A DNA stretch of 64,000 nucleotides from Alcaligenaceae bacterium (lineage in GTDB: Bacteria > Pseudomonadota > Gammaproteobacteria > Burkholderiales > Burkholderiaceae_B): contig JACCEP010000008.1 of assembly GCA_013416395.1 (NCBI GenBank), positions 124,001 through 188,000 of the forward strand, in the 5' to 3' direction. How positions within the stretch are numbered: position 1 is the stretch's first letter; every line of letters starts with the position of its first letter. This document shows, in pieces, positions 1 through 64,000 of the stretch. The position numbers and the translations under genes were made by a program. The notes under the pieces are model-generated. The model made no database searches and was not told the DNA's origin. It saw only the letters and a list, made by a program, of their open reading frames with translations.

Positions 1-484
1 CGAGACGACGCGTGATTGCTGGCAATGCCGTCTCGTCGCCGATCATCATCTGCCAGTCGTAGGTATCGGGAATAATAAAAGACCCGCGGGGCCCGGCTGC
101 GATGAGTACATCACCTGCCTGGGCCTGTGACACCCAGTTCGATGCCGGGCCATCGCCATGTAGCAGAAAATCAATGTCGAGTTCGTTTTCGTTTTGTCGG
201 TATCGTCGGGGCGTATAGTCGCGTGCGACCGGCCGCTCAACACCGTCGGGAAACCGCAAGCCATCCGCGCTTGCTTCGGGCATGATCGGCTGACCGTCTG
301 CTGGAAAAAAGAGTTTGATGTGATCGTCGAATGACGCAGAAACAAAGTCTGCCAGATCGGCGCTGTAAAACGTAACGCTAAGCATCTTGGGTGTTACGGT
401 GACGATGTTGCGAACCTGTAATCGTCGCGCCTTAAGCGGATGTCGAAGGCGTATAACGCTGAGGTCGGTAGGTGTTTTTGACAT
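1..484 (-). CDS. siderophore-interacting protein / ferric-siderophore reductase (partial, cut by window edge)
   Basis: I translated this open frame by hand. It starts at the ATG at 484-482 on the minus strand and runs off the left edge without a stop. About 161 residues are visible. They contain the FAD-binding signature RDYTPRRY, a DDHIKLFF strand and the GDETALPAI segment that opens the NAD(P)H-binding half in the SIP/ViuB family. Family members reduce Fe(III)-siderophores in the cytoplasm using NADPH and FAD. The gene begins only 7 bp after the stop of the PadR gene, so both are probably one transcript. The pairing mirrors E. coli YqjH (reductase) with YqjI (PadR repressor). The family call is secure; the substrate is unknown. 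Confidence 0.85.
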   Translation of the reverse strand, partial: MSKTPTDLSVIRLRHPLKARRLQVRNIVTVTPKMLSVTFYSADLADFVSASFDDHIKLFFPADGQPIMPEASADGLRFPDGVERPVARDYTPRRYRQNENELDIDFLLHGDGPASNWVSQAQAGDVLIAAGPRGSFIIPDTYDWQMMIGDETALPAITRRL

Positions 485-491
485 GGTTTGT

Positions 492-1064
492 TCAGTCTGG
501 TTTCGAGGTGGTGTCATTGATGAGACGTGTTGCGTTCTCGAGGATTGCGGCCATGCGTTTCTGCTCTTGCGGCCCCGCCGTGCTTTTGAGCAATAAAGCG
601 CGTTTGAGTTTGAGCCTGGCCTCGACAAACTCGGTCAACCACGCATCATCGCCAGATGACTCGTTGTTTGCGGCTATGGCACCCTCGATGTATTTCATTT
701 TTCGGGCCATATGTACCAGCGTGGCGAGCAGCTCTTGCGCTTCGTCGCGATGGGCGTTCAGGTGCTCAAGCCCAAGAGACAGCAAGGCATATGATTTTTT
801 ATTACCTTCTGCTGTCGCAGAGGTAAAGCCCAACTCTTGCAGATAAGTGAGTGCCGGGTAGACCATGCCGGGGCTGGGGGCCCAATACCCTCCAGAGCGT
901 GCGTCCAGTTCTTTGACCAGCTCATAGCCATGGCTGGGCTTTACTTCAAGCAAGGCCAGCAGCATTAACTGTAGGTCATCTGATGAGAACTTGCGGCCAC
1001 GGGTAAAACTGCCGTCACGCCCTCTGCGGGCTCGGGATTGACGAGATTGAATAGGTACATTCAT
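492..1064 (-). CDS. PadR-family transcriptional regulator, YqjI-like
   Basis: A 190-residue protein with a winged helix at about residues 28-105, including SHGYELVKELDARSGG and APSPGMVYPALTYLQELG, which closely match E. coli YqjI. A helical C-terminal dimerisation region follows. YqjI is a nickel-responsive repressor of the adjacent ferric reductase gene. Here the His/Cys-rich N-terminal metal-binding tail of YqjI is missing and is replaced by an Arg/Ser-rich tail (residues 1-25), so the sensed signal may differ. No Shine-Dalgarno sequence precedes the ATG. The promoter at 1093-1120 carries an overlapping 14-bp palindrome, consistent with autorepression. The reductase gene follows 7 bp downstream. 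Confidence 0.85.
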   Translation of the reverse strand: MNVPIQSRQSRARRGRDGSFTRGRKFSSDDLQLMLLALLEVKPSHGYELVKELDARSGGYWAPSPGMVYPALTYLQELGFTSATAEGNKKSYALLSLGLEHLNAHRDEAQELLATLVHMARKMKYIEGAIAANNESSGDDAWLTEFVEARLKLKRALLLKSTAGPQEQKRMAAILENATRLINDTTSKPD

Positions 1065-1085
1065 AATATTAAATAGTCTTAAAAC

Positions 1086-1120
1086 ATATCGTAAGATATA
1101 TATTACGGCTGGATTATCAA
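1086..1120 (-). promoter_or_regulatory. putative padR promoter with palindromic operator
   Basis: On the minus strand a TTGATA -35-like hexamer (1120-1115) is followed after 16 bp by a TATCTT -10-like hexamer (1098-1093). The perfect inverted repeat ATATC-4 bp-GATAT (1086-1099) overlaps the -10 element, where a PadR dimer would block transcription. The hexamers are inferred by eye. Confidence 0.4.
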
Positions 1121-1180
1121 CTGTGCAAGCTGTTTATGCAAAAATATATCTCCGTTTTTCCGACGCGGGAGCGGCTGTAT

Positions 1181-1215
1181 AAAAGCCGCTGCGGTTAAAT
1201 GCCGTAGCGGCTTTT
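1181..1215 (-). terminator. hairpin terminator, probably bidirectional
   Basis: Fourteen-base arms, AAAAGCCGCTGCGG against CCGTAGCGGCTTTT, pair with one mismatch across a 7-nt loop, and the T-runs sit at the stem ends on both strands. It lies downstream of the TRAP permease gene (minus strand) and separates it from the padR promoter. Confidence 0.75.
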
Positions 1216-1341
1216 AAGCTTTTGGGGTTGCAGCAAGTGCTAGGCTGATCCGCGTACAAGGAACCAGCACTAATAAGGTATGGTGTGAGCAAAGCCATCG
1301 CAAATCCTGGCCAGGCTCGCACCGTACCTCAAAGACACGCC

Positions 1342-3279
1342 TTAGGTCCGCGGTGCCACTGACCCACGGCGAAGCCGGAAGCTAAGGTAAATCAAGATGA
1401 TCATGATCAGGCCCACAGCATCGCTATAGGGCTCGGGGTACACCAGCAATGCGCCGTTTATGAACACGAGCAGGCGGCTGACCATTCCAAGCGCGCCGAC
1501 ACCGTAAAGATAACCCTCAAGTGCCGATGCGAAGAGCCACACAGCCACCAATGCCGTGAATGATGCCTGGATGATTTCCAGTGCACCGCCCTGCATGATG
1601 AGGGCCGGGTTGATGACGAACAGAAAGGGCAGGATGAACAGAATGCTGCCCAGACGCATGGCCTGGAAACCGGTTTTTATCGGGTTCGCACCAGCAAGCC
1701 CTGCAGCGGTAATCGATGCCAGTGCTACAGGCGGCGTGATGTAAGACATCATGCCCCAGTACAAAATAAACAGGTGGCTGGCCAGCGGGTTCAGGCCGGC
1801 TGCGATCAAGGCGGGTGCCAGCAGAATCGACAAAAAGATATAGCAGGCGCTGACCGTCATGCCCATGCCCAGCACAAAGCTGGTGACTGCACCGGCGATC
1901 AGCATGAGCGGAACGCTTCCACCTGCGTAAAGCAGCAATTCTCGTGAGAAAGCGCCCGCCACGCCTGTGTACGACAAGCCGCCAACCACCAGGCCGATGC
2001 CGGCAAGAATGGCGACCAGGTTGGCTACGCTGGTAGTCAGTTCGGAAATAAACTCGATGCCGCGTTTCAGGTTCAGGCGATGCTTGCGCTTGAACATGGA
2101 GATAATTAATAGAACCAGCGTGGCGTAATATGGCGCGTATGCCTCCAGACGCATGGCCAGCAGCATATAGATCAGCATGACCAAGCTAAGCAGATAGGGC
2201 CAGCCGTCTTTCAGGGTCTCTGTCAGTACGGGTATCTGGTCAGCCGGCAGGCCTTTCAAGCCCCGGCGCGCTGCATAATTATCCACTTGAAAGAGTAGGG
2301 CAACGTAAAACAGCAGTGCCGGCAAGAAAGCGGCCACAATAATGTCGGAATACGGCACGCCCAGAAACGACGCCATAATAAAGGCTACCGCTCCCATGAC
2401 CGGCGGCATCAGTGTTCCGCCAGTAGAAGCGCACGCTTCCACCGCGCCAGCATAGTGTGCCGGGTAGCCCGCACGCTTCATCGTCGGGATGGTGATGGGG
2501 CCGGTAGTCAAAATATTCGAGATGACACTGCCCGACAGGCTGCCCAGAATACCGCTGGATACCACGGCCACTTTGGCAGGCCCACCGCGGCTGCGACCCA
2601 TAAGTGCCGTAGAAAATCGCATGAAGAAGTCGCCGCCGCCTGTTGCCGTCAAGGCTGCGCCAAAGACCACGAAGCCGATAACCAGATCGGCCACGACTTG
2701 CATGGGTATGCCGATAATGCTTTCAACACCCATGACATGCGCGCGTATGGTTTCACCGAATGTGTATTGTGTGCCCCAAAGAAAGCCGGGCATGCTGTCG
2801 GCAAAAAGCGGATAGCTGCCGAAAAATAGCGCTACGATCAAAAGTGGCCAACCACCGCAACGTCGTACGCCTTCCAGTACGGCCGCAATAAGAATTGCGG
2901 AGGCGATGGTGGCGGGAAGTGGCGCGGAGTAATCCCAGCCTTCCTGAATAATGATGAGCCCGTGATAACCGATATAAATACAGCAGGCCATTGAGATAGC
3001 CGCCAAAGCCCAGTCGTACCACGGCACGCGCCGGTCACCAGAGCGAGCCGGAAAGCTGATGAAAGCTGCGGCCAGAAACAACCCGATCAGGTAGTACAGG
3101 TAAGAATTGCCCAGCGGTTCGAAACCCAGAATTCGTAAATGGAATGTCTGATTGATGGCCAGGAGCATACCCGCGAAGCCCAAGGCCAGGGCGATCCAGC
3201 GAGCGGCACCGCTAAGCCGGAAGACCGTGTCGCGAGGTGCATCGGAAGCTGTACTGATTTCATCGGCAGGAAGAGTCAT
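1342..3279 (-). CDS. TRAP transporter fused permease (DctQM type, TAXI class)
   Basis: A 645-residue, highly hydrophobic protein. Its N-terminal ~150 residues correspond to the small DctQ-like unit and the rest to the large DctM channel. The DctM part includes the signature GALTATGGGDFFMRFSTALMGR and the GSLSGSVISNILTTGPITIPTM region; a short hydrophobic DUF3394-like tail ends it. Fused permeases of this kind pair with TAXI solute-binding proteins and import organic anions driven by an ion gradient across the inner membrane. The partner binding protein is encoded 80 bp upstream. The substrate cannot be deduced; a pirin and a LysR gene lie nearby. No good ribosome-binding site is visible. Confidence 0.93.
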   Translation of the reverse strand: MTLPADEISTASDAPRDTVFRLSGAARWIALALGFAGMLLAINQTFHLRILGFEPLGNSYLYYLIGLFLAAAFISFPARSGDRRVPWYDWALAAISMACCIYIGYHGLIIIQEGWDYSAPLPATIASAILIAAVLEGVRRCGGWPLLIVALFFGSYPLFADSMPGFLWGTQYTFGETIRAHVMGVESIIGIPMQVVADLVIGFVVFGAALTATGGGDFFMRFSTALMGRSRGGPAKVAVVSSGILGSLSGSVISNILTTGPITIPTMKRAGYPAHYAGAVEACASTGGTLMPPVMGAVAFIMASFLGVPYSDIIVAAFLPALLFYVALLFQVDNYAARRGLKGLPADQIPVLTETLKDGWPYLLSLVMLIYMLLAMRLEAYAPYYATLVLLIISMFKRKHRLNLKRGIEFISELTTSVANLVAILAGIGLVVGGLSYTGVAGAFSRELLLYAGGSVPLMLIAGAVTSFVLGMGMTVSACYIFLSILLAPALIAAGLNPLASHLFILYWGMMSYITPPVALASITAAGLAGANPIKTGFQAMRLGSILFILPFLFVINPALIMQGGALEIIQASFTALVAVWLFASALEGYLYGVGALGMVSRLLVFINGALLVYPEPYSDAVGLIMIILIYLSFRLRRGSVAPRT

Positions 3280-3308
3280 GGATGCTCACAGGAGGCCGCA
3301 AGAGTAAG

Positions 3309-3349
3309 CACTGCCCCCATAGGGTTCTACCCTAAGCAAGAGGGCAGTG
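3309..3349 (-). promoter_or_regulatory. intercistronic hairpin between TRAP binding-protein and permease genes
   Basis: CACTGCCC and GGGCAGTG form perfect 8-bp outer arms, and TAGGGT...ACCCTA adds an inner stem. It lies in the 80-bp gap between the binding-protein stop and the permease start and has no U-run. Such hairpins commonly protect or attenuate the message so that the binding protein is made in excess; that role is inferred. Confidence 0.5.
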
Positions 3350-3359
3350 CGGTAAGGAA

Positions 3360-4589
3360 TCAGTTCAGCGTGTCAAGTGCCGCCTGCCGATCTTTTTCCC
3401 AGATTTTTGCGAACTCTTCGTCGGATTTGCCCTTGCCCTCTTCCATGGCTTTAGGCCAGGCAGCCAGCAATGCATTCAGCCGTGCCGTACGCTTGTCATT
3501 CCAGGCCTGATCTTCATCTTTCCAGATGCCGCGTTCTTTCAGATAGCGGATCGCACCGGGGTGGAAGGGCGCGTCGGCAGCGGGCACGCCTGAGTCTTGC
3601 AGTTTCCAGCGATACATGACGGCAGTCGCATCTTTGTAAAGATCATAGGTTTCGTCCACAGCCTTGATGAAGTCATAGGCCATATCGTCTGTCATGTCGC
3701 TACGCACGACCAACATGGGATAACGATAAGCCAGAATCTGTGCCGGCTTCTCTTTGCTGATGCCAGCCCCGACGGTTTCCGAAAAGGGCTGGAAGAAGGG
3801 TGCTACGGTGTTCAGACGTTTCCAGCCCTCTTTGTCATCAGGCGGAAGTGTTACCCATCGTATGCCGTGGGGTGATGCCTCCAGCTCATACACCTGGCTG
3901 GGCGTCGTCGTGGTGCATGATGCATCGGCTTCGCCGCGCAATACAGAGCTCATGGCTGCCGCATAGGTGGGGAACATGGTGGGCTTGACGTCTTTGATCG
4001 TCAGATCTGCAAACGCCAGAAGCGCTTCGCATTTGACGTTGACGGACGGGTTGCCAGCGACCAGAGCAAGCCGCTTTCCTTTGACATCTGACATTTTCTT
4101 GATGTCTGAGTCACCGGCGGTAAACAGGCCAAAGGCAGCCGGCCGACCTGCCAGTACGCGGAGGTTTTGCGGGCCCCACCGACGGTCTGAAAAATCGTAG
4201 ATGCCTTCAGAGGCGAAAAAGGTTTCTGTGGCCAGAAACCCTACGTCAGCTCTTTTGGTCAGCACTGGCTGTAGTCGCCCAATTGCCGAGCCCGACGGCT
4301 GTATGCGGATTTTCGTGCCAAATTTTTTGCCGAAGGCGTCGGCCATGGCGGAGGCCTCCGCGTAACCCGCAGAGCCTACATCGTAGGATGACCATGTCAT
4401 GGTGTCTGGAAGCTTTTGCGCCATCGTCGTGCCCGGGCTGCCAAGCAGCACGGCGCTGGCGGCCATGACCACCGAGGCAAGCAGAGAGCGTGATGTGCAG
4501 CGTGGCGTTCTGGGGAGCGCCGCAATGCCGCGTTGGGTTTGAGCAATGGCTATTTGCAAGGCGCGCGGTCGCGTCGAGGGTGTGGTCAT
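3360..4589 (-). CDS. TAXI family TRAP transporter solute-binding protein
   Basis: A 409-residue exported protein. An unusually long N-region (about 33 residues) precedes a hydrophobic core, LLASVVMAASAVLLG, with likely signal-peptidase cleavage near TTMA-Q. The mature part has TAXI features: MTWSSYDVGSAGYAEASAMA near the start, the SAIGRLQPVLTKRADVGF segment and ADASCTTTTPSQVYELEA. It should capture a substrate in the periplasm and deliver it to the fused permease encoded just downstream. The start at 4589 is supported by GGAG 6 bp upstream; an inner start would give a more ordinary signal peptide. Confidence 0.9.
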   Translation of the reverse strand: MTTPSTRPRALQIAIAQTQRGIAALPRTPRCTSRSLLASVVMAASAVLLGSPGTTMAQKLPDTMTWSSYDVGSAGYAEASAMADAFGKKFGTKIRIQPSGSAIGRLQPVLTKRADVGFLATETFFASEGIYDFSDRRWGPQNLRVLAGRPAAFGLFTAGDSDIKKMSDVKGKRLALVAGNPSVNVKCEALLAFADLTIKDVKPTMFPTYAAAMSSVLRGEADASCTTTTPSQVYELEASPHGIRWVTLPPDDKEGWKRLNTVAPFFQPFSETVGAGISKEKPAQILAYRYPMLVVRSDMTDDMAYDFIKAVDETYDLYKDATAVMYRWKLQDSGVPAADAPFHPGAIRYLKERGIWKDEDQAWNDKRTARLNALLAAWPKAMEEGKGKSDEEFAKIWEKDRQAALDTLN

Positions 4590-4709
4590 GTTGTCTCCGT
4601 CTTTTGTATGTTTTTGTGGGTGAAAAAAACTACGGAATTTCTATTTTTATAGTCGTTAAACATATAGCGCCGGGGTGGGCGCTGTCAATGGTTGAAAACA
4701 CCTTGTATA

Positions 4710-4730
4710 CGGCGCCAATGTGAGGCGCCG
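4710..4730. terminator. GC-rich hairpin downstream of the pirin gene
   Basis: CGGCGCC and GGCGCCG are perfect 7-bp arms around a 7-nt loop, 30 bp beyond the pirin stop. There is no U-run, so it is either a weak terminator or a 3'-end stabilising structure. Confidence 0.4.
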
Positions 4731-4759
4731 CCCGTGGCGTATGGCTTAAGAAACCTGGC

Positions 4760-5641
4760 TTAGCCCAGCCCGTCTGGTAAAGGCATGAACTCTTGATCGT
4801 CACCCACGGGCAACTTCATGCGCTGGGCATCCCAGTCTTCGCGCGCTTGAGCCAGTCGCTCTTTGGATGACGACACAAAATTCCATGACAGATAACGTTC
4901 GCCTATGGGTTCGCCACCAAGCAACATAACGGTTGAGGGCTGCACGGCCTTGATTTGCGCGGCCTGGCCTGGTTGCAGCACCACCATGTGGCCCGCTGGT
5001 AGGTGGTTTCCATTGACCTCTATTGCGCCACTGGCAACGTATACGGCGCGTTCGGGATACTGGGTGCTCAGGCTTTTACAGGCACCGGCTTGCATGTCCC
5101 AGTGCATGTAAAACAATGGGGAGTGCGTAGGCGTGCCGGAGCGAAGGCCGTCGACATCACCTGCAATCAGTCGTGAAGACACCCCATCTTCCTGCCATTC
5201 CGGTAGCTGTTCAGCGCCGTGCAGATGGTAAAACGCCGGGTCGGTTTCTTCATGCTCGGTGGGCAGCGCTACCCAAGCCTGTATGCCATGCATGTTCGCG
5301 CCATGTGCTCGAGCATACTCTAGGCGCTCACTGTGCGTAATACCGCGCCCCGCCACCATCCAGTTAACCTGCCCAGGCAAAATTTCTTGCTCAAACCCAA
5401 GGCTGTCGCGGTGAGTGATTCTGCCGTTGTACAAGTAGGTTACGGTGGCCAGCCCTATGTGTGGATGAGGCCTGACGTCCAGGTTGCGCGGTATGCCGGG
5501 AGCAAGATCCAAAGGGCCCATGTGGTCAAAGAATACAAAAGGCCCCACCATGCGGCGCTTTCTGAAGGGTAAAACCCGCCCCACAATAAAACCGCCTCCC
5601 AGGTCATGCGTGCGTTTTTCGATAACGAGTTCGGTGCTCAT
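4760..5641 (-). CDS. pirin family protein
   Basis: I choose the ATG at 5641 (protein MSTELVIEKR, 293 residues) because AAAGGA lies 9 bp upstream; a longer frame reaches 5719 without comparable support. The cupin-like N-terminal domain carries the metal-binding motif RPHPHIGLATVTYLY and the downstream GRGITHSE motif, matching the His-His-His-Glu site of human pirin and E. coli YhhW. Pirins bind Fe(II); some have quercetinase activity and others act as redox-sensitive regulators. The gene is divergent from the LysR gene on its right. The actual substrate is unknown. Confidence 0.92.
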   Translation of the reverse strand: MSTELVIEKRTHDLGGGFIVGRVLPFRKRRMVGPFVFFDHMGPLDLAPGIPRNLDVRPHPHIGLATVTYLYNGRITHRDSLGFEQEILPGQVNWMVAGRGITHSERLEYARAHGANMHGIQAWVALPTEHEETDPAFYHLHGAEQLPEWQEDGVSSRLIAGDVDGLRSGTPTHSPLFYMHWDMQAGACKSLSTQYPERAVYVASGAIEVNGNHLPAGHMVVLQPGQAAQIKAVQPSTVMLLGGEPIGERYLSWNFVSSSKERLAQAREDWDAQRMKLPVGDDQEFMPLPDGLG

Positions 5642-5962
5642 GCTTGATGTTCCTTTAATGCAGGATGAGGGACGCCTTGGCGTGGTGTTTTGACCCGAAG
5701 CGAGTGATGTGTCAGCCACACGGTGATGCGCCTGAACGAGGTGTATTGCGATCAGTCGTTTCCGACAAGCTTACAAGCACCGTGGGCGCCTGACCAGTGG
5801 TTGAGCACGGACGATGTGTCTCATGTATGGAACGACAATGTGCCGGTATTGGGTATGCTTTGTATTGCGTGACATGGTCTTGGCGTACTTGGCCACAGCA
5901 TGTTGCAGCGCCAGACACCAGCACGCCAGCCCTCATCTCTCCAACTGAGAACCGCACACCTC
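5642..5962. other. divergent intergenic region between pirin and lysR genes
   Basis: This 321-bp gap should hold the promoters of both flanking divergent genes and any LysR binding site. I see no convincing ORF, hairpin or repeat in it. Confidence 0.4.
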
Positions 5963-6859
5963 ATGGACCTTCGTCGCATACGTCACTTCATTGCCCTTGC
6001 AGAAACACTCAATTTTCACAGGGCGGCCGAGCGTCTGCACATGACGCAGCCGCCGCTAAGTGTTTCTATTCAGAAGCTTGAGGTCGAGCTTGGAGCAAAA
6101 CTGTTTGAGCGTAAGCCGACTGGTGTTTCGCTCACGCTTGCCGGGAAGACGGCATTAAAACAGGCTCGTAAGCTTATTTATCACAGCGAGCAGATCAAGA
6201 CCGATATCAACAATGCGCTGTCTGGCACAGGTGGGGTCTTGCGAGTTGGCTTTGTCGGTTCGGCTACGTCAGGGCTGTTGCAACGGCTCACTGCCTTGTA
6301 TAGAGCGCAGTTCCCTGGGGTTGAGCTCATCCTCTCAGAAGCCACCTCTGTTGAGATCATGCAGGGGGTTGAAGACCAGGTGCTCGATATCGGTTTGGTT
6401 CGTGTGCCCTTGCTGCGTACATCGCGCGCAACCGTCATGCCTCTGGAGCGCGAGGCGTTCGTGGCCGCCTTGCCTTTCACACACGCATTGGTCGGCAAAG
6501 ACCAACTGCAGTTGCGCGATCTGGCTAACGAGGGGTTCATTATGTATGCGGCCTCGAGCGCATCGGGCCTGTATAGCTCCGTTATGCTTGCCTGCCAGCA
6601 GGCCGGGTTTCTGCCTCTTATTACCCAAGAAGCCACGCAAATTCAGACTGTGCTGGCGCTTGTGGAAACCGGCTTGGGGGTGGCGCTGGTGCCAGCTATT
6701 ATGCAAAACGTCATGCGCTACCAGATTACCTATCGATCATTTACAGACTTTCCCGAGGCGGGCATGACGGGGCTATCCCTTGCCTACATGGCGTCATCCG
6801 AAAGCCCTGCCGCTGAAAAATTCAGGCTGCTTGCTGCGCAGCAGTACCCGGGCAATTGA
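5963..6859 (+). CDS. LysR family transcriptional regulator
   Basis: The frame opens at 5900, but the canonical LysR start MDLRRIRHFIALAETLNF is the ATG at 5963, giving 298 residues. The winged helix-turn-helix is at residues 1-60 (FHRAAERLHMTQPPLSVSIQ), followed by the linker helix and a two-lobed periplasmic-binding-type effector domain. LysR proteins usually control neighbouring genes in response to a pathway metabolite. The acyl-CoA dehydrogenase cluster 140 bp downstream in the same direction and the divergent pirin gene are both candidate targets. Confidence 0.93.
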   Translation: MDLRRIRHFIALAETLNFHRAAERLHMTQPPLSVSIQKLEVELGAKLFERKPTGVSLTLAGKTALKQARKLIYHSEQIKTDINNALSGTGGVLRVGFVGSATSGLLQRLTALYRAQFPGVELILSEATSVEIMQGVEDQVLDIGLVRVPLLRTSRATVMPLEREAFVAALPFTHALVGKDQLQLRDLANEGFIMYAASSASGLYSSVMLACQQAGFLPLITQEATQIQTVLALVETGLGVALVPAIMQNVMRYQITYRSFTDFPEAGMTGLSLAYMASSESPAAEKFRLLAAQQYPGN

Positions 6860-6922
6860 ACATATCCCTATTTCACCTATCGCGCTGATACTGAATTTAT
6901 ATCGATAAACAATAATTAGGTA

Positions 6923-6962
6923 TTGGACACTGTATCGCGCACTTCGCTACATTGTTAACAAT
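6923..6962 (+). promoter_or_regulatory. putative promoter and palindrome ahead of the acyl-CoA dehydrogenase cluster
   Basis: TTGGAC (6923-6928) and TACATT (6948-6953) are separated by 19 bp and followed by the perfect 12-bp palindrome ATTGTTAACAAT (6951-6962). The palindrome overlaps the presumed -10 end and could be an operator. The spacing is suboptimal, so the assignment is tentative. Confidence 0.35.
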
Positions 6963-7001
6963 AATCCCATCTATCATGCAAGCAATATAAGGAGACGCCT
7001 G

Positions 7002-8159
7002 ATGCACGTGCTGGAGTCCTTGTCCATGACGGACATTCCCGCGCAGGACGAAGCGCTTCGAGACGAAGTGCGTGCTTTTTTGCGTGAGGCGCTAAAAGAC
7101 GTGCCAGCGCATATCCGCGCCCGTTCTTGGTCAGGCTATAGCCCTGAGTTCAGTCGCAAGCTGGGCGAGCGCGGCTGGATTGGTGTCACGCTGCCGAAGG
7201 CGTACGGCGGGGCGGGGCGTAGTGCCTTTTCTCGCTATGTACTGGTTGAAGAGTTTCTTAACTCGGGTGCGCCGGTCGGCTCACACTGGATCGCAGATCG
7301 GCAGAGTGCGCCGCTTGTTTTGCGTTACGGTACTGAAGCGCAAAAGCAAAAATATATCCCGCCTATCTGTCGGGGCGAGTCGGCATTTTGCATAGGCATG
7401 AGTGAACCTGGTTCAGGCTCAGACCTTGCCAGCGTCCGAACAAAAGCTGAAAAAAACGCATCGGGCTGGCTACTTAATGGTCAAAAAATCTGGACCACCA
7501 ATGCGCATCACTGCCAATACATGATTGCGCTGGTGCGCACATCTGGCAGCACGCAAGATCGTAAAAACGGCTTGTCACAGATTATCGTTGATCTCTCGTT
7601 ACCGGGCGTCACCATACGCCCTATCACTGACCTGTCGGGTGACAGCCATTTTTGCGAAGTGTTTTTTCAAGACGTGCAATTGGATGACGATGCACTGATA
7701 GGCGAAGAAGGGCAGGGCTGGGAACAGGTCAACGCCGAGCTCGCCTTTGAGCGCAGTGGCCCCGAGCGCTTGTTTTCCAGCATCGTATTGTTTGATGAGT
7801 GGCTGGCCTATGTGCGCACACCACAGGGGCATACTGCCTCGGCGCAGCGTTTGGCGGGTAAAGTGCTGGCGCGACTCGCGCCGCTTCGCGCCATGTCGGT
7901 GGCACTGACCGGCAGGCTTGCTCAAGGGGAAAGCCCCGTGGTCGAAGCGGCTCTGGTCAAAGACATGGGCACGACGCTGGAGCAGTTTATTCCTGCTGCG
8001 ATTGCAGATGATCTTTATTCACGTACAGACCAGAACATACCGCTGGAACTGCTTCAAACCCTCAACTACACCTCCCATGTTGCGCCATCCTTTTCGCTCA
8101 GAGGCGGCACGCGTGACATTCTGCGCGGCATGATTGCCCGTGGGCTTGGGCTGAGATAA
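7002..8159 (+). CDS. acyl-CoA dehydrogenase (385 aa, first of an adjacent pair)
   Basis: An FAD-dependent acyl-CoA dehydrogenase introducing a 2,3-double bond. The N-terminal helical domain spans about residues 10-125. The central beta domain has the flavin/substrate motif IGMSEPGSGSDLASVRTKAE and LNGQKIWTTNAHH near residues 130-170. The C-terminal domain ends in SLRGGTRDILRGMIARGLGLR, the usual FAD-contacting terminus. The start has a clear AAGGAG. The second dehydrogenase gene follows after 5 bp and a crotonase gene after that, so the three probably form an operon for side-chain or branched acyl-CoA beta-oxidation. Confidence 0.92.
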   Translation: MHVLESLSMTDIPAQDEALRDEVRAFLREALKDVPAHIRARSWSGYSPEFSRKLGERGWIGVTLPKAYGGAGRSAFSRYVLVEEFLNSGAPVGSHWIADRQSAPLVLRYGTEAQKQKYIPPICRGESAFCIGMSEPGSGSDLASVRTKAEKNASGWLLNGQKIWTTNAHHCQYMIALVRTSGSTQDRKNGLSQIIVDLSLPGVTIRPITDLSGDSHFCEVFFQDVQLDDDALIGEEGQGWEQVNAELAFERSGPERLFSSIVLFDEWLAYVRTPQGHTASAQRLAGKVLARLAPLRAMSVALTGRLAQGESPVVEAALVKDMGTTLEQFIPAAIADDLYSRTDQNIPLELLQTLNYTSHVAPSFSLRGGTRDILRGMIARGLGLR

Positions 8160-8179
8160 CTGGCATGGAGAACGTACAG

Positions 8180-9214
8180 ATGGATGCTTTGTTAACGGAT
8201 GCCCTGGAAGCCTTGTTGAAGGACCACTGCACACCCGATGTCGTGCGTGCCATCGAGCAAAGCGGTAATGCCAATGCGCTGTGGCGTGAGCTGCAGCATT
8301 CGGGTTTTGCCGACGCCATGCTCGACGAAGAACATAACGGTGCAGGGCTAAGTCTGCGCCAGGCCTACCCCCTATTAGAGCTTTGCGGCAAGTACGCGCT
8401 GCCTTTGCCACTGGCCGAAACTATGCTTGTGCGTGCCGTGCTGGTAGCTTCTGGCATGGCTTGCCCCGATGGCGCCATAGCCATTGCTGTGGCGCAAGAA
8501 GATGCCTCAGGCATACTGGCGCATCATGTGCATTATGGGCGTGTCGCATCGTGGGTGTTGGTTCAGGCGGGTGGCCAGGTTCGCCTGCTTCCTGCGGGCG
8601 AGGCCAGGCAAGAGGCCGGACGGCTGTTTCCGCTGGACGTCACCTTGCACTGGCCCAAGGCAGCCTGGGAGCAGGCAGAGGTCGTCATGCTGGAAGGCGA
8701 GCTGTTCGTATTGCAGGCGTGCGCTGTATCAGCGCAACTGGCGGGTGCGTTGCTCACTGTATTTAGCAAAACCCTGCAGTACGCCAATGAGCGCGAACAG
8801 TTCGGCCGCCCCATCGGAAAATTTCAGGCAATACAGCACCAGCTTAGCGTGATGGCCGAGCATACCTTTACCGCACGCATGGCCGCCTGCATAGGATGCA
8901 ATGCCGACAGCTGTCAGCCCGATGCACAGCGTGTGGCCGTGGCCAAAGCCTGTACCAGCGAAGCCGCACTCGAGCTTGCCGGGCTGAGCCATGCTATTCA
9001 TGGCGCCTTGGGCTTTACAGAAGAATATGATCTGCAGCTTTACACGCGGCGCTTGTATCACTGGCGTCAGACGGCTGGCGCTGAGTCATACTGGCACGAT
9101 CGTATCGGTGCCGGCCTGCTTGAAAGCCCTGACAGCCTTACGCTGGACGCCGTCCGGGAGATCACGGCGTACAACCCGCCACCGCTCTCGACCGCTGATG
9201 CGCTGAGCCGCTGA
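8180..9214 (+). CDS. acyl-CoA dehydrogenase (second, shorter subunit-like)
   Basis: I prefer the ATG at 8180 (MDALLTDALEALL, 344 residues) because GGAG lies about 10 bp upstream; an ATG at 8165 is also possible. The N-terminal and central domains are reduced and lack a clear GSGSD flavin motif. The C-terminal domain keeps the strong signature YANEREQFGRPIGKFQAIQH at about residues 205-225 and GALGFTEEYDLQLYTRRL near the end. Short acyl-CoA dehydrogenases encoded next to a longer one often form heterotetramers with shared flavin sites, as in steroid side-chain degradation. That arrangement is likely here, but the substrate is unknown. Confidence 0.88.
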   Translation: MDALLTDALEALLKDHCTPDVVRAIEQSGNANALWRELQHSGFADAMLDEEHNGAGLSLRQAYPLLELCGKYALPLPLAETMLVRAVLVASGMACPDGAIAIAVAQEDASGILAHHVHYGRVASWVLVQAGGQVRLLPAGEARQEAGRLFPLDVTLHWPKAAWEQAEVVMLEGELFVLQACAVSAQLAGALLTVFSKTLQYANEREQFGRPIGKFQAIQHQLSVMAEHTFTARMAACIGCNADSCQPDAQRVAVAKACTSEAALELAGLSHAIHGALGFTEEYDLQLYTRRLYHWRQTAGAESYWHDRIGAGLLESPDSLTLDAVREITAYNPPPLSTADALSR

Positions 9215-9253
9215 TATTGCCATCTCTTTTTTAGACCGAATGCTGAGGAACTA

Positions 9254-10051
9254 ATGACCAAATTTCTGGAAACACGCCGCGAAGGCGCTATTCTGATCGT
9301 GACCATGAACGACCCTGCCACTCGCAATGCGCTTACGGGCAATACGGCAGTGGATGAGCTGGTACAGCTCTGCCACGATGTGGAGCGCGACCAGTCCGTG
9401 CGCGTCATTGTGCTAACTGCCAGCGGCAATGTGTTCAGCTCAGGTGGCAACGTTAAGGACATGCAGCGTTATTTCTCCGACAACAAACCATCTGTTGATG
9501 AGATTCGCAATGAATATCGTCAGGGCATTCAACGACTGCCCAGAGCGCTATACAACCTAGATGTGCCCATTATTGCTGCCATCAACGGGCCAGCCATCGG
9601 TGCTGGTCTCGACCTTGCCTGCATGTGTGATGTTCGCATTGCCGCAAGCAACGCCAAGTTTGCTGAAAGCTTTGTACGTGTGGGCATTGTGCCGGGCGAT
9701 GGTGGAGCCTGGTTATTGCCCCGCATTGTGGGTCGGCCGGTGGCTGCAGAAATGGCCTTTACGGGTGACGCGTTGACTGCCGAGCAGGCCCTGGCCTGCC
9801 GCCTGGTATCGCGTGTTGTCGCACCCGAAGACTTGCTGGAAGAAGCCCTGATACTGGCCCGCAGAATCGCCGCCAACCCCGGCGGCGCGTTGCGCATGAC
9901 CAAGCGCCTGCTGCGCGAAGGCGAACATGGCTCACTGGAATCCGTGCTTGAAACGTCGGCGGCCTACCAGGCCATCGCGCATCAAAGCCCTGATCACGAA
10001 GAGGCCGTGCGTGCGTTCATTGAGAAGCGGCCCCCGCGCTTCGCTGAGTAG
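9254..10051 (+). CDS. enoyl-CoA hydratase/isomerase family protein (crotonase)
   Basis: A 265-residue crotonase-fold protein. The oxyanion-hole segment is NVFSSGGNVKDM (residues ~58-70), and the core is AINGPAIGAGLDLACMCDVRIAA, followed by FVRVGIVPGDGGAWLLPRIVG. The usual hydratase glutamate of the GGCEL motif is aspartate here (GAGLDLA), and an Asp lies in PGDGG. This recalls isomerase-type members such as PaaG and dienoyl-CoA isomerases more than a plain hydratase. It lies 39 bp after the dehydrogenase pair and probably acts on their product. Confidence 0.88.
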   Translation: MTKFLETRREGAILIVTMNDPATRNALTGNTAVDELVQLCHDVERDQSVRVIVLTASGNVFSSGGNVKDMQRYFSDNKPSVDEIRNEYRQGIQRLPRALYNLDVPIIAAINGPAIGAGLDLACMCDVRIAASNAKFAESFVRVGIVPGDGGAWLLPRIVGRPVAAEMAFTGDALTAEQALACRLVSRVVAPEDLLEEALILARRIAANPGGALRMTKRLLREGEHGSLESVLETSAAYQAIAHQSPDHEEAVRAFIEKRPPRFAE

Positions 10052-10098
10052 GCGGTTTGGGTCGCCATTTCTAGCCGGGCTATGTTACGGTACGTGTT

Positions 10099-10119
10099 TT
10101 CAGACTGTTACCGTCTGAA
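10099..10119. promoter_or_regulatory. inverted repeat upstream of the amidohydrolase gene
   Basis: TTCAGAC (10099-10105) and GTCTGAA (10113-10119) are perfect 7-bp arms 34 bp before the chosen start. It could be an operator or a small hairpin ending the crotonase operon. There is no strong T-run on the plus strand. Confidence 0.3.
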
Positions 10120-10152
10120 TCCATAAAAACCATAATGGGGGCAAGGGGCTTG

Positions 10153-12045
10153 ATGAGGCTTATTACAGCGTGTCGACTGGCAACTTTACTTGGCGTATTC
10201 AGCCTGGCGCACGCGGCGTCAGCCGCTCCCATCGCAGACCAGATATGGTCTGGCGGGCCGATTCTTACCATGGATGACACACAGCCCCGTGTCGAGGCAG
10301 TTGCCGTCCAGGGTAAGAATATTCTTGCTCTAGGGTCCATGCAGGACATTGAGCAGTACAAAGGCCCAGAGACCCAAATGCGTGACCTGGCAGGCCGCAC
10401 TTTATTACCCGGGTTTGTTGACGCCCATGGTCATGCCTTCATGATCGGCTTGCAGGCAATTTCGGCAAACCTTTTGTCTGCACCTGACGGTAAGGTTAAC
10501 GACATGGCTAGCCTGAAGGCGACCTTGAAGGCATGGTCCGACGAGCACGCAGACGTGCAAGAACAGGTTGGCATGATTCTGGGCTTTGGCTACGATAACG
10601 CGCAGTTGGCCGAACAACAGCATCCTACGCGTGAAGATCTGGACGCGGTATCTACTGACGTCCCGATTCTGATCATTCACCAGTCTGGCCATATCGGCGT
10701 CATGAACAGCAAGGCGCTTGAAGCGGCTGGTTTTACCGAGCATACGGCTAACCCGGAAGGCGGCATTATTCGCCGTTTGCAAGGTTCACAGCAGCCCAAT
10801 GGCGTGCTCGAAGAGGCCGCGTTTTTTACCGCGCTGGCCAAACAGTTTGGCCACATGACGGAAAGCCAGGCAGAAGGTTTGTTTGAAGCCGGCTCAAAAC
10901 TGCTCAGCCAATACGGCTACACCACAGGGCAAGAAGGAAGGGCGACATCCACCATTGTTCCCTTCATGAAAAGTGCCGCCGCAGCAGGGCGCATTCCGAT
11001 CGACGTGGTGGCGTATGTTGATGTCATGCAAGACCGCGATTTCATTGCCAAGAACGCCAGCCAGACCTACGTTGATGGTTTCAGGGTGGGCGGGGCCAAA
11101 CTGACGATAGACGGGTCACCTCAAGGTTTTACGGCGTATCGTGATCGCCCGTATTATGCGCCACCAGAAGGCTATCGGGCTGATTATCACGGCTACACGG
11201 CTGTGACGCCAGATCAGGTGTTCGATGCCATCGATTGGGCGTTTGAGAACAATACGCAAATCATTACCCACGCCAATGGCGAAGCGGCCTCTGATCTTTT
11301 GCTGGCCGCCATCAAGACCGCAAAAGCGAGCCATCCGCCCAAAGACCGCCGTGCCGTGCTGATTCACGGTCAGTTTCTGCGTAAAGATCAGGTCGCAACC
11401 ATGGATGAGCTGGAGGTGTTTCCTTCATTGTTCCCCATGCATACGTTTTACTGGGGCGACTGGCATCGCGATCGCACGGTAGGGCCTGAAGATGCGGACA
11501 ACATCTCGCCTACAGGCTGGGTGCGCGAACGCGGCATGAAGTTTTCTTCGCATCACGATGCGCCGGTGGCATTTCCAGACTCCATGCGGGTGCTGTCTTC
11601 CACGGTGACTCGACGGACACGTTCTGGTGACATTCTCGGGCCCCATCAACGCGTTGATGTAAACACAGCGCTGAAAGCGATGACAATATGGCCAGCCTAT
11701 CAGCACTTTGAAGAAGATCAGAAGGGTTCGCTGGCACCGAACAAGTTGGCAGATTTCGTGATTCTCTCTGAAGATCCTACGGCTATCGATCCTGAAGCCT
11801 TACATCAGGTTGAGGTCACCGAGACGGTAAAGGGCGGCAAGACCATCTATCGTCAGGGCGATGAAAACGGCGAGGCAAGCCCAGCGTCTACTGCTGCGGC
11901 CGGTGACGTCCTTGGGCGAGTTCTGAGTAACTGGCAACGTAGCGACGAAAAAAATGGCGTAGAAGGCCACCGCCACGGTCCCGACCTCTTAATGCCGGCA
12001 ATGTTGCAAGGCCTGACATCGGCGCAGAGTGATGCCACGCTATAA
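10153..12045 (+). CDS. exported amidohydrolase family 3 protein (YtcJ-like)
   Basis: I take the ATG at 10153, six residues inside the open frame, because AAGGGG precedes it closely and the protein then begins with a normal signal peptide, MRLITACRLATLLGVFSLAHAASA. The mature 600-residue protein has the composite beta-sandwich entry (ADQIWSGGPILTMD), the metal motif VDAHGHAF and the downstream IITHANGEAASD and HGQFL histidine strands. The C-terminal KLADFVIL segment is typical of metal-dependent hydrolases. YtcJ-like members hydrolyse amides or N-substituted compounds; the substrate is unknown. The 3' end overlaps the MscS gene by 14 bp, suggesting translational coupling. Confidence 0.88.
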   Translation: MRLITACRLATLLGVFSLAHAASAAPIADQIWSGGPILTMDDTQPRVEAVAVQGKNILALGSMQDIEQYKGPETQMRDLAGRTLLPGFVDAHGHAFMIGLQAISANLLSAPDGKVNDMASLKATLKAWSDEHADVQEQVGMILGFGYDNAQLAEQQHPTREDLDAVSTDVPILIIHQSGHIGVMNSKALEAAGFTEHTANPEGGIIRRLQGSQQPNGVLEEAAFFTALAKQFGHMTESQAEGLFEAGSKLLSQYGYTTGQEGRATSTIVPFMKSAAAAGRIPIDVVAYVDVMQDRDFIAKNASQTYVDGFRVGGAKLTIDGSPQGFTAYRDRPYYAPPEGYRADYHGYTAVTPDQVFDAIDWAFENNTQIITHANGEAASDLLLAAIKTAKASHPPKDRRAVLIHGQFLRKDQVATMDELEVFPSLFPMHTFYWGDWHRDRTVGPEDADNISPTGWVRERGMKFSSHHDAPVAFPDSMRVLSSTVTRRTRSGDILGPHQRVDVNTALKAMTIWPAYQHFEEDQKGSLAPNKLADFVILSEDPTAIDPEALHQVEVTETVKGGKTIYRQGDENGEASPASTAAAGDVLGRVLSNWQRSDEKNGVEGHRHGPDLLMPAMLQGLTSAQSDATL

Positions 12046-14482
12046 CTTCTGCAGATTGATCTTTCGGCGGCTTCTGGCATTACTCTTTTTCTTTGCGTCT
12101 GCATCAGTCTTTGCTCAGCAAGCTGATTGGACCGGAGAGTGGGACAGTACCTGGCGTAACCGCGCTGCCCGTGTAACGCTGAAGCAAACGGGTGAACAGG
12201 TCACCGGTACCTACAGGCTGTACGGTGGTTCTCTGGAAGGGGTGGTCAAAGGCCGTGAGTTTCAGGGGGTATGGAAGGAAGCGGGGCGACAGGGACCATT
12301 TGTCGCCGTCATGTCTGCCGATAATATGACGTATACCGCGAGGTTTGGCACGGGCGAATGGATGACCGGCATTAGGGTTGTCGATGACAACAAGTTTCTC
12401 GGACGAGAACTTGATCGGACTATTCCTGCCTTAACCATGTACCACTTCTTGTCAATCATGAATGCCGTCGGCCCCGGGCGCATGGAGTTGCAGAGCGAGG
12501 CATCGCAGCTCATTGATTTTACGCAGATACCAAACCTTGCCATCAGTGAGTTGGACTACACGCAGGCACTGTTTGCGGTATTAAACCGGTTGACCTTTCG
12601 TGTGTGGGGGATGCACGAGCCGTCTGCAGGCTCTGAGGTGTCTTTTACATTGCGACAGGCGGGAACCGAGGTGGCGCTGAACCTGCGTTTTAACAAAATA
12701 GGCGATCAGTGGTTTATTTCGCCTCCCCCCTTGCACGTGCTTGCAGAAACACGGCATGCCCTCGAAATGGCGCGCCCAAAAATGCAGAATGCCCAGCTGC
12801 AGGGCTTGCACTCCCCACGAGACACCATGCGTACGCTGGTTCAAGCCTTTTCAAGTGAAGGCGGGTCATTAGACCTAGCGATGTCCACGTTGAACATGTC
12901 GCACCTTTCAGCGCTGGCAAAAGAATACGAAGGGCCGAAGCTGGCCCGGTACATTAACCGGTCTTTGCAGCGAATTGGTTCACTGACATGGCAAGAGGTG
13001 CCAGACGATCCTAACCGAGACGCGGCTTATGTGCATTTTGAGCACCCCATGGGGCGCATTGCAATCGGGCCGACCGCTACCGAAAACGGCGTTGTTTGGC
13101 AATTTACGCCGGAAACCTTGCAGACGATCAGGTCTGTTTATGCCGCCCTGGATAATTTCCCTCCCGGCGAGGCCTCTTATCAGCAGTCTCCAAAAGAGAG
13201 TTTGTACTTTCAGGCACGAGACTTGGTCAGCAAGGGGTATACGGGCCTGGTAAGACAGCTGGGGCCTATGGAAGCCTGGCAATGGGTGGGCTTGCTCGTT
13301 GTTTTCATTTTTGCATACGTGTTGGGCAAGGTTCTCAACATGCTGTTCTACACGTTGGTGCTGGGGCGCTTCCAGCGTCCATCAGAACAGGCGCCGGTTG
13401 TTCGCTGGATGTTTCTGTGGTCATTTCGTTTGCTTGTTGTGGGCGTGGCACTGCGCTTATCAGACCGAGTATTAAGTTTTCCGGACTTCATCCAGGTTGC
13501 GCTGGTAACCATGAGCTGGACATGCATCATCCTGTCTTCCATGATGTTGATTCTGCTGGGCATAGGGATGATAGTCAATTATTTCAGGGCAAGTAATGTC
13601 GTACCCAGCAACCATTTGACACTCGTGTCGTTTGTTGCAGGCATTGCGCGTGTTGTGGTCGTCGTGTTTGCCATACTGTTGCTGGCCGAGGTGCTGCAAG
13701 TACCTTATCAAAGCGTGCTCGCCGGCCTGGGTATAGGTGGTTTGGCGGTGGCGCTGGCCGCGCAATCAACACTGCAAAACTTCATTTCAGGTATTACCCT
13801 GTATTTTGACAAACCCATTGCGGTGGGTGACTTCTGTCGATTCGGTGACAAGACTGGCACGGTCGAATTTATCGGTATGCGTTCAACGCGTATACGCACA
13901 TTGGCGCGTACGTTGCTCACTATTCCGAACAGCGAATTTTCGAACATGCAGATCGAAAACTACGCCAAGCGCGACAGCATATTTTTGAATTCCATTGTGA
14001 AACTTCGTCATGAGGCCTCGCCGGACCAGTTGCGCTTTCTTTTGGTGGAAATCAGAAGGCTTTTGCTAAGTCACCCGAAAGTTGCGGCAGACCCATTGAG
14101 GGTGCGGTTCGCCGGTTTCGGTGAGCATTCTTTAGACATCGAAATATTCGCTTATGTGTTGACCAAGGAATACACTGAGTTCGTCGCCGTGCGCGAAGAC
14201 ATTTATTTGCGGATCATGCAGCTCATCGAGGCGTCGGGGGTCAAGCTAGCCGTACCTTCTGTTGTGCATTACAACACCGAAGACCAACTGCCAGATCCGT
14301 CGGGTGGGCAAGCGAGCGAAGAGCACGTTGAACGTTGGCGCAAAGAAGGAACACTGCCGTTTCCCGACTTTCGCTGGCAAGACAAGGCAGACATGCGAGA
14401 AACACTTGACTACCCACCAGATGGTTCGCCGGCACGGTCTGAGAATGAGTCATCGGCGGACCCTGGTTTACCGTCTCGGTAG
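12032..14482 (+). CDS. large MscS-family mechanosensitive channel with exported N-terminal domain
   Basis: A protein of 816 residues. The signal peptide (RRLLALLFFFASASVFAQ) is followed by a soluble periplasmic region of about 370 residues that begins with a beta-rich WTGEWDSTWRN repeat-like domain. Several membrane segments follow (about 415-575) and then the MscS core: pore helix LAGLGIGGLAVALAAQSTL, the beta domain with DKPIAVGDFCRFGDKTGTVEFIGMRSTRIRT and a C-terminal alpha/beta domain. MscS channels release solutes on osmotic downshock. The ATG at 12032 follows an in-frame GTG at 12029 and overlaps the end of the amidohydrolase gene. The periplasmic domain could sense envelope state or a ligand (inference). 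Confidence 0.88.
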   Translation: MPRYNFCRLIFRRLLALLFFFASASVFAQQADWTGEWDSTWRNRAARVTLKQTGEQVTGTYRLYGGSLEGVVKGREFQGVWKEAGRQGPFVAVMSADNMTYTARFGTGEWMTGIRVVDDNKFLGRELDRTIPALTMYHFLSIMNAVGPGRMELQSEASQLIDFTQIPNLAISELDYTQALFAVLNRLTFRVWGMHEPSAGSEVSFTLRQAGTEVALNLRFNKIGDQWFISPPPLHVLAETRHALEMARPKMQNAQLQGLHSPRDTMRTLVQAFSSEGGSLDLAMSTLNMSHLSALAKEYEGPKLARYINRSLQRIGSLTWQEVPDDPNRDAAYVHFEHPMGRIAIGPTATENGVVWQFTPETLQTIRSVYAALDNFPPGEASYQQSPKESLYFQARDLVSKGYTGLVRQLGPMEAWQWVGLLVVFIFAYVLGKVLNMLFYTLVLGRFQRPSEQAPVVRWMFLWSFRLLVVGVALRLSDRVLSFPDFIQVALVTMSWTCIILSSMMLILLGIGMIVNYFRASNVVPSNHLTLVSFVAGIARVVVVVFAILLLAEVLQVPYQSVLAGLGIGGLAVALAAQSTLQNFISGITLYFDKPIAVGDFCRFGDKTGTVEFIGMRSTRIRTLARTLLTIPNSEFSNMQIENYAKRDSIFLNSIVKLRHEASPDQLRFLLVEIRRLLLSHPKVAADPLRVRFAGFGEHSLDIEIFAYVLTKEYTEFVAVREDIYLRIMQLIEASGVKLAVPSVVHYNTEDQLPDPSGGQASEEHVERWRKEGTLPFPDFRWQDKADMRETLDYPPDGSPARSENESSADPGLPSR

Positions 14483-14544
14483 TGTGTGCAAGTGCATTGT
14501 GGACACTGCTTCTCATTCGCTCGTCCAACGATTACTGCAGCCAT

Positions 14545-15759
14545 TTACCCGAACCGCACAGCCTCGTCGAATACGTTAGATAGCCAATCGTAGGCGCGTT
14601 GATGGTAGACGGAGCGGGCATTGGTCTGGCAGTGCCCGTCCGCGCCATCCGCTGCAGTAAAGGGCACCAGGTGTTTCTTGCTGCGCAAGGCATCAAGAAA
14701 GACTGGGGCAAACGCGCCCATAGCGTCTGATTCTGCCTGGGTGACGAGCACCGGGCATTGAATGTCTTTCACGCGATCCGACACAGTAAACTTGGCGGCC
14801 TCTTGTATATACTGCGCGAGCGTATCGACGCCATGGGCCCAGAAGCCCCGTTGAACGACAGACCAGCGCAGTGAGTGGTTGTCGTTGATAACGTGCATCA
14901 CCGGCGCCAACATATCGTCGGTAACGTCAGGTAATGCGTCGGCAAGCTCGTCAGCCCCAAACTTGCGCAGCATCGCCCGTATGGCTTCCAGTAAATCCCA
15001 CATGCCTGGGTCCACAATAAGTGCTGAAATGCGCGGCTCGGCGGCGGCCGCACGTGCGGCAAGCAGGCCGCCAAAACTCCATCCCACCAATGCGATTCGG
15101 CGGTTATCCACCTCAGGTCGTGTGATGATTTCATCGATGACAGCAGCAAGTACTTTTTCCCAGTCAGCACGCAGGTGCAGACCTTGCTCCATCAAAACCC
15201 TGCCCTGGCCAGGGCCGTCAAACGTCAGCACATTCCATCCCCGCCTTTGTGCCGCCACAGCATGGGCAAAATGCATGGTGTGCAGGGTTTCATCGTAGCC
15301 GTTTACGCAGATCAGCAGGGGGCGAGGCCCTGGCCCTGCCGAATAAAACCAGGCCGGCAATGTGGTGCCTTCAAAAGGGATTTCCATGCTTTGCAACGCT
15401 GGGGTGAACAGTGCTGCGGCACAACGAAATGCCGCTGTTTCACGCTGGTAGCCACTGATGACCCTGGGATCAACCGGGGCTCCATATAAAAGAGGGTAAG
15501 AATTGCGGTAGTAAGTAAATGCCCGTAAATACAATTGGCGTGCGCTGACCAGATGGCCGTAGCGTTGACATTGTTCGGCCTGATCAAACAGTGAATCGGC
15601 CATGTCTGTCCACGCTTGCTGCCAAGCGTGTCGATCACCCTCAGGGATACGCGTGGCAACGGCCAGGATCTCACCGATCTCGGCACCGCCTTCGGGAATA
15701 TTTAACAACGGACGTTGCAGCCACGTCTCAAAGAGGGGGTCGTCAAACGCGAGTTTCAT
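14545..15759 (-). CDS. alpha/beta hydrolase (FrsA / dihydroxypseudooxynicotine-hydrolase-like)
   Basis: The start is set at the ATG at 15759 (MKLAFDDPLFETW, 404 residues), preceded by GGGGA. A helical N-terminal region of about 160 residues precedes the alpha/beta core. The core has the oxyanion strand LICVNGYDETLH, the TFDGPGQGRVL loop and the nucleophile elbow GWSFGG (Ser). The catalytic aspartate probably lies in VLVTQAESDAMG and the histidine in DGHCQ near the C-terminus. The layout resembles FrsA and C-C bond hydrolases of the 2,6-dihydroxypseudooxynicotine type. The gene is convergent with the MscS gene and stands alone; the substrate is unknown. Confidence 0.8.
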   Translation of the reverse strand: MKLAFDDPLFETWLQRPLLNIPEGGAEIGEILAVATRIPEGDRHAWQQAWTDMADSLFDQAEQCQRYGHLVSARQLYLRAFTYYRNSYPLLYGAPVDPRVISGYQRETAAFRCAAALFTPALQSMEIPFEGTTLPAWFYSAGPGPRPLLICVNGYDETLHTMHFAHAVAAQRRGWNVLTFDGPGQGRVLMEQGLHLRADWEKVLAAVIDEIITRPEVDNRRIALVGWSFGGLLAARAAAAEPRISALIVDPGMWDLLEAIRAMLRKFGADELADALPDVTDDMLAPVMHVINDNHSLRWSVVQRGFWAHGVDTLAQYIQEAAKFTVSDRVKDIQCPVLVTQAESDAMGAFAPVFLDALRSKKHLVPFTAADGADGHCQTNARSVYHQRAYDWLSNVFDEAVRFG

Positions 15760-15988
15760 AGTGTCCCCAGCCCATGTTGGATTTATTTTGATCGTGCATA
15801 CCGTTTGCAGGGGCAAAGCACAGGGCAATCAAATCGGCGTAATGCTGCCAATAACGTCCTTTTGTTACTTCTTATGCTGGGGACGTCGTTACATTGCAGG
15901 CTTTACCCCATTGATAACGGTATTGAATGTATCAAGATTGACGCGAAATGGAAGGCCTGTCAACGAGGCCTAACCCTCGAATATACGG

Positions 15989-16681
15989 TCACTGCCCCCG
16001 CAGCGCGTTCACTTGTGTCGGTGATAAAGCCTGTTCGCGTTTCTGGGCTACCAGTTCGGGCATAACCGGCTTAATCTTCGATGTCTCGGTTTCGTTTCCC
16101 CAGGCCCCACGAATAAAATTAACGACGGCTGCGATCTCTGCGTCTGACAAATGATCCAGGGCCGGCATGCTGCCATTGAACTGCTGGCCTTTAGCTGTTA
16201 GTGGCCCGCTGATGCCATGCAGTACGACAAGCACCGGAAACGCCTGATCCTTGAAAAGATCTGAATTGCCTGCAAGCGGTGGGAAATAACCCGTTTGCCC
16301 CTTGCCTTGAGCACCATGACATGCAGCGCAATTCTGTTGCCAGACAGTCGCGCCATCAACGTTGGCAACCGGTGTGGCCACCTCGGCGGGTGGCGGGTTT
16401 GGGCCCAGGTAGGTCGTAAGGTATTCAATTACCTTGCTCTTGTCCTGATCACTAAGCTCTAGCCCGTAGTCTTTCATGCTGGCAACGACAGCTTCCCATT
16501 GAGCGGGAAGCAGCCCCTTGGCATCATTGACGTACTGCAGATCGTGACAAGCCTGGCATTTGGAGTAAACAATATTCGATCCGGGCCCATTGGGTATTCG
16601 GATCCCGGCACCCGCAGCGGTGGCACTTGCTGCCAGGAGTGCCGCCGCCGGCAACAGGCGGGTAAAGGCCAGTGCCATCAT
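15989..16681 (-). CDS. dihaem cytochrome c (SoxD/SorB-like) subunit
   Basis: The open frame extends to 16798, but the likely start is the ATG at 16681 (MMALAFTRLLPAAALLAASATAAGA). It shares one base with the stop of the molybdoenzyme gene (TAATG) and has GAGGTGG upstream. A signal peptide leads to a 205-residue periplasmic protein with two haem c sites, CQACH and CAACH, each with downstream methionine candidates (PALDHLSD after GSM is the second). Such cytochromes accept electrons from SoxC/SorA-type sulfite or sulfur dehydrogenases. The tight overlap argues for a stoichiometric complex. Confidence 0.88.
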   Translation of the reverse strand: MMALAFTRLLPAAALLAASATAAGAGIRIPNGPGSNIVYSKCQACHDLQYVNDAKGLLPAQWEAVVASMKDYGLELSDQDKSKVIEYLTTYLGPNPPPAEVATPVANVDGATVWQQNCAACHGAQGKGQTGYFPPLAGNSDLFKDQAFPVLVVLHGISGPLTAKGQQFNGSMPALDHLSDAEIAAVVNFIRGAWGNETETSKIKPVMPELVAQKREQALSPTQVNALRGQ

Positions 16682-17988
16682 TACGCCACCTCGAAAGGTA
16701 CCCGGTCGATCCCGTGCCAGTCCCAGCCACCTGGGTTCCACGTAATAAGGCCGCTCATTGGTTGCGTGCGGCCCCATGCGTCGGTAGCGCGCACCCAAAC
16801 CTCATACTTGCCCGGTTCGAGCTTTACGTGTGTGTTCCAGTAATGCCATGCATACGGGCCGTCAGAGTTATCGATGTCGGTAGTTTGCCACGTTTTGCCC
16901 TGGTCCAGTGATACGCGAATGTCGTCCAGAGACGCCAGCCCATCGTTCCACGCGACCCCCTTTAGCTCGACGTCGCCCGCTTTTGCCGTTTGCCCGGAAA
17001 GGGGTGCAAAGACCACACTCATGATGGCGAAGCCGTACGTGGGTGTACTGTTTTCACGGGTTAGGTCTTGCGTCGTGAATTTACCCGGTTCAACCGGCAT
17101 AATCGGCATGCGATATGTTTTCTGCATGATGGCGCTAGGGGTGGGCTCGTCCATGAGTAGCAGGTCGGTGAGCCACTTCACATTCATATTCCCGTAATAG
17201 CCAGGAATGATCAAGCGTACAGGCCCGCCGTGTACGGAGGGAATCGGCTTGCCATTCAGGCGAACCGCCAGAATGGCGTCGTCCATTTGTGGTGCCTCCA
17301 GATGGAAGCTTTTGATCATGTCAGCACCACCAGGAACCGGGGGCTCGTCCTTGCCATTGGCCGTCAAGAACCTAACGCTGGCCGCCGGGCTAAGGTCAAG
17401 ACTCTTGAGCAGTGCCTTAAGGGGCACACCTTCCCAGGTTAAGTTGGCCATTCCGCCGTGCTTCCAGCCTGAACCAGGCGTTTTTGCCTTGTCCCAATAA
17501 TATGAGCGACCATTGCCGGCGCACTGCATAACTGCCACGCGCTTTACATGATCCATTTGTTCCAGATCGGCGACCTTGATTGTTTTTGGTCGCTGCACCA
17601 GGCCTGACACCAGAATGGTCCAGTTTTGGATGGTTTCATGGCTTGCCGGATCGGTTGTGGCTATCCAAGAGCCTGCCCCATCGATGGGGAAGTGATTTCG
17701 ACTGTAGATGAGATCCACAGGCGTGGATCGATGTTCGCGCAGCAAATTGAGAGGTGTTTCCATCACCCCGAGTTTGCCGTTGTGCACAATCATCTCTGCG
17801 CTTTTGCCATGAATAATTGTTGCGCCAGTTGGTGCCGCGGCAGTGGGTGTGGCAGCAGTCTGGCTCTCTGCAGCGTGTGCCAACGAAGTAAAACCCGCAA
17901 CACTGCTTAAACCCACCGCTCCTCCGGCGGCACTGATAGTTTTCAGGAAGGTACGGCGGTCAATATTTCCTTCATTACGATAATTCAC
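16681..17988 (-). CDS. periplasmic sulfite oxidase / sulfur dehydrogenase, molybdopterin subunit (SoxC/SorA-like)
   Basis: A 435-residue protein with a twin-arginine leader (DRRTFLKTISAAGGAVG), so it is exported folded with its cofactor. The sulfite-oxidase molybdopterin domain includes the cysteine loop MQCAGNGRSYY (Mo ligand Cys) and HGGPVRLIIPGYYGNMNVKWL. The Mo-Co dimerisation domain follows (GVAWNDGLASLDDIRVSLDQGKTW, residues ~335-425). It oxidises sulfite or protein-bound sulfur and passes electrons to the dihaem cytochrome encoded next. AAGGAG precedes the ATG. No soxXYZAB genes are in the window, so it may work as a sulfite dehydrogenase. Confidence 0.9.
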   Translation of the reverse strand: MNYRNEGNIDRRTFLKTISAAGGAVGLSSVAGFTSLAHAAESQTAATPTAAAPTGATIIHGKSAEMIVHNGKLGVMETPLNLLREHRSTPVDLIYSRNHFPIDGAGSWIATTDPASHETIQNWTILVSGLVQRPKTIKVADLEQMDHVKRVAVMQCAGNGRSYYWDKAKTPGSGWKHGGMANLTWEGVPLKALLKSLDLSPAASVRFLTANGKDEPPVPGGADMIKSFHLEAPQMDDAILAVRLNGKPIPSVHGGPVRLIIPGYYGNMNVKWLTDLLLMDEPTPSAIMQKTYRMPIMPVEPGKFTTQDLTRENSTPTYGFAIMSVVFAPLSGQTAKAGDVELKGVAWNDGLASLDDIRVSLDQGKTWQTTDIDNSDGPYAWHYWNTHVKLEPGKYEVWVRATDAWGRTQPMSGLITWNPGGWDWHGIDRVPFEVA

Positions 17989-18298
17989 GCTACTCTCCTT
18001 TTACATCGGTTCGTAGATATGTCTCCACTTCCAAAATACTCCCCCAAAACCGGGTTAACAATAGGGTATTTGGATGTTATTGATTCACGCCTTGTCGATA
18101 GGCATCCGGTTGCATACAACACGGGCCCGCCTGGCAGTATGACTATGCAAAGCCATGCAAGCATCGCTATCAGCACTATGGGAATGCGCCCCGCGCATGA
18201 TGGATTGCTTGACAGTGGCTGGTTTGCTGGCGCAATAATGAAGCCCACAAACGGAACTGGCGTCTGAAGCCAGACCGAAAAAACCCTGAGAGGAAGAC
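17989..18298. other. divergent intergenic region between soxC-like and esterase genes
   Basis: This 310-bp gap holds the divergent promoters of the molybdoenzyme operon and the esterase gene. I see ribosome-binding sites at both ends (AAGGAGAG on the minus strand, GAGAGGAAG on the plus strand) but no convincing extra gene or operator. Confidence 0.4.
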
Positions 18299-19171
18299 AT
18301 GAAGCCAGCTTTAAAACTGATGACGGCGACTGCCGCGTCCCTGCTATTGGCAGCCCCGTCCTATGCAAGTGAGATTGTTCAGACGTCGTTCGAATCGCAG
18401 ACCCTGGGGCACGAGATAAAAATGGATGTCTACCTGCCAGATGGTTATGAGGAGGCCACCGATAAGTTCCCGGTTATCTATATGCTTCATGGGGCTGGCG
18501 CCAACGAGACCGCGTGGGTAATGAAAGGAGGTATTCAGGTAACAGCAGACCAGCTCATCATACGCAAAGAACTTCGTAAGTCAGTCATTGTGATGCCCAC
18601 CACGGGGCCAGAGTCTTGGTACACGGACGGGAATGCTGTCAAGGCCGAGACGGCCTTTATTGAAGACATAATCCCCTACGCAGAAAATCACTACAAGATC
18701 CGTAGCGACCGGGCGGGGCGTTCGATTGGAGGGCTTTCCATGGGTGGCTATGGTGCACTCAATCTGAGTCTCTCGCATCCAAAGCTATTTTGTGCAGCTG
18801 GCATCTTGAGCCCCGCCATATATGATCCATTCCCTCCAGCCACATCTGCATCGCGGCGCACCCCGCAATTCTCCAAAGATGGTAATTTTGATGAGGCTGC
18901 CTGGACGAAATCGCTCTATCCTGCAAGGCTGTCGTCCTATTATGACGCCAAGACTACTGTTCCCATGTGGATCGAATCAGGGGATCAGGATCGGTTCGGG
19001 ATTGTGCTCGCAGCCGCTAAGCTTTACTGGACGCTACACAAGGTGCAACCTGATGACATTGAGTATCGGGTGATCGATGGAAATCACGACTGGCTGGTTT
19101 TTCGTGAGTCTTCAGTGAGGGCTCTGCCCTACATGAGCAAGAAGTGTGAGGCGCTAGACAAAAAACCCTAA
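18299..19171 (+). CDS. exported esterase (esterase D / tributyrin-esterase family)
   Basis: A 290-residue protein with a cleavable signal peptide (MKPALKLMTATAASLLLAAPSYA). The alpha/beta fold shows FPVIYMLHGAGANETAW (oxyanion strand), the nucleophile motif GGLSMGGYGALN around residue 145, a likely acid in IESGDQDRFG and the catalytic histidine in DGNHDW. Members hydrolyse short-chain carboxyl esters, S-formylglutathione-like substrates or mycolyl-type esters. Export to the periplasm argues against the cytosolic S-formylglutathione role. A GAGAGGAAG ribosome-binding site precedes the ATG. It stands alone. Confidence 0.88.
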   Translation: MKPALKLMTATAASLLLAAPSYASEIVQTSFESQTLGHEIKMDVYLPDGYEEATDKFPVIYMLHGAGANETAWVMKGGIQVTADQLIIRKELRKSVIVMPTTGPESWYTDGNAVKAETAFIEDIIPYAENHYKIRSDRAGRSIGGLSMGGYGALNLSLSHPKLFCAAGILSPAIYDPFPPATSASRRTPQFSKDGNFDEAAWTKSLYPARLSSYYDAKTTVPMWIESGDQDRFGIVLAAAKLYWTLHKVQPDDIEYRVIDGNHDWLVFRESSVRALPYMSKKCEALDKKP

Positions 19172-19240
19172 TCGTAGAAGCAAACTCGGGCGGCGCACTG
19201 AGCAAATCGGTGCCCGCTACCAAGAATTTCTGAACCTTAG

Positions 19241-19356
19241 CTACTTTACAGACGGCACAACCTTTAGCAGGTCACCGTTGGGATCGTATACCTGCACCGT
19301 TGGAGGCATCCTTACCGTGAAATCGATCCCGTCAGCAGGGCGGGTAGAATGAAGGT
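19241..19356 (-). pseudogene. possible remnant of an unidentified gene (C-terminal fragment)
   Basis: On the minus strand a frame without a start reads TRPADGIDFTVRMPPTVQVYDPNGDLLKVVPSVK and then stops at 19241. The VQVYDPNGDLLKVV ending looks like the end of a real beta-rich protein (for example a vicinal-oxygen-chelate or propeller-type protein). An in-frame stop about 37 residues upstream leaves no gene. It may be a decayed fragment; chance is not excluded. Confidence 0.25.
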
Positions 19357-19400
19357 TCTAGGTGTAAATCAAAGTTTCTGTACAGCTTGAGGGCCGAGGT

Positions 19401-19835
19401 ATGAGCGAATCTTTGCATGTGGTATGTACACACTGTCATGCCGTGAACCGGGTGCCGGCGCTACGTATAGATGATGCGCCCACATGCGGGCGTTGCCAGC
19501 AGCCACTGTTTCAGGGTCTGCCGGTGGCGCTAGACGGCACTCATTTTGACAAACATCTGAAGGGCGACCTGCCGCTGGTGGTTGATTTTTGGGCGCCCTG
19601 GTGTGGGCCATGCAAAACTATGGCGCCCCAGTTCGCAGCGGCAGCGCAACAACTTGAGCCGCACATGAGGTTAGCCAAAATCGACACTGAGGCTGAACAA
19701 GCGCTTGGTGCACGATTCGGTATCCGCAGTATTCCGACAATGGTGCTGTTTCACAATGGCCGCGAGCTGGCCAGAAAATCGGGTGCATTGGCAACCCGCG
19801 ACATCGTCGCTTGGGCCCGCAGTGTGCTTAAGTGA
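19401..19835 (+). CDS. trxC: thioredoxin 2 (zinc-containing)
   Basis: A 144-residue protein with an N-terminal zinc ribbon (CTHC at residues ~9-12 and CGRC at ~29-32) followed by a thioredoxin domain with active site WAPWCGPCK and the cis-proline segment SIPTMVLF. This two-part layout defines TrxC, a cytosolic disulfide reductase that acts with thioredoxin reductase and is often induced by oxidative stress. GAGG lies upstream of the ATG. It is a single gene, converging on the PAS regulator gene. Confidence 0.95.
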   Translation: MSESLHVVCTHCHAVNRVPALRIDDAPTCGRCQQPLFQGLPVALDGTHFDKHLKGDLPLVVDFWAPWCGPCKTMAPQFAAAAQQLEPHMRLAKIDTEAEQALGARFGIRSIPTMVLFHNGRELARKSGALATRDIVAWARSVLK

Positions 19836-19930
19836 GCAATTCTTTATTATGAACAAAACCTCCGTTTTACGCGAGAGCTTGTCTGCCGTCTGAAGCCTCT
19901 TGTTAATCAGAGGACTCTGCAAGACCACGC

Positions 19931-20617
19931 TTACAAAAGCACCTCCACAGGATCGTAAAACCGGTAGCCTACGCCGCGCAGCGTTGCAACGGGCAGCTTC
20001 ATGCCGCTGCTTTGCTCTACTTTACGGCGCAAACGACGCATTTGCGAATCCATCCTGCGCTGATCGTATTCAAAGTAGTCCTGGCCGAGCGCAGCAATTA
20101 TCCTCTTGCGGCTGACTACCCCTGCGCCTGATGCCAAAACCTGCAGCACTAAATAGTCTTGGGAGGACAACGCGATTGGCTGCTGCCCAGGCGGCGTCAG
20201 GGTGGGAGGGGCGCCCGAGAGCTGCCAGCGCTTTGCGGCCGATGGCGGTACGGCCGTCGCGGTCTTGCTTTCTTCGCTCGGGTGTTCGGCAATTTCACGG
20301 GCGACCGCAACCCTTATCCCCTGATCGGGGTACCACCGGGCAGACCACATTATGTGAACCAGACTGCCGTCTTTGCGTACATAACGATTCTGAAAATTAA
20401 ACTGCAGATGCCCTTGCATCAGTCGCCCGACGGCCTCGATGGTTCGTTGACGTTCTGGTTCGTGGACCAGGTCGAGCATCTGACGACCAATCAGTTCGTG
20501 CTCTTTGTAACCAAAGATTCGTTCGCACGCCCCGTCTACAGAAAGAAAAATACCTTTTTCATTAACGACACAGACGGCGTCCAATAACAAGTCCATTAAA
20601 TGCGGTTTAGTGTTCAT
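19931..20617 (-). CDS. PAS-domain regulator with OmpR-type winged-helix DNA-binding domain
   Basis: A 228-residue soluble protein. The PAS domain spans about residues 5-115 (MDLLLDAVCVVNEKGIFLSV, FGYKEHELIGRQMLDLVHP-like, RYVRKDGSLVHIMWSARWY). A 30-residue Pro/Ala linker leads to a C-terminal OmpR/PhoB winged helix (ALSSQDYLVLQVLAS... VSRKRIIAALG... MRRLRRKVEQ... TLRGVGYRFY, residues ~148-225). There is no receiver or kinase domain, so it is a one-component sensor-regulator in which PAS replaces the phosphorylated receiver. It is divergent from the surface-adhesin operon across a 463-bp AT-rich region and is its most likely regulator (inference). Confidence 0.85.
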   Translation of the reverse strand: MNTKPHLMDLLLDAVCVVNEKGIFLSVDGACERIFGYKEHELIGRQMLDLVHEPERQRTIEAVGRLMQGHLQFNFQNRYVRKDGSLVHIMWSARWYPDQGIRVAVAREIAEHPSEESKTATAVPPSAAKRWQLSGAPPTLTPPGQQPIALSSQDYLVLQVLASGAGVVSRKRIIAALGQDYFEYDQRRMDSQMRRLRRKVEQSSGMKLPVATLRGVGYRFYDPVEVLL

Positions 20618-21080
20618 CGACTCATCATCATTTTGTTGAAATTTACTTACTTCGGGTTGCTTTTGTTCACTTTTGCTTATATCTGCTCAGACTTGCTCAG
20701 TTTCGACATATAACTCATCGATATAATTTGCAACCAATACTATCAAAATAAACCAGAGTGCGATATTGATATGACCCCTATTTATCGCTCGGCAGGCAAC
20801 GGCAGCATACGTTTCGAGACAAAAATTAAAAATCCTGCCTTTTTTCTTTTAAGCGCATGGTTGCCGCGTATCCGTTGATGCATGTTCACGTAACGAATCT
20901 GCAAGACTTGCTGGCCGTTTATGCATGTCTTTTTACCGGGAAAGTTGGCTTCCAACAAGCAAATCATGCTTTCCACATGCAACCTTATTTGCCAAATCAC
21001 AATTTGGATTGTGAAGCGCCCTAATTATGAAAAAACAAGCACTTACACTTTCTGTCACCGCAGCAAAAGGACAGGCCTCA
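20618..21080. other. AT-rich divergent control region of the adhesin operon
   Basis: This 463-bp gap separates the PAS/winged-helix gene from the first adhesin-system gene. It is markedly AT-richer than its surroundings, contains a CTCAGACTTGCTCAG direct repeat near 20685-20700 and a perfect inverted repeat at 20997-21014. A 55-codon frame (20857-21024) without a ribosome-binding site is probably not a gene. Confidence 0.45.
20997..21014. promoter_or_regulatory. inverted repeat upstream of the adhesin operon
   Basis: TCACAAT and ATTGTGA form perfect 7-bp arms with a TTGG centre, 67 bp before the likely GTG start of the first gene. The size fits a dimeric regulator binding site, and the divergent PAS/winged-helix protein is a candidate. 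It could also form a small hairpin in the leader. Confidence 0.4.
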
Positions 21081-21704
21081 GTGAATAAGCATCGTGTACG
21101 GCTGTCGCCTCTGGTTTTAAGTTGCCTGGGCCTGCTGTGCGCGGCAGCGGCACCTGTCGTCCATGCACAGGTATGGGCCTTCGAAGGGTTGCCCTGGCAG
21201 TTCGAGACGTCGGCCGATAAAGCCAACAAAGCAGGTGTGCTGGATATTATGGAAAGGAAAAAGGGTGGCTACTACGACTCATTCCAGACCACCAACTACA
21301 TCACCAACACCACCAACATCCAGCGGCAATACAACTGCGGGGTCACGGCTAACGCCACTGGCTCGATGGCTGACAGCGCGCAAGGCTCAACAGTATCGTC
21401 GCCAGTAACCACCAACACCAGCGGCAATTACCTGACGTCGACCGGAAACACCAGCAGCACAGGTGCAATGGATAGTTCCAGCTCCGGCTCAGCCGGGGCC
21501 AGCACGGATCAATCCAATACAGGCGCGGTATCGGCTGGCGTGAGAGGTTCGCCCAGTGATGCCAGCTCTGGGCAAATACACGCCGGCAGTGGCACAAGCT
21601 CACAAGCCTTGAATGTCAACCAATCTAATACGGGATCCCAGACGGCATCGCTGTCGGGAAGCACGGGATGCGCTTTTGGTTCCGGCGGCGTTGCCTTGAA
21701 CTAG
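21081..21704 (+). CDS. exported HfaA/curlin-like small Ser/Asn/Thr-rich protein
   Basis: The frame opens at an ATG at 21027, but a GTG at 21081 has AAAAGG 9 bp upstream and yields a normal signal peptide (VNKHRVRLSPLVLSCLGLL... VVHA-Q), so I choose it (207 residues). The mature protein starts QVWAFEGLPWQFE and contains IQRQYNCGVTANATG. It is very rich in Ser, Gly, Asn and Thr and repeats the element QSNTGAVSAG / QSNTGSQTASLSG, spaced like the Gln/Asn strand-loop repeats of curlins. By position beside a CsgG/HfaB-like channel gene (6-bp gap) it is the best counterpart of HfaA. The homology is weak and the function inferred. Confidence 0.6.
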   Translation: MNKHRVRLSPLVLSCLGLLCAAAAPVVHAQVWAFEGLPWQFETSADKANKAGVLDIMERKKGGYYDSFQTTNYITNTTNIQRQYNCGVTANATGSMADSAQGSTVSSPVTTNTSGNYLTSTGNTSSTGAMDSSSSGSAGASTDQSNTGAVSAGVRGSPSDASSGQIHAGSGTSSQALNVNQSNTGSQTASLSGSTGCAFGSGGVALN

Positions 21705-21710
21705 GTTCAC

Positions 21711-23138
21711 ATGAAAACGCAACCCAGATCCCCAGCGTCAGTTACATCTATTACAAGCATGAGCACAATGAATCCTGCCGTCAACTGCAAAACATCCTCC
21801 TTCAGCCGTGGTCTCATCGGAACCTCCCGGCGTTGGATGACTGCCTGCAGCTTGCTTGTGATACTTACCCTGACGGGCTGTGCTCCCATGATGACCATGG
21901 AAAAAATGGCCCCCGATGAAGCGCCGGTCTTGATGGGGTCTTCAGTTCGCAACAACCGCACGCCCATCGATGGTGCGTTCACGTGTCTGGCCAATGAAAT
22001 CGTGACCCAAAGAAAGCCACGCCTTTCCATTGCCGTGGGTGACGTCAAAGACTATACCGGCAAATACAGCCAGAATGACGGCAGCGCCATTACGCAGGGC
22101 GGAGCCCTGATGGTGTATTCGGCTCTGGGCAAAATGGGTGGGGCTATTCGACTGCAGGAACGCTTCGATACCCGTATCGCCGAGCTCGAACTGGCTTATA
22201 TAGACAGACGCCAGCTGGGCGATGGCGGCACCCATGCATTACAGACCCCGCAAGGGCAGGAGTCCGTTCCGTGGGTACCGTACTTTGGTGGCACCATTTT
22301 GCGTTCCAACTATTACATTGTTGGCGGCATTACCGAGCTGAACTACAACATTCAGTCGGGCGGTGGCCAGGTTCTTATTGGCGGCGTTGGTCCCAAGGCG
22401 CGCACATTTACCATGAGCATCGGCGTCGACTTGCGCATCATCGACACGCAAACCTTGACCGTGGTCGATACGGTCAGTCTGCAAAAACAAATCGTCGGCT
22501 TTGAAGTCGGCTTCGATACGTTCCGTTTTTTCGGCAGCAATCTGTTCGATATCAATTTGGGCGCGAAGAATATGGAGCCACTGCAACTGGGTGTGCGTAT
22601 CGCCCTAGAGCAAGGTGTGCTGGACTTGATCGGAGCAGTTACCCAGGTCGACCCGCAGGGCTGTCTGGACAAAGCGTTGGCAGCGGGTAAACCAGGGGTT
22701 GGGAGCAAGCCGGCAACCCCACCAGCAACACCTCAAGCTAGTCCTATCGCGCCTCCTGCTGCCCCACCCGCACCTATGGGCAAAGCGACAAATGCCGGCC
22801 CTGCCCTGGGTGGCACTAACTACCAAATCGCGTATGAGTTTGGCGATCCGAGCATCAGCCAGCAGTCGGGCTCGGTCATTGAGCGCATCGTAGCTGATGC
22901 CGCCGCACATAAAACGGTCGAGGTGCAGATTATTGCGCGGGACACTGAAAGCTGGTCTCCGATCAAGCGTCAGGAGTTAACTGGCCAGCGCGTCCGTAAC
23001 CTGCGCGATGCGCTGGCGGTGCGCGGTGTACACCCATCGCGCGTACGGACCACATGGGAACCCGCTGCAACCGACACATCCATACGGCGCGACGGCGCGG
23101 GATACCAGATTTTCGCAGTGGTTAGCATTACGCCGTAA
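21711..23138 (+). CDS. CsgG/HfaB-family outer-membrane secretion lipoprotein fused to an OmpA-like domain
   Basis: A 475-residue frame. The lipobox LTLTGC puts the lipidated Cys at residue 57, so the true start is probably internal (ATG at 21768 or 21837). Residues ~75-325 match the CsgG fold (LSIAVGDVKDYTGKYSQNDGS, SNYYIVGGITELNYNIQSGG, FTMSIGVDLRIIDTQTLTVVDTVS, GFEVG...). CsgG-type proteins form nonameric outer-membrane channels for curlin subunits, and HfaB is the holdfast-anchor version. A Pro/Ala linker (328-368) leads to an extra domain (370-475) with OmpA-like pattern (VEVQIIARDTES..., ELTGQRVRNLRDALAVRGV), which in that family binds peptidoglycan. The flanking genes encode its presumed cargo. 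Confidence 0.8.
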   Translation: MKTQPRSPASVTSITSMSTMNPAVNCKTSSFSRGLIGTSRRWMTACSLLVILTLTGCAPMMTMEKMAPDEAPVLMGSSVRNNRTPIDGAFTCLANEIVTQRKPRLSIAVGDVKDYTGKYSQNDGSAITQGGALMVYSALGKMGGAIRLQERFDTRIAELELAYIDRRQLGDGGTHALQTPQGQESVPWVPYFGGTILRSNYYIVGGITELNYNIQSGGGQVLIGGVGPKARTFTMSIGVDLRIIDTQTLTVVDTVSLQKQIVGFEVGFDTFRFFGSNLFDINLGAKNMEPLQLGVRIALEQGVLDLIGAVTQVDPQGCLDKALAAGKPGVGSKPATPPATPQASPIAPPAAPPAPMGKATNAGPALGGTNYQIAYEFGDPSISQQSGSVIERIVADAAAHKTVEVQIIARDTESWSPIKRQELTGQRVRNLRDALAVRGVHPSRVRTTWEPAATDTSIRRDGAGYQIFAVVSITP

Positions 23139-23253
23139 AGGTTCGGCGCTTATCAAACAATAAGGAGGGGGGTATGTGCGCGCCGATTTAACCCAGGCAA
23201 ACAGTAATACGCAGCAAAGAGATAAAAAATATGGCAAAACAACTGCCGACCGC

Positions 23254-23291
23254 CGCCCCTTGCGGTACAGCCTGGCTGTATCGCAAGGGCG
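23254..23291 (+). promoter_or_regulatory. strong intercistronic hairpin between the channel and large adhesin genes
   Basis: CCTTGCGGTACAG pairs with CTGTATCGCAAGG (one G-U pair) around a CCTGG loop, and flanking CGCC/GGCG extends the stem with one bulged base. There is no T-run. It lies in the 256-bp gap before the adhesin gene and is probably a processing, stability or attenuation element. A 32-codon frame (23231-23329) spans it but is probably not translated. Confidence 0.6.
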
Positions 23292-23394
23292 CCGTCGAAA
23301 GGTTCTATACGCCTGCAGTAGTTAACTGAATTGGCTTCGGCATGACTTGACGGGACCGCCGCAGCCAAAAACGAAGAACCTCATGGAGATTAAC

Positions 23395-26300
23395 ATGAAG
23401 AAACAGCCTAAATTTTCCAGTCGCGCGCGCTTGGCGCGCTCCACCGCCAGCGCATCTGGACTCGCCCTGATTATGGGCCTGGTTAATGTCGCCGTTGGTG
23501 CAAACACGACGCTTACAGTTGCGCCAACGATCGTAGACGCTACTAGTCTGAACATTGCAGCAACCGGGTCGCAATCAATCAATACGTCGCAATTTAGAGG
23601 CGGATCCACAACGGGCACGGTTGTGGGTTCGGGGTTTTCAGACCAGAATTCAGGAAGCTCGACAATTGTCGCGCCTGGCAACGTAGTATCCGCAGTAGCC
23701 ACCAGCAACACATCCACCAGCACGGCCACCAGCAATACGTTTGATACGTCTGCCGATTTTTCCATCAACTCGGCCCAGGCAGCAGTAGGCACCACAGGCT
23801 TAGTATCCACCACTATTTCCGGATCACCACTGGTCAATGTCGTGTTTTCGGCGCCAGTTAACGAAGCAACACTAAATAACAATACTGCAAACGCCGCCAC
23901 GTCGGTTAATCAAGCAAACGCATCGATTACCCAAACCAATCTGCAGGGCTTTGACACCGCTGTAGCAGGCAGCGCGAGCGTTAATCGCGAGGCAGCAACA
24001 CCGTTGCCGAAAATTGACGTCACTGCCAACGGCATGATTACTAATTATCAACAGGCAACCAATGCGGGCGGCGGGACCGGTTCCGGCGCAGCGATTACTG
24101 GCGCCTCATTAAACGTCGATGCAACAAGCACTGACGCAGGTAACCTTGCTGCAGGATCGACCATCACCCTTGCGGGCAATCAAGCTGTTGCCACGTATAG
24201 CGCTAATGACGCCAGCAGCCAATCTACGGGCACTGGCATGGCATTTGATGGCAGCCTTGCCATTGCCAACCTTCAAAATAATACCGACGGCTCTGGCACT
24301 GCGGCACCGACCGCCAGCATCACGGGCAGCGGTGTAACGGTAAGCACTGGCACCAACGCCATCAACGGCGATGTCACGGTATCGAAACAAAATTTCAACG
24401 CAACATCAGACGGCAATAGCGCCGTTAACAGCCTGGCGCTGGATGTGGCCACTGGTGTAACCGGCACAGCCGCAGGTAGCCCCTCAGCGGGTGCCAGTGC
24501 CGGAACAACCACGTTGTCCGCGTCCACCACCGGTGCTACCGTCGGAATCGCGAGTGCCCAGGGCAACCAGGGCGCCAATCTTGCGTCCTCGATTACCACC
24601 AGTAATCTTACTGTCGCCGGAAAGGGCGGGGCTGGTGCGATTACGCTGAGCAACAATAACTCGTTGGCGTCTGCCAACGGAAATACAGTAGCCAATACGC
24701 TGTCGCTCAACGCGGGCAACCTTGATGAGGCCAGCGGCACCATCGCCAATGCGCAAGCTAATACAGGCACTGCCGTGGCAGCAACCAATGACACCGCCAT
24801 AAGTGTTGTAGGCGCGGGCGGTGGGGCAATCGCGCATACGGGCCCGGTAGCCATCAGCGGCAACAGCATCGGCTCGTCGGCAGTGGGCAGCACAGCCGCC
24901 AATCTGACACTGGTGCAAGCCGATGCGAGCGTCGCATCAACAGCGGGTACAGCCGCATTTCTTACAAATAATAGCCAGTACAGCGACGGGGCCAGTACGG
25001 TTACCGCAACGACCAATGGCGCCATTCAGGCTAATCTGGCTGGTGCCACTTCCGCTAACGGTTTGATTGCTGACAACATCATCAGCAGCAGCGCCAAGGT
25101 CAATGTAGCCACCAACGGCACGGTGGCTACCGCCGGCTCAGGAGACTATACGGCTCGAATCAATAACGAGCAAAACAGTGAAAGTGATGCCCTTGCCACC
25201 ACAACGGGAAGTATGCTGGCAATCGGCAAAGTCAACACCGTGATCCCAGGTTCTGCCCTGACGCTTAGCGGCAACACCCTCAGCGCGTCAGCCAGCAACA
25301 ATGAAGCCACAAACACCTCCAGCAACAACGCAGCAGGCGCTTTGACCATGGGCTTAACAACCCCGCCGGGATCCTCTCTGTTACGCAACACCCAGGACTC
25401 CACCGAGGCGACCACCTCCACAGCGGGCAATACCGCGACAGTGCTGGGCATTGGGGCGACAGGTGCAGGCGACGTGCTGGGCAACACATTGACGTCCCAG
25501 GCTGTCGCCAACTCGGCGGCCAATGCGGTTGTATTGTCAGCGGGCACGTCCCTGAATGCCGTAGCAGCTGCTGATCCGACTTTGGTCAATTCCCAGCGGT
25601 CGACGTTGTCTTCTCTGACGTCCACCACCACAGGGATGGTGGGTATCGATGTCAGCGCCCCGCTGCAGGACAAGGTCAATGTCATCGGCAATACGCTACA
25701 GGCGACAGGCACCCGTAACGAAGCAGTCAATACCCTGGCGCTTGCCGCAGGGACGACGACTAGCGGGCTAGGGTCCATTGGGTCCAGCCAGAAAGCGTAT
25801 GGAAATACAACCGTCGCAGTTAAAACACCTGGCGTCGGCATTAGCATGAGGACAGCCGGCAGCACGGGAGTGGCCACAGTAAGCGGCAACACCCTACGCG
25901 CTTCGGCCAGGCAGAATCAGGCTGTCAACGACTACAGCAATACAGCCGGAACTACCTTGTCGACTGGGGGTGGAGATAGTCTGCTGAACAGCAACCAGAA
26001 TACCAGCGGCACGATTGCTTCCACAGTGGGCGGTACTGCGCCTTTGAGTGCCGCTAATCTGGGCATCGTGGCACTGGGCTCAGTCGGTGGCTCCGCCGAT
26101 GTCCTGGGCAATACCCTGCAGTCCGTGGCAGTCAGCAACTCGGTACAGAACACCGCAGCGTTGACGGCAGGCACAAGTCTGGATCTGGCGGCTGCTTCAG
26201 ATGCAACTCTATACAATTGGCAGAGATCGGTCCCTAGTCTGACCTCCACCACCAGGGGAAGCGTCGCAATCGATGCCGGCGGCGCGATAAGCGGCACGTC

Positions 26301-27189
26301 AAATGTCATCGACAATACGCTGCAGGCTATCGGCACCCAGAACGAAGCGTTCAACACGTTGACGCTGACCGCAGGCACGTCGATCAGTGGCGACGCATCG
26401 CTCGCCAATTACCAAGAAGTAGGTGGCACAACAACAGCCACCGTCGAAAGCGCCGGGGTCGGCATCGTGTCAACTGGCACTATCAATGATCAGGCCACGG
26501 TAAACGGCAATGCATTACAAAGCCAGGGTATTGCCAACCTGGCAAACAATACGTTGGCTATCGTTTCGGGCACAGGCAGCACAGCCGACGCGAATATTAG
26601 CAATAGCCAAACTGCGTTCTCCGAGGTAACTGCAAGCACCTCGCTGACTGGGCTAGTTGGCGTTGGCGTCGGCGGTTCACTGGAAGGGACAGCAACAGTG
26701 GGTTCCAATCGCATATCGGCGCTGGCGTTTGGCAATAATGCCGGCAATGCCCTGAACGCTACGGGCGGAGCCGGTGCCCTGAACGGCAATTTGTCCAGTT
26801 CCAGTACGCAGGTCAACCGGGGTGCTATCTCTGCCACGGTAACAGGCCTGGCAAGCGGGCCAACCGTCGGCGTGACAGCGGCTACGCCCTCTGTTGCGGG
26901 CTATACGGCTAACTTGCTTGGCAACCGCGTGTCTAGCACCGCTTATGGCAATAGTGCAGAAAACGTCCTGAACGCGTTGTCGACAGGCGCGATTTCGGCC
27001 AGTGCCCAGTTAGTTTCCAACCAGACCAATACCGGAAGAGTCACTGCAGTGGTGAGCAACGCTGGAATGGGCATCTCTGGCGTTGCGGGCGCACCTGCGG
27101 TTGCCGGAAGGTCGGTAATCAGCGGCAACACCATCAGTGCTACGGCAGTGGGCAACTCTTCTGTCAGCAAGATGATAATCGGCCAGTAA
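23395..27189 (+). CDS. giant repetitive surface adhesin / amyloid-like protein (HfaD-like)
   Basis: The start is the ATG at 23395 (MKKQPKFSSRARLARS), supported by GGAG 6 bp upstream, giving 1264 residues. A signal peptide ends near NVAVGA. The rest has almost no Cys and is built of Ala, Thr, Gly, Asn and Ser. About 15 units recur every 65-74 residues from ~261 to ~1244. Each has a core like GNTLQATGTRNEAVNTLALAAG followed by an N-x-Q element and T-x-G-x-VGI strand. The pattern suggests a beta-solenoid or amyloid fibre. With a CsgG/HfaB channel gene upstream it is the likely HfaD-type exported adhesin. It lacks an autotransporter barrel or LPXTG anchor. Confidence 0.75.
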   Translation: MKKQPKFSSRARLARSTASASGLALIMGLVNVAVGANTTLTVAPTIVDATSLNIAATGSQSINTSQFRGGSTTGTVVGSGFSDQNSGSSTIVAPGNVVSAVATSNTSTSTATSNTFDTSADFSINSAQAAVGTTGLVSTTISGSPLVNVVFSAPVNEATLNNNTANAATSVNQANASITQTNLQGFDTAVAGSASVNREAATPLPKIDVTANGMITNYQQATNAGGGTGSGAAITGASLNVDATSTDAGNLAAGSTITLAGNQAVATYSANDASSQSTGTGMAFDGSLAIANLQNNTDGSGTAAPTASITGSGVTVSTGTNAINGDVTVSKQNFNATSDGNSAVNSLALDVATGVTGTAAGSPSAGASAGTTTLSASTTGATVGIASAQGNQGANLASSITTSNLTVAGKGGAGAITLSNNNSLASANGNTVANTLSLNAGNLDEASGTIANAQANTGTAVAATNDTAISVVGAGGGAIAHTGPVAISGNSIGSSAVGSTAANLTLVQADASVASTAGTAAFLTNNSQYSDGASTVTATTNGAIQANLAGATSANGLIADNIISSSAKVNVATNGTVATAGSGDYTARINNEQNSESDALATTTGSMLAIGKVNTVIPGSALTLSGNTLSASASNNEATNTSSNNAAGALTMGLTTPPGSSLLRNTQDSTEATTSTAGNTATVLGIGATGAGDVLGNTLTSQAVANSAANAVVLSAGTSLNAVAAADPTLVNSQRSTLSSLTSTTTGMVGIDVSAPLQDKVNVIGNTLQATGTRNEAVNTLALAAGTTTSGLGSIGSSQKAYGNTTVAVKTPGVGISMRTAGSTGVATVSGNTLRASARQNQAVNDYSNTAGTTLSTGGGDSLLNSNQNTSGTIASTVGGTAPLSAANLGIVALGSVGGSADVLGNTLQSVAVSNSVQNTAALTAGTSLDLAAASDATLYNWQRSVPSLTSTTRGSVAIDAGGAISGTSNVIDNTLQAIGTQNEAFNTLTLTAGTSISGDASLANYQEVGGTTTATVESAGVGIVSTGTINDQATVNGNALQSQGIANLANNTLAIVSGTGSTADANISNSQTAFSEVTASTSLTGLVGVGVGGSLEGTATVGSNRISALAFGNNAGNALNATGGAGALNGNLSSSSTQVNRGAISATVTGLASGPTVGVTAATPSVAGYTANLLGNRVSSTAYGNSAENVLNALSTGAISASAQLVSNQTNTGRVTAVVSNAGMGISGVAGAPAVAGRSVISGNTISATAVGNSSVSKMIIGQ

Positions 27190-27213
27190 AAGCCGATTGT
27201 AGATGTGCAGGAG

Positions 27214-27249
27214 TTGATGCCGTGCTGGCTTTCAAGCGGCCGGCATCAA
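27214..27249 (+). terminator. first 3' hairpin of the adhesin operon
   Basis: TTGATGCCG (27214-27222) and CGGCATCAA (27241-27249) are perfect 9-bp arms with an 18-nt loop, 24 bp after the adhesin stop and 5 bp before the main terminator hairpin. Confidence 0.5.
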
Positions 27250-27253
27250 GAGG

Positions 27254-27290
27254 CGGCGATAAGAAGCTATTCTTATCGCCGTTTCTTTTT
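27254..27290 (+). terminator. strong rho-independent terminator of the adhesin operon
   Basis: A perfect 12-bp stem (CGGCGATAAGAA / TTCTTATCGCCG) with a GCTA loop is followed by TTTCTTTTT. It ends the three-gene adhesin operon and insulates it from the convergent ATPase gene. Confidence 0.9.
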
Positions 27291-27379
27291 GGAAGAGCTA
27301 ACTGTGGGTGGCACGGCGTGGCGGGCGTGAAGGCTGAAAGTGCCTGTACTTTATGCCGTAGGGGCCAGCAAACGACTTG

Positions 27380-28627
27380 CTACGCCAATGTTCCCCATAA
27401 TGAAGACAAGGGGGCGGCCCAGATCCCGTCTCCAAGCGGCAGGGTCTTGGTGCCGTCGTAAAGCAGCACGCCGAGTTTGAATTGATCCCCTGCGATGTCG
27501 GCTAGTTTTCTCAGGCCACGCAAATCGCTCTCCCTGATGGAGGCGGCAGCCTTTACCTCCACGCATACGAGATCGCCGACGGTGTTCTCTATGACGATAT
27601 CAACCTCGAACTTGTCAGCGTCACGGTAATACAGCAGACGATAGTCGCCTTCGGCTGTGGTCGTGTGCTTGAGTAGTTCGCCGAACACGAAGGTCTCCAA
27701 TGCATTGCCGAACCGCGTGCGGTCTCGCTGGATTTCTTCGGCAGTCAGATCGAGCAGCGTGGACAGCAAACCCGAATCGATGAATTGCAATTTTGGCGTT
27801 TTTACGACCCGGCTAAGTCTATTGTGAGCCCAGACGTCAACGCGCTTAAGCAGGTACATATGCTCAAAGATACTGACATACCGGGAAGCTGTCTTGCCAT
27901 CCAGCCCCGTCTGGCCACCCAGTTGCGTGTAGTTGCACATTTGCCCGGCTGTTTGGGCCAGCGCTCGAAGGAATCGTGGCAACTGGTCTAATTTTTCGAT
28001 ACTTGCCACGTCCCGAACGTCTCTTTGAATGAGGGCGTCGATATATTGACGTGACCATGCCGACCTGCGCCTGCTCGTCGCTCTGGAAATCACTTCCGGA
28101 TAGCCGCCGCGCAGCACGCGCTCGATGAGGTCGCGACCGATGGCAGGTTGAGTCGTGTTAAGAATATTCCCTGCAAAAGCACTGTCTATCCAGTTTGCTG
28201 AGTGCGACTCGATTTCGCTCTGCGATAAAGGTAACAGCGATACAGTTTCCATCCGGCCTGCCAGTGAGTCGGCAACGGTTGGCAGTGCCATCACGTTGGC
28301 CGAGCCGGTTAACAGAAAACGGCCGGGGCGTCGGTCTTCATCTACACTTTTCTTGATTGCCAGGAGCAACTGTGGTGCGCGCTGGATTTCGTCGATCACT
28401 GCTCGATCCAGGGAGCGAATCATGCCGACGGGATCCTGCTGTGCCGATAGCCGCATCAGCTCATCATCCATCGTCACGTACTGCAGTTGCCGTTGTTCTG
28501 CGATCTGGCGCACAAGCGTTGTCTTTCCGGCTTGACGAGGGCCAGCCACCAGGACTACAGGCGTGTCCAGCAAGGCTTCTGCTATTTGCGACTGAATACC
28601 TCGCGAGTACAGGGGTATCGTGCTCAT
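27380..28627 (-). CDS. AAA family ATPase with DUF4143 C-terminal domain
   Basis: A 415-residue protein. The Walker A motif GPRQAGKTT is at residues 29-37, and the Walker B-like segment AVIDEIQRAPQLL is near residue 85. A sensor-like LLTGSANV follows and then a winged region. The C-terminal DUF4143 domain ends with FGNALETFVFGELLKH and a VDIVIENTVGDLVCVEVK motif resembling a PD-(D/E)XK nuclease core. The biological role of this widespread family is unknown. There is no Shine-Dalgarno sequence; the message may be leaderless from TACACT just upstream. Five 22-bp direct repeats begin 13 bp upstream of the ATG and probably control it. Confidence 0.88.
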   Translation of the reverse strand: MSTIPLYSRGIQSQIAEALLDTPVVLVAGPRQAGKTTLVRQIAEQRQLQYVTMDDELMRLSAQQDPVGMIRSLDRAVIDEIQRAPQLLLAIKKSVDEDRRPGRFLLTGSANVMALPTVADSLAGRMETVSLLPLSQSEIESHSANWIDSAFAGNILNTTQPAIGRDLIERVLRGGYPEVISRATSRRRSAWSRQYIDALIQRDVRDVASIEKLDQLPRFLRALAQTAGQMCNYTQLGGQTGLDGKTASRYVSIFEHMYLLKRVDVWAHNRLSRVVKTPKLQFIDSGLLSTLLDLTAEEIQRDRTRFGNALETFVFGELLKHTTTAEGDYRLLYYRDADKFEVDIVIENTVGDLVCVEVKAAASIRESDLRGLRKLADIAGDQFKLGVLLYDGTKTLPLGDGIWAAPLSSLWGTLA

Positions 28628-28640
28628 GGAGGAAGTGTAG

Positions 28641-28772
28641 CGTAAATTGTGGAGTTTCCCACCGTAAATTACGGAACTTAAGGCCGTAAATCTCGGAGTA
28701 ATACGACGTAAATTACGGAATTTAATGCCGTAAAATTCGGAGTTTAGGCGGAAGAATTGTGAGGATTATTAG
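28641..28772 (-). repeat. 22-bp iterons (five copies plus a degenerate sixth) upstream of the DUF4143 ATPase gene
   Basis: Copies start with CGTAAA at 28641, 28663, 28685, 28707 and 28729, exactly 22 bp apart, and a decayed copy occupies 28751-28772. The plus-strand consensus is close to CGTAAATTACGGAATTTAAG followed by GC. Each contains the small palindrome CGTAA-A-TTACG. The period is about two helical turns, so a protein could bind one DNA face. The array overlaps the region where the ATPase promoter must lie. Confidence 0.85.
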
Positions 28773-28860
28773 GTCGGCGCGTGTGCTCATTGAGAGTCGA
28801 TGTGGCCGATCCGTCTTGTCTAGCGGCGCCCTTACCGAAAAGCGGCGTACCCGCGCCCCA

Positions 28861-28892
28861 AAAACAAAAACGCCAACTCCGAAGAATTGGCG
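28861..28892 (-). terminator. rho-independent terminator of the tRNA-Phe gene
   Basis: On the minus strand CGCCAATTC and GAGTTGGCG form a 9-bp stem (one T-G pair) closed by the stable TTCG tetraloop, followed by a TTTTTGTTTT tract. It lies 18 bp after the tRNA 3' end. Confidence 0.9.
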
Positions 28893-28909
28893 TAGATGTT
28901 TGATATTTC

Positions 28910-28985
28910 TGGTGGCCTGGGGCGGAATCGAACCACCGACACAAGGATTTTCAATCCTCTGCTCTACCGACTGAGCTACCAGGCC
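28910..28985 (-). tRNA. tRNA-Phe (anticodon GAA)
   Basis: The minus strand folds as a full cloverleaf of 76 nt: the acceptor GGCCTGG pairs with CCAGGCC, the D-arm contains AGCTCAGTCGGTAGAGC, the anticodon loop is TTGAAAA (anticodon GAA), the T-arm contains GGTTCGATTCC, and the 3' CCA is encoded. A -10-like TATTAT lies about 15 bp upstream at 29006-29001. Confidence 0.97.
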
Positions 28986-29113
28986 ACTGTGAAAGGCGAA
29001 ATAATACACGAAAAATTCAAAGTGTGCTTGAGGCGGGTAGGAAAGAGTGACGGGTTTTCGCATCAAGTTTGATCTCGCGCAGGCAAAAACCGTGCCAAAA
29101 CAACGACAAAGGT

Positions 29114-29141
29114 TTAGCAAAGTCGTTGTGGGGACTATAAT
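29114..29141 (+). promoter_or_regulatory. putative hemA promoter
   Basis: A perfect -10 hexamer TATAAT (29136-29141) lies 44 bp before the hemA ATG. The best -35 candidate is TTAGCA (29114-29119) with 16-bp spacing, which is weak. Confidence 0.5.
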
Positions 29142-29184
29142 GGGTGGTGTCCCAAAGTGCGCCTGGCGCTAAATCAAGAGACTT

Positions 29185-30459
29185 ATGTCCGTAGACGTAT
29201 TAACTTTCGGCCTGAATCACGTTTCTGCCCCGGTAGCGGTGCGGGAGCGCGTGTCGTTTCCGATGGACGTCTTAAAGCCTGCCCTCGACGGTCTGCGGTC
29301 GGCGTTTGGTTCGTCGGTCAAAGAGGCCGCCATACTATCCACCTGTAATCGCACTGAAATCTACTGTGCGGCCGAGCCGCAGGTGCAAGAGCACCTGCCT
29401 TCGTGGTTGGCTGAATTCAACAGCCTTGAAACCAACAGTCTGCAGCCACATCTGTATCAGTACCGGCGAAACGAAGCGGTGCGGCATACTTTTCGCGTCG
29501 CCAGCGGGCTTGATTCCATGGTGCTGGGCGAGCCACAGATACTTGGGCAAATGAAAGATGCCGTGCGCGCGGCCGAGCAGGCAGGCGCGCTGGGTACCAT
29601 GCTGCATCAGCTCTTTCAACGCACGTTTTCGGTCGCCAAAGAGGTTCGCTCTCAAACGGCGATCGGCACGCAGTCTGTGTCTATGGCCGCTGCGGCGGTC
29701 AAGCTGGCCGAGCGTGTGCTGGGTGATCTTTCCCAGGCCAATGTGCTGTTTATCGGCGCTGGTGAAATGATCGAGCTGTGTGCCACACATTTTGCGGCCG
29801 TTCAGCCCAAGTCCATGACGGTGGCCAACCGCACCCTCGAAAGAGCAGAAGTCCTTGCCACGCGTTTCGTGGCAAAAACCATGAAGCTGTCCGATATCCC
29901 TGACAAACTGGCCGATTACGACGTTATCGTATCCTGTACGGCCAGTACCTTGCCCATACTCGGTCTGGGTATGGTCGAGAGGGTTACCCGTGCGCGTCGC
30001 CACAAGCCCATGGTCATGGTTGACCTGGCCGTGCCACGCGACATCGAAACCGAAGTTGGTCGGCTGGCCGACGTATACCTTTATTCGGTCGATGACCTGG
30101 GCCGCATGGTGCAAAGCGGCACTGACGCACGCCGGGCTGCAGTTGTCCAGGCCGAAGCTATTATCGACACACGTGTTCAGCATTTTATGCATTGGCTGCA
30201 GACACGTGCCGTCGTGCCGGCTATTATTGATTTTCAGCAGGCTGCCGATCAGGTCCGTGAAAACGAACTCGATCGTGCCCGCCGTATGCTGGCGCGTGGT
30301 GATGCGCCTGAGCTGGTCATTGAGCAACTGGCCCATGGCCTTACGCAAAAATACATGCACGGTCCACTGGCGGCGCTTAATCGCACCGAAAACGACGAAC
30401 GCAAGCAACTGCTAAATCTGCTGCCACGCTTGCTCCCCCGCGTCGATCGCCGGCGTTAG
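29185..30459 (+). CDS. hemA: glutamyl-tRNA reductase
   Basis: A 424-residue enzyme, normal for the family. It reduces Glu-tRNA(Glu) with NADPH to glutamate-1-semialdehyde, the first committed step of C5-pathway haem synthesis. The catalytic cysteine lies in [12 protein letters not shown] (residues ~50-60). [20 protein letters not shown] follows, then the NADPH-binding [12 protein letters not shown] and the C-terminal dimerisation helix. It is the first gene of a set with prfA, prmC, grxD and ubiX, a conserved order in related genomes. hemE lies about 21 kb away in the same window. Confidence 0.97.
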
Positions 30460-30537
30460 CGGCGCTAGCCTGTTCCATTTGCCGCCTGGCTGATGCTATT
30501 CTGCATCCGCATACATCACTGATTTACTCTCTTCTCT

Positions 30538-31617
30538 ATGAAACCTTCCATGCGAAACCGGTTGGAGCAACTTGCTCACCGGTTAATCGAAGTTGATGCC
30601 CTGCTTGCCGAACCCGAAATCGCCAATGACATGGACCGCTACCGCAAGATGACTCGCGAGCGGGCCGAGCTTGAGCCTGTAGTCAACGTTTTCAATGCTT
30701 ATGAGGCGGCCGAAGCCGATATTAAAGCCGCGCAAGAGATGATATCTGATCCCGAGATGCGGGAAATGGCCGAAGATGAAGTCAAAATAGGCAAAGATAA
30801 AATAGAAAAGCTTGAGGAAGAGCTTCAGGTTTTACTGCTTCCGCGTGATCCTGATGACAGCCGCAGCGTTTTTCTTGAAATTCGCGCGGGTACAGGTGGC
30901 GATGAGAGCGCACTGTTTTCTGGTGATCTCTTTCGTATGTATAGCCGCTACGCTGAACATCAGGGCTGGCGTGTAGAGATTATGTCGGCCAATGAGGCTG
31001 AGGTGGGCGGTTACAAAGAGGTTATTGCCCGTATCGAGGGTGATGGCGTTTACGGCCGCCTTAAGTTCGAGTCGGGTGCGCATCGTGTGCAACGCGTACC
31101 TGAAACTGAAACGCAGGGCCGCATTCACACCTCGGCCTGCACCGTTGCCGTGCTGCCAGAAGCCGATGCCCAAAGCGATATCGTCATTAACAGCAGTGAT
31201 CTTCGCATTGATACCTTCCGTGCCAGTGGCGCGGGTGGCCAGCACATCAACAAGACAGATTCGGCGGTTCGCATTACCCACTTGCCTACGGGGCTGGTGG
31301 TAGAGTGTCAGGATGACCGCTCGCAGCACCGTAACAAAGACAAGGCCATGCAAGTGCTGGCTGCCCGGCTCAAAGACAAGGTGCAGCAAGAGCACCATGA
31401 CAAAGAAGCTGCTGAGCGCAAAAGCCTGGTTGGCACGGGCGACCGTTCTGAGCGCATCCGTACTTACAATTTTCCACAGGGCCGTGTCACTGACCACCGC
31501 ATCAACCTGACGCTCTACAAGCTCAACAATATCATTGAAGGTGATCTCGACGAGCTTACCGGCGCATTGTTGGCCGAGCATCAGGCTGAGCTGCTGGCGT
31601 CTCTGGCTCTGGATTAA
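30538..31617 (+). CDS. prfA: peptide chain release factor 1
   Basis: A 359-residue class I release factor that recognises UAA and UAG in the ribosomal A site. The GGQ motif lies in [21 protein letters not shown] (residues ~223-243) and triggers peptidyl-tRNA hydrolysis; [12 protein letters not shown] belongs to the codon-recognition domain. It is followed after 10 bp by prmC, whose product methylates the GGQ glutamine, so the pair is functionally coupled. Confidence 0.97.
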
Positions 31618-31627
31618 GGCGAGCTCC

Positions 31628-32494
31628 ATGGATACCTTGCGTGTTTTGCTGCGGGAAGACAGGCTGCCACGGCTTGAAATGCGCATGCTCTGGCAGCATG
31701 TGCTGCAAGTGCCACGTTCATGGCTTATTGCGCATGACACCGATCAGCTAGACCCCGCACACGTAAAGCGCTATCGCGAACTGGAGCGCCGCCGGCTACG
31801 TGGTGAGCCTATGGCCTATATTCTTGGCTATCGCGAGTTCCTTAGTCGTGAATTTCAGGTAACACCTGATGTGCTTATCCCTCGGCCTGAAACCGAGGTT
31901 CTTGTTGAAACCGCGTTGATGTGGCTGGGCGGTCGCCGCAGGCAGCAGGCAGATGCCTCCCCCGCAGCCGAAGGTACAAGCGCTGGCCCGCGTGTGCTTG
32001 ACCTGGGCACAGGCACCGGTGTCATTGCCATTTCTATGGCGCTCGAGCACCCTGGCGTTCGTGTTACGGCCACCGATGCCAGTGCTGCAGCATTGCGTGT
32101 TGCAAAAGACAATGCACGGGCGTTACGTGCTTCGGTCGAATTTTTGACCGGTAATTGGTACGATGCTCTTTCTGGCACAGCGCATAATGGCTTTGACCTT
32201 ATTATTTCCAATCCGCCGTATATTGACGCGTCTGATCCACACCTCAGTCAAGGCGATTTGCGTTTTGAGCCCGGCATGGCCCTTACTGATGGTAAAAACG
32301 GCCTGTCAGCGCTCAAGGTAATCAGTGCGGGCGCAGGTAAGTGGCTTAAAAAAGGCGGTGCGCTGTTTGTGGAGCACGGCTGGGATCAGGCCGAAGCGGT
32401 GCGTGGCTTGCTGCGCGATGCCGGGTTTTCCGATGTCGACAGTGTGCCCGATCTTGCCGGTATCCCACGGGTTACCGGTGGTATTTATAATTGA
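31628..32494 (+). CDS. prmC: release factor glutamine methyltransferase
   Basis: The chosen ATG at 31628 gives MDTLRVLLREDRLPRLEMRML (288 residues); the open frame upstream overlaps prfA and is not needed. The N-terminal helical domain is followed by the SAM-binding motif VLDLGTGTGVIAI and the catalytic NPPY motif (LIISNPPYID), which positions the glutamine amide. It methylates the GGQ glutamine of release factors 1 and 2. A 14-residue Ala/Pro-rich insert lies before motif I. Confidence 0.96.
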   Translation: MDTLRVLLREDRLPRLEMRMLWQHVLQVPRSWLIAHDTDQLDPAHVKRYRELERRRLRGEPMAYILGYREFLSREFQVTPDVLIPRPETEVLVETALMWLGGRRRQQADASPAAEGTSAGPRVLDLGTGTGVIAISMALEHPGVRVTATDASAAALRVAKDNARALRASVEFLTGNWYDALSGTAHNGFDLIISNPPYIDASDPHLSQGDLRFEPGMALTDGKNGLSALKVISAGAGKWLKKGGALFVEHGWDQAEAVRGLLRDAGFSDVDSVPDLAGIPRVTGGIYN

Positions 32495-32518
32495 ATTTTT
32501 CCAGGAATCGAGATCATC

Positions 32519-32845
32519 ATGAGTGACGTTCAAGACTTTATCCGTGAAACCGTTACAGGCAACCCTGTTGTCCTGTTCATGAAGGGTACGGCACAGGCAC
32601 CCCAGTGTGGTTTTTCCGGCCGCGCTATCCAGATTTTGCAGGCATCGGGCGTCAGCAAGCTGGTCACGGTCAACGTGCTTGACGACGAAGAAGTGCGCGC
32701 AGGCATCAAAGAGTTCGCCAACTGGCCTACTATTCCGCAGCTGTATGTCAACGGCGAATTCATTGGCGGTTCTGACATCATTGCCGAAATGTACGAAAAC
32801 GGCGAACTGGTTACGGCACTAAAAGAAGCCGGAGCCGTTGCGTGA
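32519..32845 (+). CDS. grxD: monothiol glutaredoxin, Grx4 family
   Basis: A 108-residue protein with the monothiol active site CGFS ([12 protein letters not shown], residues ~29-32), the upstream [11 protein letters not shown] and the glutathione-binding [19 protein letters not shown]. Such proteins bind a glutathione-ligated [2Fe-2S] cluster and deliver it in the cytosol. The gene lies 24 bp after prmC. Confidence 0.97.
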
Positions 32846-32862
32846 TCAAAAACCGGCACACC

Positions 32863-32902
32863 TGCCCGCCCTGTATTTCTTAGGGTAGGGCAGGTATGGT
32901 TG
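32863..32902 (+). promoter_or_regulatory. hairpin covering the ubiX translation start
   Basis: CACCTGCCC and GGGCAGGT can pair, with an inner CCCT/AGGG stem, so the ribosome-binding region and ATG of ubiX would be partly occluded. There is no T-run, so it may be a translational control element rather than a terminator. Confidence 0.35.
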
Positions 32903-33531
32903 ATGATCATCGTCGCGGGTCTGGTGCCGGCGATGCTGCAGTACCGCCAGCGCGCGGCACTGCAGCGCGTCGCATCGTTATAGGCATAACAGGTGCCACC
33001 GGCGCTGTGTATGCCGTACGCATGCTGCAGGTGCTGCGCACCTTGCCCGATGTTGAATCACATCTGGTGGTTTCGCCGCCAGGTGTACTCAACATTAAGT
33101 ACGAGCTCGGCCTCGATCGTAAACAGGTTTACGATCTGGCCGACAAGGTTTACAGCTTCCGCGACATAGGCGCTGCCTTGTCCAGCGGTGGTTTTGCCAC
33201 GGCAGGCATGGTCGTGGTGCCGTGCTCCATGCGCACGCTGGCGGCAGTGGCTCATGGCTTTTCTGATAATCTCATTACCCGCGCGGCTGATGTCACATTA
33301 AAAGAGCGCAGGCGGCTGGTTATGATGGTGCGTGAAACACCGCTTAATCTGGCGCATTTGCGCAATATGACGTCAGTAACCGAAATGGGCGGTATTATTT
33401 TTCCGCCGCTTCCGGCGTTTTATCATCACCCCAAAACACTCGACGAAATGGTGGATCACACCGTTGCCCGTGTGCTTGAGCTTTTCGACATCAATGTTGA
33501 CGGCCCGCATTGGGAAGGCATGGACGGCTGA
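32896..33531 (+). CDS. ubiX: flavin prenyltransferase
   Basis: A 211-residue protein with the family core RIVIGITGATGAVYAVRML, the conserved VVVPCSMRTLAAVAHG and the C-terminal GGIIFPPLPAFYHHPKTLDEM. UbiX attaches a dimethylallyl group to FMN to make prenyl-FMN, the cofactor of UbiD decarboxylases in ubiquinone synthesis and aromatic metabolism. The 25 N-terminal residues before the core are longer than usual, but no better start is visible. No ubiD gene is in the window. Confidence 0.95.
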   Translation: MVDDHRRGSGAGDAAVPPARGTAARRIVIGITGATGAVYAVRMLQVLRTLPDVESHLVVSPPGVLNIKYELGLDRKQVYDLADKVYSFRDIGAALSSGGFATAGMVVVPCSMRTLAAVAHGFSDNLITRAADVTLKERRRLVMMVRETPLNLAHLRNMTSVTEMGGIIFPPLPAFYHHPKTLDEMVDHTVARVLELFDINVDGPHWEGMDG

Positions 33532-33581
33532 GTCGGGCATTTAAGAGATAATCCCGATATCACCCGGTGCATATATAAAAA

Positions 33582-33620
33582 CAGGCTCTGCAGCCATCGC
33601 GGCTCAGAGCCTGGTTTCGT
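33582..33620 (+). terminator. terminator after ubiX
   Basis: CAGGCTCTG and CAGAGCCTG are perfect 9-bp arms with an inner AGCC/GGCT stem, followed by a short GTTTCGTTT tail. It ends the hemA-ubiX cluster. Confidence 0.75.
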
Positions 33621-33859
33621 TTGCCTATAGGTGGCCGAGTGCCGAGGCCGTTATGGTGCTTTGCAGTGCGCGGCCAGCTCCACCTGAGCCTTGCAGAGGT
33701 TCTTGCCTATGCTGCGCAAGCATCAAGAAGCCAGCGGCGGGGAATTTCAAGGCGGGGCCGCGCCGGCAAACTGGCCATAGACTGCGTAGCCTATGCAACG
33801 TGGCAGCCTATGTGCACTTGGCAAAGCATACTGAGCGCACACAGACATACCACGTCAAT
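33621..33859. other. intergenic stretch with no supported gene
   Basis: Between the ubiX terminator and the 3' end of the convergent MscS gene, two short overlapping open frames can be drawn, but neither has a ribosome-binding site or protein-like composition. I see nothing functional here. Confidence 0.4.
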
Positions 33860-36361
33860 TTACGTTGCGTCGGGTGCCAATGGCCGCATGGTCTGCCCGG
33901 GCGCCGGCTCCTTGCTGACTGACGACCTTAACGCTTCTACCGCATGCACCTCAGCAGGGGCGGCATAGCCGTCTTTGTCGCGCCCAAAATGCAGAACGGT
34001 TTGCGGATAAGGCAACTCAATCCCAGCGGCATCAAAGCGCTCTTTGACCAAGCGGTTGAAGGCGCGCTGTACAGCCCATTGATTGCCGGGGGTTGTTTTA
34101 ATCAGCACCCGAATGGTAAAGCCTCGTTCATTGAGTGCGGTCACCCCCGGAATATCGATATTAGACATAACCTCTTTGGACAAGGTGGGGTTTTTCATCA
34201 GGTCTTGGAAGGCCAGCTCGAGCTGGGCAATGGCCTCGTCCACGCTTTCCCGGTGCGCAATGTTGTATTCGCCCAAGTGGTAGCCAAAATCGCGCGTGTG
34301 GTTGGAAACGCGGTCAATCACTGAGAACGGGATCAGATGATAGCCCCCGTCCAGTGTGCGTATCACGACCGAGCGTATCGTTATTTTTTCTACGGTACCG
34401 AACAGGCCTGCCACTTCTACGATATCGTTCTGGTTCATGCCGTTTTCAATCTGGATGAAGATGCCGGTAATGACGTCCTGTACCAATTTTTGCGCGCCAA
34501 AACCAATGGCCAGACCTGCGACCCCTGCGCCGGCGATTAACGGCCCGATATTGATGCCAATCTGCGATAGCAGAATCAGTATCGTCATGGTGCCGATGAG
34601 AATAGCGGCGGCATTGCGAAACAGCATCAGCAGGGTTTTCTGACGCTCGGTGACCAGGCGCTGGCTGGTGCCGCTACCCGTAAGACGATGTTCGATCAGG
34701 CTTGCCACGACAGTCCAGCTTAGCGCTGCGAGCCCCAGGATCAGCGCGATACGCACCAGATGGGTGATTACGGCTCGCCCGTCCTTGGACTCAAGCCATG
34801 CAGCCAGGTCGAAAGCATGCCAGGCGTCAAGCACGACAAGGGACACGATGATAAGAATCATCAACCGAAGCGACCGCAGAAAGGCCGGCACATAAGCGTT
34901 GATGCGTGTCTCCAGCGAGGGGACAGCATCGCGCCAACGATGCGGAATCGATAGATGGCGCTCAAGCAACTTGGTCAGTGCTGCGGCCAGCAATACACCC
35001 GCACCAATGCTGATGACAGATTGTAAAGTAGCCCTGCCCATGAACTTTAGCGCCTCTTGCTGTGCAATCTGGCTCACAACGAGCAGAACCGTGAAATAGA
35101 GAATAGCCACGATATGCCACACGCGTGCCAGCACGCGCGTAAGGGTGCCAAAAATGGCGGCGCTGGCTTGGTCAGCGTGGCGCAGCAAGCCTGCGCGTAC
35201 TGTCTTGCGGTTTTTCCAGACAACGCCTACCGCATACACATACACCCCCAGCATGATGATCAGGCCCGCAATATGAGCAACAGAGTCGGGGAAGAGGGTT
35301 TGCACCAGTGGAACAATGAAAAGCAACGCGTAGCCTGTGGCGGTGATAAGCCGCGAAATCCAGAGGTTCCAGTAATTTGCCGCCTCGGGAGAAAGCGGCA
35401 GCAGTCGCAACTGGTCATATCGGGTAGCGAACAGGCCGCGAGACAGCGCCTTGACCGCTTCTACCATGACAAACGCATTGATGAATTCAAATGCAAAGAG
35501 GCTGGTGCTGCCCGTTCCGGCCAGCGACAGCGTCACTGCATAGGCAGCAAGTGCGGCGAGCAGTGTGGCGGAAATGTCGATGGCCAGTGCGGCAGCAACG
35601 CCGATCAGCTTGCGGCTAAGCGTAATGCGCTTGAAGCGATGCTGCCCCGGTCCTGCGGGCTCGTCAATGGCAGGGCCATGCGCAACCTCTTCTATTGTTG
35701 GCGCCGCCGCGTTCTCGGCGCTAATAGCAGTGCTTGCAGGTTGGTGTGAGGCCGGCGTGCCGTCTGCGGTGGGGGCGGCTTGCTGTTCAGTTTTGGCGTC
35801 ACGTCTGATCCACACGTTTAGCCAGGAGAAGCCAAATCTGGCGAGCATGCGCAAAATAAAATAACTGATTAGTACTGTTGCAAATGCAAAAGCCAGCACT
35901 TTCAGAGCGGCGCTCCATTTGTGCAACCCCGAGTCAGCGACAGGAGCGCCGGTCGCCAGGCCGACAGCCACCGAGGCAGTTTCCGAGAAATCGTCTGCCA
36001 ACCCTCCCAAAAAGGTGTTGATCGAGTCGGCCAGACGTTGCGATAGCGTGGGCGCTTCGGTGTTTGTCGTCTTTTCAGTATCGGCGGCGTTCTTGTCGCT
36101 CTTGACAGAGGCATCTCCGGAGGCCAGCGCGCGCAACTTATCGACGAGCTGGTCACGTGCCTTGTCATTTTCGAGCAAATCGGCCAGCGCCGTGTAAGAC
36201 GTTGCCTCGGCTGGAGCGGTGGTGGTTGTGCTTTGAGCGTAGCTGTTACCGGCAATAAAACAGGCCAGCACGCACGACAGAACCAGCAGAGCCGTGAGCA
36301 GGCGCCGACTTAAGGTGGGGTAGGCCGCGTTTGGGTTCACCAGAGCGTCTCCTGTGGACAT
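33860..36361 (-). CDS. large MscS-family mechanosensitive channel (second in window)
   Basis: An 833-residue protein. A signal peptide (RRLLTALLVLSCVLACFIAGNSYA-Q) precedes a ~120-residue periplasmic region and about ten membrane segments. The MscS core has IAGAGVAGLAIGFGAQKLVQDV as pore helix, then FIQIENGMNQNDIVEVAGLFGTVEKITIRSVVIRTLDGG as the beta domain, and a C-terminal alpha/beta domain. Asp/Lys-rich and Ala/Pro-rich loops separate the early helices. It resembles the E. coli YbdG/YnaI/MscK group in size more than MscS itself. It is transcribed downstream of, and separated by a terminator from, ttcA. Confidence 0.9.
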   Translation of the reverse strand: MSTGDALVNPNAAYPTLSRRLLTALLVLSCVLACFIAGNSYAQSTTTTAPAEATSYTALADLLENDKARDQLVDKLRALASGDASVKSDKNAADTEKTTNTEAPTLSQRLADSINTFLGGLADDFSETASVAVGLATGAPVADSGLHKWSAALKVLAFAFATVLISYFILRMLARFGFSWLNVWIRRDAKTEQQAAPTADGTPASHQPASTAISAENAAAPTIEEVAHGPAIDEPAGPGQHRFKRITLSRKLIGVAAALAIDISATLLAALAAYAVTLSLAGTGSTSLFAFEFINAFVMVEAVKALSRGLFATRYDQLRLLPLSPEAANYWNLWISRLITATGYALLFIVPLVQTLFPDSVAHIAGLIIMLGVYVYAVGVVWKNRKTVRAGLLRHADQASAAIFGTLTRVLARVWHIVAILYFTVLLVVSQIAQQEALKFMGRATLQSVISIGAGVLLAAALTKLLERHLSIPHRWRDAVPSLETRINAYVPAFLRSLRLMILIIVSLVVLDAWHAFDLAAWLESKDGRAVITHLVRIALILGLAALSWTVVASLIEHRLTGSGTSQRLVTERQKTLLMLFRNAAAILIGTMTILILLSQIGINIGPLIAGAGVAGLAIGFGAQKLVQDVITGIFIQIENGMNQNDIVEVAGLFGTVEKITIRSVVIRTLDGGYHLIPFSVIDRVSNHTRDFGYHLGEYNIAHRESVDEAIAQLELAFQDLMKNPTLSKEVMSNIDIPGVTALNERGFTIRVLIKTTPGNQWAVQRAFNRLVKERFDAAGIELPYPQTVLHFGRDKDGYAAPAEVHAVEALRSSVSKEPAPGQTMRPLAPDAT

Positions 36362-36381
36362 TGATGTAAAGAGAAACGAAA

Positions 36382-36405
36382 AAAAGCACGTGTAGGCGTG
36401 CTTTT
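36382..36405 (-). terminator. terminator between ttcA and the MscS gene
   Basis: AAAAGCACG and CGTGCTTTT form a perfect 9-bp stem with a 6-nt loop. A/T-runs on both sides make it a functional terminator on the minus strand after ttcA. Confidence 0.8.
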
Positions 36406-36439
36406 CTCTTAAAAGGGTAACATCCGCAGCAGATTTTTG

Positions 36440-37423
36440 TCAGCTGCGAAGGTCAGTAATTGTGATGACGCGTCGTGGCGCTTGTACGCCTTCCGTGCTG
36501 TCGTCCTCTGTCGCTGTGACTGACGGTGGTTCATCAAACTGCTCGGGATCAAATGCCTTGTCGCCGTCTTCATCGGCGATACCGTTAGCCATGATGCCCG
36601 CGAAGTCGAAAAGATCACGGTCCATCAGATGGCTGGGGACAACACGCGTCAGGGCGCCGAATATATTCCATGAACGCCCGGGAAACTTCTTGTCCCACTC
36701 GGCGATGAGGCGGCTGACTTCAACGCGCTTGAGGTTTTCTTGCGTTCCACAGAGGTTGCAAGGAATGATGGGAAACTGCTTTTCAGCCGCATAGGCAATA
36801 ATGTCTTTCTCGGGCACATAGGCCAGCGGGCGAATGACGATATGCTCGCCGTTGTCTGACATAAGCTTGGGCGGCATGGCCTTCATGCGGCCACCGTAGA
36901 ACAAATTCAGGAAGAAGGTTGCCAGGATGTCATCGCGATGGTGGCCCAGAGCGATTTTGGTGGCACCCAGCTCACTGGCAACGCGATACAAAATGCCACG
37001 CCGTAGCCGCGAGCACAGCGAGCACATGGTTTTGCCTTCGGGGATAACACGAGTAACAACCGAATAGGTATCCTGGTTTTCTATATGAAACGGCACGCCC
37101 AGCGAGGTTAGGTATTGGGGCAGTACGTGTTCAGGAAAGCCCGGCTGTTTCTGGTCGAGATTGACCGCCACAATGTCAAAGTTTATGGGGGCCCGTGCCT
37201 TGAGCGTCAGCAGCATGTCGAGCAGGGTGTAAGAGTCTTTGCCCCCGGACAGGCAAACCATAACCTTGTCGCCTTCTTCGATCATGCCGAAGTCAGAAAT
37301 GGCACGGCCTGTTTCGCGAAGCAGGCGTTTGGCGAGCTTGTTCTGGTCGGTACGCCGTTTTTGGTCGCTGCGGCTGGTGGGGTGCGCCGGGGCGCTGGTA
37401 GTGGTATGGGCGTGCATGATCAT
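36440..37423 (-). CDS. ttcA: tRNA 2-thiocytidine biosynthesis protein
   Basis: A 327-residue enzyme of the N-type ATP pyrophosphatase family, thiolating cytidine 32 in certain tRNAs. The PP-loop is [15 protein letters not shown] (residues ~58-70). Two cysteine pairs, [12 protein letters not shown] and PCNLCGTQ, supply the [4Fe-4S] cluster and sulfur transfer. The ATG at 37423 or the one two codons later are equally plausible. The folB gene ends 12 bp upstream, so the two may be co-transcribed. Confidence 0.95.
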
Positions 37424-37435
37424 GTGGGTGGCGGT

Positions 37436-37795
37436 TTAGCGGGCTCTTTGCAGCTCGATGCCTACAGACGCACAGTCTGAAAATGCAAGCGGTTTGCTGA
37501 TGCGGATTTTAACGTGCTGTACAGTTGGGAACTCTGTCAGTATGCGGCTGACTACGCGTTCGCTTAAGGTTTCGAGCAGATTGACGTGCGCGCGAGTGCA
37601 CTCATCGACGATAGCGTTGCGCAGCAGTCGGTAGTCGAGCACGGTTTGAATATTCTGGTCGTGCACCTCTTGGGTGACATCGACGTCGAATTCGGCATCA
37701 ATGTGCAACGGCTGGGTGGCGCGCAATTCGTGCTCAAGAATGCCGATATGTGCGTCGAGTGCCAGCTGTGAAAAATAGATACGTCGTGTGGGCAT
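37436..37795 (-). CDS. folB: dihydroneopterin aldolase
   Basis: The ATG at 37795 (MPTRRIYFSQLALDAHIGILEHE, 119 residues) fits the family; the frame extends to 37822 but adds nothing conserved. The tunnelling fold is shown by IGILEHELRATQPLHIDAEFDVD, the active-site LDYRLLRNAI segment and ETLSERVVSRIL, followed by VQHVKIRISKP. It makes 6-hydroxymethyl-dihydropterin in folate synthesis. It lies upstream of ttcA and divergent from the flavoprotein gene. Confidence 0.93.
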   Translation of the reverse strand: MPTRRIYFSQLALDAHIGILEHELRATQPLHIDAEFDVDVTQEVHDQNIQTVLDYRLLRNAIVDECTRAHVNLLETLSERVVSRILTEFPTVQHVKIRISKPLAFSDCASVGIELQRAR

Positions 37796-37840
37796 GAGAT
37801 CAGCCTTGTAGAATAGGCTCAATTGTATGTTGGAATTTAC

Positions 37841-38749
37841 ATGGACGCAGAGAATACTATCTACGATGCGGCCATAGTCGGAGGAGGTCCGGCTGGCGTG
37901 TCTTGCGCGGTGTGGCTGGCGCGATTGGGCCTAACGCCGGTGCTGATCGAGCGTGGCACTGCCATTGGCGGCCTTTGCCTCAGCCACTCTTTCCCTGACA
38001 ACTGGAACGCATCACTGCCAGGTTTTACTGGCCCACAAGTGGCCGACAACCTGGCGCTAAGCCTTGAGCAGGCCGATGTTCCCACGCTGCTTTCTTGCGC
38101 AGCCGAACGCGCTGTGTCTGTCGCTGACGGTTATGAGCTTTATGTGGCCGGCCGATCAGCCCCATTGCTTGCCCGCCATCTGGTGCTGGCAACGGGTGTG
38201 CGCGCCCGTACGCTGCTCCATTGTGACGGCGTCGAGGCGCAGGGCATTCTGGTAGGCCCCGGCACACATATTGTTTCGCAAGCGTTTCAAGGCAAGCGCG
38301 TGGCGGTGCTGGGCGGCGGCGACAATGCCTTTGAAAACGCCCTGTATGCCATGGAGCATGGCGCTACGGTAGATCTGTACGCGCGCACCGTCAGGGCGCA
38401 GCATCAGTTTGTCCGGCAGTTTCCAGGTGGTTCGGTCAATGTCGGGCCCTACCAGGTCAGCCCGGCCGCGCGGCGCGTCAATGACAAGCCCTATGACCTG
38501 ATCATGGTGTTTTATGGTTGGGAGCCCTGCATGCAATTTGCCGGTGCGCTAAACCTGCGTCGCAGCGCGCGAGGGTTTATTGCTACCGACATGGAAACCG
38601 CCCAGACCAGCGTGCCTGGCGTGTACGCCATTGGCGAGGTGGCTCAACGCCTGCACCCTTGCGTCGTGACGGCCTTGGCCGACGGTGTGACAGCCGCGAA
38701 GGCCATACAGGCGCGCACCGAAGCGGCCGGCCATCAGCTTATCCAGTAG
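37841..38749 (+). CDS. thioredoxin-reductase-like FAD/NAD(P)-dependent oxidoreductase without redox cysteines
   Basis: The ATG at 37841 (MDAENTIYDAAIVGGGPAG, 302 residues) is preferred; an upstream ATG at 37823 is possible. The FAD dinucleotide fold is AIVGGGPAGVSCAVWLARLG, the second nucleotide fold VAVLGGGDNAFENALYAMEHG, and the C-terminal FAD motif VPGVYAIGEVA. The CxxC disulfide of thioredoxin reductases, expected between the two folds, is absent (LHCDGVEAQGILVGP). It is therefore not a thioredoxin reductase. A ferredoxin/flavodoxin-NADP reductase-like or other NAD(P)H:acceptor role is possible. Confidence 0.85.
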   Translation: MDAENTIYDAAIVGGGPAGVSCAVWLARLGLTPVLIERGTAIGGLCLSHSFPDNWNASLPGFTGPQVADNLALSLEQADVPTLLSCAAERAVSVADGYELYVAGRSAPLLARHLVLATGVRARTLLHCDGVEAQGILVGPGTHIVSQAFQGKRVAVLGGGDNAFENALYAMEHGATVDLYARTVRAQHQFVRQFPGGSVNVGPYQVSPAARRVNDKPYDLIMVFYGWEPCMQFAGALNLRRSARGFIATDMETAQTSVPGVYAIGEVAQRLHPCVVTALADGVTAAKAIQARTEAAGHQLIQ

Positions 38750-38841
38750 CTGCTTGGCGCTGGCACAACACCGCCACGACACCGACGCCGCTATAGGCTC
38801 CAGTCGTGTCGGGAGGCGTCAGCTGCGAGGGCGTCAGGCCG

Positions 38842-40635
38842 TCAAGACGCAGGCAGTTCTTCCATGCGCTCCAGCGTGCATTGCGTCGCGACGGGCTCGC
38901 CCAATACTGCAGTAAACACGCGCAGCTCGTCCCGGCGAAACACATGCACCTTTACCTTGTCGCCAGGGCGGTATGCGGCCAGCAGTCGGTCCAGCGACGC
39001 GGGGTCCGACACGCGCAGTCCATTTACGGTCACCAGGCTGTCGCCTGCTGAGAGGCCCGCAGCATGTGCGGCGCCATTTTCCAGAACTGTGCTGATTCGT
39101 GTCTCGCCGTGTTCGGCCCGTACGCGAAGATCCAGGGTAGGCAGGGCTGAGACCGGGGCCCAGTTCATTGCAATGTTCTGTGCGGCGAATAGTGTGTGCA
39201 GGGGGACGTCTTCGCGGCCCAAAACATAGTGTTCAATGAATGACGACACATCGACACCCGTCGCTTCCAGAATGATCTGCGGCATGGCGTCCTCGGACAC
39301 ACCCTGCTCGGATCCGTTCTGGTAAAAATCACGACCAAAGCGTGTCCACATCAGCTGCATGACATCATCGAGCGATCGCTGGCCGTCAGTTTCGTTGCGG
39401 ATGAGCAGGTCTAGCCCCAGCGCAATCAGCGAACCCTTGGTGTAGTAACTGACCAGCGCATTGGGCGAGTTCTCGTCTTGCTTGTAAAAGCGCGTCCAGG
39501 TGTCAAAAGAGCTTTCTGCCACACTTTGCTTGGTGCGCCCGGGAGTGCCGTGCACAGATGTAATCGCCTTGCCCAGCATGCGCAGGTAGTCAGTTTCAGT
39601 GACGACGCCAGAGCGCAAAAGCATGAGGTCGTCGTAATAAGAGGTAAAACCTTCAAAGACCCACAGCAGGCTGGTGTGGTTGGGCCTGTCGAACCGGTAT
39701 GGCGCAAACGCCGCTGGCTTGATGCGCTTTATGTTCCATGTATGAAAATATTCATGGCTGACCAGCCCCAAAAAGGTCTGGTAGCCTGCCCCCGCGTCTG
39801 CGCGGCCCACCACGGGCAGGTCACGACGCCCCGCCATGAGCGCGGTGGAGGCGCGATGCTCAAGCCCGCCATAGCCGTCGTCAGTGACCATGGTCATGAA
39901 CACATACCGGTCTGAACTGTCGAGAAAGGGCGGCTTGTTGCTTTCAGGTTCAAAAAACGTAATCTGACTGGCGCATATGCGCTTAACGTCGGCCACGATG
40001 CGCTTAAGGTCGAGGTTGGGCGCAACCCCTGTAAACACTAATTCGTGCTGCGCACCATGAGCGCGAAAGCGCGCTACCTGAGGTAAACCCATTTCTACAG
40101 GGTGATCGACCAGTGCGTCGTAGTTGGGTGCGACATACATGCCAAAACCGTACCTGCGCGCGGCCTGGGGGTGGCCGGTCGCTTCTGGCAAGCTGGTATA
40201 TACGCGCCAACTACGCGCCTGGGTTCGTGGAGGCGGGCAGAGGCGTACATGACAGGGCAGCTGCTCTTGACCGTTTACCGACAGGTAAACGCTGGTGCCA
40301 TTGAAGAAGGCGTGGGTTTCGTCGACATGCGCGCTGCGCACGGAAAGATCCCATGCGTAAATTGTATAGTCGATAGTCAGAGGCCCATCGCAGGGCGCGC
40401 ATTGCCAGGCGTGTGTCGATGATTTGCTGATGGCAACGGTTTGGCCCGCGCTATGCGCGCGAATGGTTTCTACCTGCCTGGAAAAATCTCGAATAAGATA
40501 ACTGCCGGGTATCCAGGCGGGCATTGCCAGCAACTGACCACCAGGGTCAGGGTTCTGGATGGTTAGGCTGATATCGAGTCGATGACCAGCCAGGTCGCAA
40601 GGCGTTACGGTATAAAGTACATATTCGTTTTTCAT
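38842..40635 (-). CDS. M61 family metallopeptidase with PDZ domain
   Basis: A 597-residue protein. The N-terminal beta domain (YTVTPCDLAGHRLDISLTI...) precedes a thermolysin-like catalytic domain with the zinc motif SHEYFHTWNIKRIKP (HExxH) and the distal glutamate region LLWVFEGFTSYYDDLML. A PDZ domain follows near residues 490-585 (RISTVLENGAAHAAGLSAGDSLVTVNGLRV). This is the glycyl-aminopeptidase M61 layout. No signal peptide is visible. The gene is convergent with the flavoprotein gene and divergent from the enoyl-CoA hydratase gene. Confidence 0.94.
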   Translation of the reverse strand: MKNEYVLYTVTPCDLAGHRLDISLTIQNPDPGGQLLAMPAWIPGSYLIRDFSRQVETIRAHSAGQTVAISKSSTHAWQCAPCDGPLTIDYTIYAWDLSVRSAHVDETHAFFNGTSVYLSVNGQEQLPCHVRLCPPPRTQARSWRVYTSLPEATGHPQAARRYGFGMYVAPNYDALVDHPVEMGLPQVARFRAHGAQHELVFTGVAPNLDLKRIVADVKRICASQITFFEPESNKPPFLDSSDRYVFMTMVTDDGYGGLEHRASTALMAGRRDLPVVGRADAGAGYQTFLGLVSHEYFHTWNIKRIKPAAFAPYRFDRPNHTSLLWVFEGFTSYYDDLMLLRSGVVTETDYLRMLGKAITSVHGTPGRTKQSVAESSFDTWTRFYKQDENSPNALVSYYTKGSLIALGLDLLIRNETDGQRSLDDVMQLMWTRFGRDFYQNGSEQGVSEDAMPQIILEATGVDVSSFIEHYVLGREDVPLHTLFAAQNIAMNWAPVSALPTLDLRVRAEHGETRISTVLENGAAHAAGLSAGDSLVTVNGLRVSDPASLDRLLAAYRPGDKVKVHVFRRDELRVFTAVLGEPVATQCTLERMEELPAS

Positions 40636-40669
40636 GGCTCTATATTAATTAACTTTTCAAGGAGACGGC

Positions 40670-41446
40670 ATGACAACGCCAATGATGAAAACAGAAGTGC
40701 GCGGACGGGTTGCCATTCTGACCATAGACAGGCCCAAGGCACTCAATGCGCTAAACAACGAATTGATAACTCAACTCGCCGATGCCATGCGTGCCTTTGA
40801 TGCTGACGATAACATTGGCGCCATGGTGCTTGCCGGAAGTGAGAAAGCCTTTGCGGCAGGCGCCGATATCGGTGCCATGCAGGGCTGGTCGTATATGGAC
40901 GTGTACAAGGCTGATTACCTGGGCGGTGACTGGGAAGCCATCAAGCGTATACGCAAGCCCATTATTGCCGCAGTTGCTGGCTATGCACTGGGTGGTGGCT
41001 GCGAGCTGGCCATGACGTGCGACTTTATTATTGCCGCCGACAATGCAAAATTTGGCCAGCCCGAAATCAAGCTTGGGGTTATTCCGGGCTATGGTGGCAC
41101 CCAGCGGCTTCCGCGCGCCATCAGCAAGGCCAAGGCGATGGACTTAATACTTACGGCACGTATGATGGACGCCGAAGAGGCTGAGCGCGCAGGCCTGGTT
41201 TCACGCGTCGTACCGGCAGACAGGGTGCTTGATGAAGCCATAGAGGCCGCAACTGTTATCGCGTCCATGTCCCTGCCTTCGGTCATCATGGCGAAAGAAT
41301 GCGTAAACATGGCGTACGAAGGTTCGCTCAACGATACGCTCATGTTCGAGCGCCGTAATTTCCATGCGCTGTTTTCAACCGAAGATCAAAAAGAAGGCAT
41401 GAGCGCTTTTGTCGAAAAGCGTAAGCCTGATTTTCAACACAAATAG
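40670..41446 (+). CDS. enoyl-CoA hydratase
   Basis: A 258-residue canonical crotonase. AAGGAG precedes the ATG. EKAFAAGADIGAM forms the oxyanion-hole region, and both catalytic glutamates are in place: GYALGGGCELAMTCDFIIAA and FGQPEIKLGVIPGYGGTQRLPR. It hydrates 2-enoyl-CoA in beta-oxidation and looks like the short-chain FadB/PaaF-type stand-alone enzyme. No pathway partner lies beside it, so the substrate chain length is unknown. Confidence 0.94.
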   Translation: MTTPMMKTEVRGRVAILTIDRPKALNALNNELITQLADAMRAFDADDNIGAMVLAGSEKAFAAGADIGAMQGWSYMDVYKADYLGGDWEAIKRIRKPIIAAVAGYALGGGCELAMTCDFIIAADNAKFGQPEIKLGVIPGYGGTQRLPRAISKAKAMDLILTARMMDAEEAERAGLVSRVVPADRVLDEAIEAATVIASMSLPSVIMAKECVNMAYEGSLNDTLMFERRNFHALFSTEDQKEGMSAFVEKRKPDFQHK

Positions 41447-41512
41447 CCCTCGACATTGCGGCGGATCAGCAACACCTCGATCAGGTTTAATGTAACTGGT
41501 CCGCCTGACAGT

Positions 41513-41542
41513 TTGCTTAAGCCATTGAATCAACGCTATACT
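41513..41542 (+). promoter_or_regulatory. putative promoter of the atp operon
   Basis: TTGCTT (41513-41518) and TATACT (41537-41542) are separated by 18 bp, about 50 bp before the atpI start. This is a plausible sigma-70 promoter for the whole atpIBEFHAGDC operon. Confidence 0.5.
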
Positions 41543-41591
41543 CTCGGGGTTTTGCGGATTGCGGTAATTAAAAGGTTTGTCGTTAACAGCC

Positions 41592-42062
41592 ATGGGTTTT
41601 AAAAATACTGAGGGCGGCGACGAGCCTAGCGCAACAGAGGAAGAGGGTTACACCAGGTTGGTGCTCACAGAGCACGACCGCGCGGCCATTCATCAGCGTT
41701 CAAGCAAAGGTATTGTCCGGGTAATAATTGCCCAGGCCATCATGCTGGGCGTGGTTGTGTTGGGAAGCTGGCTGGTGTCAGGGCGTGCTGCGGCAGTCTC
41801 GGCGCTAATTGGTGGCGGTGCATACCTGGTGCCCAATGCCCTTTTTGCATTGCGCTTACTGGTTGGCCTGTGGGGGCCCGTCCAAAACAGCCCATTCACG
41901 TTTTTCGTGGGCGAGGCGTTCAAGTTGGGTACGGCAACAATCGTGCTTGTTCTGACGGCCTGGCTGGGTTCTGAGTGGGTGGTATGGCCAGCACTGCTGT
42001 TGGGTTTGCTGTTTGTATTGAAGGGCTATGTGTTGTTACTGGTTTCTGGCCGGTTGCCATAG
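41592..42062 (+). CDS. atpI: ATP synthase protein I
   Basis: The ATG at 41592 (MGFKNTEGGDEPSATEEE, 156 residues) is used; the frame also has a TTG at 41577. After a hydrophilic N-terminus it has four membrane segments (IVRVIIAQAIMLGVVVLGSWL, AVSALIGGGAYLVPNALFAL, and two more near the C-terminus). AtpI assists assembly of the c-ring or Mg2+ supply and is not part of the mature enzyme. It is the first gene of the ATP synthase operon. Confidence 0.9.
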   Translation: MGFKNTEGGDEPSATEEEGYTRLVLTEHDRAAIHQRSSKGIVRVIIAQAIMLGVVVLGSWLVSGRAAAVSALIGGGAYLVPNALFALRLLVGLWGPVQNSPFTFFVGEAFKLGTATIVLVLTAWLGSEWVVWPALLLGLLFVLKGYVLLLVSGRLP

Positions 42063-42129
42063 TTTTTTTAAAGTAATAAAAATCAGGGCGCTGTGCTCTG
42101 TCTTATTAACAGGATAAAGGTTCATTCAG

Positions 42130-43008
42130 ATGGCTGCTAGTGACATTTCGCCACAGTCCGCGTACATTCAGCATCACCTAGTTCACCTGAATAACATAGG
42201 CGAAAAGCAGACTGTTATAGCCAACTTTGATGTCGTCAACTACGACTCCTTGTTCTGGGCCCTGCTTATGGGGCTTATCGTTGTTTTCGTTTTGTGGCGT
42301 GCTGCAAGCCGGGCTACTACCGGGGTTCCTGGTCGTTTTCAGATGGGTGTCGAAATGCTGGTCGACATGGTTGAAAACGAGTCAAAAAGCATTATTCCCA
42401 ATGAGGTTTCGCGTCGGTTCATGTCGCCTCTGGCCCTGACCGTATTCGTGTGGATTATCCTCATGAACGCGCTCGACTTGATCCCCGTCGATCTTCTGCC
42501 CTGGATCTTCAAAATTACCGGGCTGGGCGCCGAGCATGGCGACCCCCTTTATTACCATCGTATTTTGCCTACGGCCGATCTCAACGTGCCAATAGGTATG
42601 GCGCTGGGCGTCCTGCTGCTCATGTTTTATTACGGCGTCAAGATCAAGAGCCCCGGTGGTTTTGTAAAAGAATTGTTTATTGCACCCTTCCACGCTCCGG
42701 GCCTGGCAGGGGTGGTGCTCGCGCCGTTCAACCTGTTGCTAAACCTCATCGAGTACGCCGCCAAGACGGTATCGCTCGGTATGCGGTTGTTTGGCAACAT
42801 GTTTGCCGGCGAGCTTATCTTTATGCTGGTCGCCCTTATGGGTGGCGCATGGACCGGGTTTAATGGTGCAAGCATCGGCTTGGGTATAGGTCACATTTTG
42901 GCGGGTACGGCGTGGGCTATCTTCCACATCCTTATCGTGCTGTTGCAGGCCTTTATTTTCATGATGCTTACCCTGGTGTATGTGGGGCAGGCTCACGAAG
43001 GCCATTAA
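42130..43008 (+). CDS. atpB: F0F1 ATP synthase subunit a
   Basis: A 292-residue membrane subunit forming the proton half-channels beside the c-ring. The essential arginine lies in the helix [24 protein letters not shown] (R in GMRLFGN). The histidine and glutamate partners are in the later helices, near [24 protein letters not shown]. An AGGATAAAGG-type site precedes the start. Confidence 0.97.
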
Positions 43009-43089
43009 ATCGGTTTCGGCTGGGGCGGGCTACGCGCTCGTCCGGTCGAGGGTGCAAGAATTTCTTGCAAAGCAGTTTTCCAGTTTTAG

Positions 43090-43368
<279 letters not shown>

Positions 43369-43401
43369 GCATTTGCGGCCCGCGATCTGTCGGGCCTAGC
43401 C

Positions 43402-43433
43402 GCCGCAAGGCCGCCCAGGGGCGGGTTTGCGGC
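43402..43433 (+). promoter_or_regulatory. GC-rich intercistronic hairpin between atpE and atpF
   Basis: GCCGCAA...CCGCCC pairs with GGGCGG...TTGCGGC across a short loop in the 127-bp gap. There is no T-run. Its likely role is to stabilise the atpE message or damp downstream expression, since the c subunit is needed in many copies. Confidence 0.55.
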
Positions 43434-43495
43434 TTGAACATCAGGTGTCATGCGGCATAGGCCGTCTGGCACAAGTGGTTTAAAGGGAAACGACC

Positions 43496-43966
43496 GTGAA
43501 TTTAAACGCGACTCTCTTTTTTCAGATGATCGTGTTTTTCGTTTTGGGTTGGTTTACGATGAAATTCGTATGGCCACCCCTGACGAAAGCAATGGACGAC
43601 CGCCGTCAGAAAATTGCCGATGGCCTTGCGGCCGCCGACAAGGGTAAGGCCGATCTGGCCCAAGCCCAGGCGCGCATCAGCCTGATCGAGGCATCTGCAA
43701 AAACGGAAAACCATGGCCGCATGGTCGAAGCCGAGAAACAGGCGGCTGCGCTTATTGACCAGGCCCGCCGCGAAGCCGAGGCTGAAAAGGCTCGCATCGT
43801 GGCTCAGGCTCGGCAAGACGCCGATCAAGAGGTACAGCGTATCCGTGAATCACTGCGCAATGACGTAGCCATGCTGGCCGTCAAGGGTGCAGGGCAGATT
43901 CTCGAGCGTGAAGTAGATGCGCAGGCCCACGCCAAGCTGTTGGATCAGCTTAAGGCTCAACTCTAA
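43496..43966 (+). CDS. atpF: F0F1 ATP synthase subunit b
   Basis: A 156-residue stator protein. The N-terminal membrane helix ([22 protein letters not shown]) is followed by a long charged coiled coil ([22 protein letters not shown]...) typical of subunit b. A GTG-ATG arrangement occurs at the start; the ATG-equivalent at 43496 fits the family length. Confidence 0.96.
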
Positions 43967-43980
43967 TTACGGGGCAAGCC

Positions 43981-44520
43981 ATGGCTGAACTATCCACAAT
44001 CGCCAGACCGTACGCCGAAGCGCTGTTCGCGGCGGCACTCGACGACCAGGCAAACCTGGAGTCTTGGTCCAGTCTGGTGTCCGAGCTTGCCGCAGTGGCA
44101 AGCCTTGGCGACGTGCGTGAGGCACTTACCGATCCACGGCTCAATGCGGCTCAACGTATCGAGCTGTTTTCGAGCCTGATCAAAACACCGTTGACGCCCT
44201 GGGCGAAAAATTTCATCGAGCTGCTGGTCGACAACAAGCGTGTCTTGCTGCTCCCCGAAATTGCCCAAGAGTTCGAAACGCTTAAAAATCAGCGTGAAGG
44301 TTCGGCGCTGGCCCAGATCACAAGTGCGTTCGAGCTCTCTGATGAGCAGGTTCGCGACCTTGTGACCGGGTTAGAAAAGAAGTTCGGCCTCAAGCTCAAA
44401 CCGTCCGTTACCGTTGATCGCGCTCTCATAGGCGGCGTCCGTGTAGTGGTCGGAGACCAAGTACTTGACACTTCCGTGCAGGCCCGGTTGACCGGCATGC
44501 GCGATGCACTGGTCGCCTGA
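43981..44520 (+). CDS. atpH: F0F1 ATP synthase subunit delta
   Basis: A 179-residue protein with the N-terminal six-helix domain starting [18 protein letters not shown] and the C-terminal segment [28 protein letters not shown]. It links F1 to the b stator. It lies 14 bp after atpF and 35 bp before atpA. Confidence 0.96.
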
Positions 44521-44555
44521 CGCGGCCAGATCAACAGGATTCCAGGAGTCTGAAC

Positions 44556-46097
44556 ATGCAACTTAACCCGTCAGAGATTAGCGAACTGCTCAAGAGCCGC
44601 ATTGAAGGCCTGGGCGCGTCCACAGACGTTCGCACACAGGGCACGGTCGTTTCCGTGTCCGACGGTATTACTCGCATTCACGGTCTGTCCGATGTGATGC
44701 AGGGCGAAATGCTCGAGTTCCCCAACAACGTATACGGCCTGGCACTCAACCTTGAGCGCGATTCGGTCGGTGCCGTTATTCTGGGCGACTACACAGGTGT
44801 ATCGGAAGGCGATCCCGTAAAAACTACGGGTCGTATTCTTGAAGTGCCAGTGGGCCCTGAGCTGTGTGGCCGCGTGGTTGATGCGCTCGGTCAACCTATC
44901 GACGGCAAAGGCCCCATTAATGCCGCCGCCACAGATATCATCGAAAAAGTTGCTCCCGGGGTTATCGCCCGTAAATCGGTATCGCAACCGCTGCAAACGG
45001 GTATCAAGGCTATTGACGCCATGGTGCCAGTCGGCCGTGGTCAGCGCGAGCTGATCATTGGTGACCGCCAAACCGGTAAAACCGCTGTCGCGATCGATAC
45101 CATCATCGCTCAGCGTGGCCAAAACGTAACGTGCGTGTACGTCGCCATCGGGCAAAAAGCTTCCACGATCAGTAACGTGGTTCGCAAGCTCGAAGAGCAC
45201 GGCGCACTTGAATACACCATTATCGTGGCTGCACCAGCCGCTGAGTCAGCTGCCATGCAGTACCTGGCTGCTTACTCGGGCTGCACCATGGGTGAATACT
45301 TCCGTGACCGCGGTGAAGATGCCCTCATCGTTTACGATGACCTGACCAAACAAGCTTGGGCTTATCGCCAAGTGTCGTTGCTGCTGCGCCGCCCGCCAGG
45401 CCGTGAAGCATACCCCGGTGACGTTTTCTATCTGCACTCGCGTCTGCTTGAGCGTGCTGCTCGTGTTAACGAAGAGTACGTCGAAAACTTCACCAAGGGT
45501 GCGGTAAAAGGCAAAACCGGTTCGTTGACCGCGTTGCCTATTATCGAAACCCAGGCTGGTGACGTTTCTGCCTTTGTTCCGACCAACGTCATTTCCATTA
45601 CTGACGGCCAGATCTTCCTGGAAACTGACCTGTTTAACGCTGGTATCCGTCCCGCCATTAACGCCGGTATTTCGGTGTCGCGTGTGGGTGGCTCAGCGCA
45701 AACCAAGGTCATCAAGAAGCTTTCGGGCGGTATTCGTACCGACTTGGCGCAGTATCGCGAACTGGCGGCGTTTTCGCAGTTTGCCTCCGATCTTGACGAA
45801 GCAACACGTCGTCAGCTAGAACGCGGCAAGCGTGTGGTTGAGCTGCTCAAGCAGCCCCAATACCACCCGAACACGGTTTGGGAGCAGGCTGTCTCGCTGT
45901 TTGCGGTCAATAAAGGCTACCTGGACGATCTCGAAGTCGAACAGATTCTTCCGTTCGAAAAAGCATTGCGTGATTTCCTGAAGTCCAAGCATGAAGCCAT
46001 GGTTCAACGTATCCAGGACACCAAAGAACTGTCCAAGGATGACGAAGCCGAAATGGTTGCTGCCGTTCAAGAATTCAAAAAGCACGGTGCTTATTAA
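44556..46097 (+). CDS. atpA: F0F1 ATP synthase subunit alpha
   Basis: A 513-residue subunit of full length. The Walker A motif is [13 protein letters not shown] (residues ~169-181). The alpha-subunit signature [17 protein letters not shown] is near residue 365, and the arginine finger lies in it (SVSRVG). It alternates with beta subunits in the catalytic hexamer and binds nucleotide without hydrolysis. Confidence 0.98.
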
Positions 46098-46195
46098 TTC
46101 ACCGACCAGGGTAAAGAAGCCTAGGCTTCAATACCCTAACGTAGTGTGGGGCAGGCAGTGTCTGTCCCACGATAACGCCCTATCAGGGAAGAGCA

Positions 46196-47101
46196 ATGGC
46201 CGGAATTAAGGAAATTCGAACCAAGATCAAGAGCGTGCACAACACGCGCAAGATCACCAAAGCCATGGAGATGGTAGCGGCGTCCAAAATGCGCAAGGCG
46301 CAAGAGCGGATGCGCGCAGGCCGTCCCTATGCCACCAAAGTGCGTGAGATCGCCTCTCATTTAATGCAGGCGCATCCTGATTACTCGCATCCATACATGG
46401 TAGAGCCCAGTGCTGTGCGCGCGGTTGGGGTAGTGGTCGTCACGACAGACAAGGGTCTGTGCGGTGGCCTTAATACCAACCTTCTGCGCCTGGTTCTGTC
46501 TCGTCTCTCAGAGTTTCAAGAGAAGGGCATCGCGGTTCAGGCTACGGGTTTGGGCAGCAAGGGTGTCAGCTTACTGACACGTATTGGTGCCAATCTGGTT
46601 TCTCAGGAAGTTCAGCTGGGCGATGCGCCTAACCTCGACCGCCTTATTGGTGCCATCAAGGTGCAGCTCGACGACTTCGAAGATGGCAAGATCGACGCCG
46701 TGTATTTGGCGACCAACCGTTTCGTCAATACCATGCGTCAGGAGCCTACGTTCATGCGTCTGCTGCCGCTGCCTGATGGTCTAAGTGATCCGTTCCAGGC
46801 AGGCGAAGAGTCCGACAATGAAGCGCAGGTTAAGTCATCTCATGGTTGGGACTACATCTATGAGCCTGACTCCAAGTCTGTCATCGACGATTTGCTGCTG
46901 CGCTATGTAGAAGGGTTGGTTTACCAGGCCGTGGCAGAAAACATGGCCTCGGAACAGTCTGCACGCATGGTTGCCATGAAGGCCGCATCCGATAACGCTA
47001 AAACGGTTATCAGCGAACTTGAGCTGGTTTACAACAAAACCCGCCAGGCAGCCATTACTAAAGAAATTTCAGAAATCGTGGGGGGAGCTGCCGCTGTTTA
47101 A
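46196..47101 (+). CDS. atpG: F0F1 ATP synthase subunit gamma
   Basis: A 301-residue rotor subunit. It begins [31 protein letters not shown] and ends with the matching coiled-coil helix [45 protein letters not shown]. It transmits rotation from the c-ring to the catalytic sites. Confidence 0.98.
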
Positions 47102-47137
47102 GCAATAACAGAAAGGCATCCCGTCAAAGTTATATAG

Positions 47138-48568
<1,431 letters not shown>

Positions 48569-48580
48569 TAAGGATTACAC

Positions 48581-49009
48581 ATGGCCACCTTGCATGTTGA
48601 CGTAGTCAGCGCAGAAGAATCGATTTTCGCCGGTGAGGCAAAATTCGTCACGCTGCCTGGCGAGTCCGGCGAACTGGGTATTTTGCCCGGTCACACGCCG
48701 CTTATCTCGCGCATTCGGCCTGGTACGGTTAAGGTCGTTCTTGCCGACGGCTCCGAGCTCAGCATTTTTGTCGCTGGCGGCATACTTGAGATTCAGCCAG
48801 GTACGGTTACCGTGTTGTCCGACACGGCTATCCGGGCTGAAGATCTTGACGAAGCCAAAGCGCTTGACGCCCGTAAAAAGGCCGAAGAAGCGTTGCGTAA
48901 TGCCAAAGACAAAACTGACATCGCTGTGGTCGAGGCTGAACTTGCCATGCTGGCAGCTCAGGCCGCCGCTGCGCGTCGTTTCCGAGACATCGGCAAACGC
49001 AGGCATTGA
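48581..49009 (+). CDS. atpC: F0F1 ATP synthase subunit epsilon
   Basis: A 142-residue protein with the N-terminal beta-sandwich ([41 protein letters not shown]) and a C-terminal helical hairpin that can inhibit ATPase activity. It is the last gene of the operon, 12 bp after atpD, and is followed by a terminator. Confidence 0.97.
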
Positions 49010-49053
49010 TGCGTACGTAAAGCTTGACGGCCTGGCCGTCATTGCAGTGAAAG

Positions 49054-49087
49054 AAAAAGGCTGGCTCATGTATGAGCTGGCCTTTTT
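49054..49087 (+). terminator. terminator of the atp operon
   Basis: AAAAAGGC-TGGCTCA pairs with TGAGC-TGGCCTTTTTT across a short loop, with a T-run at the 3' side. It lies 45 bp after the atpC stop. Confidence 0.85.
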
Positions 49088-49116
49088 TACTTAGCACTTC
49101 CAAAGCCTTGTTTAAT

Positions 49117-49186
49117 GTACTCGTTCTGGTCTTTGTGTTGATGATGCAAGGGTACTCGTTCTGGTCAATGTGTTGATCATGCTAGG
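49117..49186. repeat. 35-bp tandem direct duplication
   Basis: Two adjacent 35-bp units starting GTACTCGTTCTGGTC at 49117 and 49152 differ at only a few positions. They lie in the non-coding stretch after the atp operon. No function is apparent. Confidence 0.75.
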
Positions 49187-49286
49187 TGGTGTCAGCCTAG
49201 AGGTGTTCACTGTGAACACAGGGTGATCTGGCCGTTTGCGTCCTGCTTTTTTGGAAACGCCGTTCGTGGCCCAGAATGGCTCACGC

Positions 49287-49525
49287 TGCGCGCCCCTGGC
49301 CGTGAGTGTCGAAGACATCCCCATGCTGCGCACCGCTGGCCGTGAATTTCGAACTATTCCCCGCTGCGCACCGCTAGCTGTGAGGGTCGAAGTATCCTCG
49401 CGCCAGGCACCGATGGCCGTGAGTGTCGAAGACATCCCCGCGCTGCACACCGCCTGCTGTGAGCGTCGAACACATCTCCACGCCACCTACCCCTTGGCTG
49501 TGAGTATCGAAGACGTCCTGCGGGC
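49287..49525. repeat. minisatellite of about 40-bp units (six copies)
   Basis: The element GTGAGTGTCGAAGACATCC recurs at 49302, 49342, 49380, 49419, 49459 and 49500, spaced 38-41 bp. Each copy follows a GCTGCGCACCGCTGGCC-like half. Units are contiguous and diverged by 10-25 percent. The whole 49,088-49,646 stretch holds no convincing gene; the minus-strand frame across the array reads as repeated STLTA-GAQRG peptides and looks incidental. Confidence 0.8.
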
Positions 49526-49646
49526 GTCCAGCGTTGTTGTAAGGCGCCCGGGGCTCAAGCTGTCTTCCCCGAGCCTGCAACCAGTCTGAGATATCATCGG
49601 CTATCGGTGCAAGCAATGTGTGTGCGCCTCGAACAAGGAGTGAAAA

Positions 49647-50426
49647 ATGGATTTACAGCTTGCAGGAAAGACGGCGCTGGTTTGCGGTGCGAGCAAAGGG
49701 CTGGGGTATGCCTGTGCCATGTCGCTGGCGCGCGAAGGTGCCGCTGTTACGATCGTGGCACGGCACGCCGATGTGCTCGAAGAGGCAGCTAAGGCCATAC
49801 GTGAAGCCACAGGCTCAAGCGTAACCGCTGTGGCGGCCGACATTACAACCCCCGAGGGGCGTGCTGCGGCTCTGGCCGCATGTGGCATGCCCGATATTCT
49901 TGTGACCAATAGTGGTGGCCCCAAGCCTGGCGACTTTCGGGACTGGAGCCAGGATGACTGGATGGCAGCGCTCAATGCCAACATGTACACACCTATTGCA
50001 CTTATTCAGGCGGTTATCGATGCGATGATAGAGCGACGGCATGGCCGCATTATCAACATTACCTCCGCCGCCGTCAAAATGCCTATTGATATCCTCGGGC
50101 TGTCCAATGGTGCCCGCGCAGGGCTGACCGGCTTCGTGGCGGGTCTGGCGCGACAAGTCGTACAGCACAATGTCACTATCAATAATCTGCTTCCGGGTCC
50201 GTTCGAAACTGACCGGTTGCGCCAGACCGCCGCCACCAAGGCCGAGAAGGCCGGAAAAACCGTCGACGAGGTCTTAAAGGCCAGGCTTGATGGCATCCCG
50301 GCCCGGCGATACGGCCAGCCGCCAGAGTTTGGTGACGCCTGCGCGTATCTGTGCAGTGGGCAGGCCGGATTCATTACCGGCCAGAACCTGGTGCTCGATG
50401 GAGGTATCTACCCAGGCACACTTTAG
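49647..50426 (+). CDS. short-chain dehydrogenase/reductase family protein with altered catalytic motif
   Basis: A 259-residue Rossmann-fold protein. The cofactor motif is VCGASKGLGYA (variant of TGxxxGIG), and LVTNSGGPKPGDF replaces the usual NNAG. The catalytic Asn region (LNANMYTP) and Ser (INITSAA) are kept. However, in the position of the YxxxK pair the sequence reads GLSNGARAGLTGF, so Tyr is Ser and Lys is Arg. The C-terminus (GQNLVLDGGIYPGTL) is classical. It resembles 3-oxoacyl-ACP-reductase-like proteins with incomplete tetrads. Activity is uncertain. GGAG precedes the ATG. Confidence 0.88.
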   Translation: MDLQLAGKTALVCGASKGLGYACAMSLAREGAAVTIVARHADVLEEAAKAIREATGSSVTAVAADITTPEGRAAALAACGMPDILVTNSGGPKPGDFRDWSQDDWMAALNANMYTPIALIQAVIDAMIERRHGRIINITSAAVKMPIDILGLSNGARAGLTGFVAGLARQVVQHNVTINNLLPGPFETDRLRQTAATKAEKAGKTVDEVLKARLDGIPARRYGQPPEFGDACAYLCSGQAGFITGQNLVLDGGIYPGTL

Positions 50427-50487
50427 GCCCTAGGAGAGTAAGGGCTATAGCCACGACCGAAGTCCCAGGACTCAGGACCCAAGGCCT

Positions 50488-50529
50488 AACACCCAACACC
50501 CAACACCCAACACCCAACACCCAACACCT
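50488..50529. repeat. 7-bp tandem microsatellite
   Basis: Five perfect AACACCC units and a partial sixth. A unit length not divisible by three would shift frame inside a gene, but no gene reads through it. Confidence 0.85.
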
Positions 50530-50863
50530 AGCAGCCAACAGTCAATCGGAAGAAAGTGGTGAATAGCGAACGGTTAGCAGCAGGCAATCAGTAGCAGGTA
50601 GTCGTTGGGCTCAGGACAAAGGCGAGCACTATGCCTATGTTCGTTTTGGGCTTACGCACGTCATTTATTGTTGCCGCAGCAAGGACCATGGCATGAGCAA
50701 GATACAGCGCAATGGCCACGGTATGAGCATGATGCAGAGTAAGGGTCGATCCCGAAGCCTGCTACCTGGCGAGGCGCATGTCTGTGGTCCTTGACTTGAT
50801 TGTTGCTGACATTACTCCCCGTGCTACTGGTGACACGCGTATTTTCCGAGGTGTTGTTTTTGC

Positions 50864-50882
50864 GAATTGTTCTCATTCTCAC
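50864..50882. promoter_or_regulatory. weak Fur-box-like site
   Basis: The minus strand reads GAGAATGAGAACAATTCGC around here, agreeing with the classical 19-bp Fur consensus at 13 positions by my count. It lies about 45 bp before the regulator gene upstream of hemE. This is tentative. Confidence 0.2.
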
Positions 50883-50925
50883 CTATGCGTAATCTTGACG
50901 CCTTCATTCATTACGAGGAAATAAT

Positions 50926-51786
50926 ATGCGTGAACGTCTTGATTGCGCGGTATTTGGCACGCTGTGCACCGATAGCTGGTTCAACTCTTGGCTAGGGCCC
51001 CAAGCCGGTGGCCGTGTGCACATACATCGTTTGTGCGACAGTGTTGATACTGCGGATCCTAGCTCTCTTAATCTGCTTCAGTCATGCCGCATAAGGCTGC
51101 ACCGCTATGATGCCTGCCTTATCCCGGTTACTGAAACCAATTTGGCGTGGGCACGCACCATGCTTTCGGGTCTGGGCAATTCCTTGCGTACACCCGTCGT
51201 AATTATGGCGCGTGGGTTGCGCGCCGCGGCGCTTAATGACTTATGCAGCCTGGGTGCTAACGACTTTGTACAACAGCCTGACTGCTTCGAAGAACTGCGC
51301 GTGCGTGTTGAACGCTTGCTTGAAGCCAGGCGCCCGGTTATACCTATGGGCCAGTCGGTTTCCTCAGTTCGCGAATATCCGTTAAGCTATATGGTTGCGT
51401 CCACCGCGAACGGGGCTGGGCAGGTTATGGCGTCTGGCCATTCTGATGCAGGCGAAGACCACTTTGGTGGCGCTGAGCTTGATGCATTTGCCCGTGCCTC
51501 GGCTTCCTATTGTTCGGTAACCAAAGAATCGTTTCGCAAGGCCAAGTCGCGTGTGATCGAGCGCTTTGAAAAAGTTTACATCGCCGCAGCGCTTAGCCGA
51601 CACTCGGGTAACATCGCCATGGCGGCCCGCGCGGTCCAGAAGCATCGTCGGGCATTTTGGGCATTGATGCGCAAGTACGACATCGATGCCCGGCCTTTTC
51701 GTAACGGACCAAAGCCGTTTCCCGCCCATGGCGGTAAAATCACTAGTCTTGCTAATAAGGATAGACGTGACTGCTCCAGCCCTTAA
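50926..51786 (+). CDS. atypical response regulator: degenerate receiver plus Fis-type helix-turn-helix
   Basis: A 286-residue protein. Residues ~60-135 follow the second half of a receiver domain ([46 protein letters not shown]). The phosphoacceptor position reads Pro ([10 protein letters not shown]) and the conserved Lys is Gln, so it is probably not phosphorylated. A ~70-residue linker leads to a Fis-family DNA-binding domain ([34 protein letters not shown], residues ~225-260). There is no AAA+ domain. GAGGA precedes the start. The 3' end overlaps the hemE start by 20 bp, suggesting coupled translation. Confidence 0.75.
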
Positions 51787-52849
51787 AAATGACGTTCTGC
51801 TGCGCGCCTTGCTGCGCGAGCCTGTTCCCTACACGCCTGTCTGGCTAATGCGCCAGGCAGGCCGCTATTTGCCCGAATACAACGAAACGCGTGCGCGGGC
51901 CGGGTCATTTATGGCACTGGCCCAGAATCGCGAATACGCCTGCGAGGTTACCCTGCAGCCACTGCAGCGGTTTGATCTCGATGCCGCCATTCTTTTTTCC
52001 GATATTTTGACCATTCCCCATGCCATGGGGTTGGGGTTAGACTTTGTTGCGGGCGAGGGGCCCAAGTTTGCTCATCCCGTGCGCACCGAAGACGATGTAC
52101 GCAAGTTGAAGGTGCCTGATCTTAACTCGCTGCGCTACGTGTTTGACGCGGTCAGCCTCATCCGCAAAGAGCTTGACGGCAAAGTTCCGCTAATCGGCTT
52201 TGCCGGCAGCCCCTGGACAGTCGCCTGCTACATGGTTGAGGGCGAGGGCACCAAAGAATATCAGCTTATCAAAACCATGCTGTATGCGCGGCCTGATCTT
52301 CTGCATAAAATCCTTGAAATCAACGCCCAGGCCACACTGCAGTATCTCAATGCCCAGATCCAGGCGGGTGCGCAGGCTGTCATGATCTTTGACAGCTGGG
52401 GTGGCGTACTGGCCGATGGCCTTTTTCAAGAGTTTTCACTGGCCTATAGCAACAAGGTGATCCAGGGCCTGATCCGCGAAAATGAAGGTCGGCGGGTGCC
52501 CGTCATTCTCTTTACCAAGGGCGGCGCGCAATGGATCGAAGACATCGTCAGTACGGGCTGTGATGCGGTCGGTCTTGACTGGACAGCCAGCCTGGCCAAG
52601 ATCCGTCATCGTACGGGTGACTCGGTGGCGCTGCAGGGCAACCTTGATCCCATGTCCATGTTTGGGGGAGAGGCAGCCATTCGAACCCAGGTGCGTCGCG
52701 TTATTGATGATTTTGGCGATGTGGGCGCAGGCGGCCATGTATTTAATTTTGGGCATGGTATTTCGCGTTTTACCCCGCCAGAGGCGGTGGCAGCGCTGGT
52801 TGACGAAGTTCATACCTATAGCCGCAGTCGGCACACGCATAGTGCCTGA
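51767..52849 (+). CDS. hemE: uroporphyrinogen decarboxylase
   Basis: The start is a GTG at 51767 with AAGGA 5 bp upstream, giving [20 protein letters not shown] (360 residues), the usual family N-terminus; the open frame extends upstream only by overlap. Signatures are [20 protein letters not shown] (active-site Arg) and [17 protein letters not shown], plus GLDWTASL and [10 protein letters not shown]. It converts uroporphyrinogen III to coproporphyrinogen III in haem synthesis. The start overlaps the regulator gene by 20 bp. Confidence 0.96.
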
Positions 52850-53152
52850 AAATGCAGGATATCCCTGATTAACACTGCTCTTAATCTCTGGTTGTGCACA
52901 GTTTTCACTGCTGTGCACAATTAAACATCAAACCTAAGTTACTTTCTTGTAGTGTCGTCTAATGCATTGATTTAATTGATATAAAGCTTGTTTTTAATTA
53001 TTTTTTCGGCTTTTTACAATATTGATCATTGACTTTTCCAGGGTTGTCGGCCGGCTTGTCCCCAAAGTTATCCACAGGCTGTTAGGTTGTTCTCAAGAAC
53101 CGCATAGTCACGCGCTTTTTCAATCTCGATCCAGAATTTACTTGAAGTTTTC
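52850..53152. other. AT-rich intergenic region with DnaA-box-like sites between hemE and priA
   Basis: A perfect DnaA box TTATCCACA lies at 53068-53076. A TTGTGCACA pair in inverted orientation (52892-52900 and 52912-52920), each one mismatch from the consensus, forms a hairpin-like palindrome. Between them 52,945-53,032 is a strongly AT-rich segment (runs such as TTTTTAATTATTTTTT). The layout resembles a replication origin or a DnaA-regulated promoter for priA. Confidence 0.45.
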
Positions 53153-55264
53153 ATGCCCGATATCTCTTCGTCCAATCTGCGGCATCCCGGATCCGGTACA
53201 GATGGCGCGTCGGGTTGCTGGGTACGTGTAGCTCTCGATGTTCCGCTGCAGGGCTTGTTTGACTACAAGGCTTCAAGCCCTGTTCAGATCGGCACACGCG
53301 TTATTGTTCCATTTGGCCAACGCAAGCTGGTCGGTGTGGTTGTCGATACGCCAGACCAGCCTGCACTCGACGCTTCAATGGTTCGTGATGTTGACCAGGT
53401 GCTGGACGATCTTCCCCCTTTTCCTGTTGACTGGCTGCGGCTGGCGTCTTTCGCTGCCCAGTATTACCAGCGTCCGCTGGGCGAGGTCATGCTCCCGACA
53501 CTGCCAGCCCCCTTGCGGCGCATAGGAGCCTATCAGGGCAAGCGATCGGCAGGCGGCCCTGTGGCTCGCATGGACAAGCGTGCTGGCGGGAAAGGCAAAG
53601 ATTCTGTTCAGCCCGATGTGCCCCCGCCGCTCAATGCCAACCAGTCTGATGCCGTCGCACAAATTGCTGCGCTGCAGGGCCATAAAACCGTGCTGCTGTA
53701 CGGCGTGACCGGCAGCGGCAAAACAGAGGTTTACATGCACGTGGCCCAGCATGTGCTGGCGCGTGGAAAGCAGGTGTTGTTTCTGGTGCCCGAAATCAAC
53801 CTTACGCCACAGCTCGAGCAATCGCTGCGCATGCGTCTGGCGGGGTTGGGCGGGGACGATGCGCTTGCGGTCATGCACAGTGGGCTGGCTGACGGCGAAC
53901 GTTTGCGGGCCTGGGTCAGGGTGCAACGCGGTGAGGCCAGGGTGCTCCTCGGAACCCGGATGGCTATATTTGCCCCTATGCCCGAGCTAGGGCTCATCAT
54001 CGTTGATGAGGAACACGACACCTCCTACAAGCAGCAAGAGGGCTTGCGATACTCGGCGCGCGACCTTTCAGTATGGCGTGGCAATGATCTTGGCATACCG
54101 GTGGTACTGGGGTCGGCGACGCCATCGCTTGAAAGCTGGAACCATGCTGAAACTGGGCATTATCTGCGCTGTACGCTGGCAGAGCGCGCGCGTGATGTCG
54201 GCCTGCCTGCCGTTCGGCTCGTCGATACCCGCCGCCTGGCCATGCGCGAAGGCTTTTCTCCTCAACTGATCGAGGCAGTAGGGCTGCGTCTCGAGGCGGG
54301 CGAGCAAGTTCTCATATTCCTTAACCGTCGGGGTTACGCACCCGTGCTTAACTGTGCGTCCTGCGGCTGGGTCAGTCAGTGCCCGCGATGCACGGCGTAT
54401 ACCGTGCTGCACCGTGGTGGTGCCCGACGTAATTTTTTGCAGTGCCATCATTGTGGTTATCAGGCGCGTGTGCCCGTAGCGTGCCCTGATTGCGGTGACC
54501 AAGATCTAAAACCCATGGGCCGCGGCACGCAGCGGGTCGAAGAGCATCTGGCCGAGCTGTTTCCAGAGGCGCGCATCGCTCGCATTGATGCTGACAGCAC
54601 ACGCCTGAAGGGCAGTGCGCAGGCGCTTTTTGACAAGGTGCACGCAGGCGAGATCGATGTGATGGTGGGCACGCAGATGGTGGCAAAAGGGCATGACTTC
54701 TCGCGGCTTGGGCTGGTGGGGGTGCTTAACGCCGATGCCATGCTGTTTGCCCAAGATTTCCGCGCGCCTGAACGTCTGTTTTCCCAGCTTATGCAGGTGG
54801 CGGGCAGGGCGGGGCGCCACACCAAGGGCGGTGAGGTCATCATCCAGACTGACTACCCAGAGCAGTCGGTCTACCAGGCCTTGCAACGTCATGATTATGT
54901 CGGGTTTGCCCGTCATGGCCTTGAGGAGCGCAAGGCGGTAGGGCTTCCCCCCTATGCGTATCAGGCCCTGCTAACCGCTGAAGGCAAAGCGTTGGCTGAT
55001 GCGCTCGCCTTTCTGGAAGGGGCGCGTTCCTTGCCAGATCAAGATGCGGCGCGTTTCTCTACTGCCTCAGCCATCACTGTTTATGACCCCGTGCCGTTAC
55101 GGGTTGTGCGTGTTGCGCACATTGAGCGTGCCCAGTTACTGGTTGAAAGCGCGCACCGTCGCGCTCTTCAAGAATTTCTTTCTGCCTGGTGTGCGGTGCT
55201 GCCAGCGTTTGCGCGTGGCTTTCGGGTGCGTTATCACCTCGAAGTCGACCCGCTCGAAATATGA
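53153..55264 (+). CDS. priA: primosomal protein N' (replication restart helicase)
   Basis: A 703-residue helicase. After the N-terminal DNA-binding domain (VALDVPLQGLFDYKASSPVQIGTRVIVPFG) come Walker A LLYGVTGSGKTEVYMH and the DEEH box (LIIVDEEHDTSYKQQ). A zinc-binding cluster of cysteines follows (CASCGWVSQCPRC, CHHCG, CPDCG), then helicase motif V/VI (VGTQMVAKGHDFSRLGLVGVLNAD, QVAGRAGR). It reloads the replisome at stalled forks. Its stop overlaps the next helicase gene (ATGA). Confidence 0.96.
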   Translation: MPDISSSNLRHPGSGTDGASGCWVRVALDVPLQGLFDYKASSPVQIGTRVIVPFGQRKLVGVVVDTPDQPALDASMVRDVDQVLDDLPPFPVDWLRLASFAAQYYQRPLGEVMLPTLPAPLRRIGAYQGKRSAGGPVARMDKRAGGKGKDSVQPDVPPPLNANQSDAVAQIAALQGHKTVLLYGVTGSGKTEVYMHVAQHVLARGKQVLFLVPEINLTPQLEQSLRMRLAGLGGDDALAVMHSGLADGERLRAWVRVQRGEARVLLGTRMAIFAPMPELGLIIVDEEHDTSYKQQEGLRYSARDLSVWRGNDLGIPVVLGSATPSLESWNHAETGHYLRCTLAERARDVGLPAVRLVDTRRLAMREGFSPQLIEAVGLRLEAGEQVLIFLNRRGYAPVLNCASCGWVSQCPRCTAYTVLHRGGARRNFLQCHHCGYQARVPVACPDCGDQDLKPMGRGTQRVEEHLAELFPEARIARIDADSTRLKGSAQALFDKVHAGEIDVMVGTQMVAKGHDFSRLGLVGVLNADAMLFAQDFRAPERLFSQLMQVAGRAGRHTKGGEVIIQTDYPEQSVYQALQRHDYVGFARHGLEERKAVGLPPYAYQALLTAEGKALADALAFLEGARSLPDQDAARFSTASAITVYDPVPLRVVRVAHIERAQLLVESAHRRALQEFLSAWCAVLPAFARGFRVRYHLEVDPLEI

Positions 55265-57420
55265 ATGGCGCCGATATGAATGCTGCGCGTGGTTCTACGG
55301 TAGCGTCCGACATGAACAGCATGCAGCGCGAGGCCGTGTTGTATCTTGACGGCCCCTGTCTTGTGCTGGCTGGGGCGGGCAGTGGCAAGACGCGCGTTAT
55401 TACGCAAAAAATTGCCTATTTGTTGCGCGAGTGTGGGTATCAGGCCAGACAGGTGGTTGCACTCACGTTTACCAACAAAGCGGCGCGCGAGATGGGCGAG
55501 CGAGTGCGTCAGCTCGTGGACGCCAAAATGACCAAGGGTTTGACGGTAAGTACATTTCACTCGCTGGGCTTGCGGTTTTTGCGTGAAGAAGCCCGGCATG
55601 TCAATTTGAAGCCGTCGTTCTCGATTTTGGACGCCAATGACGGGCTGGCGATTATCCAGGAGCTACTTGCCACCACTGACAAAGCCCGGCTGCGGGCAGT
55701 GCAGCAGAATATTTCGCTGTGGAAGAACGCGCTTATGGAGCCCGATGCGGCCGAGCGCAGTGCGAGTTCGCCCAGCGAGGCAGAGGCGGCAAAAGTGTAT
55801 CGCAGCTACAGCGCAACGCTTGCGGCCTACCAATCGGTGGACTTTGATGATTTGATCCGCCTGCCGGCAATGTTGCTCGAGACCAATGAAGAAGTTCGCC
55901 TGCGCTGGCAGGCGCGGGTGCACTACATGCTGCTCGACGAGTATCAGGACACAAACGTCTGTCAGTATCGGCTGGTACGCACGCTGACAGGTCAGCGAGC
56001 CATGTTTACCGCCGTGGGGGATGACGACCAGGCCATTTACGCATGGCGTGGCGCAACGGTTGAAAACCTGGCCAACCTTACGACCGACTATCCTTCACTG
56101 AAGGTGATTAAGCTAGAGCAGAACTACCGCTCGGTGCAGCGCATTCTGTCGGCAGCCAACCAGGTGATCAGCAAGAACCCAAATCTATTTGGCAAGAAGT
56201 TGTGGTCGGATCTGGGTGTGGGTGAGCCTATTCAGGTAACGCCCATGGATAACGAGCAGGCAGAGGCAGAGTCTATTGCCATGCGGATTTCGGCCGCGCG
56301 TTTTGAAAAACAGGCAGAGTGGCGTGACTTTGCTATTTTGTACCGCAGCAATCACCAGGCACGTATTTTGGAGCAGACTTTGCGCACCCTGCGCATACCC
56401 TACACCATCTCGGGCGGGCAGAGCTTCTTCGATAAAACGGAAATCCGCGATATTCTGGCCTATATTCGTCTTATCGCTAACGATGACGATGACCCGGCTT
56501 TTATTCGGGCGGCAACGACGCCGCGACGCGGCATTGGCCAGACCACATTGCAGGCTCTGGGCCTGTTTGCTGCTGAGCGCCAGATGTCGCTGTTTGCTGC
56601 CGTATTCGAAATTATGCATACCGACAGGCTCCCGGCAAGGCAGCTGCAGTCGCTAGAGACATTTGCCCGGTTCATTCAGCAATTGCAGACGCGTGCCGGG
56701 CGCAAAAACATGATTTCTGCACCGATTGCACAGGCCAGCCTGCTTGATGCGCCGCTGCAGGGTGATGATGCACTGATTGGCGCCATTGCCGGGCTTGATG
56801 GCGCGCGAGAAGACAGTACCGGGCTGGTAATCGATGACTTGCTGGGCGCAATCCAGTATGAACGGCATCTTTACGATATTCTCGAAGAGCGGCCGGCTCA
56901 ATCTCGCTGGCAAAATGTGCTCGAGCTCACAGGCTGGTTAAAGCGCAAGGCTGACGAAGATGGGTTGACGTTGGTCGAGCTGGCCCAGCATGTTGCACTG
57001 GTCACCATGCTCGAGCGCAGTGACGATGACGACCCCGACGCGGTCAAACTGTCGACGCTGCACGCCTCAAAAGGGCTGGAGTACCCGCACGTGTATCTGG
57101 CGGGGGTTGAAGAGGGCTTGTTGCCGCATCAGGGCCGCGATGAAGATGTAAACCCGGAAACCGCAGCAGACGAGCTGGCGCAACGCATTCAGGAAGAGCG
57201 GCGTTTAATGTATGTGGGTATTACGCGCGCGCGCCGCACGCTGCATTTAAGCTGGTGCAAAAAACGCCGCCGCGCCCGCGAAGATGTCATGCGTGAACCT
57301 TCGCGGTTTATCGAAGAAATGGGCCTGGGCGGGCCAGTGGTTACTGAAGACCCCAAGGCCAAGGCCATGAGCCCTAAAGAGCGGCTCGGCATGCTTAAGG
57401 CTTTGCTGACAAAAGAGTGA
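55261..57420 (+). CDS. rep: UvrD/Rep-family ATP-dependent DNA helicase
   Basis: I set the start at the ATG at 55261, which overlaps the priA stop (ATGA), giving 719 residues; an internal ATG at 55312 (MNSMQREAVLYLDGP) matches the usual Rep N-terminus and is a real alternative. Superfamily 1 motifs are clear: Q motif region, Walker A LAGAGSGKT, motif Ia ALTFTNKAAREM, motif II LLDEYQDTN, motif III GDDDQAIYAWRGA, motif IV LEQNYRS, and VKLSTLHASKGLEYPHVYLAG with VGITRARRTL. Rep unwinds 3'-5' ahead of the replisome, fitting its pairing with PriA. Confidence 0.93.
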   Translation: MNGADMNAARGSTVASDMNSMQREAVLYLDGPCLVLAGAGSGKTRVITQKIAYLLRECGYQARQVVALTFTNKAAREMGERVRQLVDAKMTKGLTVSTFHSLGLRFLREEARHVNLKPSFSILDANDGLAIIQELLATTDKARLRAVQQNISLWKNALMEPDAAERSASSPSEAEAAKVYRSYSATLAAYQSVDFDDLIRLPAMLLETNEEVRLRWQARVHYMLLDEYQDTNVCQYRLVRTLTGQRAMFTAVGDDDQAIYAWRGATVENLANLTTDYPSLKVIKLEQNYRSVQRILSAANQVISKNPNLFGKKLWSDLGVGEPIQVTPMDNEQAEAESIAMRISAARFEKQAEWRDFAILYRSNHQARILEQTLRTLRIPYTISGGQSFFDKTEIRDILAYIRLIANDDDDPAFIRAATTPRRGIGQTTLQALGLFAAERQMSLFAAVFEIMHTDRLPARQLQSLETFARFIQQLQTRAGRKNMISAPIAQASLLDAPLQGDDALIGAIAGLDGAREDSTGLVIDDLLGAIQYERHLYDILEERPAQSRWQNVLELTGWLKRKADEDGLTLVELAQHVALVTMLERSDDDDPDAVKLSTLHASKGLEYPHVYLAGVEEGLLPHQGRDEDVNPETAADELAQRIQEERRLMYVGITRARRTLHLSWCKKRRRAREDVMREPSRFIEEMGLGGPVVTEDPKAKAMSPKERLGMLKALLTKE

Positions 57421-57530
57421 TTGGTTTGCAGTAAGTGCGGACACTCATCCGAGATAACTTGGCCAGCTCCTGCCCGACGCGTGGCCTCAGGAGGTGACAA
57501 TTATTTGCGTGGTGAATGCACCAATAAATA

Positions 57531-57553
57531 AAGCCTACCTAAAAGGCAGGCTT
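57531..57553 (-). terminator. terminator of the small minus-strand gene
   Basis: On the minus strand AAGCCTGCC and GGTAGGCTT pair (one mismatch) around a TTTTA loop, followed by TATTTATT. It lies about 100 bp downstream of the small gene at 57655-57888. The plus-strand side has no T-run. Confidence 0.6.
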
Positions 57554-57654
57554 GGAGCTTTCCATCTTTTGACCAAATAAACCGCGTTTACATCTAGCGT
57601 GCAGCCCGTGTTGGGCGTTGCGTCGCGCGTGGTGCGACTTTGGTCATGCCGCCT

Positions 57655-57888
57655 TTACCATTGTGAACCGGTAAAACGGGCATCTTTGGCACGGGCTTCG
57701 TTCATGGCTTCGCTGACTTCAATTGTGTATTCCCACACAGTTACAATGCCGCTTTTCAGGACTGCCAGTACGGATTTTGCCAATGAGGTGATGGAGGTCG
57801 ACTCGCCATTACTAAGCATGCTTGTCATGAGATCGCGTTCCATGGAATCGCTGAGACGCATGCTGTTGTTAAGAGTTGAAACCGACAT
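57655..57888 (-). CDS. small conserved-looking hypothetical protein (77 aa)
   Basis: The ATG at 57888 with GAGGT upstream gives MSVSTLNNSMRLSDSMERDL and onward, ending in IEVSEAMNEARAKDARFTG and SQW. It is soluble and helical, Ser/Met-rich, with no signal peptide, membrane segment or cysteine. I do not recognise the family. A well-formed promoter with an embedded palindrome lies upstream and a terminator downstream, so it is very probably a real, regulated, single-gene unit. The role is unknown. Confidence 0.65.
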   Translation of the reverse strand: MSVSTLNNSMRLSDSMERDLMTSMLSNGESTSITSLAKSVLAVLKSGIVTVWEYTIEVSEAMNEARAKDARFTGSQW

Positions 57889-57949
57889 TATGGACCTCAC
57901 CAATTTACAAGATGTCGCCACAACTGAATGCTGTGTGCTGACCTTTACA

Positions 57950-57989
57950 AGTATAGGGTATACCCTAGATACTCACAAGGGTTTACCCT
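57950..57989 (-). promoter_or_regulatory. promoter with two palindromic operators for the small gene
   Basis: On the minus strand TTGTGA (57978-57973) and TATACT (57955-57950) are exactly 17 bp apart. The perfect 14-bp palindrome TAGGGTATACCCTA (57954-57967) fills most of the spacer. A second related site AGGGTTTACCCT (57978-57989) abuts the -35 on the far side, 23 bp centre to centre. This is a convincing repressor-controlled promoter. Confidence 0.65.
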
Positions 57990-58119
57990 AATAATGACGG
58001 GGTTTAGCGTATCTGTGGCCTAAAAGGCACGCATTGTTAGCTTGGTCTCAAATCGCGTAATGCTGCACCGCACGATCTAATCAGGCAAAATAGCATCTTT
58101 TATTCACTTGTATATATTT

Positions 58120-59352
58120 ATGTCGTCTCCACGCCCCGCCCCGTTAACAGGCATCAAAGTACTGGATCTCACCCGCGTTCTTGCTGGCCCCTGGTGTACC
58201 CAGAATCTGGCAGATCTGGGCGCCGAGGTCATCAAGATTGAGCGCCCCGGCAGTGGTGACGACACCAGAGGGTGGGGCCCCCCATACCTGAAAGACCCGC
58301 AAGGTGCCGATACTTCAGAGGCGGCTTACTATTCTTGTGCCAATCGCAATAAGCTGTCTGTCGCGCTCGACATCGCCAGCCCCCGAGGTGCAGAGCTGGT
58401 GCGCCAGCTTGCCCTGCAGTGCGACATTCTGGTTGAGAATTTTAAGGTTGGCGGTCTGAAAAAATACGGTCTTGATTATGAGAGCATTAAGGCCATCAAC
58501 CCCGCGCTTATTTATTGTTCTATTACGGGCTTTGGCCAAACCGGCCCGTATGCCAGCCGACCTGGCTACGATTTTATGATCCAGGGCATGGGCGGGCTAA
58601 TGAGTATTACCGGTGAGCGCGATGACCTGCCCGGCGGCGGCCCCCAAAAGGCTGGTGTGGCTGTGGCTGACCTTATGACCGGCATGTACGCCACTGTGGG
58701 CATTATGGCTGCGCTGCATGAGCGCGGGCGTAGTGGTTTGGGACAACACGTCGATATGGCCTTGCTCGACTGTCAGGTAGCCATGCTGGCCAATCAGAAC
58801 CTGAACTACCTGACGTCGGGCGTGTCGCCCCAGCGTGCAGGCAATGCCCATCAGAACCTGGTGCCTTATCAGGTATTTGCGGCCGCTGACGGGCACTTGA
58901 TAGTGGCTGTGGGCAACGATACGCAGTTCAGGGCTTATTGCGGGGTCATTGGCCGCCCAGGCTTGGCCGACGATGTACGATTTGCCACCAACTCTAACCG
59001 AGTGATCAATCGCGAAGCACTGGTTCCACTGCTGACTGAAGCCATGAAATTGCAGGCGCGTGATTATTGGCTTGAGGCGCTGGAACGCGCGGGGGTGCCG
59101 GCTGGCCCAATCAATACCATTGAGCAGGTTTACAACAACCCTCAGGTAAAGGCGCGAGAAATGCTGCGCCATCTGCCACACCCGCTGGCTGGCAAGGCAC
59201 CAGTTGGCGCCAGCCCGTTAAAGCTTTCTGAAAGCCCAGTCGAGTACCGTCACGCCGCGCCGTTGTTGGGCGAGCATACAGAGCAGGTGTTGAGCGGCTG
59301 GCTTGGTTTGCCGCCAGAAGAAATACAGACTTTGCTAGGGCGCGAACGCTAA
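58120..59352 (+). CDS. CaiB/BaiF family CoA transferase (formyl-CoA transferase-like)
   Basis: The ATG at 58120 (MSSPRPAPLTGIKVLDLTRVLAGPWCTQNLADLGAEVIKIERP) is used; the frame includes a TTG at 58108. This 410-residue class III CoA transferase has the signature GADTSEAAYYSCANRNKLSVALDI and a catalytic aspartate in LVENFKVGGLKKYGLDYES. The family moves CoA between carboxylic acids through a covalent aspartyl intermediate. Substrate is unknown. It is divergent from the small gene and convergent with a thioesterase gene. No clear ribosome-binding site is visible. Confidence 0.92.
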   Translation: MSSPRPAPLTGIKVLDLTRVLAGPWCTQNLADLGAEVIKIERPGSGDDTRGWGPPYLKDPQGADTSEAAYYSCANRNKLSVALDIASPRGAELVRQLALQCDILVENFKVGGLKKYGLDYESIKAINPALIYCSITGFGQTGPYASRPGYDFMIQGMGGLMSITGERDDLPGGGPQKAGVAVADLMTGMYATVGIMAALHERGRSGLGQHVDMALLDCQVAMLANQNLNYLTSGVSPQRAGNAHQNLVPYQVFAAADGHLIVAVGNDTQFRAYCGVIGRPGLADDVRFATNSNRVINREALVPLLTEAMKLQARDYWLEALERAGVPAGPINTIEQVYNNPQVKAREMLRHLPHPLAGKAPVGASPLKLSESPVEYRHAAPLLGEHTEQVLSGWLGLPPEEIQTLLGRER

Positions 59353-59470
59353 AGACACTGGGCTGCGTGCGCAGCGTATGCTGCGTAAGCCCAAGCCCAA
59401 GGGGCTCGCTAATGTTGCTGCAGCTCGGCAGATAAGGTATCTGGAGCGGCGCTGCTTATAGAGAGCGTAA

Positions 59471-59490
59471 GCGCTCTGGTTGCAGAGCGC
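59471..59490. terminator. hairpin between convergent CoA transferase and thioesterase genes
   Basis: GCGCTCTG and CAGAGCGC form a perfect 8-bp stem with a GTTG loop. There is only weak T enrichment on either side, so termination strength is uncertain. Confidence 0.5.
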
Positions 59491-59491
59491 C

Positions 59492-59938
59492 TTAGTCTTT
59501 ATTGAGCGCGACCAGCTTGAAGACGGCCCGGGCAGTACATACTTCTACGTCATTGGCGTCTTTGACGCTGCCTTCGCAGAAAACAATACTGCGTCCGCGA
59601 CGCAATGGGCGCGCCTCGAACACGAGGTCAGTGCGTGCCACATTCAGAAAGTGGGTCGACATGTCGATAGTCACCACACCATAACTGAGTGGGTCGTGTG
59701 AACGTGCGGCCGCACTCAGAATGAAGTCGAGCACGCTCATCATGGTGCCGCCATGTACATCGCCCCGGCTGTTGGTCAAGTTTGCATTCAAGGGCAACCG
59801 TGCGCGAGCATAGCCCGGCTCTATATGCTCGGGCTGAAGGCCGAGATAGCGCATGAATGGAACTTCAAAACCAAAATAAGTGTCTTTTTCGAACTGCAAG
59901 GTAGCAGCCTCTGGGGCGGTCAATGTGTCTGTGAGCAT
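59492..59938 (-). CDS. PaaI-type hotdog-fold thioesterase
   Basis: A 148-residue hotdog protein with the active-site motif LTNSRGDVHGGTMMSVLDFILSAAA and the strand VVTIDMSTHFLNVARTDLVFEARPLRRGR. Such enzymes hydrolyse acyl- or aryl-CoA thioesters in the cytosol. The neighbouring CoA transferase gene on the opposite strand suggests local CoA-thioester chemistry, but they are convergent rather than co-transcribed. Confidence 0.88.
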   Translation of the reverse strand: MLTDTLTAPEAATLQFEKDTYFGFEVPFMRYLGLQPEHIEPGYARARLPLNANLTNSRGDVHGGTMMSVLDFILSAAARSHDPLSYGVVTIDMSTHFLNVARTDLVFEARPLRRGRSIVFCEGSVKDANDVEVCTARAVFKLVALNKD

Positions 59939-59952
59939 AACGATAAAGTTAA

Positions 59953-59975
59953 ACGGCGGCTACAGGAGCCGCCGT
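59953..59975 (-). terminator. terminator of the cytochrome gene
   Basis: ACGGCGGC and GCCGCCGT form a perfect 8-bp stem with a 7-nt loop. On the minus strand it is followed by TTTAACTTT. It lies about 70 bp after the cytochrome stop. Confidence 0.75.
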
Positions 59976-60045
59976 GTGTCGTGGTGTGGGCATTTGGTGG
60001 TACTACAAGGCCAGTAATGCGGGTAGTGGTAAGCCGCCGAAGCGT

Positions 60046-61293
60046 TTACTGGGCAGCTTGGGCCATATAGTGAACGGCGGCGGACATTTGTTCGTCGGTG
60101 GCTTGTGAACCACCACGCGGAGGCATGGCGCCCACACCGCTGATAGCCTTGGCTACCATGGTGTCTACGCCGGTTTCAATGTACTTGGCCCAGACGGCTT
60201 TGTCCCCAAACTTGGGGGCGCCTGCGACGCCTGTGTCGTGACAGGCAAAGCAGACCGATTTGTACAGCTTTTCACCGGCAGGGTCGACGGCGGCGGTTTC
60301 TTTGGCCGGTGCGGCTGCCGCTGCAGGTGCTTCAGCTTTCGCTTCAGGCTTTTCTGCAGCGGGCTTTTCAGCGCGTGCGGCTGCGGCGGCAAGCTTGCTG
60401 GGGTCGACAGCGTGGACAATATAGTGGACGGCAGCGGTCATTTCTGCGTCGGTGGCTTGTGAACCACCGCGCGGAGGCATGGCGCCTACGCCCTTGATGG
60501 CATTGGCCACCATGGTGTCTACGCCGGTATCAAGAAACTTGGACCAGGCGTCTTTGTCGCCAAATTTAGGAGCGCCAGCAACACCTGTGTCGTGACAGGC
60601 AAAACACACTGATTTGTACAGTTTTTCACCGGCAGGATCAACGGCAGCTGTTTCTTTAGCAGGTGCGGCTGCAGCGGCGGGTGCGGCGGCTTTAGCTTCA
60701 GTTTTCTGCGCTGCGGGTGCAGGTGCAGCGGCTGCTGCTGCGGGCGCTTTTTCTTCGGCCTTGTCACCAGCAGCGGCTGGCTCTTTGGGCTCGTCAAACG
60801 AAGCGCCAGACTTGTTTACCATATAGACAACGGCGCGCTCGACTTCAAAGTCATCCAGCGAAGGGTTGCCGCCCTTGGGTGGCATGGCGCCTATGCCATG
60901 AATGGCTGCATGGATAAGGTCTTCGTACCCTTTTTTGATGAAGGGTGCCCAGGCTTCTTTGTCGCCCAGCTTGGGAGCGCCAGCTACGCCGGCTGTATGA
61001 CAGGCCGTACAGGTGGACTCGAACACTTGCTGACCGGTTTTGAACTCTTTGGGTGCGTTGGCGTCAACCAGGCTAAAGTCAGCCACGGGTTTGATGCGGT
61101 TGGCAATGGCCTCTTCACTTAGCGAGTCAGAACCTGCGCCGCCACGTGATGTTGAGGCAACGAGGTGTGTCAGCAGAATGATTACAGCAATCGGTATGAT
61201 GAACGCCAGAATGACGGTAACAATAAGCTGTTTGGGCGTTTTAATGAGGCCTTCAGATTGCGTTTCTTCGACGTGCTCTTCCGTATTATTCAT
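60046..61293 (-). CDS. membrane-anchored cytochrome c5-family protein with three haem domains
   Basis: A 415-residue protein. One N-terminal membrane helix (residues 22-46) anchors it to the inner membrane with the rest in the periplasm. Three class I domains carry CTACH (95-99), CFACH (230-234) and CFACH (348-352). Methionine ligands are in GAMPPK (~138) and GAMPPR (~272, ~390). Domains two and three are nearly identical over about 75 residues and lie 118 residues apart. Ala/Pro/Lys/Glu-rich linkers (168-218, 300-335) separate the domains. It is probably an electron shuttle to a terminal oxidase. Related c5 proteins, such as in Neisseria, have two domains. Confidence 0.92.
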   Translation of the reverse strand: MNNTEEHVEETQSEGLIKTPKQLIVTVILAFIIPIAVIILLTHLVASTSRGGAGSDSLSEEAIANRIKPVADFSLVDANAPKEFKTGQQVFESTCTACHTAGVAGAPKLGDKEAWAPFIKKGYEDLIHAAIHGIGAMPPKGGNPSLDDFEVERAVVYMVNKSGASFDEPKEPAAAGDKAEEKAPAAAAAAPAPAAQKTEAKAAAPAAAAAPAKETAAVDPAGEKLYKSVCFACHDTGVAGAPKFGDKDAWSKFLDTGVDTMVANAIKGVGAMPPRGGSQATDAEMTAAVHYIVHAVDPSKLAAAAARAEKPAAEKPEAKAEAPAAAAAPAKETAAVDPAGEKLYKSVCFACHDTGVAGAPKFGDKAVWAKYIETGVDTMVAKAISGVGAMPPRGGSQATDEQMSAAVHYMAQAAQ

Positions 61294-61547
61294 AATCGAA
61301 TCCTGCGTGTTCCTGTTTGAGGGGCATCAAGGCCTGAACGTTGAATGTGGCGTACGATCGGGTAGAAACGCCGCAGGTGTCGCCTGCATCCAAAGTTTCA
61401 GTATTCCCCGAATGAGGCATTATAGCGACTGTACCGCATCGATGCATGTTTGGGCGTATACAGCCGCGCTCCGGATGCCTGAGTTAACGCAGCCGCGACA
61501 CGATACCGCCCGATGCTTTTCTGTAAACACGGTACAATAGCGACCCT

Positions 61548-61622
61548 GCGCCCGTAGTTCAATGGATAGAATGAGAGTCTCCGAAGCTCTAGATACAGGT
61601 TCGATTCCTGTCGGGCGCGCCA
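61548..61622 (+). tRNA. tRNA-Arg (anticodon CCG)
   Basis: A 75-nt cloverleaf: the acceptor GCGCCCG pairs with CGGGCGC, the D-arm contains AGTTCAATGGATAGAAT, the anticodon loop is CTCCGAA (anticodon CCG, reading CGG), and the T-arm contains GGTTCGATTCC, followed by G-CCA. A TACAAT -10-like hexamer lies at 61533-61538. The integrase gene ends 7 bp after its 3' end. Confidence 0.96.
61598..61622 (+). other. probable attachment site (attL) in the tRNA-Arg 3' end
   Basis: The 3' part of tRNA-Arg (T-arm, acceptor and CCA) directly abuts the tyrosine integrase gene, the usual arrangement when an island integrates into a tRNA and restores its 3' end. The exact core cannot be defined without the other junction, which lies outside the window. 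Confidence 0.5.
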
Positions 61623-61628
61623 GTTAAA

Positions 61629-62621
61629 TCAAGCAGTTACGTATGACGTAAATACGCCTGTTTGGAAGTTAGTTTCAGCAAGCAAGAAGGCATCCATCTT
61701 GGCTTTTTCGCGATCATTGGCATGGCCATCGAGCCAGCGGCTATAGGTTTCGAAGAACATCTTGGCGTTTGTATGACCCATTTGGCGAGATACGTAAGCG
61801 GGGTTCATCCCGGCGTGCAGGCACAACGTGGCGTAGGTATGTCTCGTTTGTCTCGCCGAGCGTGGGCGTATGCCCGTCTCGCGCAATGCTTCGCGCCAGA
61901 CATCCATCGCCGTTGCCGAAGACGCAAAGAATCGGCCGGTGCATGGGTTAATGAAAATGTGGCCCGTCAACGTGTGCGTGAGCTCCCGCTGTCGAATCAA
62001 GGCTTGCGCAGCACGGCTTTGAAGGTCCACGTACCTGATGCGATGGGTTTTCGTGTCTTTTTCGCGCGATCGAACCCTTGCAGCCCGAATACACAATTGT
62101 TCACGACGAAAGTCGACTGCCGGCCAGCGCAACGCAATCTGTTCAGACGGACGGATGCCGGTGAACATGGCGACTTCAAAATAGTTATGCCAGGTCGGAT
62201 GTTGCGTGGCCCGCAAATAATCAATGACACGCAGCACCTCGCCAGGTTCCAAGGGATCTGGCCCGGGCGCTTGATGTTTGCGCCAGTCGATATGTTCCGT
62301 AATGTCCTCAAGGATCTTGCCCGAGCGCTTCGCGTAGGCGAAAACGCCCCGCAGCGGCGTCATGACGTTGTTGAAGGTTTTGCCACAAACGGGCAGCTTG
62401 GCCAAGTAAAGCGACAGCTCCTCATAGGTGATGCTGTCAATCGGGCGACTTCCAAATTGCGGAATGAAGTATCGACCCAACGAACGCTCATATTCGCCAA
62501 GCGTCGTGAACACTACGTTTGCACCGATGAGGGTCAACCAGTCGGTGGCTATATTTTTAAACAGATCGCTCGATTGACAGTTGTTGCTGACCGGATCAAC
62601 GAGCGGCAGCACTTTTTTCAT
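61629..62621 (-). CDS. tyrosine-type site-specific integrase
   Basis: I set the start at the ATG at 62621 (MKKVLPLVDPVSNNCQ, 330 residues) with GGAGC upstream; the open frame extends to a TTG at 62684. A SAM-like core-binding domain occupies about residues 30-135. In the catalytic domain the first arginine is in FTGIRPSEQIALRW, RQTRHTYATLCLHAGM supplies the Arg-His box, then MGHTNAKMFFETYSRWL gives the conserved His and the nucleophilic Tyr. It ends 7 bp from tRNA-Arg and should catalyse integration and excision of the island to its right. Confidence 0.93.
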   Translation of the reverse strand: MKKVLPLVDPVSNNCQSSDLFKNIATDWLTLIGANVVFTTLGEYERSLGRYFIPQFGSRPIDSITYEELSLYLAKLPVCGKTFNNVMTPLRGVFAYAKRSGKILEDITEHIDWRKHQAPGPDPLEPGEVLRVIDYLRATQHPTWHNYFEVAMFTGIRPSEQIALRWPAVDFRREQLCIRAARVRSREKDTKTHRIRYVDLQSRAAQALIRQRELTHTLTGHIFINPCTGRFFASSATAMDVWREALRETGIRPRSARQTRHTYATLCLHAGMNPAYVSRQMGHTNAKMFFETYSRWLDGHANDREKAKMDAFLLAETNFQTGVFTSYVTA

Positions 62622-62643
62622 TATTTGCTTTGCTCCGTCAATG

Positions 62644-62702
62644 TTGCTTTGGATAGAGTCCGGTGTGATCCGGGGTCTATCCAAAGCAAGGGTGTTAACA
62701 CC
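62644..62702. promoter_or_regulatory. long inverted repeats upstream of the integrase gene
   Basis: TTGCTTTGGATAGA (62644-62657) and TCTATCCAAAGCAA (62676-62689) are perfect 14-bp arms with an 18-bp spacer, starting 23 bp before the integrase ATG. Next to it lies the palindrome GGTGTTAACACC (62691-62702). They may be operator, leader hairpin or recombination-protein arm sites. Confidence 0.55.
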
Positions 62703-63101
62703 TTGCTTTAGGGAAACCGCAGCGTGCTTGTAGGCCTGTTGCAGTGTCCGTTATCTGAACTTTGGATGTACCAATTGTTAGCGCAATCGGTAAAATTTTT
62801 AGGGGTTCAGACATGAGTAAATGGTTCGAGGATTACCCGCCATCCCCGCGAGGGGTCGTCTCACGACGATCCGGCGCCTATTTTTGTTTTTTTTACGGTC
62901 GCCAGTTCAGCCCCCTCTTAACGCCGACACAAACGGCCCGGGGGTGCCCTGGTTTTTCGTCGGTTTATCTCCTGCCCCGACGTCTCTTGGGCAGCCGCGC
63001 AATCGCTTGCCGGTAAGGGCAGGGCGCGGTATTTATCGGTTCTGCTTGTTAAGGAGCGGTGCTGCGCGGTAGCGAGCGGATAAAATTATTCCTCAACAAG
63101 G
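62703..63101. other. region between integrase and regulator, no secure gene
   Basis: Apart from the possible small frame at 62814-63016 I see no supported gene, tRNA or array. It contains short GC-rich inverted repeats near 62840-62880 and an AAGGAGCGG stretch at 63052, and probably holds island control sequences. Confidence 0.35.
62814..63016 (+). CDS. possible small island protein (67 aa), uncertain
   Basis: From the ATG at 62814 a 67-codon frame reads MSKWFEDYPPSPRGVVSRRS and later TPTQTARGCPGFSSVYLLP. The TARGC-plus-hydrophobic ending loosely recalls small phage/island host-inhibitor (Ash/Icd-like) proteins found near integrase genes, but I cannot confirm that. A second overlapping frame (62821-63072) competes. 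No convincing ribosome-binding site is present. Confidence 0.3.
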
Positions 63102-63127
63102 AATGACTGTCAACTAGTTCAGTCATT
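63102..63127. promoter_or_regulatory. nested palindrome, putative operator of the YdaS-like regulator
   Basis: AATGACTG (63102-63109) and CAGTCATT (63120-63127) are perfect 8-bp arms enclosing the palindrome AACTAGTT (63112-63119). It ends 9 bp before the regulator ATG, in a position suited to autoregulation. Confidence 0.5.
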
Positions 63128-63136
63128 AATAAGCTC

Positions 63137-63385
63137 ATGTCAAACTCTGTACCAAAATTTGTCCCTGTTCGCACTGCTTGTGACATTGTCGGTGGCATTA
63201 ACGCCATGGCGCGTGCGTTGGGTGTTGCGCCTTCTGCGGTCCATAGATGGGCGACGGGAGAGCAGGTCGTGCCGCACTTGCGTTGTGTGCAAATAGAAGG
63301 GCTTACCGGTGGCGCTGTGACCCGGAAGCAGTTGCGGCCTGATGATTGGTATGAGATGTGGCCGGAGCTGCGAGGATTCGATTAG
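63137..63385 (+). CDS. YdaS/Cro-like helix-turn-helix regulator
   Basis: An 82-residue protein. The helix-turn-helix is ACDIVGGINAMARALGVAPSAVHRWATGEQVVP (residues ~14-46). RCVQIEGLTGGAVTRKQLRPDDWYEMWPEL follows, the ending shared by YdaS-type Cro repressors of phages and islands. It probably binds the nested palindrome just upstream and sets the transcriptional state of the island. It is followed by a nuclease-like gene 149 bp downstream. Confidence 0.85.
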   Translation: MSNSVPKFVPVRTACDIVGGINAMARALGVAPSAVHRWATGEQVVPHLRCVQIEGLTGGAVTRKQLRPDDWYEMWPELRGFD

Positions 63386-63534
63386 TTTTTCTGGGCTTGC
63401 AGTACGTGCCGTAATTGCTGTGACGATACATAGACCAGGGTGCGGTAGATAAGACCTAGGAGAACTACGAACCTCCGTTAGCATATTGAAGATAAACTCT
63501 GAAGCCTGTCATTCACAGCTACCGAAGGTTATTA

Positions 63535-64000
63535 ATGTTAAGAGTCATCAAAGCATTCACAGGCAAAGTAGCAAGCAATTCAGACGCAGGCGACCTCAAC
63601 GGCTTCCTTCGCAATGTGTTAGTCGAAGTTGCGGGTGAAAATTACCGTCAGATGATGTACGAAGCTATGGCGTTAGCATCTATGAACGAGCGGGGCATTC
63701 AATATGATCTTGATCCGCCGTTGAGGGCGAATGAGCGCGTTATGTCCGGACTCTTTGCTACGGCGATTTCTAGAGTGGCCCTTCGTTCGCGTACCGAGGT
63801 AAGGATAGATAAGCCGGAGCGGGATGCGAATGTTGACGCGCTAGAGCATGATATCGAGGGGGACGGGACACCCAAGACAAAGAATGGGCGGGTAGACTAT
63901 CTCGCATGGTTTGATAATCGAGTTATTGGCATTGAACTCAAGATGGCGAGTATGAACTGCGAAACGCCAAAAATAACAGAATCGATCGACGAAAGATGGG
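63535..64000 (+). CDS. PD-(D/E)XK nuclease-like protein (partial, runs off the right edge)
   Basis: I translated this frame by hand from the ATG at 63535 (GAAGG 6 bp upstream); it stays open to the window end, 155 residues. After an acidic, helical N-terminus (MLRVIKAFTGKVASN...) it contains NGRVDYLAWFDNRVIGIELK (residues ~121-140), the Asp...Glu-x-Lys arrangement of the PD-(D/E)XK nuclease fold. Base composition appears lower in G+C than the core genes. It could be a restriction-like or defence nuclease on the island. I do not recognise the exact family. Confidence 0.65.
   Translation, partial: MLRVIKAFTGKVASNSDAGDLNGFLRNVLVEVAGENYRQMMYEAMALASMNERGIQYDLDPPLRANERVMSGLFATAISRVALRSRTEVRIDKPERDANVDALEHDIEGDGTPKTKNGRVDYLAWFDNRVIGIELKMASMNCETPKITESIDERW

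Follow-up and report, generated by a model that had tools for sequence, protein, structure and literature searches.

We describe three adjacent genes that probably, at roughly two chances in three, form a self-contained secretion-and-display cassette consisting of an HfaB-type pore, a giant beta-solenoid cargo and a small adaptor. They lie on the plus strand of the 64,000-nucleotide stretch of Alcaligenaceae DNA analyzed here (the window), in the order small exported protein, CsgG-fold lipoprotein, giant exported repeat protein, followed by a terminator and divergent from a PAS/winged-helix regulator gene. We read them most readily as a third CsgG-family exporter lineage whose cargo is a giant adhesin or fibre built as a beta-solenoid. 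The evidence is computational, namely a conserved gene order, homology to CsgG/HfaB, an OmpA-like tail on the pore protein, a repeat pattern, a predicted all-beta fold and selection; from it we infer pore function, export, docking, surface location and adhesion. A preliminary description of the same DNA had proposed a CsgG/HfaB-type exporter with dedicated cargo genes, in a lineage distinct from curli and HfaABD, and our analysis supports this.

The locus and its spread

The gene set and terminator of the preliminary description were all recovered at the positions claimed for them (by open reading frame, Pfam/NCBIfam and folding analysis). The small exported partner, in the position of HfaA, has 225 residues (21027–21704, plus strand), the putative HfaB/CsgG-type outer-membrane pore lipoprotein 475 (21711–23138, plus strand) and the giant 1268 (23383–27189, plus strand). 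An intrinsic terminator hairpin of 17 pairs with a T-rich tail on its 3' side follows (27249–27286, plus strand); the 113-nt stretch around it folds at z = –5.0 against shuffles, and the hairpin is absent from the list of a simple terminator scan. Upstream, a 409-bp divergent intergenic region with presumed promoters (20618–21026), in which a promoter scan listed no sigma-70-like site, separates the small gene from the regulator (19931–20617, minus strand). In comparison with A. ginsengisoli, dN/dS was 0.11 for both the small protein and the pore, 0.31 for the giant and 0.14 for the regulator; the values for the cassette genes show selection against amino-acid change.

Gene order was surveyed in at least 80 named loci. 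The small gene adjoined the pore gene in 77 of the 80 loci listed, and in 62 the pore gene was followed, at no more than 1.5 kb, by an uninterrupted giant of approximately 980–2100 residues. Carriers include Variovorax, Novosphingobium, Sphingomonas, Xenophilus, Aureimonas, Shimia and others, and among the bacteria with the cassette are inhabitants of soil, plants and fresh water (e.g., Variovorax, Novosphingobium, Limnohabitans). It is also carried by a Variovorax paradoxus plasmid, and on one Variovorax plasmid its genes are annotated piecemeal, as hypothetical proteins and an S-layer family protein. No paper on the cassette appeared among the matches listed in the open-access PMC literature; it is shared by many environmental bacteria and so far seems to be unnamed.

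The regulator combines a PAS domain (PF08447, 47.8 bits) with an OmpR-type winged helix (PF00486, 47.6 bits) and has no receiver domain. It had been taken for the system's own one-component regulator, a claim that we abandon: in a phmmer survey a full-length match was found in only one of the 80 loci listed, that of the sister species. The regulator is a divergent neighbour and no conserved part of the cassette.

A genomic island at the tRNA-Phe gene (28910) was also considered for the window but not substantiated. It was first suggested by alignment to all four congeners ending at the tRNA 3' end; three of the four share an element at tRNA-Phe with conjugation-like genes and an adjoining integrase-like gene, and the fourth also has an integrase-like gene there (all named by eye). 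No second copy of the 22-base tRNA-Phe stretch occurs within the window.

The putative pore lipoprotein and its two partners

The pore protein, with lipobox LTGC and Cys57, scores over the cut-off of 20.8 bits for CsgG (PF03783, 55.4 bits) and matches CsgG structures in the PDB (E = 2.6e–8). Its match to the HfaB equivalog model NF037935, over residues 51–312 (21861–22646), reaches 220.9 bits (E = 1.6e–65; 222.8 bits in the genome search), below the cut-off of 300. Behind this domain lies an OmpA/Pal-like C-terminal domain (residues 365–475; 22803–23135), and 63 of the 73 pore proteins of full length have such a tail. The pore-family profile finds Pal structures (E = 1.9e–10) and Pfam OmpA was matched in 25 of the 42 family members scanned (at E 0.01); the window tail alone gives 19.9 bits, below the Pfam cut-off of 27.2. 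The tail thus resembles the Pal/OmpA peptidoglycan-binding lipoproteins, but in the cassette pore it is fused behind a CsgG/HfaB domain, and four aligned canonical HfaB/CsgG sequences are without it.

For the pore tree, proteins were picked by profile and 91 of the 124 rows were used, 33 having been removed by hand to thin Variovorax, the sphingomonads and group g34. Cassette-type pores form a clade of 52 rows (support 100/99), separate from canonical CsgG and from a Caulobacter-type HfaB clade of 17 rows (98/96); L062–L064, L067 and the g34 rows fall outside both. Inside the 52-row clade are the pores of genomes G472 and G490 (L060, L061), whose loci (L072, L073) carry giants; L164 and L165 cluster with canonical HfaB, and no giants are found at these two loci.

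The small protein looks exported and is rich in Ser, Thr, Asn, Gln and Gly. An alignment of its family (n = 51) shows a conserved N-terminal segment with consensus WQFxTSADKANxAAVxDxIxKKxxGYY, two invariant cysteines and, within the C-terminal third, a pair of Q-x-N-x-G motifs. Neither its profile nor that of the giant had a match among PDB sequences.

Translation of the giant may start at ATG 23383 or at ATG 23395, which has GGAG six bases upstream and gives 1264 residues, in agreement with the length first claimed. Its repeats are of approximately 65–75 residues, with Asn and Gln the most conserved positions, and the array (24181–27186) comprises 15 long predicted strands whose starts are 65–89 residues apart. 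The conserved Asn and Gln are regularly spaced in the C-terminal two thirds, consistent with the amyloid-like repeat design that had been suggested for this protein. A motif regular expression for the repeat unit found only three sites; the units, delimited by eye, are in agreement with the alignment and with an AlphaFold2 model, which is all-beta and solenoid-like (pLDDT 84.5, pTM 0.87). Searched against 1530 control ORFs and their reversed copies, a repeat profile built from the window giant found giants and none of the HfaD-position proteins; a second-round profile picked up four reversed ORFs at E 0.012–0.025.

Curli, the holdfast anchor and other readings

Curlin repeats carry conserved Asn and Gln at regular spacing. 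The cassette is like curli (type VIII secretion) in the CsgG domain of its pore, over the Pfam cut-off, and in that Asn and Gln are conserved in the repeats of its cargo; it differs in that none of its proteins matches CsgE, CsgF or curlin and that its cargo is approximately eight times the length of CsgA (model length 150). The reported absence of CsgE, CsgF and curlin (PF07012) holds for the four proteins of the locus (Pfam, NCBIfam) but not for the genome, which has a complete curli-type locus elsewhere (contig C41 of G000; CsgE 109.3, CsgF 29.5, CsgG 215.2 and curlin repeat 46 bits). It is conceivable, though in our view unlikely, that the giants are themselves a curli-like amyloid, polymerizing end to end into fibres nucleated by the small protein instead of acting as single-chain adhesins. 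The spaced Asn and Gln, the CsgG-type exporter, the tandem arrangement of three giants in A. ginsengisoli, and a weak profile similarity between the small protein and the giant C-terminus (probability 50.4%) are in keeping with this. Nonetheless PF07012 misses the window proteins while matching the genome's own curlin at 46 bits, and a single chain already holds approximately 15 repeats, so that polymerization is not required.

According to PMC6707917, localization of HfaA and HfaD requires HfaB. The cassette shares with the Caulobacter HfaABD system its gene order, an HfaB-type lipoprotein between small and larger exported Ser/Thr/Asn/Gln-rich proteins, and a divergent holdfast anchor, with the small protein as HfaA and the giant as HfaD jointly anchoring an adhesive polysaccharide on the cell, would account for several observations. 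HfaB is the closest named model of the pore; the order recurs at L077, L079 and L083 (HfaA and HfaD models confirmed on L079 only); Q-x-N-x-G and A-x-G-N motifs are common to short stretches of both partners and the HfaA/HfaD-position proteins; and giant C-termini scored 24.7, 18.2 and 15.0 against three HfaD sets (11 of the 14 HfaD-position proteins collected, leaving out L074–L076), exceeding 14 of 15 column shuffles (8.3–17.2), which may mean that the repeat motifs share a distant ancestry. The hhalign probabilities of these same comparisons were, however, only 1.9%, 0.5% and 0.2%, and that of the small protein was 8.8% against eight HfaA-position proteins and 57.5% against three others (L074–L076), both alignments being mostly signal peptide. 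The HfaA model (NF037934) missed the window small protein and listed none of its 51 homologues, and the HfaD model (NF037936) missed the window and L072 giants, yet the two matched the control L079 at 91.5 and 170 bits; neither had a match in the cassette's own genome. Further differences are the size of the cargo (approximately 980–2100 residues vs. 195–584 in 14 short-type proteins compared), the separate HfaB clade, and the OmpA-like tail. The family models do not support homology of the partners to HfaA and HfaD, nor membership of the cassette in HfaABD, and we consider a holdfast anchor improbable.

Among 34 chains compared, the best structural neighbour of the giant model was EtpA, a two-partner-secretion adhesin. 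No solved curlin was among these chains, a list too short to bear on curlin-like folds. That the giant might be a beta-helical adhesin of the two-partner-secretion or autotransporter type exported by another machine, leaving the HfaB pore to serve the small protein only, is nonetheless very unlikely, given that no Pfam/NCBIfam domain of such systems was matched in the window giant, that six further giants had no Pfam match at E 0.01, and that in the 62 loci noted above the giant follows the pore gene within 1.5 kb. Residues matched to EtpA are distributed across approximately 1090 residues of the giant model, so that its coil seems wider than that of EtpA. A mating-contact adhesin of conjugative elements, to which we give the least credence, would fit the plasmid location in Variovorax paradoxus and the TrbI-type conjugation gene upstream in nine of the 80 loci listed, all from sphingomonads (Pfam was run on L136 and L127 proteins). 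Against it, the remaining 71, some of them with short flanks, yielded no TrbI cluster, and no conjugation gene was recognized by eye among ORFs of at least 170 residues in window positions 1–20000.

A secretion-and-display model

In the cassette as we read it, the HfaB-type lipoprotein would span the outer membrane as a CsgG-like pore, and its OmpA/Pal-like tail probably grips peptidoglycan, fixing the pore in the envelope. The giant, synthesized with a Sec-type signal, would pass the pore unfolded and, once outside, fold as a long beta-solenoid, with the Asn and Gln of successive repeats of approximately 67 residues stacked on each other, yielding a stiff surface adhesin or fibre. The small protein may leave through the same pore and serve as adaptor, docking on the pore by its conserved N-terminal segment and capping or templating the giant with its Q-x-N-x-G motifs.

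Pores of the CsgG type are known from curli and, through homology, from the anchoring of holdfasts. More tentatively, at somewhat less than even odds, we propose that the cassette is a third branch of the family, next to curli and the holdfast anchor, in which a peptidoglycan-tethered pore exports a single-chain 'amyloid' (1000–2100 residues, at least approximately 15 stacked repeats, one wide coil per approximately 67 residues) with a dedicated adaptor cap, and that it has spread between Alpha- and Betaproteobacteria, at least once on a plasmid. If true, the same pore type serves a much longer cargo and a CsgG-family pore has gained an OmpA/Pal-like tail. This would give one name to a cassette annotated piecemeal on the Variovorax plasmid, and the conserved Asn/Gln pattern makes it possible to test directly whether a single chain can build an amyloid-like stack.

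Cassette genes and pore lineage

Gene calls, domain searches and hairpin folding placed the four genes and the terminator where the preliminary description had put them: a small exported protein (21027-21704), the pore, a 475 aa HfaB/CsgG-type lipoprotein (21711-23138), and a giant exported repeat protein of 1268 or 1264 aa (ending at 27189), all on the plus strand before a terminator (27249-27286), with a PAS/winged-helix regulator as divergent neighbour (19931-20617, minus strand). The CsgG domain of the pore scored 55.4 bits and the HfaB equivalog model 220.9 bits, under its cut-off of 300. HfaB of the sister species Allopusillimonas ginsengisoli is 91% identical to the window pore, and comparison with that species gave dN/dS of 0.11 for both small protein and pore, i.e. 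strong selection against amino-acid change, and 0.31 for the giant, where selection is weaker, yet clear. The pore gene occurred in two of the five genomes of the genus examined. The giant is single-copy in its own genome; A. ginsengisoli has three in tandem (L069 2925-12000; L032 3955-7803), with a single in-frame stop in the middle one. Its copies 1 and 3 share 77% identity, and their identity to the window giant is 80% and 78%, respectively; their mutual divergence about equals their divergence from the window copy.

A tree built from 91 HfaB/CsgG proteins grouped the cassette-type pores in one clade (52 rows, support 100/99, stem 1.77), separate from Caulobacter-type HfaB (17 rows, 98/96) and CsgG (12 rows, 100/100); L062-L064, L067 and the rows of g34, a genus of the same family, fell outside all three. 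Models for HfaA and HfaD did not match the window partners, yet matched a canonical locus used as control, and they found nothing when the own genome was searched. An OmpA-like tail was detected by profile in 63 of the 73 full-length pore proteins (42 of the 73 having been used to build the profile), and this profile matched Pal structures (E 1.9e-10). Where the window pore aligns with the constriction of CsgG, its loop is shorter by four residues than that of the CsgG in its own genome. That genome also holds, apart from the cassette, a complete curli-type locus with CsgE, CsgF, CsgG and curlin (G000:C41:292001-307736).

Distribution of relatives

One scan of named genomes yielded at least 80 loci, and per-locus counts here are among the 80 matches listed, in seven of which the sequence stops inside the pore gene or within 722 bases of it. 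Pore homologues among these matches came from Comamonadaceae, Alcaligenaceae, Sphingomonadales, Rhizobiales and Rhodobacterales, and from MAGs labelled Caulobacteraceae, Acetobacteraceae and Gammaproteobacteria; carriers' family names are from the pore tree where displayed there, and otherwise from general taxonomy. A small-protein homologue adjoined the pore gene at 77 of the 80 loci by a profile built from four small proteins, which found none beside the pores of L164, L165 and L166. An uninterrupted giant (990-2103 codons stop to stop) lay at most 1.5 kb downstream at 61 of the 80, and a separate homologue search found one at L155 that the ORF script behind this count had missed. The giant continues past the sequence end at four loci and is interrupted at L090, L128 and L129; none was found within 1.5 kb downstream at L141 and L147, and a short protein stands in its place at L164 and L165, whose pores lie outside the cassette clade.

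The cassette is sporadic, since the small-protein profile matched only 3 of 398 sampled phylum genomes, own genome included. HfaB matches above 200 bits occurred in 19 of 250 family genomes, namely the window genome, A. ginsengisoli, G012 and 16 of g34; the 10 of these 16 whose surroundings were inspected have short proteins in the HfaD position and no giants, and by eye their loci adjoin nadA-like and nadC-like genes. These ten (L034-L041, L070, L071) represent another HfaB type, in which the short HfaD-position protein is mostly accompanied by a small HfaA-position protein. On plasmids of Vibrio alginolyticus and Photobacterium (L168, L169), genes of the CsgG/HfaB family have small genes for hypothetical proteins as neighbours.

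Genomic surroundings

Members of a GGDEF/EAL-type (c-di-GMP) gene cluster lay near the cassette at 19 of the 80 listed loci; 18 of its 20 genes were upstream of the cassette and 18 in the same orientation, and Pfam confirmed EAL in all three members scanned. On a Variovorax paradoxus plasmid EAL genes flank the cassette, and the giant is annotated as an S-layer family protein. A TrbI-type conjugation gene was upstream at nine of the 80, in sphingomonads only (Pfam confirmed TrbI and CagX at L136 and a T2SSE-family ATPase at L127). Across the 80 listed loci, A. ginsengisoli alone had a full-length match to the PAS regulator; two weaker matches occurred, one at L091, where the winged helix was covered, and one at L158. 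Directly behind the giant of L108, a secreted-looking protein (14341-15105) has a peptidoglycan-binding domain (PF01471 by Pfam); its cluster was present at seven of the 80.

In the window, an AAA-ATPase-like gene (27380-28627, by eye) immediately follows the cassette; over most of its length nothing aligned from the A. ginsengisoli stretches used in the comparison. Beyond it, tRNA-Phe (28910-28985) adjoins hemA; by eye, an element at this tRNA site is common to three of the four congeners, with an integrase-like gene at the tRNA and conjugation-like genes beyond, and the fourth has an integrase-like gene as well.

Proposed function

The cassette is neither curli nor, by membership, a holdfast anchor; it is a distinct variant, so far without a name, and none of the titles listed by open-access literature searches, some of which listed only part of their matches, dealt with it. 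It probably works like both systems. Given the published findings on HfaB and CsgG (PMC6707917), both small protein and giant would most likely be exported through the pore. The OmpA-like tail suggests that it may anchor the pore to peptidoglycan, the repeats suggest that the giant may form a stiff solenoid, and EAL genes beside the cassette in some relatives point to control together with the switch to sessile life. Taken together, these points argue for surface adhesion as the likely role, in which the giant would either serve as a single-chain adhesin or polymerise.
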